Below, one piece after another: positions 1 to 38,927 of a DNA stretch of 38,927 bases (position 1 is its first letter; each line of letters opens with the position of its first letter). A model generated the notes under the pieces. That model did not search any database. It saw only the letters and a program-made list of their open reading frames with translations, and was not told the origin of the DNA. Position numbers and translations under genes: made by a program. This DNA comes from Albidovulum litorale (GTDB taxonomy: Bacteria > Pseudomonadota > Alphaproteobacteria > Rhodobacterales > Rhodobacteraceae): NCBI RefSeq assembly GCF_025751495.1, contig NZ_JAOWKZ010000006.1, positions 1 through 38,927 on the forward strand. Direction: 5' to 3'.

Positions 1-273
1 GCTTTGGAAAGCTGGCGCCCTGAAAACTACGCTTTCAGTTTCAACCCGGACGAGGTCGGCGCACCATTCTCTGCCCCGTCGCTGATACTCGGGGGCAGGC
101 AAGATACTATCGCTGGATATCGTGACGCGTGGATGTCTGTTGAGCGTTTTCCGAGAGCGACGTTCGCCGTGCTCGATGGCTGTGGACACTTCATCGCTCC
201 CGCCAAAAGAGATTTATTCCGATCCCTGATCATCGACTGGCTGGACCGCATGGAACTTGACAGCGGCGAGTAG
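1..273 (+). CDS. Alpha/beta-hydrolase fold protein, C-terminal part (5' end outside window)
   Basis: The reading frame is open from the first base to a TAG stop at 271-273, so only the last ~90 residues are present. They show the usual C-terminal half of an alpha/beta hydrolase: a strand ending in PSLILGGRQD, which carries the acid of the catalytic triad, and then VLDGCGHF, whose His is the expected catalytic histidine. A short terminal helix (WLDRME) follows. The nucleophile Ser region lies upstream of the window. Substrate cannot be inferred; esterase, haloperoxidase-like and lipase-like members all share this tail. The next gene is convergent on the minus strand. Confidence 0.75.
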   Translation, partial: ALESWRPENYAFSFNPDEVGAPFSAPSLILGGRQDTIAGYRDAWMSVERFPRATFAVLDGCGHFIAPAKRDLFRSLIIDWLDRMELDSGE

Positions 274-591
274 CGTCCGCTCCGGGCTCAGAACTGCCGA
301 TCTCCGCGCTGCGGCTAGTCCCTACGCCCCTTTCCGCCCAGCCCGGCCCAATCCGGACTCTGGTGACGCATCAGAATGCCGCGCAGCGGTTTTCGTATTC
401 CCGTCGTCCGCTGACTGCACAGCAATTCAACCGTCTGCTCGCCTGACGAGCGGAGTTAAGCGGGCATCATTGCCTTGGGGGTTCAGTCCCGGCATCTCGT
501 GGATTGAACCGAAGATGATCCGTCTGGGTCTTAAACCCGTTGCTTTGCGGAGGCGCGGCGCCATGGGTGCAGACAATCAAGACCGTAAGAC
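274..591. other. Intergenic stretch with no supported gene
   Basis: These 318 bases lie between two convergent genes. Open frames here lack a ribosome binding site and a recognisable product. I see no strong hairpin followed by a T-run, so transcription termination of either flanking gene is not explained by an obvious intrinsic terminator. Confidence 0.5.
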
Positions 592-2364
592 CTAGAACGG
601 GAAGAATATCGGGATCGCGCCGACCACTGCCGCGCCGACGACAAGATTCATCGGAATGCCGATCTTTAGGAAGTCGGAAAATCTGTAGTTCCCTGCGCCG
701 TATACCAGCGTATTCGTCTGGTAGCCGACCGGGGTCGCGAAGCTCGCACTCGCACCGAGCATCACCGCGACGACAAACGGCCGCGGATCGACGCCAAGCT
801 GCTCGGCGAGGCCAATCGCGAGCGGGGTGACGACAACGGCCACGGCATTGTTGGTGACAGCCTCGGTCAGCACAGACGACAATAGGTAGATGGCGGCAAG
901 CGTGACAAAAGGAGGTAGTCCTCGCAGTGCCGGCGTTATGCTGTCGACGATGAGGCTTACGGCCCCGGAATTCTGCAAGCCCGTGCCGACGATCAGCATC
1001 GAGAAGATGAGCACAAGGACGCCAGCGTCGATCGAGTTCCATGCCTCGATGTTGTCGATACATCGGAATACGAGAATGCCCGCGACGGCTATGAGGGCAA
1101 GCACGCTGATCTCTGCAATGCCGGCGGCGGCAAGTGCCACGACCGAGAAGAGCGCGAACAGAGCAAGCGGAGCTTTCCTGCGGCGGAATGCGCGGCCCCC
1201 CGCATCGGAGATCGCGGCAAGATCGCCCGCCTCGGTCAGACGGGCAAAGCCTTCAGGCGTTCCTTCCAGAAGCAGCGTATCGGCAGGGCGCAAGAGCGCG
1301 GTGGACAGGTCAGGCCCAAGCAGTTCCCCATGTCGGTGGGCGCCAAGAACGCGCATGCCGTATCGGTGCCCCATGGCAAGCTGGGTAATTCGCACGCCGC
1401 GGCTTCGGCGCGACAGCGTCACGATTGCCTCTGCGACGATTAGGTCGGAGGTGGTTTCCGGCGCTGGACCCTGACGTAATCCGACTTCGATCCCTGCCAG
1501 CTTTCTGAGCGTAAGCAGTTCCGATGTCGCCACTTTGGCGATGATTCGGTCACCCGGCTCGAGAACGTGCTCGCTCAAGCCTTCTCGTTTCACACCAGAC
1601 CGCGCGCGGATGCCGACGATCTCAATGCGTCGCTGGTTCAGGGCGGCGATTTCATCAATACGTCGACCGATGTTTGGGTAGTCCTCTCGTGGACGCAACT
1701 CCGTCAAAAAGGTCGCTTCATCGTCTCCGCCCTGTTCTGAAAGATCCTTTCGGTCAGGCAATAGGACAGGTCCCAGCACGAGTAGCGCCACGCCGCCTGT
1801 GGCCGCGGCCACCAAGCCGACGGGTGTGATCTCGAAAATTGAAAACGGCTCCAAGCCAGACGCTTGGGACACGCCGTCCACCAGCAGGTTGGTCGACGTG
1901 CCGATCAGAGTGCACGTCCCACCCAAAACCGCCATGTAGGATAACGGGATCAACAGGCGCGTCGCAGCAAAGTCGAGGCTCTGCGCCAAACGGATTGCCA
2001 CCGGTATCAGGACGATGACGACTGGCGTGTTATTCATCAGGCCCGAGGCGACAAGCGTCGCGATGAGAAACGCCGCTGTGCCCGCAATCGGGCTGTTGCT
2101 CGCCACTTTAACAATCCGGTTCGAGAGCGCGTCGAGAAGCCCGGTTCGGACCAGCGCACCGCTGATTACGAACATCGCGGCAATCGTGATAGGTGCGGGG
2201 TTCGAAAATGCCGCCAGAACTTCATTCGTGGGGACAAACCCGAACACGATAAACAGCGCAGCAGCCCCCGCAGCAGTTACGTCTGGTGCGAAGCGCTCGG
2301 AGAGAAAGGCTGCAAACAGCAGAAGAACAACTGCGAGCGCGAGATAGGGTTCGTAGCCGGTCAT
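592..2364 (-). CDS. SLC13 (DASS)-family permease with two TrkA-C/RCK-C domains
   Basis: A 590-residue inner-membrane transporter. Hydrophobic segments occupy roughly residues 5-200 and 400-590. Two soluble RCK_C (TrkA-C) domains lie between them; one contains IEIVGIRARSG and EPGDRIIAKV, the other MRVLGAHRHGE and RPADTLLLEG. The two pseudo-repeated transport motifs of the family are visible: LMNNTPVVIVLIP with GTSTNLLVDG in the first half, and TNNAVAVVV with TPVGYQTNTLVYG in the second. This 'permease-RCK-RCK-permease' plan is normal for bacterial SLC13-like anion transporters. Sulfate, dicarboxylates and other anions are known substrates in the family, but nothing here decides between them. 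The gene is monocistronic as far as can be seen and converges on the hydrolase fragment. Confidence 0.9.
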   Translation of the reverse strand: MTGYEPYLALAVVLLLFAAFLSERFAPDVTAAGAAALFIVFGFVPTNEVLAAFSNPAPITIAAMFVISGALVRTGLLDALSNRIVKVASNSPIAGTAAFLIATLVASGLMNNTPVVIVLIPVAIRLAQSLDFAATRLLIPLSYMAVLGGTCTLIGTSTNLLVDGVSQASGLEPFSIFEITPVGLVAAATGGVALLVLGPVLLPDRKDLSEQGGDDEATFLTELRPREDYPNIGRRIDEIAALNQRRIEIVGIRARSGVKREGLSEHVLEPGDRIIAKVATSELLTLRKLAGIEVGLRQGPAPETTSDLIVAEAIVTLSRRSRGVRITQLAMGHRYGMRVLGAHRHGELLGPDLSTALLRPADTLLLEGTPEGFARLTEAGDLAAISDAGGRAFRRRKAPLALFALFSVVALAAAGIAEISVLALIAVAGILVFRCIDNIEAWNSIDAGVLVLIFSMLIVGTGLQNSGAVSLIVDSITPALRGLPPFVTLAAIYLLSSVLTEAVTNNAVAVVVTPLAIGLAEQLGVDPRPFVVAVMLGASASFATPVGYQTNTLVYGAGNYRFSDFLKIGIPMNLVVGAAVVGAIPIFFPF

Positions 2365-2680
2365 GAGATCGATCGACCCATCCTCCGTGTTTTACACATT
2401 CACCACCAATGGTTTCCGGTCACGTCCTCCACACTCTTGAAAAAAGCACTAACAGATCGACCCAAGCTCCCTCGACATTTTAGGCTCATAACGAAACGTA
2501 ATTGGCGGAGATGCAGGCGTCCGCGGCGCGAAATTTGCCATGCATGCCGACCGCAACGCGTGTGTCGCGCAGGCTTACGTTATCCGCGCAGGCTCACGTT
2601 ATTAAAGCCCTAAATCTGTCCGGTAGGCGCTGACGTCAGACGCAGGCTTCTTACTAACTTGCTCTGTCGCTTTGTATATG
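2365..2680. other. Intergenic stretch with a tandem 18-bp repeat
   Basis: About 316 bases upstream of the SLC13 gene and downstream of the small gene at 2681. No protein-coding frame is convincing. The one structured element is a near-perfect tandem repeat at 2566-2583 and 2585-2602, listed separately. Confidence 0.5.
2566..2602. repeat. Tandem 18-bp direct repeat, possible operator
   Basis: CGCGCAGGCTTACGTTAT at 2566-2583 is repeated as CGCGCAGGCTCACGTTAT at 2585-2602, with one mismatch and a 19-bp period. A period of about two helical turns is compatible with two adjacent protein-binding sites on one DNA face. The location, about 200 bp before the SLC13 permease start and beyond the 3' end of the small gene, would suit a distal operator. 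Function is inference only. Confidence 0.4.
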
Positions 2681-2917
2681 TCACGATTGACGAAGCACGC
2701 TGTCGCCAGCGGCGATCCGGTTGATGAGGTCAGCCACCGCACGATGAATCTCTATTTCTCTGGTCGTGCCGACGGCGTTTTCGTGGGTTGCGGCCGCGTC
2801 CCGGAGTAATCCGACAATCTCGCGTTCGGGGAGGAGCTTGTGGCCGCTCATCGCAAGAAGGATCGCCTCACAGATCGAGAGGGCGGCGATTCCGGAACAG
2901 TCCTTCTGGTCGGGCAT
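2681..2917 (-). CDS. Small conserved hypothetical protein, divergent to the Crp/Fnr gene
   Basis: A 78-residue soluble protein starting MPDQKDCSGI. The start is supported by AAGGAGG placed 8 bases before the ATG at 2917. It is predicted mostly helical (SICEAILLAMSG, EREIVGLLRDAAA, HRAVADLINRI), with no signal peptide or metal motif. I do not recognise a function. The gene is transcribed away from the regulator at 3078 and shares about 160 bp of upstream DNA with it, so the regulator may act on this promoter. Such small helical proteins next to Crp/Fnr genes are, from memory, common in Rhodobacterales and Rhizobiales. Confidence 0.7.
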   Translation of the reverse strand: MPDQKDCSGIAALSICEAILLAMSGHKLLPEREIVGLLRDAAATHENAVGTTREIEIHRAVADLINRIAAGDSVLRQS

Positions 2918-3077
2918 CGCGAAAACCTCCTTGTTGCTGACACGGGATCATGGCGTAGTGTGCGCTGATCGACTTTCCCAACCTTTCAGGAAATGCGGTA
3001 TGCTGGGCTGATCGAAAGCAGTCCCCGCGCCGTTTTTTGCCTTGAAGGTCTTGTCTGCCCGGGAGGCGCCATTGAGC

Positions 3078-3806
3078 ATGATCAAAGACAGTCCTCTCAC
3101 CCGGAAGCTTTCCGCGTTTGTCGCCCTCTCGGAACCAGAGCTTGCGGTCTTGGAACGCCTGCACCAACGCCGCCGGTCTTTTGTCGCGGGTCGCGATCTC
3201 GTGCATCAGGGGCAATCCGATCAGGCGGCTTACATCCTCTCGGAAGGGTGGGTCTGCTCCTACAAGGTCCAACCGGACGGATCGCGCCAGATCGTCGATT
3301 TCCAGATCCCGGGCGATTTTCTTGGGCTGCGCAGCGTCCTGCTGCACACGTCCGATCATAGCATCGAACCAATCGTGGATATCCAGGCGGCGGAAGTTCT
3401 GGCGAGCGATCTTCTGGAGGCGTTCGCGCGAACCCCACGGCTTGCGATGGCAGTTCTCTGGGCGGTGAGCAGGGATGAAGCGATGGTGGTCGAGCACCTG
3501 GTATGTCTCGGCCGCCGCGACGCGAATGCCCGCATGGCCCACTTTCTGCTCGAACTCGGTGTCCGGCTGGCTCTGGTGGGGATGGGCAGCGAGGCGGGAT
3601 ATAATTGTCCGCTGACGCAGTATCATCTCGCAGATGCGCTGGGGCTGAGTGCCGTCCATGTCAATCGTGTCCTGCGGCAGCTCCGGGAGGGTGGATTGGT
3701 CACATTCCGGGACGGTCAAGTGACTTTCGACGACTATGAACGTCTGGTGGAACTGGCGGATTTCGATCCGGCCTATCTGGATCAGACCGGCCCGCTTCTC
3801 AAGTGA
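3078..3806 (+). CDS. Crp/Fnr-family transcriptional regulator
   Basis: A 242-residue regulator with an N-terminal cyclic-nucleotide-binding-type beta-roll (about residues 10-125; FVAGRDLVHQGQ, YILSEGWVCSYK, IPGDFLGL) and a C-terminal winged helix (about 160-225). The recognition segment is LADALGLSAVHVNRVLRQLR. There is no N-terminal Cys cluster of the FNR type, so an oxygen-labile 4Fe-4S sensor is not expected. The ligand is unknown. The start is ambiguous: ATG 3078 has GGGAGG 11 bases upstream, while the TTG at 3072 has it 5 bases upstream; ATG is preferred. A GC-rich hairpin follows the stop. It probably controls genes around it, including the divergent small gene. Confidence 0.9.
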   Translation: MIKDSPLTRKLSAFVALSEPELAVLERLHQRRRSFVAGRDLVHQGQSDQAAYILSEGWVCSYKVQPDGSRQIVDFQIPGDFLGLRSVLLHTSDHSIEPIVDIQAAEVLASDLLEAFARTPRLAMAVLWAVSRDEAMVVEHLVCLGRRDANARMAHFLLELGVRLALVGMGSEAGYNCPLTQYHLADALGLSAVHVNRVLRQLREGGLVTFRDGQVTFDDYERLVELADFDPAYLDQTGPLLK

Positions 3807-3808
3807 CA

Positions 3809-3839
3809 ATGGCCGCCCTGTTGATAGAGGGGCGGCCAT
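3809..3839 (+). terminator. GC-rich hairpin just after the Crp/Fnr stop
   Basis: ATGGCCGCCC at 3809-3818 pairs perfectly with GGGCGGCCAT at 3830-3839 around an 11-base loop, starting 3 bases after the stop codon. A T-run is missing downstream, so it is either a weak terminator or an mRNA 3'-end stabilising hairpin. Confidence 0.55.
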
Positions 3840-3901
3840 GGCAGATCGCTAGTTCGGCGCTTTCAAATTTTCACATGGCGCGGTCTTCGCTGCTGCGTCG
3901 A

Positions 3902-4198
3902 TCAGTTGCTGTCGCCGTTGCCTTGAAGGGCATTCAAGCGCAGCGCTACTTCCGACACGCTGAGGCTGCCGCATTCACGCGCATGAAGCTCTGCTGAGAG
4001 CTCCAATTGCGTGCATGCCCGAACATATTGCGCCGGTTGGAGCGGTGTGGATTTCGATATCGCAGCATGACTTTCCGCAAAACTTGCGGCTGCGAAGGCG
4101 AAGACCAAAAGTGCCGATGACACGGCTAAGCGACTACATTTCTGGGCAAAACCCCTCGCAAACTCTGAACGGTGGGAGAAAATCTTTACAAAAAACAT
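3902..4198 (-). CDS. Small exported hypothetical protein (UrcA-like layout)
   Basis: A 98-residue protein starting MFFVKIFSHR. This internal ATG (4198) is chosen because AAGGA lies 7 bases before it; longer in-frame extensions lack a ribosome binding site. A basic N-region and the hydrophobic stretch SSALLVFAFAAASFAES form a Sec signal peptide with likely cleavage after ASFA-ES or SHA. The mature part is about 55 residues and contains two Cys (RACTQLELSAELHARECGSL), which could form one disulfide. The short exported two-Cys layout resembles UrcA-type proteins, but the match is not firm. No function is assigned. Confidence 0.6.
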   Translation of the reverse strand: MFFVKIFSHRSEFARGFAQKCSRLAVSSALLVFAFAAASFAESHAAISKSTPLQPAQYVRACTQLELSAELHARECGSLSVSEVALRLNALQGNGDSN

Positions 4199-4493
4199 CG
4201 TAGTATCCTTTCTTGGATTTTCCGAAGTCACGGAGATCATGGAGAAATAAGACGATCGAGATCGATTGATCTCTGGTCTTCCACGACTGCTTGGAAAATC
4301 GGAGCCAAACGAGGATTCGTTAGGCATTCAGCACTATCGCCGACCTGCTTTGGCGGCGCACTGACACAAGTTAGCTTAAGTCGTTTGACGTGTTCTTTCA
4401 CAAGTTGTTTCCGGATCAGGATTGGCTCGACACAGCGGAATACGTTGCATTTTATTGCGTCAGCTTCGACAGGAGGTTGCGGGCAAACTGACG

Positions 4494-4529
4494 TAAAAAG
4501 GCCGCCCTCCTATCAAGAAGGGCGACCCG
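4494..4529 (-). terminator. Rho-independent terminator after the 62-aa gene
   Basis: On the minus strand GGTCGCCCT and AGGGCGGCC form a 9-bp stem (one G-T wobble) followed directly by TTTTT. It lies about 25 bases after the stop of the gene at 4553-4741 and is the clearest intrinsic terminator in the window. Confidence 0.8.
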
Positions 4530-4552
4530 GTCACAAGCTCAGACGCCGGACA

Positions 4553-4741
4553 TCACGCGAGGGCGTGAGTGGCCGCGTCGAGTTCCTTGTTCGTCTCGGC
4601 TTCGTTCTTCGCCGAATGCGCCTTCTCGGCGGCCTGGTAGTGTTTCAGGGCCGCGTCCTTCTTCGGACCATCGGGCGCCTTGTCCCAGTTGGCCTTGACG
4701 GACTTCATCTTGTCGACGGTCTTGTTGATTTCGGGTGTCAT
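4553..4741 (-). CDS. Small Lys/Ala-rich helical protein
   Basis: A 62-residue soluble, highly charged protein starting MTPEINKTVD. The ATG at 4741 is preferred over an upstream in-frame start because AAGGA sits 7 bases before it. The sequence is almost all helix-forming (KSVKANWDK, KKDAALKHYQAAEKAH, NEAETNKELDAATHA). A terminator follows, so it is likely a single-gene unit. It recalls small abundant stress-type proteins, but I cannot name a family. Confidence 0.7.
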   Translation of the reverse strand: MTPEINKTVDKMKSVKANWDKAPDGPKKDAALKHYQAAEKAHSAKNEAETNKELDAATHALA

Positions 4742-4978
4742 TGGAATGTCCTTTCCTGGACGTTCCGAGAATAAGAAGCGTGAGAACAATACCCACCGAT
4801 AGTCGTCTGCACGCCCTCACGCCTCTTCAGTACTCGGAAAAAAATATGCCCGCCAAATATTCGTCGGGCACAGGTCACCTAGCGGGTTTGCCGCGATGTC
4901 CGCACTGACGCAGGTTAGCCTGACCGGCACGGGGCGTGACATTGCGTCCTGACGTTGCGGAATGCGACCCTGCGCAGG

Positions 4979-5386
4979 TCATTCAGTGCGGCGCGAGTTG
5001 AGGGGGTGTGCCGCGAAGGCCGGTCGGTCCCCTTGTGGCAGAGGCGTCTCATTGTGGGACATCCGGCGCCATGCATCCCCGTCCAGCAGGTACGTGGACG
5101 CACAGAACGCCTCATGGATCGGTGCGCCGGCCTTCTCGGCCGAAACGCTGTAGGTGAGAACGACGATGTCGCCGCGACGCTCCAGCCGCCTGTTCGTCAT
5201 GCCGATCGAGCGCCATGGATTTTGCTGTTCCGGACGCGCACGGGTCCGGTCATTCTGAAGAATTCCGAATGGATGGGGAAAGATCATGATGGATTTATCT
5301 GAGGTTCCGGTACGGGCGCTATCCATCCCGTCGGTCCAGAACCGTTCTTCGAGATCCCAAAGCGTCGCTGCATACCGCATGGTCAT
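4979..5386 (-). CDS. SnoaL/DUF4440-like (NTF2-fold) hypothetical protein
   Basis: A 135-residue cytosolic protein starting MTMRYAATLW, with AAGGA 8 bases before the ATG. The order LWDLEERFWTDG, then MIFPHPFGIL, RRLERRGDIVVLTYSVSA and FCASTYLLDGDAWRRMSHNETP matches the usual strand order of small NTF2-fold (DUF4440/SnoaL-like) proteins. These have a helical N-terminus and then a curved sheet ending in a W-rich strand. Members bind or turn over small ligands or act as stress proteins. No catalytic residue can be assigned. Its neighbours are small conserved genes on the same strand. Confidence 0.65.
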   Translation of the reverse strand: MTMRYAATLWDLEERFWTDGMDSARTGTSDKSIMIFPHPFGILQNDRTRARPEQQNPWRSIGMTNRRLERRGDIVVLTYSVSAEKAGAPIHEAFCASTYLLDGDAWRRMSHNETPLPQGDRPAFAAHPLNSRRTE

Positions 5387-5448
5387 TGGCCGTTTCCTTG
5401 TCTGGAGTTCTTCCGGTCCGGTCGCTCAAAACCCGACATCCGAACACC

Positions 5449-5865
5449 TCAACCCGAACCGGCCAGAACGTAGACCCGCGCCAGGACCAGAAGGAAAAAC
5501 ACGACGAACAAGACGCGTCTGAAAGAGCCCGGCGGCCAGTTTGGCATCACGGGAACTGTCACGCCCGATACCCGGTGTGTCAGGGGTACAGGCAACAACC
5601 CGGCCAGTTTCGCGGCAACCGCGCCGTGATCAAGGCCGAGCGCGGGGACATCCTTGAACCCCGAAAGTATCGCCCCCAGCCGACCGCGCGCCGCCTCCTG
5701 CCCTGAATTTGCCAGTCTGGCCGCCTCTTCCCAGGGATCGAGGCCCAGCCTGGCAAGTGCGGAGACCACCGTCACGGCAGCGCCGTTCTGGTCTTTGCCA
5801 ACGAAGGCGTACAAAAACGGGTCGAAGTCGTTTCCCTCCGGGTGAAGAACCTCCAGCCTGGACAT
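5449..5865 (-). CDS. Conserved hypothetical protein with C-terminal membrane anchor
   Basis: A 138-residue protein starting MSRLEVLHPE. The ATG at 5865 has GGAG 6 bases upstream; an in-frame extension to 6087 lacks support. The N-terminal ~95 residues are soluble and helical (FDPFLYAFVGKDQNG, VVSALARLGLDPWEEA, ARGRLGAILSGF). After a proline-rich linker a single hydrophobic helix (RVLFVVFFLLVLARVYVLAG) ends the protein, so it is probably a tail-anchored inner-membrane protein. Family and function are not recognised. Confidence 0.65.
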   Translation of the reverse strand: MSRLEVLHPEGNDFDPFLYAFVGKDQNGAAVTVVSALARLGLDPWEEAARLANSGQEAARGRLGAILSGFKDVPALGLDHGAVAAKLAGLLPVPLTHRVSGVTVPVMPNWPPGSFRRVLFVVFFLLVLARVYVLAGSG

Positions 5866-6214
5866 GTAACACTCCAATTCATCTTTTGACCCAACCTTCG
5901 AGAGCCTCCGTTGGGACCAGCGAGGCACCAGTCGCCCGAAAGATGCCGACAACTGGTTATCTGATCTTATTGGCTGTTCCTCGGTTACGCCCTTACGCAG
6001 ATTAGCGATGTGCCGGGCAGGTCGGTCCAGACCTTGCGACAGATCGGCATTGCACCCTGAGAGAAAAAAACTGCCCCAAGCTAACACCGATCAGCATGGG
6101 TCGCCCTCTGATGGTTTATGGTGATGACACTCATCAGACCTTGCCGCGTGCCCCTTTCAGTACCTGCGGCTACCGGTTGTTGAGCAACTTTCATATAGGC
6201 AGCGGAGGCTTGGG

Positions 6215-6529
6215 ATGAACACGCGGACGTCCAGATCAATGGTGACGTTTCCTCACGTCTTCGTCTTGCCGGGCTACCCGGAAGAGCTGCCCGCCGGTGA
6301 CTACGAGGTCGTCACCGATGAGGAACGCCTGCAGGGTCTCAGCTTTGAGGCATACCGGCGGACCGCGACATACCTGACCATTCACGGCAGGGGTAAGCAT
6401 GCCGGCCGCATCGAACTGCGTCCGGTTTCGGAGCGGGACATCGAGCTGGCGATCAGCCACGGTCGGAACATCCCCAAGGACATCAATGACAGCGAGGCGG
6501 CGCTTTCTCCGCAGGAGGAATTGAAATGA
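6215..6529 (+). CDS. Small conserved hypothetical protein, paralogue of the gene at 7180
   Basis: A 104-residue protein starting MNTRTSRSMV with GGAGG 6 bases before the ATG. The core HVFVLPGYPEELPAGDYEV is clearly related to FSRPFRLSGFDEILPAGEYDI in the gene at 7180, so the two are paralogues with a shared N-terminal beta-rich module (F-x-LPG / LPAG[DE]Y). No signal peptide is seen. It overlaps the next gene by 4 bases (ATGA), so translation is probably coupled. Function unknown; first gene of the 6215-8247 run. Confidence 0.75.
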   Translation: MNTRTSRSMVTFPHVFVLPGYPEELPAGDYEVVTDEERLQGLSFEAYRRTATYLTIHGRGKHAGRIELRPVSERDIELAISHGRNIPKDINDSEAALSPQEELK

Positions 6530-6879
6530 ACACTCCCGAATGGCTGAAACCCGGAATCTACGGCGGCGTGATCGGAGCAGTTGTCGTTACTTTCGTCGGA
6601 TTTTCGTGGGGCGGTTGGATGACTGGCGGTGGCGCCAACAAGATGGCGCGGATCATGGCCGAGAGCGATGTGATCGCCGCACTGACTCCGGTCTGCATCG
6701 ACATGTCTCGCGCAGACCCCGACCGCATCGCAAAGCTCGCCACCATCAACAGCACCGCGAGCTACAAGCAGCGCGATGCGGTGATCGCCGCCGGCTGGGC
6801 GACGGTCCCGGGCACCGAAACCGCCAACCGGGATCTGGCGCAGGCCTGCATGGCCGCGCTCAAACTCGACGCGTCGTGA
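6526..6879 (+). CDS. Small inner-membrane-anchored hypothetical protein
   Basis: A 117-residue protein starting MNTPEWLKPG with GGAGG 7 bases upstream of the ATG and an ATGA overlap with the preceding gene. One hydrophobic segment (about residues 11-32, YGGVIGAVVVTFVGFSWGGW) anchors it. The remaining ~80 residues are helical and include two Cys (TPVCIDMSR and AQACMAAL). I have seen proteins of this layout in Rhizobiales and Rhodobacterales but know no function. The stop codon lies inside a short direct repeat (GACGCGTCGT twice, then GACGCGCCGG, 6869-6898). Confidence 0.75.
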   Translation: MNTPEWLKPGIYGGVIGAVVVTFVGFSWGGWMTGGGANKMARIMAESDVIAALTPVCIDMSRADPDRIAKLATINSTASYKQRDAVIAAGWATVPGTETANRDLAQACMAALKLDAS

Positions 6880-7179
6880 CGCGTCGTGACGCGCCGGGTT
6901 GGCCGACGCCCCTCGCATTGGACCAAACCATACTGAAGGGTCGCGGTTCTTTAGCGCCACACGCGGTTCGGGTGACGGACCATCTGCCAATCCCGTTGCA
7001 CCAACAACTTCATGAAAAGGAACGCGCGATGTCCGTTGGAAACTCCACGACCAGAGGCACCAAACGCTCAGCATCGGCTTCCGAAGCGCTGCCCGTCAGG
7101 AAAGCGCCTTGCGCCCTTGACGAACATCCTGGCGGCGGAGCGCGCAGGATTGGAACGCTTTCAAACCAGGGGAATGATC
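6880..7179 (+). other. 300-bp gap within the small-gene run
   Basis: The gap lies between two genes of the same strand. It may hold a short overlapping reading frame at 7029-7244 (71 residues, ATG preceded by AAGGA at 7 bases), but its product is low-complexity and basic and overlaps the well-supported gene at 7180. No terminator is obvious. Confidence 0.4.
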
Positions 7180-7755
7180 ATGAAACCACACGTTGGAAAG
7201 AGCATAGCTGTTTTTTCCCGGCCATTCAGGCTTTCCGGTTTTGATGAGATTCTTCCTGCGGGAGAATATGACATCGAAACCGAACTGAACTCACCGCCGG
7301 ACCATCTCGATCCGGAAGGTTGGAAGGCATCAGTCCTGGTGCATCTGAAACCACGGACGTCGCATCCCGGGCTGAAGCGAAGCCTGACCGTGTCTCTGGC
7401 TGAACTTGAGAGCGCCCACGCCAGGGATAAGCTCTCCGGACGTGATCTGACACAGGTCTTCATCGAAGAGATGCTCGCCGATCCGATGGTGCGCCTCGTC
7501 ATGAAAGCAGATGGCGTTTCCGAGAGGCAGCTTCGCCATCTTTACGGCGTGTCGCGCAAACCGACTTCGGACCGCGACACCCTGGATCGAAATGTGGGAC
7601 GCAAAGCGCCGCAGCCCCACTCATCTGATGGGCTCGCGGTCGAGGCCGCCGAAAACGAAGGAATGCCATCTCATGTGCATTGCACAGCTCGGTTCGGACC
7701 CCCGCCCCCCCCGGCGGAACAGCGATGGCCGCAGGGACAAAACCATGACCGATGA
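7180..7755 (+). CDS. Conserved hypothetical protein, longer paralogue of the 6215 gene
   Basis: A 191-residue protein. The ATG at 7180 (MKPHVGKSIA) is chosen because AGGGGA is 6 bases upstream; an ATG at 7174 is also possible. The N-terminal ~85 residues repeat the module of the 6215 gene (FRLSGFDEILPAGEYDIETE, then VLVHLKPR). The middle (about 85-125) is helical and charged (SLAELESAHARDKL, VFIEEMLADPMVRLVMKADG). The C-terminal ~60 residues are low-complexity and proline-rich. The end overlaps the start of the next gene by 11 bases. Function unknown. Confidence 0.7.
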   Translation: MKPHVGKSIAVFSRPFRLSGFDEILPAGEYDIETELNSPPDHLDPEGWKASVLVHLKPRTSHPGLKRSLTVSLAELESAHARDKLSGRDLTQVFIEEMLADPMVRLVMKADGVSERQLRHLYGVSRKPTSDRDTLDRNVGRKAPQPHSSDGLAVEAAENEGMPSHVHCTARFGPPPPPAEQRWPQGQNHDR

Positions 7756-8056
7756 TCCGGTGAATCTTGACGCGAGACGCAGCACCGAAAGCAGGATGGC
7801 CACCGATATCCGACGACATTCACTCAAGGACTTCGAAGCTGACCAGTACGAGCTCCGCCGACGGCAGGAAGAGCTGGAAGCGCAGCTTCTCGCCGAGCCT
7901 GCCGCCAACTGGCAAGAGGCGGCGATGAAAGCGCAATATCTGATACGTCGTTATTCAGAGACTTTCGAGGCTCAGGATGCAAGACGCCAGAAACTCATCC
8001 AGCGCGCGCTTGGTGACCTCGCGCGCCTGATCGAGGCCGAGGCACCAAACCCATGA
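7745..8056 (+). CDS. Small coiled-coil hypothetical protein
   Basis: A 103-residue, highly charged protein starting MTDDPVNLDA. The ATG at 7745 lies inside the 3' end of the preceding gene and has GGGA 7 bases upstream. A long helix (about residues 28-100) with heptad-like spacing (LKDFEADQYELRRRQEELEA, then MKAQYLIRRYSETF and RRQKLIQRALGDL) predicts a coiled coil. It overlaps the next gene by 4 bases, so the three genes from 7180 to 8247 form one translational unit. Function unknown. Confidence 0.7.
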   Translation: MTDDPVNLDARRSTESRMATDIRRHSLKDFEADQYELRRRQEELEAQLLAEPAANWQEAAMKAQYLIRRYSETFEAQDARRQKLIQRALGDLARLIEAEAPNP

Positions 8057-8247
8057 CTCCATTTACCAATGAGGACACGATTCCCGCACGGGCGCGCAAT
8101 GACGTGCCGCAAGAGCGTCGGTGCCTTCGCTGCGGCACCGCCTTCCGAAGCGAAGGGTTCGGGCAGAGGATCTGTCCGCGCTGCAAGGGGTCAAACGCGT
8201 GGCGGAACGCCGCCCCTGTAGGCCCTGGTTCGTCTCGCCGCCGCTGA
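8053..8247 (+). CDS. Small zinc-ribbon protein
   Basis: A 64-residue basic protein with two CxxC knuckles, CLRCGTAF and CPRCKGSN, 17 residues apart. This is a classic zinc ribbon of about 25 residues (residues 24-46), with little else apart from a basic tail. It starts at an ATGA overlap with the coiled-coil gene, so it is co-translated. Small single zinc ribbons act as DNA/RNA-binding or protein-binding adaptors; the target here is unknown. Confidence 0.7.
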   Translation: MTPFTNEDTIPARARNDVPQERRCLRCGTAFRSEGFGQRICPRCKGSNAWRNAAPVGPGSSRRR

Positions 8248-8935
8248 CGTATTTCAGGGAGCTCAACCGTTTTTCCCGCGCACGGACAAGTTGCATGAAT
8301 GCCGTATTTCTTAGCGGTCCAAACGACAGGTCCCTACTACGGACTATCCTACACGCTGCGCCAACGTGCCGAAGGCGAAGGCTGAAGCGAGGCATCCAGA
8401 GCACCCCAAGAGTCCGAAAGGGATCGTCCACACCCTCAGTAACATCTCCTTTTCGGGGTATCATTTGATGTGGACCACTTGGCCGCAGTATGTAGTCCGG
8501 CCTTGGAGCCGACCTGCGGCTACGTAAAAGAGCCGAGTTTTCAGGCAATCTGAATGTCGGCTTCCGTGCTTCCCGCCGAGGCTAGCTCGCATCTGCGGAG
8601 AAGGTCCGCAATCCGCCCTTTTTTGCTGAAACGGCTTTGATGCACCGAGCAGAACATGGCCCGTGACGAGTTTGGATATCAGGCCCATCTGACAAATGCC
8701 ACTGGCATCGAAGTGCTCAGATCGGCTTTGTAAAAAGTCATTGAAGATTATAGCCTTAACGGAAATTCACTTAATCGGTGCAGTCATCAGGTAAGGAGAA
8801 TAACGGCCACGAGAGAACGCTTCCGGACCCATCGCGCCAGAGCCGGTGAACAGCCTCAACCGCATAACCCTTGAAAACCACGGAAAATTCTGGCCGAAGT
8901 TGGTACCGGAGAAACTTTTCGCGAGGGCAACTGGC
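8248..8935. other. Non-coding or decayed stretch before the IS6 pile-up
   Basis: About 690 bases without a convincing gene. Open frames lack ribosome binding sites and family resemblance, and I see no tRNA-like fold. The stretch ends exactly at an IS6 inverted-repeat end (8936). Confidence 0.45.
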
Positions 8936-9750
8936 GGTGCTGGCAGACTAATTCGAACTCGTCTCAGCAAGGGCAGTGTCGCTGTCCTTTATGGCGCGCA
9001 GAGACCGCGCCACTCAGCGAGAGCGGCGGCTCGGTTGGCCTTGAAATTTTGTCGCGAGTTGTGGCTGCGTTCTTGGTTGAAGTGGTTCGAGACGGAAGCG
9101 TGGACGGCGGCGAATTTCTGGAGACTTCGCACGCGACGGAAGCGGAGCATCGCCCGCTCTCGCCTTCGGAAAGGCAAGTGTGAATTCTCCGCGCGGTTAT
9201 TCGTCCACTGGCCGGTTTGCTGGCGCTCACGGATACCGAGATCACCCAAAGCGGCCCCGTAGGAGCGCAGACAATCAGTGACGAACTCATCGGCTGAACC
9301 GTGCCGCTTCAGAGATTTCCTTAAAAATTTCAATGCTGCTTTCCTGTCTCGCTTCCTCGTCACGAAACTCTCGAGCACTTCGCCTTCATGATCGACGGCG
9401 CGCCACAGGTAGTGACGCTCGCCATTGATCTTCACAAACATCTCGTCGAGATGCCATCTCCAGTGGCTCGATCGCATACCCAAGACCCGACGTTTCCGGA
9501 TCTCAGAAGCGAACATCGGCCCGAACCGATGCCACCAAAATCGGACCGTCTCGTGGCAAATGTCGACGCCCCGCTCGTGGAGTAGATCCTCGACGTTCCG
9601 GAGCGACAGCGGGAACCGGACATACATCATCACCGCCAGGCGAATGATCTCGGGACTGGTTTTGAAGTACTTGAAGGGCGAGCGTTTGATCATGCCCGGA
9701 CGCTACGTGGCGGCTGCACCGCCCTCAAGCCGAGTTCTTCTGACAGGACC
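8936..9750 (-). mobile_element. IS6-family element 1 (complete, ~815 bp)
   Basis: The left end GGTGCTGGCAGACTAATTCG (8936) and right end (minus-strand reading GGTCCTGTCAGAAGAACTCG from 9750) form imperfect inverted repeats around one transposase gene, at the ~0.8 kb length usual for IS6. The 8-bp flanks (CAACTGGC left, CGCGGCGG right) do not match, so no target duplication remains. The right end directly abuts a truncated transposase of a second IS6 element. Confidence 0.8.
8989..9693 (-). CDS. IS6-family transposase (intact)
   Basis: A 234-residue DDE transposase starting MIKRSPFKYF. The N-terminus carries the HTH-like region (SLRNVEDLLHERGVDI, then TVRFWWHRFGP). The catalytic DDE core follows: WHLDEMFVKI (first Asp), a second Asp in ADEFVTDCLRSYG, and Glu in NNRAENSHLPFRRRER. 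All three are present and the length is typical, so the protein is probably active. It promotes replicative, cointegrate-forming transposition, as IS6 enzymes do, and so can generate deletions and inversions next to itself. Confidence 0.9.
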   Translation of the reverse strand: MIKRSPFKYFKTSPEIIRLAVMMYVRFPLSLRNVEDLLHERGVDICHETVRFWWHRFGPMFASEIRKRRVLGMRSSHWRWHLDEMFVKINGERHYLWRAVDHEGEVLESFVTRKRDRKAALKFLRKSLKRHGSADEFVTDCLRSYGAALGDLGIRERQQTGQWTNNRAENSHLPFRRRERAMLRFRRVRSLQKFAAVHASVSNHFNQERSHNSRQNFKANRAAALAEWRGLCAP

Positions 9751-9751
9751 C

Positions 9752-10326
9752 GCGGCGGAGATCCGAAAGCGGCGTGTTGAGAGGATGCAGTCCAGTCGCG
9801 CCCGTTGGCACCTAGACGAGATGTTCGTAACGGTCAACGGCGAGCGGCATTATCTGTGGCGGGCCGTCGATCACGAGGGTGAGGTGCTGGAAAGCTTCGT
9901 TACGAAGAGGCGGGACAAGAACGCGGCATTGAAATTCCTTAAGAAATCCCTGAAGCGGCATGGACGAGCCGACGAATTCGTGACTGATCGCCTTCGATCC
10001 TATGGCGCTGCACTTGGCGAGATGGGCATCCGCGACCGCCAGCAAACCGGCCGATGGATGAACAACCGCGCCGAGAACTCGCACTTGTCATTTCGACGAC
10101 GGGAGCGGGCCATGCTCCGCTTTCGTCAGATGCGATCGTTGCAGAAGTTCGCATCCGTCCACGCCTCTGTCCTCAACCTGTTCAACTCGGAGCGCAGCCT
10201 CTCCTCTCGACAGAATTTCAAGTTGAACCGCGCCGCTGCTCTCGCCGAGTGGCGCGGCCTCTTCGCGGCATAAGGGACAACCATCCTGCCCTTGCTGAGA
10301 CGAGATCGCATTTGTCTGCCACCACC
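9752..10326 (+). pseudogene. IS6-family element 2, 5'-truncated transposase
   Basis: From about 9758 the plus strand encodes EIRKRRVERM through WRGLFAA (stop at 10271-10273). This corresponds to the last ~170 residues of an IS6 transposase, and the three catalytic acidic residues (WHLDEMF, DEFVTDRL, RAENSHLSF) are retained. The N-terminal ~65 residues, including the HTH, are missing because IS6 element 1 begins at 9750. The terminal repeat CGCATTTGTCTGCCACCACC ends at 10326. It is divergent from element 1 and points the opposite way, so the two are not a simple duplication. Confidence 0.8.
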
Positions 10327-10407
10327 CTTGAACGGGTTCGACTTGGCCATGAATCGACGCTACGAGTGAGCCACGCCCGTCTCAACCGGAATCCCTCTTA
10401 CAGGACC
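10327..10407 (-). mobile_element. IS6-family element 3, 5'-end remnant (81 bp)
   Basis: Read on the minus strand from 10407, this begins with an IS6-type end (GGTCCTGTAAGAGGGATTCC). It continues to an ATG at 10350 encoding MAKSNPFK, comparable to MIKRSPFK at the start of the intact transposase. It then stops at the terminal repeat of element 2. Only the left end and about eight codons survive. Its outer end is 2 bp from the stop codon of the next gene. Confidence 0.65.
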
Positions 10408-10409
10408 CA

Positions 10410-10853
10410 TCAAGCGCCACTGCGTCTTCCATGAATTCGAACCGTAGCGGTGCCACCTGTCGGAACGCGTTTGTAGATGATCTTCACGACCCGAATGCCG
10501 CGCACCAGACCGGGTAGGAGCATCTTGCGGGTCCGGCTTCCAGCCGAAATGATCGACCGGACGCGAAGCTCGGACGTTTCGCCGTTGGTGAATGTCACCT
10601 CTATGCTTTCGATGAAGATCGGCTTGTCGACGGCTTCGACGACAAGCCCTGTAAAGAGGCCCTTTGCCAGCGTGACAGGAACGATGCTGAAATTCTTGAC
10701 AAGGTTGACCCGGCTCTCTCCAAGCAGGATCCAACCCTCGCCCAACGAGGGATCTGCACGCGCCGCGAACGGAAAAGCCGCGACAAGTGCGATAAAGCCG
10801 CGGCGATGAACTTTCGTCGGAAAACCGCTACCGTTGATGGGTGTTTGTGTCAT
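10410..10853 (-). CDS. Small exported protein, possible DUF2541-type
   Basis: A 147-residue protein starting MTQTPINGSG. A twin-arginine-like signal (KVHRRGFIALVAAFPFAARA) is followed by a ~110-residue beta-rich domain (GWILLGESRVNLVKNF, then FIESIEVTFTNGETSEL, LPGLVRGIRVVKIIYKR). The order 'W-x-LG ... strand with NGE ... LPG-x-R-x-I ... Y' resembles the small exported DUF2541-type family; this is recall, not a search. The C-terminal residues run right up to an IS6 end, so the last few residues may not be native. It lies ~100 bp downstream of the barrel gene on the same strand. Confidence 0.6.
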   Translation of the reverse strand: MTQTPINGSGFPTKVHRRGFIALVAAFPFAARADPSLGEGWILLGESRVNLVKNFSIVPVTLAKGLFTGLVVEAVDKPIFIESIEVTFTNGETSELRVRSIISAGSRTRKMLLPGLVRGIRVVKIIYKRVPTGGTATVRIHGRRSGA

Positions 10854-10962
10854 TTCTCTATCCCTTCGAGCGTGTTCGTTTCTGGCGTCCGCATCATTGT
10901 TTTGCATTCGCCGTGAGCCGTGCCGAACTTTGTGCCGGATGCGCAGATCCTGATCCCCGCGA

Positions 10963-12108
10963 TCAAAAGCGCTGGCCCAATGTGACGTAGAGGAAGTCCT
11001 CCTGGTCGTCGTTCCGCGCGTAATCGATGGCATAGTCGAGGCCGAACTTCCGGGACACGCGAACGCGCAATCCGACGCCGGCAGCAAAGCCGCCGCTGTC
11101 GAACGACATGCTCCCGAGTGACTCTCCGCCGCCGCCGAAGCCCGCAAAAACAACGTAACCGAAGCGGTTGGACAGGCGTCCGCGATACTCGGCCTGAACC
11201 GCCGCGGACCATGGCTCGAGATCGTCGAGCGCGCCGAAACCCCGCAACCCGTTGGCCAGGCCGACGCCGCATGCATCGAAGAACGGTGCGGAATATGCCA
11301 ATCCGCAGAGCGAGGCCTTTGCGGCCAGGACACCGCTTTCCCCAACCTCCCGGTAATGTGCGGCGGAAAGCAAACCCTTTGTGTAACTGCGATCGAGCAC
11401 TTTGAAATTGCCGCCGAAAATCGAGTCGACTTCTACACCATAGGAGAGAGATGCGGCGACCAAGGTCCCTTCGGTTGGATAGAATGTGTCGTCCCGCGTG
11501 TCGAACGTGACGTCCAGGCCAACCTTTCCCAAGGACAAGTCGGCATCCGGCCTGAGGATTGGCGGCAAGACTCCAAGGCCGGGCGAGTTTATTCCGATCG
11601 TCGAATCCAGATAGGTGAACGATACGCCTGCGGATAGGGACTCAGAGATGCCGCGGTCGACCCGGAGAGCATAGGCTTCGCCCGTCTGTTTGATCGGAAT
11701 GTTAACTGAACTTCCGAGCGGAAAGTCGTAAAACAGAGTCGCCTCAGCGGCAAACAGGCTCACAGACCAGCCGCCGTCGGCAAAACTCAGGCTGAAGCCG
11801 CCGCCGAGCCCTTCGCTGCCATTGCTCGACTTGAGTTTGGCGAGACCCGCGCCGGACGGTTTCGACCCCGGCAATGTAAAAAGATAGCCAGCCCCGAGGG
11901 TAAGTCCGCTTCCGATCATGGGGTTGGAGAAAGGGATCGGCGCGACAATGACGGAGCCTCGGCGAAAACCCAGATCGGCCTTTGCCGCAGCCTGAGGGTT
12001 CGCGAGTTCGCGCTCGAGCAATGATACTTGCGCTAGTGCCGCGCTGCTTCCCGACGACAGAAGCAACGCTGAGACGACACCGGCACGCAGTACTTTCTTT
12101 ATCATCAT
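10963..12108 (-). CDS. BamA/TamA (Omp85, surface antigen D15)-like outer-membrane barrel
   Basis: A 381-residue protein with a Sec signal (MMIKKVLRAG to SSGSSAALAQ), no obvious POTRA repeats, and a beta-barrel of alternating amphipathic strands. The motifs GLDVTFDTRDDTFYPTEGT and GLRGFGALDD match the conserved barrel and lid-loop region of Omp85 proteins, and the final residue is Phe (TLGQRF), the barrel-assembly signal. At this size it resembles short 'BamA/TamA family outer membrane protein' genes of unknown job rather than BamA itself. The exported DUF2541-like gene follows. An IS3-like end lies 43 bp upstream of its start and may have replaced its promoter. Confidence 0.85.
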   Translation of the reverse strand: MMIKKVLRAGVVSALLLSSGSSAALAQVSLLERELANPQAAAKADLGFRRGSVIVAPIPFSNPMIGSGLTLGAGYLFTLPGSKPSGAGLAKLKSSNGSEGLGGGFSLSFADGGWSVSLFAAEATLFYDFPLGSSVNIPIKQTGEAYALRVDRGISESLSAGVSFTYLDSTIGINSPGLGVLPPILRPDADLSLGKVGLDVTFDTRDDTFYPTEGTLVAASLSYGVEVDSIFGGNFKVLDRSYTKGLLSAAHYREVGESGVLAAKASLCGLAYSAPFFDACGVGLANGLRGFGALDDLEPWSAAVQAEYRGRLSNRFGYVVFAGFGGGGESLGSMSFDSGGFAAGVGLRVRVSRKFGLDYAIDYARNDDQEDFLYVTLGQRF

Positions 12109-12150
12109 TAAAGATGTCCTATAAGTTCTGCTGCCGCTGGGCGGCCTTAC

Positions 12151-12240
12151 CTGACTGATCCAGTTTGATTGTTAGTGCATGAGCGGCCTCTGCGCCACTG
12201 GGATGATGGTCTCGGGTGCCGGTGCTCTATAGCCGAAGCG
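12151..12240 (-). mobile_element. IS3-family terminal fragment
   Basis: The sequence CTGACTGATCCAGTTTGATTG closely matches the left end of the IS3 element at 19933. The minus strand encodes the last ~22 residues of an OrfB transposase, GYRAPAPETIIPVAQRPLMH and then a stop, comparable to GYRPPAPETIVQMDPRPVMH at 19954. Only about 90 bp remain, cut at 12240 where an IS110 fragment begins. Confidence 0.75.
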
Positions 12241-12313
12241 GCTTGTGACCGTGGCCCTCGCCAACAAGACGGCGCGCACCGCATGGGCACTGCTCGTGAA
12301 GGGAGAGAGCTAA
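12241..12313 (+). mobile_element. IS110-family transposase C-terminal scar
   Basis: Codons from 12245 read VTVALANKTARTAWALLVKGES and then TAA at 12311. This corresponds to VRLALANKMARIVWALMARGG at the C-terminus of the IS110 transposase at 16147. About 22 codons survive, fused directly to the IS3 scar. The 12314-12530 stretch that follows probably includes the IS110 3' non-coding end. Confidence 0.7.
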
Positions 12314-12727
12314 AGGGCCGCACCGGCCATCTGAACGAAGGAGAACATGGCGGCGCTCCAAAGGCACCGCGACGAGATGCAAGGGCAGACGTGAGTGACG
12401 ATGATCAAGCGAGGCCGCTGCCGGGACACCCCGAGGTACTGTCTGGGCGTCAAAGCTTGATAGTCTGATTGGGGCCTGGCTTGCGGACTTCATCAGGGCC
12501 AGCGGTCACACGCACCGCGCACACAGGCCAGACACATGACCGCACCCCGCTACGATCGAAATCAGCTCAAATCAACTCTTGCACAAACGGAGCCGTCCAC
12601 ACATGACAGCACCCGTCAAACATTGTACTTGCCTCGGCCCGGGCCTCCGAGTTTACTCCAATCCGTTTTTTGCCGATGCGATTGCTGCACGACCGCGACG
12701 CCGGCTCTTTCCAACGGAGAATGATCG
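12314..12727. other. IS-derived or intergenic stretch before the DUF389 gene
   Basis: About 410 bases with no supported gene. The first part is plausibly the non-coding tail of the IS110 scar. The last ~60 bases hold the leader of the DUF389 gene, ending in GGAG 8 bases before its ATG. Confidence 0.45.
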
Positions 12728-13810
12728 ATGTCATCGTCGGTACTTCAGCGGCTCGCGCAATCGCTGAATGGACGGAGTTCCGGCAAGGCCAAGGACAGCG
12801 ATTTACTTTTCAGCCAGATCGAGGAATCCTCGGTTCCTAGCCTGAATTTCTATTTCATGCTGGCCATGGCGACGGCGATCGCGTCCTTCGGGCTGCTCAG
12901 CAACAGCGCGCCGGCAATCATCGGCGCGATGATCGTGGCGCCACTCATGTCGCCGATCATCGGGTTTTCGTTTGGCTCGATCATGGGCAAGGACAGACTG
13001 ACGGTCCAGTCCGCGACCTCGATTGTCACCGGTGTCGGATTCGTGATCGGTATTGCGTTCGTCTGCACAAACCTGATCGGTCTGCGGGTCGTCGGTTCCG
13101 AAATTCTTGCGCGCACTGCACCTTCTACCCTCGACCTGCTGGTTGCTTTGTGCTCGGGGGCGGCAGCAGCCTTCGCACATGCGCGGATCGGGATCGCAAA
13201 TTCGATTGCGGGCGTCGCGATCGCCGTCGCTCTGGTGCCTCCCCTATCGGTGGTCGGGATCGGCCTTGCCCTTGGCGAAGACGCGGTTTCCGCTCAGGCG
13301 ATTGCCCTATCGGACATTCATCATCAGGGTGACGGCTACACGATGGCCGGCGGCGCTTTTCTGCTTTTCATCACGAACTTTCTCGGCATCGTCGCCGCGG
13401 CCATGCTGGTCTTTGGATTGCAAGGATACGGGCACTGGCGCAAACCGTTCATCGTGTCCTCGGTCCTTCTGATGTCGTCCTTCTTCGTCGTCGACCGTCT
13501 AGACCGACGGCTCGAGATCATCTTCGTCGAAGACACGGTGAAACGTCTCTATGTCGAAGCAGTGAAAGCGAAAACAGGCCTTGTTTCCGACAACCACTTC
13601 ATCCTTCAGGTCCGGGGCGAGCGCGACAACGGGCTGCTCGGCGTGTCAGTTGTCATGCTGGGCGTACGCGAAAGCCTCGACGATCTCGACAGTTCGGCGG
13701 AAACATTCCGAGGTTTGCTGTCAGAACAGCTGGGAGAACCAGTCTCCCTGCGGCTGAAGATAATCCCGATCGACATCATCGATCACGAGGCGATGGCGTC
13801 CAAAAAGTAA
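12728..13810 (+). CDS. DUF389 / TIGR00341-family integral membrane protein
   Basis: A 360-residue protein starting MSSSVLQRLA. Several transmembrane helices run from about residue 40 to 260, with the family hallmark AIIGAMIVAPLMSPIIGFSF and a later AVALVPPLSVVGIGLAL. The C-terminal ~95 residues are soluble. Members are widespread and uncharacterised; some authors call them poorly understood transporters. Here it stands alone between IS scars and a lipoprotein gene, with its own Shine-Dalgarno, so nothing nearby points to a substrate. Confidence 0.85.
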   Translation: MSSSVLQRLAQSLNGRSSGKAKDSDLLFSQIEESSVPSLNFYFMLAMATAIASFGLLSNSAPAIIGAMIVAPLMSPIIGFSFGSIMGKDRLTVQSATSIVTGVGFVIGIAFVCTNLIGLRVVGSEILARTAPSTLDLLVALCSGAAAAFAHARIGIANSIAGVAIAVALVPPLSVVGIGLALGEDAVSAQAIALSDIHHQGDGYTMAGGAFLLFITNFLGIVAAAMLVFGLQGYGHWRKPFIVSSVLLMSSFFVVDRLDRRLEIIFVEDTVKRLYVEAVKAKTGLVSDNHFILQVRGERDNGLLGVSVVMLGVRESLDDLDSSAETFRGLLSEQLGEPVSLRLKIIPIDIIDHEAMASKK

Positions 13811-14455
13811 GTTACAGTGTGCGATGCAGGCCTTGTAAGACAAACTTAGCTGTCTGACGTCGGCACCTGCCGGACAGAATCAGGGGGTTGAGCAACGGAG
13901 GACAAATGTCAGCTCCCTTGATGAACGGAGATAGCCTCGAAACGCTTGTAAGAAAGGCAACCGTCCATAGAGACAAAAGGTGCGTTCCGACATGCCGTGC
14001 TGACGGCACGGGCCAAGGCACTTTTCCTCTATTAAATTCTTGGCCAGGGTGCCGATGATCATCTCGAACTAGAAACTCGTTCGCTTCGTTGTCCGTCCAC
14101 ACGTTGATACGGGCTCTGATCGACCCAAGCTGCGTAACCGCCATATGCCCGTCATGGTGCGTCAGAAGGCGATTTCAAGTTGCACACATAGTGGTATTGT
14201 CAGAGGAATCGTGATTGGCCGCCCGTTACTGCCCTCTCCCTTGGAGAGAAGGCGCAAAAAACTGATCTGTAGGGCAAGAGATCTTGCAGAGCGCAGACGA
14301 GACCAACAACCGAACAGTTGCCAGCCTAACAGATCAAGTTCTTCTGACAACACCCTGTTTCAGGTTAGGCGGCGGCGGCCTGGTGCTGCCGAACCAGAGC
14401 CTGAATTTTGCTCGCCCGGCTCTCTAAGAATAAACCTGACGATGAACAAAATCGT
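13811..14455. other. 645-bp stretch with no recognised gene
   Basis: Between the DUF389 gene and the lipoprotein gene. Open frames of ~110 codons exist on both strands, but they lack ribosome binding sites, compositional order or family motifs. The sequence is less G+C-rich than its surroundings and may be a decayed gene or an IS remnant. Confidence 0.4.
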
Positions 14456-14725
14456 TTACGGGCAGGCAGCCTGGTAGGTCTGCCCGGTTTGTGAGTTCCG
14501 GTAGGTGCAGAGCCGAGATGTCGTTTGGTTCGCTCCGACCTGCGCCCCGACAGCGGCTCCGACCAGCGTCGCGGCGGTTCTCCCTTTGCCGCTTCCAAGC
14601 TGGTTACCGACCGCCGCGCCAACGAGCGCACCTGATGCAGCGTTTACACCTTGATTGTCCGTACATCCCGCAAGCATACCGAAAAATGCCGCTGCCATAA
14701 GTGCCGTTCCTGCCACTCTGATCAT
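14456..14725 (-). CDS. Glycine-zipper lipoprotein
   Basis: An 89-residue protein starting MIRVAGTALM (AAGGAG 6 bases before the ATG at 14725). The signal ends in a lipobox, MLAGC, giving a lipidated Cys at residue 22. The mature part has glycine-zipper repeats (ASGALVGAAVGNQLG, then AATLVGAAVGAQVGAN) typical of the small 2TM glycine-zipper/OsmB-like family. The tail has two further Cys (RLCTYRNSQT, AACP). Such proteins sit at the outer membrane and are often stress-induced; the exact role is unknown. Confidence 0.85.
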   Translation of the reverse strand: MIRVAGTALMAAAFFGMLAGCTDNQGVNAASGALVGAAVGNQLGSGKGRTAATLVGAAVGAQVGANQTTSRLCTYRNSQTGQTYQAACP

Positions 14726-14847
14726 TCTCCACTCCTTCCGTTGTAACCCAAATTCGAACAGCCTCGTTGGCTTCGAAGAACCCAAATTTCTCGTAGTTAA
14801 GAATTTCAAGTGAACATGGTTATCGCTACTATTTCAACATTCTTGTG

Positions 14848-15893
14848 GCTATGTTGCACAAAACGTCTGATGGCCGAGGTTCCCCTATCCCTGGACGGAC
14901 TTATCTCACGGCTTCCGTGACAGGTATGCCAGAGCGGTGTAGCCGTTCAGTACGGCGATGCGGACCTGGAGTTCGGCGACTTGGCGATCGAAGTCCCGCG
15001 CCATGAGGCGCTGCCCCATCAGCTTCACACAATGCATCTTCGTTTAAACGCGACTTCGCGGTGGTATCCGCTCCATCGTCGCCACAGAGCCCGGCCTAGG
15101 TATTTCGACGCTCTCAGGGCCTCGTTTCGCGCCACGGCTCCGGCGGTGATCGTCTTCCAGGGCTTCGCGTTCTTGCGGGGTGGGATGACGGCATGGGCGC
15201 CGCGTTCGGCGATCGCATCATGGCACTTGCGGGTGTCGTCGGCGCCGTCGGCGGTCACCGAACCGATCTCTTCGTCCAGTGGGATCTGGCTGAGCAGATC
15301 GGGCAGGACAGGTGCGTCGCCGATGTGGCTCCCAGTGATCTCGACAGCCCGGACCTCCAGCGTCTCCTCATCGATCCCGAGATGGATCTTACGCCAGACG
15401 CGCCGTTTGGAGCCGCCGTGCTTGCGCGCATTCCACTCGCCTTCGCACTCGACCTTTATGCCCGTGCTGTCGATAAGCAGGTGCAACGGTCCCTTGGAGC
15501 CGCGATCGGGGATGTTCACGGCCAGCGTCTTCTGGTGGCGGCACAGCGTGCTAAAGTCGGGCACTGCCCAGTCGAGACCGACCAGGCGTGGCAGACTCTC
15601 CACGAACCCGGTCGTCTGCCGGAGAGCCATGCCGAAGAGAACCTTCATCGTAAGGCACCTCTGGATGGCGGCATCGCTGTAGGTCCGCTGGCGGCCACGC
15701 CTGCCTGTCGGCGCGGCATCCCAGTTCATCGCGGGGTCGAACCAGATCGTCAGCGAGCCCCGGCGCTTGAGCGCTTCATTGTAGGCTGGCCAGTTACTGG
15801 TCTTGTAGGACGGGGGGTTCGGTCTGCTCATGCAGTACAGCTACCACGCTGGATTCACAAGATGAATCCCTCACGCGATTTGTGCAACATGTG
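14848..15893 (-). mobile_element. IS5-family element (inactive copy)
   Basis: Terminal sequences containing ATGTTGCACAAA on the left (about 14851) and, inverted, TTTGTGCAACAT on the right (about 15879-15890) bracket one transposase gene over ~1.05 kb, the normal size for this group. Exact ends are approximate. The enclosed transposase is broken (see next entry). Confidence 0.75.
14906..15831 (-). pseudogene. IS5-family transposase with frameshift and loss of the catalytic Glu
   Basis: The first ~260 codons (MSRPNPPSYK to RRWSGYHR) read as an IS5-family DDE transposase, with LLIDSTGIKVE (first Asp) and VTADGADDTRKCH (second Asp). At the Y-(2)-R-(3)-E-(6)-K signature, one base is missing after CAC CGC, sending the frame to a stop at 15025. 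In the correct frame the codon expected to encode the catalytic Glu reads TAA (GTT-TAA-ACG). After it the native C-terminus resumes (TKMHCVKLMGQRLMARDF to a stop at 14906). Both lesions make the protein inactive. Confidence 0.85.
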
Positions 15894-16146
15894 TAACCGC
15901 CCCATGCGCAAGAGGGGTTTTGAAGCTGTCTTGGCGCGTCATCGGGTGCTTACATGTGTCCGGCCTCAGATGCGGCCAATTCCATGCCGCGGGCCCGTAT
16001 GGTGTTCGCCGGTCGGGTCCAGATCAAAGCCGCGGGCTCGATGGCACTCTGTTGCACACTGGTTCTCCCGATCCCGTCTCACGACTATTGCGCCAAACTG
16101 CTCCTTGCCCTCTTCCGCTCCGACGTCCTCGCGACCGACGACCGAC
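15894..16146. other. Gap between IS5 and IS110
   Basis: About 250 bases without a gene, probably the 3' non-coding end of the IS110 element. No motif stands out. Confidence 0.4.
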
Positions 16147-17080
16147 TTATGCTGCCGCGGTCGGAGATTGGTAGACGCCACCGCGAGCCATCAGCGCCCA
16201 GACGATCCGCGCCATCTTGTTTGCCAACGCCAAGCGAACCAGCATCGGCGGCTTGCGCGTCAGCATCCCACCGAGCCAAGTGCCCGGGCGGGCCGCGGCA
16301 TGGACGTGCCGCTTGACGATGATGCTGTTCGCCCCAATGATCAGCAGCCGCCTAAGGGAGCACTCGCCCATCCTTGTCGTGGCGCCGAGGCGCTGCTTGC
16401 CTCCTGTCGAATGCTGCCTCGGTGTGAGGCCGAGCCATGCCGCAAGGCGCCGCGCCACCTCATTCTCTTTGGCCCGTCGGGTGATCTCGGCATCGAGCGC
16501 GTCGATCTCCGTCTCGAGGTGCCTGAGCGCCGATACCAACACGTGCAGGGTCGCGACAGCATCGGCTGGAAGGCCACTCTCCGGGTCCTCGACGATGGCA
16601 ATCAGGCGCGCTGCGTTCGCGGCGCCTTGCGGCACGATCTGGCCGAACTCCCCCAGATGGCCGCGCAGTGCATTGATTGCCTGCGTCCGCTGCCGGATCA
16701 GCAACTCGCGAATGCGGAAGACCATCGCGGCTCCTTGGGTCTCTTCGCTCTTCACGAGCACGAAGCGCATCGTCGGGCGCGTGGCCGTCTCGCAGATCGC
16801 TTCGGCATCGGCCGCATCATTCTTTTGTCGCTTCACGAACGGCTTCACGTAGGCGGGCGGGATGAGCCGCACTTCATGGCCCAGCTTCCCGATCGAAGTG
16901 GGCGCCGCCGCAGGCTTCCATCGCCACTACGCAAGGCCGCAACTGCCCGAAGAAAGACAAAACCTGATCCCGCCTCAACTTCTTTCGAAGAAACGCCCGT
17001 CCTGAGGTGTCAGAGCCATGCGCCTGAAACACATTCTTCGCCAGGTCGAGCCCGACCGTGATAATCTCCGAAATGACCGT
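16147..17080 (-). pseudogene. IS110-family transposase, frameshifted
   Basis: The N-terminal part (ISEIITVGLDLAKNVFQAHG, VAMEACGGAHF) and the C-terminal part (VRLIPPAYVKPFVKRQKND, DAADAEAI, then AAWLGLTPRQHSTGGK, LLIIGANSIIVKRHV) are in different frames. Alignment by eye with the family (ACGGAHFWGREIGKLGHEV) suggests about 11 bases are missing around 16890, just after the GGAHF codons. The DEDD residues D (GLDLAKN), E (AMEACGG) and D (KNDAADAE) are present but split between frames. The upstream start is uncertain. Part of the protein may still be made from the internal start at 16872, but it would lack the first catalytic residues. Confidence 0.8.
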
Positions 17081-17181
17081 CCTCCTGTATGGATCTTCGC
17101 AGACCCACCTTGGCACACCGATGCCGTCGGGGGGACGTTACATCATCAGAGCCCATCACATCACAGCACCAGCGCTGGTGC

Positions 17182-17838
17182 TCATCCACCATACTCCTCG
17201 ACCAACAGAGGCTGCATCGAATAGCTGACAGAAACCGGAGCCTGTCCGTCGACATAGCCAACCTTCTGAACCGAACTCTGAGCCACCATGGTTCCGGTGA
17301 TCCATACGGGGGTGAAGAGTCCGTTGACCTCGACCCCCTCGGGATAAACCACATGGACGATCTGGTTGGCGGGCGGCGGCGGGGTGTGGACGCAGGCGCC
17401 GACGGTCGGCACGAGAAGGAACTCGATGGCCTTGCGGTCCTTGAATTCGAGCGGCAGCACATATCCAGGCAGGCGTACGCTCGTGCCGACGAGCTCCTCG
17501 TTCACCCCGGTGGCCGCCGCTTCGCGTTTTTCCATGATCGACAGGCGCGCGGCGAACAAACCGTCAACATCGAGGCCGTCCTCGGCCATTTGCTTGCGCA
17601 AAGCTTGCGCCTCGGTGCTGGCTTCGGCGTCATCGCTCCGCTCGGCCAGGGCCTCGAACCGCAGGATCTGGCGCAGCGTGTCCATCTGATCGTCGGTGAG
17701 GGTCTCAAACGGATTCTCGATCACAACGGCCGGAGGTGCGAGCGTATCCCACGAGATTTCCCGAGGGTCAGCCGCTTGTCCGAGACCCGGAAGAACGGCA
17801 AGCGAGAGTATCAAGACGAGACGAGCGAACATGGTCAT
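17182..17838 (-). CDS. Exported DUF3299 protein of an ABC-transporter operon (copy A)
   Basis: A ~218-residue protein. ATG 17838 (MTMFARLVLI) has AGGGGAA 6 bases upstream; an ATGA-overlapping start at 17862 is an alternative. A Sec signal (FARLVLILSLAVLPGLGQAA) precedes a domain with EISWDTLAPP, GYVLPLEFKD and the family hallmark GACVHTPPPPANQIVHV, whose Cys and His may bind metal. It is the last gene of an operon with an FtsX-like permease and LolD-like ATPase. From memory, DUF3299 genes accompany such transporters in zinc-acquisition operons (ZrgABCDE-type); this should be checked. A second family member lies at 31313. Confidence 0.85.
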   Translation of the reverse strand: MTMFARLVLILSLAVLPGLGQAADPREISWDTLAPPAVVIENPFETLTDDQMDTLRQILRFEALAERSDDAEASTEAQALRKQMAEDGLDVDGLFAARLSIMEKREAAATGVNEELVGTSVRLPGYVLPLEFKDRKAIEFLLVPTVGACVHTPPPPANQIVHVVYPEGVEVNGLFTPVWITGTMVAQSSVQKVGYVDGQAPVSVSYSMQPLLVEEYGG

Positions 17839-17858
17839 GGAGAATTCCCCTGAGTTTA

Positions 17859-19199
17859 TCATAGCCTGACCGACAGCCCGTCGGCCAGCGTCATGCGATA
17901 GACCCGGACTGCCGGGACAAGCGAAGCAAGAAGCCCTGCGCAGAAGATGACGAAAAGAGTGCCCGGTTCGCGCGCCCCGAAGACATCAAAGCCCAATCGC
18001 AAACCGAAACGGGCGGACAGGATCGGGTCGGTCACGAACGTGGCCACCGTGAGCAGAACAAGGCCAAGGATCAGCCCCGCGGCTGTGAGAATGGCGGCTT
18101 CGGTCACAATCAGGCCGAAGATGCGTGCCGGTGTCGCGCCGACAGACCTCAGGATCGCAAATTCGCGGCGGCGAGTGTCGAGGGTCGCAGAGAGCATGAC
18201 CACCATACTGATCATCCCGGCCAAAGCCACGGCCCAAGCCATCAGTCGCATCGCGCTCTCCGCTGTTCCGGTAATCCCCCAGAGCTCGGCCAGAGCGACC
18301 GCCGGGAGGACTGCGCTCAACGCGTCGGAGGGGCGTTCGTTGACGGCCCGCTGGAGACCGAGGACATTCGTCCGATCGATCAGCCCAACGTAGACGGCAT
18401 TGATCCGGTCCGGTTCGTGACCATGTCCGACCTCCGTGCCTTCGTATTCGCCATGATCTTCGTGGTCTTCATGCGCGTCATGGTCGTCGTGCGCGTCATC
18501 CTCACCATGACCGTTGGCGGGCGTGGCGGCCGGGTCGAGGGGGTCGGCCAGTGGCGTCTCTTCCTGCGCATGGATGGTGTCGAACCCTTCCAGCGCAACA
18601 AAGACCATCCGGTCGACGGCGGTGCCGGTCGGCGCGAGCACGCCCGAGATGGTGAAGGGCGCGTCGTCGTGCAGGTCGAACGAGACCTCGCCGGAGCCAT
18701 GGGCGTTGACGATCACTGTCCCCGGGGCATAGCCGAACCGCGCCGCGATCTCGGCCCCGACCACGGCCGCATCCGCACCATCCCCAGTGAAGAACGTGCC
18801 AGCCGCCAATGAGAGTGGCTGACCGCCGGAGTGCCGAAAATGCTCGAAATACGATGCATCCGTCCCGATCACCGGATACCCGCGATGATTGTCGCCCATC
18901 TGGATCGGGACCGCCCACGCCACCTCGGGCCGACCCTCCATCCACTCGAAGCTGTCCCATGTCATGCCTGTCCCGGTGCCGCCGACGCCGAAAACAGTGG
19001 CCATCAGGATCTGCACCGAATTGCCACGCGGCGCCACGATCAGGTCGATCCCCGACGCGGAGTTGGCGAAACTGTCGCGCGCGCCGTCCCTCAGCCGCTC
19101 GACCCCGAGGATCAACGCGACGCTGAGGCCGATGGCCAGAACAGTCAGGCCGGCGACGAACCGGCGGTTCCACAGGCTGCGCAAGCTGAACCCCAGCAT
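17859..19199 (-). CDS. ABC transporter permease, FtsX/MacB-like, with His/Asp-rich loop
   Basis: A 446-residue inner-membrane protein. One N-terminal helix (FVAGLTVLAIGLSVALILGV) is followed by a ~270-residue periplasmic domain and three C-terminal helices (VALAGMISMVVMLSATL, AAILTAAGLILGLVLLTVA, FVIFCAGLLASLVPAVRVYR), the FtsX/MacB plan. The periplasmic domain contains a striking run of His and acidic residues (about 235-265: NGHGEDDAHDDHDAHEDH, then GHGHEP), as in divalent-metal chaperones and zinc carriers. Its start overlaps the stop of the ATPase gene and its stop overlaps the alternative start of the DUF3299 gene, so the three are tightly coupled. Metal transport or metal-linked extrusion is inferred. 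Confidence 0.88.
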   Translation of the reverse strand: MLGFSLRSLWNRRFVAGLTVLAIGLSVALILGVERLRDGARDSFANSASGIDLIVAPRGNSVQILMATVFGVGGTGTGMTWDSFEWMEGRPEVAWAVPIQMGDNHRGYPVIGTDASYFEHFRHSGGQPLSLAAGTFFTGDGADAAVVGAEIAARFGYAPGTVIVNAHGSGEVSFDLHDDAPFTISGVLAPTGTAVDRMVFVALEGFDTIHAQEETPLADPLDPAATPANGHGEDDAHDDHDAHEDHEDHGEYEGTEVGHGHEPDRINAVYVGLIDRTNVLGLQRAVNERPSDALSAVLPAVALAELWGITGTAESAMRLMAWAVALAGMISMVVMLSATLDTRRREFAILRSVGATPARIFGLIVTEAAILTAAGLILGLVLLTVATFVTDPILSARFGLRLGFDVFGAREPGTLFVIFCAGLLASLVPAVRVYRMTLADGLSVRL

Positions 19200-19885
19200 C
19201 AGGCGGCGCTCCGGTTCAGTTCGAGGAAGTCGACACTGCGGTCAAAATGACGCTCCAGGCTGCGATCATGACTGACGAACAGCAGCGCGCTGCCCGCTTC
19301 GGCGCATTCCCGCGTCAGCAGGTCGACAAAGGCCGCCTTGGCCGCCTCATCCAGCGCCGAGGTCGGCTCGTCCGCCAGGATCAGGTCCGGCTTGCCGATT
19401 AACGCACGCGCAGCGGCAACCCGTTGTTGTTGCCCGACACTGAGCTGATTGGCCGGCTTGGATGCCAGCGACGGATCGGACAGACCCAATTCCTCAAGCA
19501 GACGTCGGGCTGTTGCCACAGGATCGTCACCCGCGCGCGTGCGGCGGCGCTGCGAGAACGTGCAGGGCAGAAGGACGTTCTCAAGCGCGCTCAGCCACGG
19601 AATGAGATTGAACACCTGAAAGATCATGCCGATGTGATCGACCCGGAACCGATCCCGCGCACCACCCCGCACGGCGCCGAGATCCTTGTCCGCGACCAGG
19701 ATTGCCCCCGTAGAAACATCCACCACGCCTGCGATAGCCGATAGGAGCGTAGATTTCCCGCTGCCGCTGGGGCCAAACAAGAAAATCCGCTCACCCTGAG
19801 CAAGCGACAGGTTTGGTATACGCAGCGTCACATTTTGTGCGCCTGGCCAATTAAAAGTCAGGTTTTGGACGTGCAATGCCCTCAT
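19199..19885 (-). CDS. ABC transporter ATPase, LolD/MacB-like
   Basis: A 228-residue nucleotide-binding subunit. It shows Walker A GPSGSGKST (residues 38-46), Q-loop IGMIFQVFNL, signature LSVGQQQRVAAARAL, Walker B DLILADEPTSALD and H-loop FVSHD, all complete. The ATG at 19885 is preferred; a GTG three codons upstream is possible. It partners the FtsX-like permease, with which its stop overlaps. The IS3 element ends only 48 bp upstream of the start, so any gene formerly upstream (for example a substrate-binding protein) and its promoter have been displaced. Confidence 0.92.
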   Translation of the reverse strand: MRALHVQNLTFNWPGAQNVTLRIPNLSLAQGERIFLFGPSGSGKSTLLSAIAGVVDVSTGAILVADKDLGAVRGGARDRFRVDHIGMIFQVFNLIPWLSALENVLLPCTFSQRRRTRAGDDPVATARRLLEELGLSDPSLASKPANQLSVGQQQRVAAARALIGKPDLILADEPTSALDEAAKAAFVDLLTRECAEAGSALLFVSHDRSLERHFDRSVDFLELNRSAA

Positions 19886-19953
19886 TCGATACACTCAATC
19901 TGGCTACCTTGACACAGCCTGGATGGCCTGATCTGACTGGTCCGACTTGATTG

Positions 19954-20757
19954 TTAGTGCATGACTGGCCTCGGGTCCATCTGGACTATGGTTTCAGGAG
20001 CCGGTGGCCGATAGCCGAGAGCGCTGTGGGGCCGCTTAGTGTTGTAGTGTTTCCGCCAGCCTTCGATGATGATCTGAGCCTCCCTCAGCGAGTAGAAGAG
20101 CTCTCGGTTCAGCAGTTCATCGCGGAACCTGGCATTGAAGCTCTCCACATAGCCGTTCTCACAAGGGCTGCCCGGTTCGATGAAGGCCGTCCTGGCTCCC
20201 ACGGCTTCGATCCATGCCCGGACGTCTTTGGCAACGAACTCGGGGCCATTGTCGCTGCGCACAAATGTCGGCGGCCCTCTCAGGATGAAGAGATCGGTGA
20301 GAGCGTCGATCACGTCGGTCGAGTTCAGCTTCCGCTTCACTGTGATTGACAGGCATTCCCGGCTGAATTCATCGAGGATGTTCAAGGTACGGAACGCCTT
20401 GCCGTCGTCAGTGCGGCAATGCACGAAGTCGTAGCTCCAGACATGGTTGCGGTGCTCAGGCCTCAGGCGGATGCATGATCCGTCATTCAGCCAGAGACGG
20501 CTCTTCTTTGGTTGCTTGCGTGGCACCTTCAGCCCCTCCCGTTTCCATAGCCGCTCAACACGGCCGACGCTGACCTGCCAGCCCGCATCTCTCAGCAGAA
20601 CGGCGACGCGGCGGTAACCGTAGCTGCCGTATTGCCGGGCCAGTTCAATCATGTCTGCGACAAGCCGGTCTTCGTCTTCCCGGCCTCGGGGAGAGTACCT
20701 TTGCGTCGATCGATGCTGCCCCAGCACCCGGCAGATCCTGCGTTCCGAAACCTTCAT
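19954..20757 (-). CDS. IS3-family transposase OrfB (integrase core)
   Basis: A 267-residue rve-type integrase. It has an HTH_21-like N-terminus (YGSYGYRRVAVLLRDAGW) and the DDE core: WSYDFVHCRT, VRSDNGPEFVA and CENGYVESFNARFRDE, all intact. The C-terminus is GYRPPAPETIVQ. The frame is open upstream of the annotated ATG into the end of orfA, and a GGGGAAAC run near the orfA end is a candidate slippage site for the usual OrfAB fusion. Confidence 0.9.
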   Translation of the reverse strand: MKVSERRICRVLGQHRSTQRYSPRGREDEDRLVADMIELARQYGSYGYRRVAVLLRDAGWQVSVGRVERLWKREGLKVPRKQPKKSRLWLNDGSCIRLRPEHRNHVWSYDFVHCRTDDGKAFRTLNILDEFSRECLSITVKRKLNSTDVIDALTDLFILRGPPTFVRSDNGPEFVAKDVRAWIEAVGARTAFIEPGSPCENGYVESFNARFRDELLNRELFYSLREAQIIIEGWRKHYNTKRPHSALGYRPPAPETIVQMDPRPVMH

Positions 20758-20801
20758 CCTACTTCGGATCAGGTCGATGCAGGCACGCCGGCGGGCGGGG
20801 C

Positions 20802-21080
20802 TCAGAAGTTTCCCCGGGCTGCTTCCTTAAGGATTAGTTTGTCCAGGGTCAGGTCCGACACGGCTTTCCGAAGCCGTTCATTCTCTTTCTGGAGCCGTTT
20901 GAGTTCCTTAAGTTGGTCGGTTCCCATACCGCCATACTGCTTGCGCCATCGGTAATAGGTCTGCTCGGTAATGCGCACTTCGCGGATCGCATCCACGCGC
21001 TGCATACCCTGGCCGACAAGCACATCAACCTGCCGTAACTTCTGCACTATCTCCTCGGGCTTGTGCCGCTTGTTTGCCAT
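20802..21080 (-). CDS. IS3-family OrfA (HTH/leucine-zipper protein)
   Basis: A 92-residue protein starting MANKRHKPEE. It contains the transposase_8 HTH (IVQKLRQVDVLVGQGMQ, ITEQTYYRWRKQYGG) followed by a leucine-zipper-like coiled coil (LKELKRLQKENERLRKAVSD). It binds the IS ends and contributes the N-terminus of the OrfAB fusion transposase. Confidence 0.9.
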   Translation of the reverse strand: MANKRHKPEEIVQKLRQVDVLVGQGMQRVDAIREVRITEQTYYRWRKQYGGMGTDQLKELKRLQKENERLRKAVSDLTLDKLILKEAARGNF

Positions 21081-21115
21081 TCTCTGTCCTCCGTTCCCTA
21101 TACATAACGGTGGAC

Positions 21116-21436
21116 CTAGTCAGATGAGGCATTCCAGCTCGAATCCGGTCCGTATATGAGGCCCGGTAGTAAGTCCCAGCCGTTTTCCTCGCACACATCT
21201 ACTGCCCCGCCCAAGGCTGTTCCTCTGAGTGCTTTGATTTCATCACCCCGAAAGATACGCATGTTGTCCAGCGTGGTTTCGCCCATGCCTTCGGTGAGGT
21301 ATGTGTTTGTTTCATGGAAAAAACCGACACAGCAGACTCGTAGTTTTCCGCTTTTTTTCGTTGACGCGAGTGAAGGTGACGATATTGCGGCAATACCGGT
21401 AAAAGCTGCCAGTGTATTGAATGTTCTACGCTTCAT
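21116..21436 (-). pseudogene. MlrC-like M81 metallopeptidase, N-terminal fragment cut by IS3
   Basis: From ATG 21436 (MKRRTFNTLA; GGGA just upstream) there is a twin-arginine-type signal (KRRTFNTLAAFTGIAAIS) and then RVCCVGFFHETNTYLTEGMG, followed by GDEIKALRGTALGGAVDVCE and WDLLPGLIYGPDSSWNASS. This is the start of the M81/DUF1485 (MlrC) family, whose GGFxHETNTF motif is diagnostic. About 104 native codons remain of the ~500 usual. The frame then enters the IS3 element and stops. The rest of the gene is absent from the window. MlrC proteins hydrolyse linearised peptides in microcystin breakdown. Confidence 0.8.
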
Positions 21437-21474
21437 GATCCCTACCCTTTTTCCAGATGATGTATTAGCCCGGA

Positions 21475-23130
21475 TTTCCCAAGTGATCTGCGGTTTGGGC
21501 TCGGGCCTTCGTCGGATTTCGGTTATACTGCAATGAGTTGGGCGGCATGAGGGCGGACTGTCATGGCTCACCCATCGGGTGCGGGTTCTCGGGACGATCT
21601 GAAGCTGGATTTCGACCGTCGTGTGCGTCTGGAGTTCCGGGGATCGCAGCTCAGTTCGGACGGCGGTCTGCTAATCGTGCGGGAACTGGACGACGCCCTC
21701 GGCCTCTCCGATCTGGCAAGCGTGGCGCTGGATGACAGCCGGACAGGCGCAAATCGAGTTCATCAGATGGCCGGGCTGTTCCGGCAAGCCGTGTATGGAC
21801 GCCTCGCCGGATATCAGGACGTCAACGACGCTGAGCGGCTGGCCCATGACCCAGTGATGCGGCAGGTTGTTGGCCACCGTGCCGTACACGGTCAGGCCGC
21901 ATCCACGTCGCAGATGAGCCGGTTCGAGACCGAAGGGCTTGCCACGGCTGCGAACCGCGCTGCTCTCGCCGATCTCAGCGGCCAGTGGATCGACCGCTTT
22001 CTCGACCGAGTGGGCCAGAAGTACATCGTGCTCGACATGGACAGCTCCGTAAGCCCGACCCACGGCGAGCAGGAGGGCACCGCATGGAATGGCCATTTCG
22101 GCTGCGCCTGCTACCACCCGCTCTTCCTGTTCAACCAGTTCGGGATGCTGGAACGCTGCGCCTTGCGCCCCGGCAACGTCCACAGTGCCGACGACTGGAA
22201 GGCTGTGCTGGAGCCGGTGATGCGGCGCTACGCCGACCGCGACATGCAGAAGTTCTTCCGTGCCGACGCCGCCTTTGCCCTGCCTGACCTCTACAAGACG
22301 CTGGAGGCGGCGGGCTACTTCTACGCCATCCGGCTGCCCGCCAACGCCGTTCTTCAGGAGCGTATCGCGCACCGGCTGAAGCGCCCGGTCGGTCGCCCGC
22401 CCAAGCATGGCCGCCGCTTGTACGAGGACTTCGAGTATCAGGCCAAGAGCTGGGACAAGCCGCGCCGGGTGGTCGCGAAGATCGAGTGGCATCCGGGTGA
22501 GTTGTTCCCGCGCGTCGGCTTCGTCGTAACCAACCTGCCGATGGAACCCGAGTGGGTGAGCGGGTTCTACAATCGCCGGGGCACCGCCGAACAGCACATC
22601 CGCGAGGGCAAGTACGCCATCCGGTGGACGCGGCTGTCCTGCCGCCGCTTCCGGGACAACGAGGTACGCCTAAAGCTCCACGCGCTGGCCTACAACCTGG
22701 CCGTCTTTCTCAGCCAAGTCGGTCTGCCCGAGCCCATGGCCGACTGGTCGCTGACCAGCCTGCAGCTCAAGCTGATCAAGATCGGGGCGCGCGTCGTGCG
22801 GCACGCCCGCGCCATCACCTTCCAGATGGCCGAGGTCGCTGTGACCGGGCCCATGGTCCGCGCCGTTATAGCCGCGATCCAACGGCTACGGGCGCCTCCG
22901 GCGGCGACATGATGTCAGCATCGCCCCTCGCGACCGAAGGAACAAGGCTCGGCCAGTGCGTCCTGGGCCGGCCATCCACGGGCATCTGGAGCCTCGCGAC
23001 AGCGGATGGAGGCTCCAAGCGTGCCCATCGCGCAGTCCGAGGGGCACGCGAAGGCCGCCTCGGGTCCAAGAACCTTGTCAGAAGGCGCTCCAGACGGCAG
23101 CATGAGGCCAAACGAGGATCACTTGGGAAA
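21475..23130 (+). mobile_element. IS1380-family element (~1.65 kb)
   Basis: TTTCCCAAGTGATCTGCG at 21475 and its inverted counterpart (TTTCCCAAGTGATCCTCG read from 23130 on the minus strand) form the terminal repeats around one transposase gene. The flanking 4-mers (CGGA, GACC) differ, so no duplication is visible. It lies between the start of the MlrC-like fragment (38 bp away) and the start of D-aminoacylase copy 1 (29 bp away). Confidence 0.85.
21563..22912 (+). CDS. IS1380-family transposase
   Basis: A 449-residue DDE transposase starting MAHPSGAGSR. Typical features are QLSSDGGLLIVRELDDALG near the N-terminus, the first Asp in YIVLDMDSSVSPTHGEQ, the second in KFFRADAAFALPDLY, and the C-terminal Glu in YNRRGTAEQHIREGK, followed by HALAYNLAVFL. 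Length and motifs are complete, so it is probably functional. Confidence 0.92.
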   Translation: MAHPSGAGSRDDLKLDFDRRVRLEFRGSQLSSDGGLLIVRELDDALGLSDLASVALDDSRTGANRVHQMAGLFRQAVYGRLAGYQDVNDAERLAHDPVMRQVVGHRAVHGQAASTSQMSRFETEGLATAANRAALADLSGQWIDRFLDRVGQKYIVLDMDSSVSPTHGEQEGTAWNGHFGCACYHPLFLFNQFGMLERCALRPGNVHSADDWKAVLEPVMRRYADRDMQKFFRADAAFALPDLYKTLEAAGYFYAIRLPANAVLQERIAHRLKRPVGRPPKHGRRLYEDFEYQAKSWDKPRRVVAKIEWHPGELFPRVGFVVTNLPMEPEWVSGFYNRRGTAEQHIREGKYAIRWTRLSCRRFRDNEVRLKLHALAYNLAVFLSQVGLPEPMADWSLTSLQLKLIKIGARVVRHARAITFQMAEVAVTGPMVRAVIAAIQRLRAPPAAT

Positions 23131-23159
23131 GACCAGGTAAGAACTAAGCGGATAGACCA

Positions 23160-24788
23160 ATGAAGAAGCAAAGACATCTACTGGCCGGGACCCTCTTGAT
23201 GAGTATCATCTGTTCCGTTCCGGCCTTGGCACAAGATTATGATCTGGTAATCAACAATGGCCGGGTCATGGACCCGGAAACCCTGTATGACGACATCGCC
23301 AATGTCGGTATCAAGGATGGCCGGATTGTTGCGATCACCAAGGACGCGCTTACCGGTGCTGAGACGGTGGATGCGACCGGGCATATCGTGGCGCCGGGCT
23401 TCATCGACACCCATTTCCTTTGGCAGACGCCCATTGGCTACCGGGTCGGCTTGCGCGACGGCTTGACCAGCAGCATGGATGTCGAGATGGGTTGTGCGGG
23501 ATCCTATGTCGCCGCCTGGTACGAGGCGCGTGCCGGTGTGACCCAGGCCAACTATGGCTGCGCGGTCAGCCACGAATTGGCCCGAGCTATGGTACTCGAC
23601 GGGTCAACGGGCGATTTCCTGATAGACGGTCCCATTGCCGGGCTGGAAACCCGGAAGAAATCGGGCTGGAGCGTGACGCGCCCGACCCTGGAACAGGGCA
23701 ACGCGATTCTCGAAGAGATTGACAAGGGTCTGCAGGCGGGCGCGCCGGGCATCGGCAGCACCGTGGGCTATATGAGGGAGGGCGTCTCTTCCCGCGAGAT
23801 GTTCGAGGTGCAGAAGGTCGGGGCACGCTATGGCCGCCTGACTGGCGCACATACACGCTATACGCTGGGCACCGACACGACCGAGGTGAACGGCGCGCAG
23901 GAAATCATCGCAAACGCAATCGCGCTCGGCGCGCCTGCGATCGTCCTGCACTTCAACAACCCCGGCTGGCGCGTGACACACGAATTGATTTCTAGACTGC
24001 AGGAAAGGGGCCACAACATCTGGGGTGAAGTCTATCCCTACGCTGCCGGGTCCACCACGTTGAATGCCTCGTTCCTGCAGCCGGAGAGCTGGGTCGAGCA
24101 GTTGGGCAACCGCTACGAAGATACCGTGCAGGACCCGGTCACGAATGAGTACTACACCCTGGAGACATTCGAGGCCGACACCGCTTCCAATCCGACCAAG
24201 CCGATCGTCGTGTTCAAGATGCCCGCCGACGATCCGCCAAAATGGCTGACGCTGAAGGGTGTCACCGTGGCCAGCGACGCGGCTCCGGTCGAACCTCTTT
24301 TCGGCCCGTGGGATATTCCGCTGGACCAGCTCGGCAACGCCCACCCACGCTCGGCTGGCACTCGAGGCGCGACGATCCGGCTCGGTCGGGAACACAACAT
24401 CCCGATGATGCAGCTGATGTCGATCCTCAGCTACAACGCAGCCAAGCACCTGGGGGATACGGGCCTGAAGGCGATGCAGGTACGCGGCCGCATCCAGACC
24501 GGGATGGTCGCCGATATCGTGGTGTTCGATCCTGAACGCTTCACGGACAATTCGACCTACGAAAAGGGTGCCGTCCCTTCAACGGGCATGAAAGCCGTGA
24601 TCGTCAGCGGTCAGGTCACGTTGCGTGACGACAAGGTGCTTCCTGTTTTCGCCGGTCAGCCGATCCGGTTTGACCCCGAAGACAAGCCGCGCTTCGTGCC
24701 AGTCTCGGTGGAAGCGTGGAATGCCGAATTCTCGACCGGCATGCCCAGTGACTTCACGGGCGCCTTCCCGGCGAATGGCGGCAATTGA
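23160..24788 (+). CDS. N-acyl-D-amino-acid deacylase (D-aminoacylase) family, copy 1, altered metal motif
   Basis: A 542-residue amidohydrolase with a Sec signal (LLAGTLLMSIICSVPALAQ), so exported. Amidohydrolase landmarks are VINNGRVMDPET, GHIVAPGFIDTHF, MGCAGSYVAAWYEA, THTRYTL-type HTRYTL, VLHFNN, NAHPRSAG and GRIQTGMVADIVVFDP. The metal-binding HxH of the family (residues 85 and 87; His-Phe-His in copies 2 and 3) reads His-Phe-Leu, codon CTT at 23418-23420. Metal binding and activity are therefore doubtful. It is a close paralogue of the genes at 29523 and 32011 and shares segments with each. The start has only a weak ribosome binding site and lies 29 bp after an IS1380 end, so expression may depend on the IS. 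Confidence 0.88.
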   Translation: MKKQRHLLAGTLLMSIICSVPALAQDYDLVINNGRVMDPETLYDDIANVGIKDGRIVAITKDALTGAETVDATGHIVAPGFIDTHFLWQTPIGYRVGLRDGLTSSMDVEMGCAGSYVAAWYEARAGVTQANYGCAVSHELARAMVLDGSTGDFLIDGPIAGLETRKKSGWSVTRPTLEQGNAILEEIDKGLQAGAPGIGSTVGYMREGVSSREMFEVQKVGARYGRLTGAHTRYTLGTDTTEVNGAQEIIANAIALGAPAIVLHFNNPGWRVTHELISRLQERGHNIWGEVYPYAAGSTTLNASFLQPESWVEQLGNRYEDTVQDPVTNEYYTLETFEADTASNPTKPIVVFKMPADDPPKWLTLKGVTVASDAAPVEPLFGPWDIPLDQLGNAHPRSAGTRGATIRLGREHNIPMMQLMSILSYNAAKHLGDTGLKAMQVRGRIQTGMVADIVVFDPERFTDNSTYEKGAVPSTGMKAVIVSGQVTLRDDKVLPVFAGQPIRFDPEDKPRFVPVSVEAWNAEFSTGMPSDFTGAFPANGGN

Positions 24789-24807
24789 TCGCGCCGCATC
24801 CAAGCAA

Positions 24808-24843
24808 GGAGACGGGATCATGCAGTTTTTGATCTCCGTCTCC
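24808..24843 (+). promoter_or_regulatory. Intercistronic hairpin after D-aminoacylase copy 1
   Basis: GGAGACGG (24808-24815) pairs with CCGTCTCC (24836-24843), with an inner ATCA/TGAT pairing. No T-run follows. The same hairpin occurs after copy 2 (29468-29503). It is probably an mRNA-stability or attenuation element rather than a full terminator. Confidence 0.5.
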
Positions 24844-24936
24844 TGGCTGCCATTTGCCCAGATCTTCAGCGCGGGCTGTCGGTTCCGCGTTGTCAATACC
24901 GAACGGGACAGTCCCGAAACCCATCTCACAGAATAG

Positions 24937-25291
24937 CGATTCAGACGAGATTTGCAGAGCGCGTTTGCGATCGTGACGAGCTTGCGTGCGACGGCTGTGA
25001 CGACAACCTTGTGTGGCTTTCCCGCGGCTCGCAGGCGGTCAGCGAAAGTTTTCAGGATCGGGTTGTGATGGCTGGCGACGAGGGCCGCCTGGAACATGAC
25101 GTGTCGCAGCTGGCGCCGTCCGCCCCCAATGGCGCGCTTGCCGCGCATGGCACCGCTGTCATGTGCGATTGGAGCCAAGCCCGCGAGCGCGGCGGCCTGT
25201 TCACCCGAGAGTTGGCCGAGCTCGGGCATCTCGGCGATCAGCATGGTGCTGGCGACGGGACCGATCCCGGGAACGGAACGCAGGATACCGG
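24937..25291 (-). pseudogene. IS110-family (IS1111-like) transposase C-terminal fragment
   Basis: The minus strand from about 25291 encodes ILRSVPGIGPVASTMLIAEM, then LSGEQAAALAGLAPIAHDSG, RRQLRHVMFQAALVASHHN and VARKLVTIANALCKS. This is the C-terminal transposase_20 domain of IS110/IS1111 enzymes. The upstream DEDD half is missing, and the native stop is lost where the fragment meets the duplicated D-aminoacylase flank at 24936. It is therefore cut on both sides. Confidence 0.8.
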
Positions 25292-25292
25292 A

Positions 25293-26639
25293 TTAGTTTA
25301 AGTTGTTTTTGTAGATTATTCCGTCTTTCATGATCAAGTCGAAGTTGGCCTCCGCGTCGCCGACGAGATCGAGGTTTTCTAGCGGATTGCCGTTGACGAG
25401 AATCAAGTCAGCCAATGCGCCCGCCTTCACTACCCCTAGCTCCCCCGGATAGGGGTCGCGTGGACCGGAAAGCTTTAATAACTGGGCATTGTCGTGTGTT
25501 GCCATTTTCAGCACTTCAAAGGGCGTGAACCAGCGCTTCATCTTGGCCAATAACTTGCCTTGTTTTGCCGCAAGTCCTGCATCGAAAAGCACGTCTGTAC
25601 CCCAGGCGATTTTTGCGCCGTGTTTCTTGGCATATCCGTAAACGATGTCTGTGCCCGCAGTCACAGTTACAAATTTTGCTCTATTGGGCGAGCCCTCAGG
25701 AAAGGGAATGGCATCCTCATCATCGAGAATGGGTTGCATGCTGAGCCATGCACCTTTTTCAACCAAGAGTTTGATTACATCTTCACCCAACAGGTGTCCA
25801 TGCTCAATGCTCTTCACACCTGCTTCCAAGGCCTGTTTGACGGCCGTGTCCGTAAAGGCATGTACCGCGATGTAGGTATTCCAAGTGTTGGCGACCTCCA
25901 CGAGGGCGCTCATTTCAGCAAATGTGTATTGGGTTACATCTAATGGGTCGAAGTCTGATGACACCCCGCCGCCGGCCATCACTTTGAGCTGGGACGCGCC
26001 CTGGCGCAAGATTTCTCGCGACCGCTTAATTACCTCGGGCACCCCGTCCGCTATTATCCCAACACCTGCTTGCTGAAGATAATCCAGAGGTTGCCCAGGA
26101 TTCTCGGGCACAGCCAAAGGTGCACGATAGTCCCCATGACCCGAAGTCTGGGATATCACCGCCCCAGAAGGGTAGATGCGTGGTCCGTTTATAAGCCCTT
26201 CATCAGTCGCCTTCTTGATTGAAAAGACATTTCCACCAATATCGCGAACAGTGGTAAACCCTCTCATTAAGGCGCCCTCGTTCGCTATAGCCCCTTTAAA
26301 ACTCATGTAGGCCAGATCATTTGTCATCAACTCAGCCACAGAAAGCGTCGCAAACAACGAGTGCCAATGGGCGTCGATCAGCCCTGGCATCAGCGTGCGG
26401 CCGCCTCCGTCGATGACCGTGCCACCCGCGATCGCCAACGGTTCGGTCGACACTGCGGTAATCAGGTTATCCGTGACCACGACATTGGCGTTCATGATCA
26501 GGGTTTCGTTGACGCCGTCAAAGACGTTCACATTCGTGAACAGGATCGGCCCGGAGGCGTCCTGAGCTGCCACCGGCAGGGCGACGCTCATGGCGACGGC
26601 AAGCGCCGCAGTCGAGGTCTTTGGGTTTAGTTTTCGCAT
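25293..26639 (-). CDS. Exported amidohydrolase, imidazolonepropionase/Xaa-Pro dipeptidase-like
   Basis: A 448-residue metal-dependent hydrolase with a Sec signal (TSTAALAVAMSVALPVAAQ). The metal set is visible in order: HxH in GLIDAHWHSL, the bridging Lys in QLKVMAGGGVSSDF, His in YIAVHAFTD, His in SIEHGHLL, and Asp in IAWGTDVLF. This pattern is shared by prolidase-like, carboxypeptidase-like (lysine/arginine) and ochratoxinase-like members, all of which cut C-terminal amide bonds of small substrates. It is the last gene of the minus-strand hydrolase cluster. Its stop codon is followed at once by an IS110 fragment. The 3' two thirds look less G+C-rich than the 5' third. Confidence 0.88.
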   Translation of the reverse strand: MRKLNPKTSTAALAVAMSVALPVAAQDASGPILFTNVNVFDGVNETLIMNANVVVTDNLITAVSTEPLAIAGGTVIDGGGRTLMPGLIDAHWHSLFATLSVAELMTNDLAYMSFKGAIANEGALMRGFTTVRDIGGNVFSIKKATDEGLINGPRIYPSGAVISQTSGHGDYRAPLAVPENPGQPLDYLQQAGVGIIADGVPEVIKRSREILRQGASQLKVMAGGGVSSDFDPLDVTQYTFAEMSALVEVANTWNTYIAVHAFTDTAVKQALEAGVKSIEHGHLLGEDVIKLLVEKGAWLSMQPILDDEDAIPFPEGSPNRAKFVTVTAGTDIVYGYAKKHGAKIAWGTDVLFDAGLAAKQGKLLAKMKRWFTPFEVLKMATHDNAQLLKLSGPRDPYPGELGVVKAGALADLILVNGNPLENLDLVGDAEANFDLIMKDGIIYKNNLN

Positions 26640-26726
26640 TGGACGTCCCCCGTTGTCGATGCAGTGAGTTCGGTAAAGAGTTCAATCTGGCTGTGCAGGA
26701 TCGCCCCTCCACCGAACCCGTGGCTC

Positions 26727-28235
26727 TTACTCAGCCGGTTTGTCGAACACAGACCCGGAGAGGTCGAATTCATCGACCGCCCCGTCGCCCCGAATGAAGA
26801 TCCGGTGGTTGAACCGCACGAAGTTGAGTTCGCCAGACGGATCTTCGAGCAATTCACCAAGGGCGCCCTCGTTCGGGCCTTCGGTGATGATGAAATAGCC
26901 CTCGGCCGTGTTGGCCACATTGGCAGGCGCGGGATCCGCTCCGCTGGTCAATGCGGAGAACTGCACAAACACATATTTGTCGCCCTCTTTGCGGATCTCG
27001 ATGTTTTGGGAATTCCCCTTGAAGACGCCGACGAAGGGATCGAGCACAGCCGGATCAACGCCCGCGGCGACCGGAGAGTCGGCCTCGATGCCCGTGAAGG
27101 CTTTGACCATTTTGTCCGCAATTTTGCTGTAGGCTTCGACACCGCGATCGCTGTGGACCATGATCACCACGGCAAAGTCGTGTTCCGGGATCAGCTTTAG
27201 AAAAGACCGCGTGCCGGGCCAATTCCCCCCGTGGAAGGGGCTGGTGGCGCCGTCGTAGTCATGGACGAACCATGTCAGTCCGGTAAACTCGCCGACCGAA
27301 GCGTCGACTGCCGGAGCGTGGGCATAGTCCAGCGCTTCCATGGACAACAGCTGGTTCCCGGCGGCGTCCTTGCCGTCCAGCTGAAAGCGGGCGTATTTCA
27401 GCATGTCGGTAACCGTCGACCGGATTCCGCCGGAGGCTGCGGACTCTCTGATCAACGGAATGTAGTACGGCTTGAGATCACTGATGCTGCCTTCGCCGTA
27501 GATCGGCGGATGGCCCCATGCGTAATCTTTGGCCGGCGGGGTGGGGTCGTAGTTGAAGGATGACGACTCCATGCCGAGCGGGGTGAGCAGGTTCTCTTCG
27601 ATCAGGTCCTCGATCGGCTTTCCGCCGACATGCGACACCACATGGGTCGCGAAGGTGATGCTGGTGTTGTTGTACATCCAGGTTTGACCGAACGGATAGA
27701 TCTGCTCGACGTAAGCCGCCTGGAGCATGACCTTCTCGCTGATCGACCCGCCCGGAGGAACAGGAAGGAACCCATGGTCGCCATACCAGCCAGCGTGATG
27801 GTGGAACAGGTCAACGACCCGCGCTTTCGACGTTGCGTCGGGATCCGCGACCCTCCACCACGGTAGGAGGTCGACGACACGCGCGTTCAAATCCAGCTCG
27901 CCCCGTTCGGACAGCTGCAGGGCCACTGTCGACAGGAAGGTTTTGGTCACAGAGCCAATTTGAAATTGCGTATCAGGGGTAACGGGCTCTCCGGTGGTTA
28001 CGTTCGTGACACCGAGGCCGGCGCCGTAGGAGTTGGGCCCATGGATGACCCCGACACCAAGTCCCGGGATCTTCAGTTCCTTGATCAGTTCAGAAGCTTC
28101 GGCGAGCACCGCATCAAAGGTCGCCTGGCCCTCTTCCTGCGTCATGACCCGCGGAGTCTGCTGCGCAAGCGCCGGCTGAATGGCGAGTGATGACGAAACC
28201 GTTAAGGTGCACAATAGTTTACCTAAGTTATTCAC
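26727..28235 (-). CDS. Class C beta-lactamase-fold serine hydrolase (S12), exported
   Basis: A 502-residue protein. The GTG at 28235 (read as MNNLGKLLCT) is chosen because AAGGA lies 7 bases upstream; a longer frame to 28325 has no such site. A Sec signal (SSSLAIQPALAQ) precedes the S12 domain. The nucleophile is Ser95 in FQIGSVTKTF (SxxK, Lys98), Tyr188 lies in WMYNNTS (YxN), and a His-Gly-Gly motif in PFHGGNWPG takes the place of KTG. The C-terminal ~110 residues form a lipocalin-like extra domain (VGVFKGNSQNIEIRKEGDKY). Such proteins act as D-peptidases, esterases or amidases more often than as beta-lactamases. It is a cluster gene with the class A-like gene just upstream. Confidence 0.88.
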   Translation of the reverse strand: MNNLGKLLCTLTVSSSLAIQPALAQQTPRVMTQEEGQATFDAVLAEASELIKELKIPGLGVGVIHGPNSYGAGLGVTNVTTGEPVTPDTQFQIGSVTKTFLSTVALQLSERGELDLNARVVDLLPWWRVADPDATSKARVVDLFHHHAGWYGDHGFLPVPPGGSISEKVMLQAAYVEQIYPFGQTWMYNNTSITFATHVVSHVGGKPIEDLIEENLLTPLGMESSSFNYDPTPPAKDYAWGHPPIYGEGSISDLKPYYIPLIRESAASGGIRSTVTDMLKYARFQLDGKDAAGNQLLSMEALDYAHAPAVDASVGEFTGLTWFVHDYDGATSPFHGGNWPGTRSFLKLIPEHDFAVVIMVHSDRGVEAYSKIADKMVKAFTGIEADSPVAAGVDPAVLDPFVGVFKGNSQNIEIRKEGDKYVFVQFSALTSGADPAPANVANTAEGYFIITEGPNEGALGELLEDPSGELNFVRFNHRIFIRGDGAVDEFDLSGSVFDKPAE

Positions 28236-28348
28236 TGGGTTTTCCTTTGCCTTGGAGTTTTCACTGGATTTCTGCTGTTGGTGAAACGATGGTTGTTCCC
28301 AACGAGTTCTGTCTTCGCCGTGCAAGATTGCCCTAGCAGAGCCTGCAA

Positions 28349-28377
28349 GGCGAAGTTTCCCCGTTTACTGCTTCGCC
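28349..28377 (-). terminator. Hairpin at the end of the class A-like gene
   Basis: GGCGAAG (28349-28355) and CTTCGCC (28371-28377) pair around a 15-base loop that includes the stop codon of the class A-like gene. There is no T-run. It may slow or attenuate read-through into the class C-like gene. Confidence 0.35.
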
Positions 28378-29363
28378 ATCTGCCCGACGTGGAAGTAGTC
28401 GAACAGCGACCGTGCGACCTCTGCAATGGCCCGATCCCTGTCCGCCTCGGATGTCTCGCTGCTCTTGGTGAACACGGCGACGGCAAACCGACGGCCGTCG
28501 GGGAGCGTGATATAGCCGACGTCATTGGCCACTCCCCCTATGGTTCCGGTCTTGTGCGCCACGGGCGTTCCCCTCGGCAGCAGCCCCTTGAGCCGGGCAG
28601 CGCCGGTGCGCGTGCGCGACATGACATCGAGCAGGAAGTCGCGGCTCTCTGCGCTTGTCGCCGTGCCGCTGTCGATGGCAAGCAGGAGTTGCAGCATCGC
28701 AAGGGGCGTTGCGTGGTCGCGGGGATCCGCCTCGAAGTCCAGATTGCGGTCACCCATGATCGTCATGAGTTCCGGTCGGGTCACAAAGGCCTCCATGGCG
28801 ACTTTCATCGTGGCCGGTCCCGGCAGGCCATAGAATTCCCCGATGATCTCGCCAGTCGTCCGATCGACCCTGAAATCGGTGATCCCGAGCCTGCGCAGAT
28901 ATTCGGTCACTGCCGCCGGTCCGCCCGCCAGACCCATCGAGATGTCGGTCGCCGTGTTGTCGCTCTCCGTGATCATGATCTCGATCAGGTTCGCCACCGA
29001 AAGCTGAAGCCCAGGGTGCACGAATGTGTCGCTCAGCGCAGCATCCCCGATCATCATCATGTCGGGTGTGACCTCGACCATCTGGTCGAGGCTGAGTTCG
29101 CCTTTGTCGACGCGATCCAATACCGCAGCGGCAATCGCAACCTTGTAGGTGCTGGCCATGGCAAAGGTTTCATCGCCATTGAACGCGATAACCTCGTCGC
29201 TGCCGATTTCCTGCGCCGCAAAGCCGATGCGCCCCGCAAGCTTCGTCGCGACCCGCTCGATCGCGGCTCCAACGGACTGTCCGTCCGCTGTCTGGCCGTA
29301 TGCCGGGCCGAAGCTGGCCGCCGCGGAAACCGCAAGGGCCATGATGGTGTTTCGAAATTTCAT
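28365..29363 (-). CDS. Class A beta-lactamase-like serine hydrolase, exported, lacking the usual ExxLN
   Basis: A 332-residue protein with GGAGA upstream of the ATG at 29363 and a Sec signal (NTIMALAVSAAASFGPAYGQ). Class A landmarks are Ser71 in MASTYKVAIA (SxxK), SDN at 134-136 (ITESDNTATD) and KTG at 271-273 (VAHKTGTIGG). Where TEM-type enzymes have RLDRWEPELN, this protein has RVDRTTGEII, so the deacylating Glu166 aligns with Thr. About 30-35 extra residues follow before DHATPLAML. A penicillinase mechanism is therefore uncertain; another acyl-transfer or hydrolase role is possible. It lies downstream of D-aminoacylase copy 2 in the same direction. Confidence 0.82.
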   Translation of the reverse strand: MKFRNTIMALAVSAAASFGPAYGQTADGQSVGAAIERVATKLAGRIGFAAQEIGSDEVIAFNGDETFAMASTYKVAIAAAVLDRVDKGELSLDQMVEVTPDMMMIGDAALSDTFVHPGLQLSVANLIEIMITESDNTATDISMGLAGGPAAVTEYLRRLGITDFRVDRTTGEIIGEFYGLPGPATMKVAMEAFVTRPELMTIMGDRNLDFEADPRDHATPLAMLQLLLAIDSGTATSAESRDFLLDVMSRTRTGAARLKGLLPRGTPVAHKTGTIGGVANDVGYITLPDGRRFAVAVFTKSSETSEADRDRAIAEVARSLFDYFHVGQMAKQ

Positions 29364-29467
29364 TTTCGTTCTCCCTATTCTGTGAGATGGGTTTCGGGAC
29401 TGTCCCGTTCGGTATTGACAACGCGGAACCGACAGCCCGCGCTGAAGATCTGGGCAAATGGCAGCCA

Positions 29468-29503
29468 GGAGACGGAGATCAAAAACTGCATGATCCCGTC
29501 TCC
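29468..29503 (-). promoter_or_regulatory. Intercistronic hairpin between D-aminoacylase copy 2 and the class A-like gene
   Basis: The same GGAGACGG/CCGTCTCC stem as at 24808, lying in the 159-bp gap between two co-directional genes. This was presumably its original place. It could set relative expression of the two genes. Confidence 0.5.
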
Positions 29504-29522
29504 TTGCTTGGATGCGGCGCGA

Positions 29523-31151
29523 TCAATTGCCGCCATTCGCCGGGAAGGCGCCCGTGAAGTCACTGGGCATGCCGGTCGAGAATTCGGCATTCCACGCTTC
29601 CACCGAGACTGGCACGAAGCGCGGCTTGTCTTCGGGGTCAAACCGGATCGGCTGACCGGCGAAAACAGGAAGCACCTTGTCGTCACGCAACGTGACCTGA
29701 CCGTTAACGATCACGGCTTTCATGCCCGTTGAAGGGACGGCACCCTTGTCGTAGGTCGAATTGTCCGTGAAGCGTTCGGGGTCAAAGACCACGATATCGG
29801 CAACCATCCCGGTCTGGATGCGGCCGCGTTCCTGCATCGCCTTCAGGCCCGTATCGCCCAGATGCTTGGCCGCGTTGTAGCTGAGGATCGAGATCAGCTG
29901 CATCATCGGGATGTTGTGTTCCCGACCGAGGCGGATCGTAATACCCCGGGTGCCAGCCGCGCGGGGATGGGTGTTGCCGAGCTGGTCCAGCGGGATATCC
30001 CACGGGCCGAAAAGAGGTTCGGGAGGAAGCGCGTCGCTGGCCACGGTAACGCCCTTCAGCGTCAGCCATTTCGGCGCATCTTCTTCGGGCATCTTGAATA
30101 CGACGATCGGCTTGGTCGGATTGGCGGCCATGTCGGTCTTGAATGTCTCCAGGGTGTAGAAATCCCCCGTGACCGGATCCTGCACGGTATCCTCATAGCG
30201 GTTGCCCAATTGCTCGACCCAGCTCTCCGGCTGCAGGAACGACGCATTCAACGTGGTGGACCCGGCAGCATAGGGGTAGATTTCACCCCAGATGTTGTGG
30301 CCCTGTTCCTGAAGCCCAACAATCATTTGCTGGGCAAGCCGCCAGCCGGGGTTGTTGAAGTGAAGAACAATCGCCGGGGCACCCAGCGCCAGGGCATTGG
30401 CGATGAGTTCCTGCGCTCCGTTGTTCTCGGTCGTGTCGGTGCCAAGCGTATAGCGTGTATGTGCGCCAGTCGGGCGGCCATAGCGTGCGCCAACCTTCTG
30501 CACCTCGAACATCTCGCGGGAAGAGACGCCCTCCCTCATATAACCCACGGTGCTGCCAATGCCGGGTGCGCCCGCCTGCAGACCCTTGTCAATCTCTTCG
30601 AGAATCGCATTACCCTGTTCTAGGGTCGGGCGCGTCACGCTCCAGCCCGATTTCTTGCGGGTTTCCAAAGCAGCAATGGGACCGTTTATCAGAAAATCGC
30701 CCTCTGCCCCGTCGAGCACCACCGCGCGGGCCAATTCGTGGCTGACCGCGCAGCCATAGTTGGCCTGGGTCACACCGGCACGCGCCTCGTACCAGGCGGC
30801 GACATAGGATCCCGCACAGCCCGCCTCGAAATCCATGCCGCTGGTCAACCCGTCGCGCAAGCCGACCCGGTAGCCGATTGGCGTCTGCCAGTGAAAATGG
30901 GTGTCGATGAAGCCCGGCGCCACGATGTGGCCGGTGGCATCCACCGTCTCGGCACCCGTCAGCGCGTCCTTGGTGATCGCGGCAATCCGGCCATCCTTGA
31001 TACCGACATTGGCGATGTCGTCATACAGGGTTTCCGGGTCCATGACCCGGCCGTTGTTGATCACCAGATCATAGTCTTGTGCCAAGGCCGGAACGGAGCA
31101 CATGACACTTAGCAAGAAGGTCCCGGTCAGGATATGTTTTTGATTCTTCAT
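29523..31151 (-). CDS. N-acyl-D-amino-acid deacylase (D-aminoacylase) family, copy 2
   Basis: A 542-residue exported amidohydrolase. The ATG at 31151 (MKNQKHILTG) has GGAG 6 bases upstream; longer in-frame extensions are unsupported. A Sec signal (LTGTFLLSVMCSVPALAQ) precedes the domain. The HxH motif is intact (His85, His87 in GFIDTHFHWQ). A Cys in EAGCAGSYVAAW lies where D-aminoacylases carry a metal-bridging Cys, and VLHFNN, NTHPRAAG and GRIQTGMVADIVVFDP follow. The family hydrolyses N-acyl-D-amino acids to acid plus D-amino acid. It belongs to the minus-strand cluster, between the DUF3299 gene and the class A-like gene. Its last ~175 coding bases and 3' flank are apparently identical to those of copy 1. 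Confidence 0.9.
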   Translation of the reverse strand: MKNQKHILTGTFLLSVMCSVPALAQDYDLVINNGRVMDPETLYDDIANVGIKDGRIAAITKDALTGAETVDATGHIVAPGFIDTHFHWQTPIGYRVGLRDGLTSGMDFEAGCAGSYVAAWYEARAGVTQANYGCAVSHELARAVVLDGAEGDFLINGPIAALETRKKSGWSVTRPTLEQGNAILEEIDKGLQAGAPGIGSTVGYMREGVSSREMFEVQKVGARYGRPTGAHTRYTLGTDTTENNGAQELIANALALGAPAIVLHFNNPGWRLAQQMIVGLQEQGHNIWGEIYPYAAGSTTLNASFLQPESWVEQLGNRYEDTVQDPVTGDFYTLETFKTDMAANPTKPIVVFKMPEEDAPKWLTLKGVTVASDALPPEPLFGPWDIPLDQLGNTHPRAAGTRGITIRLGREHNIPMMQLISILSYNAAKHLGDTGLKAMQERGRIQTGMVADIVVFDPERFTDNSTYDKGAVPSTGMKAVIVNGQVTLRDDKVLPVFAGQPIRFDPEDKPRFVPVSVEAWNAEFSTGMPSDFTGAFPANGGN

Positions 31152-31312
31152 TGGTGTCTCCATTTCAATCTTGGTTTCTATTGATGGCTTTAGCACTAGC
31201 CGGGCGATCGTCTTGAATGCGCCCTTGGCGAATTCTTCTTTCCTGGATGCGGCGCCGCCCGGCTTCGCCAACATCTCCCGTTCTCCGGGGTTAGGGCCGG
31301 GCCATTCCCACC

Positions 31313-32008
31313 TCATCCATCCGGCAACTCGACGGTTTCGGCGTTGAGGGTCCAGCCACTCAGCATGCGCGACTCCCCGTCGAGAACGAATATGGTCTCA
31401 TCGCTTGGCTCGACGCGCAACAGCCCCGACACCCGAACCGGCAGATAAACGGATTCGACCTGTTGATCCACGCGCAGTCTGACTCTGACGAGTTGGTTTG
31501 GTGGTGGCGGCGGAAGGTGGCTGCACATTCCGACCTGCGGCACCAGATAGCCGAAACCGCTGCCATCCGCGTCTGGCGGTGCAGGGATGATATAGCCCGA
31601 GATCGAGACCTCGACGCCATCGAAGATGGGGTTGGTGGCCATGCGGGCGCTCTGCCGCTTCCTGGCGACGTCCCAGCGCTGCTCAAGCAGCGCTTCCACA
31701 TCGTGACCATTCGCTTCAAGCACTTCCCGCGCGGCGGTGCGGCGGACCTCCAGGCGCGTGCGTGTCTCCTCATCAAGATCAGTGCCAGCGAGCTTTTCGT
31801 CCGACTGAACCAACAGTTTCAATTCGTTCAGCATGTCGACCCCCATGGCTGCGTAGGGGTCGTCAAAGGCCACCGCCAACGGATCCGCCAAGTCTGAGAA
31901 CTCGATCGCCTCCGGTTCTGCAGTTGCTTGAGTGGCGGCCAATAAGGCCGCCACAAAGACAGAGATCAAGAATCGCACGCTGACTTCTTGTTGCCTGAAT
32001 GCAATCAC
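31313..32008 (-). CDS. Exported DUF3299 protein (copy B) inside the hydrolase cluster
   Basis: A 231-residue protein starting at GTG 32008, 2 bases after the stop of D-aminoacylase copy 3, so translation is probably coupled. A second GTG ten codons in is an alternative start. A Sec signal (RFLISVFVAALLAATQATA) precedes a domain with AIEFSDLADPLA, GYIIPAPPDADG and GMCSHLPPPPPNQLVRVRL, the DUF3299 hallmark also seen in the protein at 17182. Its role is unknown. Its presence between two exported deacylase genes and its relative beside an ABC transporter suggest a shared accessory function, perhaps metal handling; this is inference. Confidence 0.85.
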   Translation of the reverse strand: MIAFRQQEVSVRFLISVFVAALLAATQATAEPEAIEFSDLADPLAVAFDDPYAAMGVDMLNELKLLVQSDEKLAGTDLDEETRTRLEVRRTAAREVLEANGHDVEALLEQRWDVARKRQSARMATNPIFDGVEVSISGYIIPAPPDADGSGFGYLVPQVGMCSHLPPPPPNQLVRVRLRVDQQVESVYLPVRVSGLLRVEPSDETIFVLDGESRMLSGWTLNAETVELPDG

Positions 32009-32010
32009 GA

Positions 32011-33642
32011 TCAGTTTCCACCGTCCACGGGGAAAGCACCCGTGAAGTCACTGGGCATCCCGGTCGAGAATTCGGCATTCCATGCTTCCAGCGAGACCGG
32101 CACGAAGCGCGGCTTGTCTTCGGGCTCAAACCGGATCGGCTGACCGGCGAAGACAGGAAGCAGCACATCGTCACGCACGGTGACCTGACCGTTGACGATC
32201 ACGGCTTTCATGCCCGTCGAAGGGGTGGCACCCTTATCGTAGGTCGAATTGTCCGTGAAGCGTTCGGGATCGAACACCACGATATCGGCAACCATCCCGG
32301 TCTGGATGCGGCCACGTTCCTGCATCGCCTTCAGGCCCGTATCGCCCAGATGCTTGGCCGCGTTGTAGCTGAGGATCGACATCAGTTGCATCATCGGGAT
32401 GTTGTGTTCCCGACCGAGCCGGATCGTTGCGCCCCGGGATCCGGCGGTCCGGGGGTGTGTGCCGCCCAGCTGGTCCATCGGGAAATCCCACGGGGCGTCG
32501 TAGGGCTGGGCACCAACCCCATCGCTGGCCATGGTCACGCCCTTCAGCGTCAGCCACTTCGCCTGATCTTCTTCGGGCATCTTGAATACGACGACCGGCC
32601 TGGTCGGTTCGGATGCGATGGTCGCCTTGTAGGTCTCTAGGGTATAGTACTCATTCGTGACCGGATCCAGAATGGTTTCCTCATAGCGGTTGCCAAGATC
32701 GTCGACCCAGCTTTGAGGCTCCAGAAACTCCGCATTGATCGTGGTAGAGCCTGCAGCGTAAGGATAGATTTCACCCCAGATGTTGAAGCCCCTTTCCTGC
32801 AGCCCTGAAATCAATTCGTGTGTCACGCGCCAGCCGGGGTTGTTGAAGTGCAAGACGATCGCAGGCGCGCCGAGCGCGATTGCGTTTGCGATGAGTTCCT
32901 GCGCGCCGTTGACCTCGGTCGTGTCGTTGCCAAGCGTATAGCGTGTATGCGAGCCCGTCGGACGGCCATAGCGTGCGCCAACCTTCTGCACCTCGAACAA
33001 CTCGCGGGAAGAGATGCCCGCTCTCATATAGCCCGTGGTGCTGCCAATGCCGGGTGCGCCGGCCTGCAGGCCCTTGTCAAGCTCTTCGAGAATCGCGTTG
33101 CCCTGTTCCAGAGTCGGGCGCGTCACGCTCCAGCCTGTTTTCGCCCGAGTTGTGTAAGCGGCTACGGGGCCGTTTATCAGGTACTCGGCGCCGTCCGAAC
33201 CGTCGAGCACCATCGCCCGGGCGAACTCGTGGCTGACCGCGCAGCCATAGTTGGCCTGGGTCACACCGGCGCGCGCCTCGTACCAGGCGGCGACATAGGA
33301 TCCCGCACAGCCCATCTCGAAATCCATGCTGCTGGTCAACCCGTCGCGCAACCCGAGGGAATAACCGATCGGCATCTGAAAGTGGAAATGCGTGTCGATG
33401 AAGCCCGGCGCCACGATATGGCCGGTCGCATCAATGGTCTCGGCACCCGTCAGCGGGTCCTTGCTGATCGCAACGATGCGCCCGTCCTTCACGCCGACAT
33501 TGGCGATATCGTCGAACAGGGTTTCAGGGTCCATGACCCGGCCGTTGTTGATCACCAGATCATAGTCTTGTGCATAAACAGCGGTGGCGACCAGAGTGCT
33601 GAGCATGAGCGCACCTGGCAGAAATTTCTTACTTGGGCGCAT
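32011..33642 (-). CDS. N-acyl-D-amino-acid deacylase (D-aminoacylase) family, copy 3
   Basis: A 543-residue exported amidohydrolase with a signal peptide (FLPGALMLSTLVATAVYAQ). Landmarks match copies 1 and 2: GFIDTHFHFQ with both His (85 and 87), EMGCAGSYVAAWY, SHTRYTLGND, VLHFNN, GTHPRTAG and GRIQTGMVADIVVFDP. It is more divergent from copy 2 in the middle (AYTTRAKTGWS, YKATIASEP, SDGVGAQPYDAPW). These differences probably change substrate pocket residues while leaving the metal site. It follows the outer-membrane barrel gene and is coupled to the DUF3299 gene. Confidence 0.9.
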   Translation of the reverse strand: MRPSKKFLPGALMLSTLVATAVYAQDYDLVINNGRVMDPETLFDDIANVGVKDGRIVAISKDPLTGAETIDATGHIVAPGFIDTHFHFQMPIGYSLGLRDGLTSSMDFEMGCAGSYVAAWYEARAGVTQANYGCAVSHEFARAMVLDGSDGAEYLINGPVAAYTTRAKTGWSVTRPTLEQGNAILEELDKGLQAGAPGIGSTTGYMRAGISSRELFEVQKVGARYGRPTGSHTRYTLGNDTTEVNGAQELIANAIALGAPAIVLHFNNPGWRVTHELISGLQERGFNIWGEIYPYAAGSTTINAEFLEPQSWVDDLGNRYEETILDPVTNEYYTLETYKATIASEPTRPVVVFKMPEEDQAKWLTLKGVTMASDGVGAQPYDAPWDFPMDQLGGTHPRTAGSRGATIRLGREHNIPMMQLMSILSYNAAKHLGDTGLKAMQERGRIQTGMVADIVVFDPERFTDNSTYDKGATPSTGMKAVIVNGQVTVRDDVLLPVFAGQPIRFEPEDKPRFVPVSLEAWNAEFSTGMPSDFTGAFPVDGGN

Positions 33643-33715
33643 TTCTTACTTCCCTTCTGAGTTACGTTTACAGCTATGTGGCTTCACGAAGCCTTCAAGG
33701 GTCTCAGGCCAGCGG

Positions 33716-34480
33716 CTAAAATCCGATGACCTTGTACCCGACCTGAAGGCTCCAGTCGGCAGGGCGGTGGGCGCCCGCTAGTATCTGCGGTTTGATGAAA
33801 ATCTGGCTGTCGCCGCCAAACGCCTTTCCCATCGGAAAGCCGAAGGTGGTCGTCAGGCTGGCATATCCTTTATCCCTTTCCCAGTCGAAGATGAGGGCCG
33901 GATCAAAGGCAACGAACATTTTTTCGGTCGCAAGTTTGGGCACATAGTAGAAATCGAAGGTGGTCATGTTGATCTTGCTGCGGCCCGCATCTTCGTCGCC
34001 CAGACCGAAGGTCTGAACCAGCGACGGCGCGACGATGGAACCATCCTCGAGGAATTTGGCATAGAATCCGGATAGTTCCAGCACCGTCTGGCCGTTGCCA
34101 AGATCGGGCCGGTCAGCGCTATCGAACGAAAGCTTCGCCGTATAGGCGATCCCGCGCGTCGCATTCACGGCAAGGACATGAATAAATTTCACGTTAAGGT
34201 CGCCAAGCCCAAAACTGTCATCGACTGGGCCTGAGGCGTAGGGCAACGTGAAAGTCAGGGCCTTGTTGTTTCCTGGACCGAACGGCACCGTGAAACTGGC
34301 TTCTAAGAGGCCGTTGGAAAAACCTGATCCGAAATCCGAATACTTGTACTGAATGCCGGCGCTGGTCGCCAGAATGGTCGGGTTGGTGCCGTTGTTCACC
34401 TCGGGTTGGGACTGCGCCCAGGCCCCGGTAACCAAGATTGCCGAACACACAGTTGCGGGGATCGTCAATAGGTGTTTCAT
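33716..34480 (-). CDS. Outer-membrane beta-barrel protein, phenol-MetA-type transporter-like
   Basis: A 254-residue protein with a Sec signal (LLTIPATVCSAILVTGAWAQ) and about a dozen alternating amphipathic strands (GIQYKYSDFGSG, ALTFTLPYASGP, DLNVKFIHVLAVN, SKINMTTFDFYYVP). It ends in Phe (LQVGYKVIGF), the usual C-terminal barrel signal. The layout matches small 'MetA-pathway of phenol degradation'-type putative outer-membrane transporters often found in catabolic operons. It sits between the Tat-exported serine hydrolase and D-aminoacylase copy 3, and is the likely entry port for the cluster's substrate. Confidence 0.8.
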   Translation of the reverse strand: MKHLLTIPATVCSAILVTGAWAQSQPEVNNGTNPTILATSAGIQYKYSDFGSGFSNGLLEASFTVPFGPGNNKALTFTLPYASGPVDDSFGLGDLNVKFIHVLAVNATRGIAYTAKLSFDSADRPDLGNGQTVLELSGFYAKFLEDGSIVAPSLVQTFGLGDEDAGRSKINMTTFDFYYVPKLATEKMFVAFDPALIFDWERDKGYASLTTTFGFPMGKAFGGDSQIFIKPQILAGAHRPADWSLQVGYKVIGF

Positions 34481-34570
34481 TCAGATTCTTCCTTTTTCAC
34501 CGGGACAGCCTCAACCCATAACCAGGTTGCGGATTGCCCTATCCGGTAGCACGGCGAGGTCATCGGGCGC

Positions 34571-36007
34571 TTATCCACCGGCCAGCATTCTCGCAGCGTT
34601 ACGCAGAAATCCCGGGGAATGATCGACTCCCGAGATTTCATCCGGGTTGGGCGCCAACCCGAAATACACGCCACAGAAATCGCGGGAGGGATCGACATAG
34701 ATGCCCTGCCCCATGTTCCCGTGCTTGAACATGGCGCCGTCGTTGAAGACATGGTCCCACTGGGCCGAGTTGTAGTCAGGGACTTCGCCGAACCAGTCCG
34801 TGCCGTATTGCTCTTCGGTCGAGCCTTTGTAGGCCTCGGGATTGCCCATGGTCTGGATGCTTTTCAGCAACCTGTCCGAGATGATCTGCTCCTCCGACAC
34901 CACATTCCAGCTGGGCGTGTAAATCATCGTGTAGCGCAACAAGTCTTCCGGCGTGGTGTTGTGCATTCCGGCGCACAAGGGCGTTCCATCCGGCGCAAGG
35001 GCGGTGATAAAGGCGTTCTTCGCCCCGATTTTTGACCAAACACGTTCGTTCCACGTGGTCTGCCACCGCTCTCCGGTAACAAATTGCGTCAGCAGCACCA
35101 GTGTCTGCGTATTTGCGCCAGAATACCGGAAATGCGAGCCTGCAGGCTCATCGGGCAGCGGTTGGGCGTTCTTCGACATTTCGCGGAAATCGCCCTTGTT
35201 CAGCTCGAAACCGGCCGTGAACCATTTGGCGATCCAGGAATCCGGATTCAGCAAGTTCTCGATGGTTTCCTCGATATCGAGGCCGGAGGACATGTTCATC
35301 ACGTTGCGGACCGTGGCCTGCTCCCATGCCGACCCCCTGACCTCGGGCACATAGGTCGGGACGGGTGCATCCAGATCGATCTTGCCCTCATCGGCGAGCA
35401 TCGCGACGAGCAGACCCACGGTTGGCTTGGATGCCGACATCCAGATATGAATATCCGTGGGGTTCATTCCCGGATAAACCTCGAAAACCACTTTGCCCTT
35501 GTGCGCCATCATCATCGCCTGAACCTGACGCTTGCCGACCAGGTATTCCTTCAGCGGCGGTGTGGGTGTGCCGTCAACGGACGTATAGGTCAGATCCAGG
35601 ATCGACGAATCAATCGCGCGTTCGAGCTTCGAGAATTCCTTCGGGGGTGCGATATAAGAGCATTTGAAGAACTCAGGGATATTTAGGTTGTAGTAGATGG
35701 AGTCTTCGCTGCCGGACTGCCAATTGGGAAAACTGTAATTCCTGGTCGCCTTTTCGACGAATTCCAGAGACTGGGGCGTTTTCCATCTCGCCATCGGGCT
35801 GTCGACTTCAAGCGGCTCAAAACCTGATGCGCCGGCGCGGACTGGCCCGCTCGTCTGTGCAGAGGCAGGCTGGGATGCCAGCCCGAGCCCGGCTGCACTC
35901 GCCGCCGCTCCAACGGCAACGCCGCTTGCCATGAAGCTGCGCCGGGAAATACTCTTCAGAGCGTCGTCATCTTTGTCGTGGTCGATGCCCGCCAATTTAG
36001 TAACCAT
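34571..36007 (-). CDS. Tat-exported S12 serine hydrolase (class C beta-lactamase / NylB-like)
   Basis: A 478-residue protein. The ATG at 36007 (MVTKLAGIDH) has GGAG 9 bases upstream. It carries a twin-arginine signal (SRRSFMASGVAVGAAASAAG, Arg22-Arg23) with cleavage near PASA-QT. The nucleophile is Ser191 in WMSASKPTVG (SxxK, Lys194). FRYSGANTQTL provides the Tyr-Ser motif, and a conserved FKHGNMGQG lies near the C-terminus. The long N-terminal region before the SxxK (~140 residues of mature protein) and Tat export resemble 6-aminohexanoate-dimer-hydrolase-like amidases. MlrB of microcystin breakdown belongs to the same fold class. Tat export implies folding, perhaps with partners, in the cytoplasm. 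Confidence 0.87.
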   Translation of the reverse strand: MVTKLAGIDHDKDDDALKSISRRSFMASGVAVGAAASAAGLGLASQPASAQTSGPVRAGASGFEPLEVDSPMARWKTPQSLEFVEKATRNYSFPNWQSGSEDSIYYNLNIPEFFKCSYIAPPKEFSKLERAIDSSILDLTYTSVDGTPTPPLKEYLVGKRQVQAMMMAHKGKVVFEVYPGMNPTDIHIWMSASKPTVGLLVAMLADEGKIDLDAPVPTYVPEVRGSAWEQATVRNVMNMSSGLDIEETIENLLNPDSWIAKWFTAGFELNKGDFREMSKNAQPLPDEPAGSHFRYSGANTQTLVLLTQFVTGERWQTTWNERVWSKIGAKNAFITALAPDGTPLCAGMHNTTPEDLLRYTMIYTPSWNVVSEEQIISDRLLKSIQTMGNPEAYKGSTEEQYGTDWFGEVPDYNSAQWDHVFNDGAMFKHGNMGQGIYVDPSRDFCGVYFGLAPNPDEISGVDHSPGFLRNAARMLAGG

Positions 36008-36035
36008 AGATGAATTCTCCAGCGAGTCCGTGTTT

Positions 36036-37592
36036 TCAGTCTGCAACGACATTACGGATCGCCCTGCCATTGGGTGCGTTCAATACCAGCTCGCCGTCAC
36101 GCACCGAGAAGCCGCCGTTCACGATCACGGTTTGCACGCCCACGGTCGGTTGATTGGCGTTCTCGAAGGTGGCCAGGTCAGCCACCGTGGCGGGATCGAA
36201 GACGACGATGTCCGCGTCCATGCCCACCTGAATCCGGCCCTTGGTGCGCATCTGCGGCACGCTGTCTTCCAGCGTCTGTGCCGGCAGCAGCGACATCTTG
36301 CGGATCGCTTCGGAAAGCGACAGTATCCCGCGTTCGCGCACATAGGACCGCAGGACCTTGGTATACGCGCCTGTTGACCGCGGATGGCTGAACACATTGT
36401 CGGGAAGCGGCCATTCATCGCCATCGTATAGCAGAATGTTGCCGTTTTCATCGAAATAGGACCAGAGCACGGAATCCGAGGCGATCGCTGTCGCGGGATT
36501 GGTCACCGAAACGTCCAGCAGCGACAGGGCCGCGGGATCGGCCTCGTCCAGGAAATGCCAGACGATGAAGGTGCCGGGCTTGTTGGCCTGATAATCGGCA
36601 AGTTCATCCTCGGTCATCCGATCCGCGCCAAGCTGGAAGTTGTTGGCGGTCGAGTCCATCCGGTCGCGCCAGTTCGGGCCGCTGAACATGGCCGCGCCGA
36701 CCACGGTGCTGGCTGCGCCGTAGGGATAGGCTTCGGTCGTGACGTTGATTCCCTGGGCCTGCGCCTTTTCCACCAGCGCCATCGTGGCTTCGATATCCGA
36801 TAGCGAGGTCGAATTGATATGGCATAGATGCATGTGCGCGCCTGTTATGGCGGCGAGGCTGATCAGCTCCTGAATCGCCTCGAACGAGCTTTGTGGCTCG
36901 GTGTTGCTGGCATAGCGCACATGGGTATAGGTCGGGACATTGTATTTGTTGGCCAGTTCGGCCAGCGCGTAATACTCTTTGTGTCCAAAACCCGGCGCAT
37001 AGCCGGCGTTGATGCCGATACCCAGCGCACCGTCCTTCAGGCCCTGTTCGAGCAGCGACATGATACGCTCGGATTGTTCCGCGCTGGCGATGTCCTGCTT
37101 CCAGTCGGTGCGGCCCTGCGCATCCGTGAAAAACGCCGCCGTGGCCAAGGGATCGGTATCGCTGAAGGTCGCAATCCGGCTGTGGGTCCAGCCTGCGGAC
37201 GCGCCATAGTTCATCGGCAGCTTCTTCGTGGCCTGTTCCTCATACCAGTCGCCGACCGGCACAATGCCGGATTCAAGCTCCAGCGCCGTGGTAACGCCCT
37301 GGATGACCTGCATCCTGTAGTCGCCGATGTTCTGGCCATGGGAATGCAGGTCGATGAAGCCCGGCGACACGACATGGCCGGTGGCGTCGATCACCACATC
37401 ACCCGCCAGCGGGAATTCGCTGATCGCCATGATTTTGTCGCCCTCGATGGCGACGTTGCGAATCGCATCAAGACCGGTTTCGGGGTCGATCACCCTCCCG
37501 CCGACTATGACGATGTCATTCGCCAGCACGGCCGTAGTCGACAACAGCAGAGCCACCATCGTGGCGGCCCCCGAGGTTCTTGTTCGTAGCAT
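36036..37592 (-). CDS. D-aminoacylase-like exported amidohydrolase (copy 4, divergent)
   Basis: A 518-residue protein. The ATG at 37592 (MLRTRTSGAA) has GGGAG 7 bases upstream. A Sec signal (ATMVALLLSTTAVLAND) precedes an amidohydrolase domain with His83-x-His85 (GFIDLHSHGQ), THVRYASNTE, HLCHINSTS, TTEAYPYGAAST, the D-aminoacylase signature FSHPRSTGAYTKVLR, and GRIQVGMDADIVVFDP. The segment corresponding to the metal-bridging Cys reads ESGIVPVGDW, without Cys, so its metal centre differs from copies 1-3. It is the first gene of the nine-gene minus-strand cluster and faces the AraC-type gene across a 175-bp promoter region. Confidence 0.9.
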   Translation of the reverse strand: MLRTRTSGAATMVALLLSTTAVLANDIVIVGGRVIDPETGLDAIRNVAIEGDKIMAISEFPLAGDVVIDATGHVVSPGFIDLHSHGQNIGDYRMQVIQGVTTALELESGIVPVGDWYEEQATKKLPMNYGASAGWTHSRIATFSDTDPLATAAFFTDAQGRTDWKQDIASAEQSERIMSLLEQGLKDGALGIGINAGYAPGFGHKEYYALAELANKYNVPTYTHVRYASNTEPQSSFEAIQELISLAAITGAHMHLCHINSTSLSDIEATMALVEKAQAQGINVTTEAYPYGAASTVVGAAMFSGPNWRDRMDSTANNFQLGADRMTEDELADYQANKPGTFIVWHFLDEADPAALSLLDVSVTNPATAIASDSVLWSYFDENGNILLYDGDEWPLPDNVFSHPRSTGAYTKVLRSYVRERGILSLSEAIRKMSLLPAQTLEDSVPQMRTKGRIQVGMDADIVVFDPATVADLATFENANQPTVGVQTVIVNGGFSVRDGELVLNAPNGRAIRNVVAD

Positions 37593-37767
37593 TTTCAAGC
37601 TCCCGCGATTGCATAGGTGATTAGCGCCGAGCGCTCGTAACCAGAATCTCTTCGTGTCTGGCCTGAAAGCTACACTGCCCGTGAGGTCAGGTCTTTGCAT
37701 CTCATGCCCGCAGTGGCACAATTGTATAGCGTGTGGTTAAGCCCCTTAAAGATGAGAAAAAGCCCGG
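37593..37767. promoter_or_regulatory. Divergent promoter region of the hydrolase cluster and AraC-type gene
   Basis: 175 bases between two divergent starts. It must hold the promoters of both the regulator (plus) and the first cluster gene (minus), and is the expected binding site of the AraC-type protein. No clear -35/-10 pair or palindromic operator could be picked out by eye. Confidence 0.5.
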
Positions 37768-38835
37768 ATGAGCAAGCCATCTGCCCCGAAATTTACCCGA
37801 GCAATGTTGGTTTTGTACCCGCTCGGCAAGGCATTCGCCTTGCGCGGCGGCGATATCGACGCTTTGCTTGCCCGCAACAGGATTCCGCTCGGCGCGCTGT
37901 CCGATCCTGCGATGCTGGTTGAGGCGACCGCCTGTTATGCTGCCATGGAGGACATGGCCGAAACTCTCGGCGACCCGTATTTTGGCGCAACGGTGGCGAT
38001 CGAAGTCGCCCGGAAGGGGACGCCCGGGCTCCGGGAAGCGGCGAGCCACGCGGCTACCCTTGGAGATTTCCTCTCCCGGGTGATTGTGGAGGTTTCGAAG
38101 CAAGTTGATAATGTCAGGTATTCCTTAATCGTTTTACCCGACGTTGCAAGCTTGGAGATTCTGCGCACGATCAGGGTGTTGAGGCCATCAAGACAATTGG
38201 ATGCAGTCGGCGTCGCCTTCTACGTGACCGTGATCAGACAGGGTATCGGTGGCACTTTTGACCCCAAAGACATCCTCGTCACTGTGCCGACCACCGCAGG
38301 TCTTCCGCCGGGGTTTCTGCCGAAACAGGCGCTTGTGAAATCCGAGATCAACGGCTTGCGGATTTCTTTTCCGCCGCAATGGCTTTGGACGCCATTCTCG
38401 CTGGACTGGGACCTGGTGGAAGCGTCACGAGGGGAATTCGCGCCCGACGGCACCAGCGAAGCACCCCTTTCCTATCTTCGTAGCATGCTTGCGGATAACA
38501 TCGCTCAACACGATCTGACTCTTGATGTATTTGCCGCAATCTGTGGCCTGCATCCACGTCGTGTACAGCGCATCCTACAGGCAAAGGGCACCTCCTTCAG
38601 CCAGATGAAAGACGACGTGCGCCAGAGCGTCAGCGAAGACCTCCTCTCGAACACAACTCTACCCATCTCGCAAGTCGCCCTTCAGGTAGGCCTCTCCGGC
38701 CCGGCCGCCCTCGACAGGGCATTCAGGCGATGGACCGGCAAGACGCCGACAGGATTTCGGGCCGAATCCAAATCGGATCCGGATGCCCAAGTTGTGGATA
38801 ACGGATCCGGGTCCAGTACCAGCAACGAACCGTAA
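37768..38835 (+). CDS. AraC-family transcriptional regulator (OruR/ArgR-like, Arabinose_bd type)
   Basis: A 355-residue regulator starting MSKPSAPKFT. The N-terminal ~200 residues match the Arabinose_bd (PF12625-type) effector domain, with GGDIDALLARNRIPLGALSD near the start. The C-terminal ~90 residues form the double-HTH AraC domain: LTLDVFAAICGLHPRRVQRI and LPISQVALQVGLSGPAALDR, then FRRWTGKTPTGFR. It is divergent from the amidohydrolase at 36036 and is the only regulator in the hydrolase region, so it is the natural controller of the cluster, probably as an activator responding to the substrate or a product. Regulators of this subtype often respond to amino acids. Confidence 0.92.
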   Translation: MSKPSAPKFTRAMLVLYPLGKAFALRGGDIDALLARNRIPLGALSDPAMLVEATACYAAMEDMAETLGDPYFGATVAIEVARKGTPGLREAASHAATLGDFLSRVIVEVSKQVDNVRYSLIVLPDVASLEILRTIRVLRPSRQLDAVGVAFYVTVIRQGIGGTFDPKDILVTVPTTAGLPPGFLPKQALVKSEINGLRISFPPQWLWTPFSLDWDLVEASRGEFAPDGTSEAPLSYLRSMLADNIAQHDLTLDVFAAICGLHPRRVQRILQAKGTSFSQMKDDVRQSVSEDLLSNTTLPISQVALQVGLSGPAALDRAFRRWTGKTPTGFRAESKSDPDAQVVDNGSGSSTSNEP

Positions 38836-38850
38836 AGGATGAGCCCTAAC

Positions 38851-38927
38851 GGTGCTGGCAGACAAATGCGAACTCGTCTCTACAAGGACAGGATGGCTGT
38901 CCCTTATGCCGCGCCGAGCTGGCGCCA
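38851..38927 (-). mobile_element. IS6-family element 4, 3' end (runs out of window)
   Basis: The terminal repeat GGTGCTGGCAGACAAATGCG at 38851 matches the left end of the IS6 element at 8936. The minus strand then enters the C-terminal codons of a transposase (WRQLGAA and stop at 38904-38906). Orientation is the same as IS6 element 1. The terminal codons differ from those of elements 1 and 2, so it is a different IS6 variant. Confidence 0.75.

Follow-up and report, generated by a model that had tools for sequence, protein, structure and literature searches.

An exported hydrolase cluster and its continuation

The window, the 38,927-nt stretch of DNA analysed here as a whole, contains nine consecutive minus-strand genes (g1 to g9) headed by a divergent plus-strand gene for an AraC-type regulator. 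These open reading frames had been listed in a preliminary description, and all are present at the coordinates given below. The enzyme families proposed there were likewise borne out by Pfam matches (PF07969/PF01979, PF00144, PF13354 and PF11736), with PF07969/PF01979 assigned to g1, g4, g6 and g9 in a scan of the nine cluster proteins. Inspection by eye also agreed with the export signals claimed for all nine products, revealing a Tat motif (RRSFM) in g2 and Sec-like signals in the other eight. The intergenic gaps from g1/g2 through g8/g9 are -35, 90, 73, 2, 161, 159, 39 and 87 nt, values that depend on the start codon chosen for each gene.

With respect to the amidohydrolases, g1 (dAA1; 36036..37592, minus strand; open reading frame 36036-37721, with an ATG at 37592) encodes an exported D-glutamate-deacylase-like protein that scores 712.8 bits against NF006560/PRK09061, which we take to be the D-glutamate deacylase family, far above the curated cut-off of 340. 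The D-aminoacylase-like exported amidohydrolases g4 (type B; 32011..33642, minus strand) and g6 (type A; 29523..31151, minus strand, with an open reading frame that runs on to 31316) match PF07969 and fall narrowly below this cut-off, at 334.8 and 336.7 bits, respectively, and the best solved match of g4 is an N-acyl-D-glutamate deacylase. In all three, the HxH, E/C, H, H, D motif, whose residues are presumably metal ligands, is intact. Relative to N-acyl-D-glutamate deacylase (3gip) and the PRK09061 family, the cluster enzymes differ in their signal-like N-termini, in occurring as several copies together and in including one with an altered HxH. D-specificity of these deacylases would follow from their family, and the score of g1 together with the best solved match of g4 makes D-residue amides a reasonable candidate substrate class for the set. 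Speaking against such specificity is OngB, a relative that deacetylates an oxidised amino sugar (PMC12017989, excerpt) and whose solved chain is also among the matches to solved structures.

The altered copy is g0 (23160..24788, plus strand), a fourth D-aminoacylase-like gene, of type C, in which HxH is replaced by HxL. It lies within a 1801-nt inverted repeat that is 91% identical to 29372-31172, which holds g6. A plain local inverted copy of g6 was nonetheless rejected, as the middle of g0 is 92-97% identical to the type C gene of Seongchinamella (150-bp windows, bases 300-1200) and HxL is shared with its two relatives, both gammaproteobacterial genes. Because the 3' end is 100% like g6, g0 instead looks like a mosaic third paralogue. 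Its dN/dS against the two gammaproteobacterial homologues is 0.15.

In terms of serine hydrolases, g2 (34571..36070, minus strand; PF00144) is a Tat-type, NylB-like S12 enzyme whose best solved match is 6-aminohexanoate-dimer hydrolase (4.6e-22), and g8 (26727..28325, minus strand; PF00144) is an exported S12 enzyme that best matches IS11 (7spn; 1.4e-59). The class A beta-lactamase-like g7 (28365..29363, minus strand; PF13354) scores 240.2 bits against NF033103, above the NCBI class A beta-lactamase cut-off of 200, and PER-type enzymes are among its solved matches. Like PER, LRA-5 and other class A beta-lactamases, g7 keeps the signature Ser70-x-x-Lys73, Ser130-Asp-Asn and Lys234-Thr-Gly, and in an alignment of 20 sequences S71xxK74, S134DN, K271TG, R168 and D216 are invariant. 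In contrast to those enzymes, it has a 49-residue omega loop, and Glu166 appears to be displaced or absent. Counted from R168, Glu166 and Asn170 are away from their usual places, T or V stands two residues beyond R168, and the omega loop is unaligned in the solved-chain matches listed.

These features bear on the idea of a beta-lactam island, in which beta-lactams are opened by the class A and S12 enzymes, either as a defence or to feed on them, and side chains are then stripped from the products by the deacylases. Beyond the family score, conserved motifs and PER-type matches of g7, this idea draws on a Vibrio locus of like composition (see below) whose class A gene is called PER-1, a name given by an annotation program only (PMC12777771, excerpt). 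We consider it unlikely in view of the unusual omega loop, the company of five amidohydrolases and a transporter module in the window, and the lack of any g7 match among 72,556 plasmid records at E<=1e-70.

The outer-membrane barrel of the preliminary description stands as an open reading frame, g3 (33716..34480, minus strand; 254 aa), which has no Pfam family match even at E<=10. It is a putative barrel in light of its signal-like start, its C-terminal ...YKVIGF and the OprB porin (PF04966) encoded downstream of g5 in Ruegeria-type loci; homologues occur in 3 of the 24 named loci compared in this work. The product of g5 (31313..32008, minus strand) is an exported DUF3299 protein (PF11736), and C162 and H164 are invariant in 25 aligned DUF3299 sequences of both types. 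Finally, g9 (25293..26639, minus strand) encodes an exported prolidase/ochratoxinase-type amidohydrolase (PF01979) with 3mkv and 3feq as best solved matches; ochratoxinase was matched as well, and the NF051886 score is 217.2 versus 500.

The minus-strand set carries on beyond the nine genes, at 17182-19894 and 21134-21457. The first block encodes a ZrgC-like ABC ATPase (19199..19894; PF00005), a ZrgB-like FtsX/MacB-type permease (17859..19199; PF02687, PF12704) and a second, ZrgE-like DUF3299 protein (17182..17862; PF11736, 122.6 bits), all on the minus strand, with homologues in 11, 10 and, at no less than 30% identity, 10 of the 24 loci, respectively. The second is the N-terminal remnant of an M81/MlrC-type metallopeptidase gene (21134..21457, minus strand), 108 aa of which match, at 92%, an intact gene with PF07364 and PF07171 at locus L079; this gene, broken in the window, is intact in relatives, Tropicimonas sp. 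IMCC6043 and Shimia aestuarii among the hosts, and M81 is found in 5 of the 24 loci. The continuation is split by transposase genes at 21563..22912 (plus strand; DDE_Tnp_1_4, PF13701), interrupting the set, and at 19954..20757 (minus strand; integrase core, PF13683 and PF00665), adjoining the M81 remnant, which we take to be of IS1380 and IS3 type, respectively. Because the M81 gene is broken and these elements split off the ABC module, the set as it stands in the window may no longer be fully functional.

By Pfam families, the module contains counterparts of the ATPase, FtsX-type permease and DUF3299 protein of the Zrg transporter, in which ZrgB is presumably the FtsX-type permease. In Vibrio, the zrgABCDE zinc transporter combines an ATPase, a permease and a DUF3299 protein (ZrgE) in a Zur-controlled operon (PMC9817125, excerpt); unlike there, the module of the window is physically joined to the hydrolase cluster. 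PF10986, the ZrgA periplasmic zinc-binding protein, was matched in 0 of 8 genomes, and control genomes were equally silent. For the DUF3299 family, which is uncharacterised, the link between a Zrg-like module and exported metallo-amidases suggests a role that can be tested.

The divergent regulator (37768..38835, plus strand) is of AraC type, as had been described, with an Arabinose_bd N-terminal domain and HTH_18 (PF12625, PF12833), and homologues, divergent and adjoining the first cluster gene, are present in 10 of the 24 loci. Within the araC-g1 intergenic region lies a candidate operator, GGCATGAGATGCAAAGA (37692..37708, minus strand), with the shared pattern GGCATKNNNNGCAAANA. This pattern is found at 16 of 23 araC-cluster junctions, some of them near-duplicates, a recurrence that is no independent test because the motif was derived from the same loci. 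The genome that contains the window has 5 exact matches, 2 of which lie at its two araC junctions; one-mismatch matches are frequent (52, versus 15 for a reversed control), so only the exact pattern is useful.

Recurrence and transfer of the gene set

A search for the same gene order in other genomes, as the preliminary description had proposed, revealed 24 named loci with overlapping subsets, in many cases arranged alike, spread over Alphaproteobacteria, Gammaproteobacteria, Planctomycetes and Bacteroidota, which contradicts the possibility, raised there, that the genes are not conserved together anywhere else. The hosts are very different, mostly marine bacteria. The class A-like gene occurs in 19 of the 24 loci, the g5-type DUF3299 gene in 20, the g9 type in 14 and the S12 gene g8 in 10, counts that, like that of the AraC gene, are lower bounds because only 10 kb on either side was covered and some loci run up to a contig end. 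Occurrence is rare and patchy: relatives of g4 (E<=1e-80) were found in 3 of 385 Alphaproteobacteria and in 12 of 295 Rhodobacteraceae, the window's own genome included, with 4 of the 12 at only 39-47% identity. Two surveys placed the class A-like gene at 10 sites outside that genome, and at all 9 of those read a further family from the set lies no more than 10 kb away, in G183 only at 24-26% identity.

The deacylases are 78-92% identical to those of hosts whose RpoB is 50-64% identical. In Seongchinamella sediminis, for example, RpoB is 60% identical versus 90% for g4 and 87% for g7, and an RpoB identity of 50% (over part of its length) stands against 84% for g4 in Eudoraea and 80% in Bythopirellula. 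Against a gammaproteobacterium, four genes have a dS of 0.28-0.44, but g5 and g9 reach 1.2-1.4, the latter much above the values of g4, g6 and g7. All computed pairs, covering the enzymes, the putative barrel, DUF3299 and the ABC genes, gave dN/dS of 0.06-0.35 (a few pairs yielded no value), and in these pairs the genes of the set are under purifying selection. Gene content differs between hosts, with L080 showing g4 alone, and owing to this variation and the unequal dS a single fixed, jointly moved pathway is not proved. Taken together, these comparisons indicate a functional unit that is shared by horizontal transfer, and it is the reappearance of the set in hosts that are not related that takes it beyond chance.

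Unrelated exported hydrolases could also have been assembled by insertion sequences, with no common pathway. The IS1380- and IS3-type elements and the inverted duplication within the window, the host-dependent content and the unequal dS would fit such a history, which we nevertheless regard as extremely improbable because the same genes, similarly ordered, reappear in different phyla with high identity, along with a linked regulator, an intergenic motif and purifying selection. The case for plasmid-borne spread is weak: g4 matched 4 of the 72,556 plasmid records, at 43-62%. Of the set genes queried, the best of these records, from Photobacterium sp. DA100, has nothing but two deacylases nearby, and an Alisedimentitalea record has an AraC gene and one amidohydrolase around the match. 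A role in anti-phage defence was rejected, with no PADLOC match for six proteins.

Related systems and proposed function

The nearest analogue of the cluster appears to be the microcystin mlr cluster, through the MlrB, MlrC and MlrF families. The mlr genes (mlrA-F; Sphingopyxis sp. C-1 and kin) share with the window a Ser-Lys hydrolase (MlrB), an M81 enzyme (MlrC) and a D-aminoacylase (MlrF) (PMC4520899), and they are regarded as an island gained by horizontal transfer (PMC4520899; PMC6563193, excerpt). In this family-level comparison, MlrB and MlrF have PF00144 and PF07969 counterparts in the window, and the MlrC family is present solely as the remnant. In contrast to mlr, the window has several deacylases, a class A-like enzyme, an AraC regulator and an ABC/DUF3299 module, its contig is without an MlrA-type gene, and the intact M81 relative is only distantly MlrC-like (130.6 bits for NF041767, cut-off 999). 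In a six-genome search for PF02517, which we take to be the MlrA-type family, there was no match in the L075 host, none at the locus in the L070, L076 and L087 hosts, and none inside the locus in the L079 host, where one match near a contig end has no assignable place. Full mlr membership was rejected on the basis of the missing MlrA-type gene and the M81 score.

These observations also weigh on the idea that the set is a marine mlr counterpart for breaking down cyanobacterial cyclic peptides, nodularin-like or other. In its favour, the families encoded by mlrB, mlrC and mlrF (Ser-Lys hydrolase, M81/MlrC and D-aminoacylase) occur jointly, and MlrB has been described as a penicillin-recognition Ser-Xaa-Xaa-Lys enzyme (PMC10467064, excerpt). 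However, the sole PF02517 match of the window's own genome lies on contig C7 and the cluster on C11, the MlrC score is low, and M81 is confined to few loci and broken here; we judge this explanation quite unlikely.

A second point of comparison is a lineage-specific locus of Vibrio vulnificus L4, tabulated and used for PCR design (PMC12777771, excerpt). By its gene listing, an ABC permease, an ATPase and two DUF3299 genes lie side by side, with a D-aminoacylase, a class A gene and an N-acyl-D-glutamate deacylase, but the set is reduced, and S12, g9 and M81 genes are unlisted. Among the papers listed by the literature searches, judged mostly from titles and the starts of abstracts, this lineage-marker table was the only description that fitted. 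The earlier statement that no system of this composition had been described holds for function within that literature; it needs amending in that a reduced gene set had been tabulated without interpretation and mlr is a close functional analogue.

The gene content, recurring set, cross-phylum transfer, purifying selection, mostly intact catalytic motifs and shared intergenic motif observed here point to what is probably a horizontally shared, AraC-controlled catabolic cluster. It would be induced to break down an N-acylated amide or peptide with D residues in the periplasm, using enzymes provided with metal. In simpler terms, the gene block most likely lets its hosts digest peptides containing mirror-image amino acids. 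The preliminary description is thus supported in part, as regards one co-inherited, exported, regulator-linked hydrolase set, but the fourth deacylase, the remnant of MlrC type and the Zrg-like module with its ABC and DUF3299 genes had been overlooked.

We infer the following scheme as regards the class of substrate, the pore, the sequence of steps, how metal is supplied and how the genes are induced. The AraC-type regulator would respond to an inducer, which is probably either the substrate itself or something formed from it during degradation, and a small N-acylated, D-residue-containing amide or peptide would enter through the putative outer-membrane pore. In the periplasm, three Ser-Lys hydrolases, two of type S12 and one class A-like, and the metallo-amidases would cut it stepwise, the latter comprising several N-acyl-D-amino-acid deacylases and a prolidase/carboxypeptidase-type enzyme, joined by the MlrC-type M81 enzyme in relatives with an intact gene. 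Amino acids and acyl parts would be the end products, and the ZrgCBE-like module, together with the DUF3299 protein of the cluster itself, may provide metal for the exported enzymes. As to where the substrate comes from, our guess is marine sediment, with either nonribosomal peptides containing D residues or peptides released from peptidoglycan.

An alternative is peptidoglycan salvage, in which bacteria that have died in sediment have their stem peptides trimmed by the set at L-Ala/D-Glu and DAP/D-Ala bonds. D-Glu and D-Ala deacylases combined with DD-peptidase-like Ser-Lys enzymes would be chemically suited to such bonds. Sediment, sand, estuary or tidal-flat roots were read in 9 of the 24 host names, a count without a baseline, and an intertidal Rhodobacteraceae strain, cited for its growth alone, grows on peptidoglycan (PMC11747546, excerpt). 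Nonetheless, peptidoglycan is ubiquitous, in contrast to a gene set found in few genomes and prone to transfer, and no glycan-cleaving enzyme was found among the window proteins scanned with Pfam, which makes salvage a doubtful explanation.

To return to the inducible breakdown of D-residue amides and peptides, few defined exported pathways for D-residue peptides are known to us. D-amino acids have been described as important constituents of the refractory organic matter of the deep sea (PMC12363236, an excerpt of which contains nothing on deacylases). A recurring enzyme kit, with deacylases 78-92% identical between classes and phyla, offers a direct genetic handle. More tentatively, the locus could be an undescribed mobile, exported D-peptide pathway with its own metal-supply module, in which the class A-fold enzyme with a tripled omega loop acts as a peptidase or esterase. 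Annotation tools would then label g7-type enzymes as class A or extended-spectrum beta-lactamases, a false resistance call if they are truly no beta-lactamases.

A longer unit in the window

The window comprises an entire contig, 38,927 bases of a 4.05-Mb genome. The nine minus-strand genes of the preliminary description (g1 to g9, 37592 down to 25293) and the divergent AraC-type gene (37768-38835, plus strand) were recovered as ORFs at the positions it gave, with export signals judged by eye. Its family assignments were borne out by profile searches, with the exception of the "barrel" (g3), which had no Pfam support. Beyond an interruption after g9, the minus-strand set resumes with Pfam-supported genes for an ABC ATPase (19199-19894), an FtsX/MacB permease (17859-19199) and a second DUF3299 protein (17182-17862). 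Between this ABC module and g9 come an IS3-type transposase gene, an M81/MlrC-type remnant (108 aa matched), an IS1380-type transposase gene and a reversed fourth deacylase gene. Locus L070 carries a g9-type gene, an intact M81 gene, the ATPase and the permease in that order; locus L079 has the same order, with a barrel-like gene and a second g9-type gene ahead of M81. Judged against these two arrangements, the window holds a longer unit in damaged form.

Two nearby ORFs lacked a Pfam match: 15193-17061 (plus strand, 622 aa) and 17089-17853 (plus strand, 254 aa), the latter overlapping the second DUF3299 gene on the opposite strand and possibly not a gene. IS240-type transposase ORFs (PF13610) occupy opposite strands at 8989-9693 and 9425-10273.

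Distribution and transfer

The same-genus genome G010 also carries the cluster, and 24 distinct loci came out of a pattern-based scan in which g4 (deacylase type B) was queried against 84,980 species genomes. Their hosts, whose groups were read from their names, are Rhodobacteraceae-type and other Alphaproteobacteria, Gammaproteobacteria (Seongchinamella, Alcanivorax, Ferrimonas, Colwellia, Psychromonas), Planctomycetes (Bythopirellula, Stieleria) and Bacteroidota (Eudoraea). At ≥30% identity, and as lower bounds given contig ends, at least 20 of the 24 carry a g5-type DUF3299 gene, 19 a class A-like gene, 18 the g4 type (uninformative, as g4 selected the loci), 16 the g6 type (deacylase type A), 14 the g9 type, 12 a barrel of any type, 11 each g1 and the ATPase, 10 each the AraC gene, S12 hydrolase g8, the permease and the second DUF3299, 5 M81 and 4 S12 hydrolase g2. 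The class A-like gene was absent within reach at five of the 24 (L080, L088, L089, L091, L092), and at L080 no further queried gene was seen.

The gene set is rare. At E≤1e-80, g4 matched in 3/385 Alphaproteobacteria and 12/295 Rhodobacteraceae, own genome counted and some matches being relatives of only 39-47% identity; at E≤1e-60, g7 matched in 3/385 and 7/295. Sediment, sand, estuary or tidal-flat roots occur in host names at 9/24 loci, a count that lacks a baseline. At L071, L077 and L095, the cluster borders on large genes, upstream of araC, whose products resemble, as read from sequence, phage or gene-transfer-agent tail proteins.

Host by host, we compared RpoB identity to the window's genome with the best g4/g6-type deacylase identity. 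The respective values were 94% and 99% in G010, 89% and 95% in L070, 89% and 93% in L079, 81% and 94% in L074, and 73% and 84% in L078. With RpoB at 59-60%, the deacylases reached 92% in L075 (Seongchinamella), 84% in L083 and in L084, and 78% in L085 (Colwellia); L076 gave 91% against RpoB pieces of 64 and 50%, and where the RpoB match, at 50%, covered about 60% of the protein, the deacylases stood at 84% (L087), 80% (L082) and 84% (L091). Other genes diverge more, with the class A-like gene at 64-66% in L087 and L082, and g5 and the g9 type at 65% and 54% in L075. Synonymous divergence (dS) between the window and L075 was 0.44 for g4, 0.28 for g6, 0.31 for g7 and 0.29 for g0, the fourth deacylase, and far higher for g5 (1.16) and g9 (1.41), so that parts of the cluster have separate histories. 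Every computed pair gave dN/dS of 0.06-0.35 except those of the AraC-type regulator (0.25-1.28); against five alphaproteobacterial homologues the regulator (37768-38835) gave 0.38-1.28, above the cluster enzymes.

Two proposed units behind AraC genes

The g7 surveys of class and family gave 10 places outside the own genome. Nine were read (L072, whose contig coordinates led us to take it for the G501 place, L095, L102-L107 and L110), G678 being left out at a contig edge, and at all nine another of the set's families lay no more than 10 kb away, the neighbours at L110 being only distant (24-26%). L102, L103 and L104 hold a small unit of araC, class A and S12 genes without g1-g6, with an M81 gene about 6 kb away in L103. 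The own genome has a smaller second unit on another contig (C10:30051-34459), with araC at 73%, a class A-like gene 93% identical to g7, an S12 gene 87% identical to g8 and a deacylase at 55-56%. The window's cluster thus resembles two fused units, one of deacylases and one of class A/S12 genes, each seemingly capable of following an AraC gene of its own.

With respect to regulation, 23 araC junctions were aligned, of which 22 are distinct and some nearly duplicate one another. The pattern GGCATKNNNNGCAAANA, derived from the very loci counted, occurs in 16 of the 23 and is absent from the junctions of L088, L089, L096, L111, L099, L107 and L108. The own genome contains five exact matches, two of them at its two araC junctions, and 52 with one mismatch versus 15 for the reversed control. 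This recurrence is support, not proof, for a candidate regulatory motif.

Enzymes and predicted function

Deacylase types A, B and g1 retain HxH, Glu, His, His and Asp. In type C, HxL replaces HxH in all three members (window 23160-24788; L075:11662-13302; L076:7318-8907), yet dN/dS is 0.15, and this type may therefore work with a single metal or have taken on a new role. The copy in the window is mosaic, g6-like at both ends. Among solved structures, g9 resembles prolidases 3mkv and 3feq and ochratoxinase, g2 resembles NylB and g8 resembles IS11.

In the class A-like family, SxxK, SDN and KTG are retained, as are R168 and D216 at the two ends of the omega loop. This loop spans 49 residues; that of TEM has 16. 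Counted from R168, the Glu166 position is Thr or Val; if the count instead runs backwards from D216, N207 would take the place of Asn170, with no Glu landing at 166. In Colwellia (L085:8897-9894) the gene was matched as two pieces in different ORFs and may be frameshifted.

The combination of genes argues for a pathway in which an N-acylated D-residue amide would be hydrolysed stepwise in the periplasm, with metal supplied to the exported hydrolases. The idea that the ABC/permease/DUF3299 module supplies metal comes by analogy with Vibrio, where, according to PMC9817125, zrgE is a DUF3299 gene sharing a Zur-controlled operon with zrgBC. A ZrgA profile search gave no match, control genomes being equally silent. 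The nearest analogue is the microcystin-degrading mlr cluster (PMC4520899; PMC10467064; PMC6563193); membership in it was rejected, with no MlrA-type gene on the contig and the M81 enzyme falling short of MlrC grade.

Among the literature matches listed, only a gene table in PMC12777771 fits such a set; we therefore class the set as a mobile cluster of exported amide hydrolases with a predicted catabolic role, known in kind and new in composition. The table attributes a reduced set to lineage L4 of Vibrio vulnificus and adds no remark on function at that place. One of its entries, a class A gene neighbouring DUF3299 and D-aminoacylase genes, received the name PER-1 from an annotation program, which may be a wrong resistance label if the gene is of g7 type.
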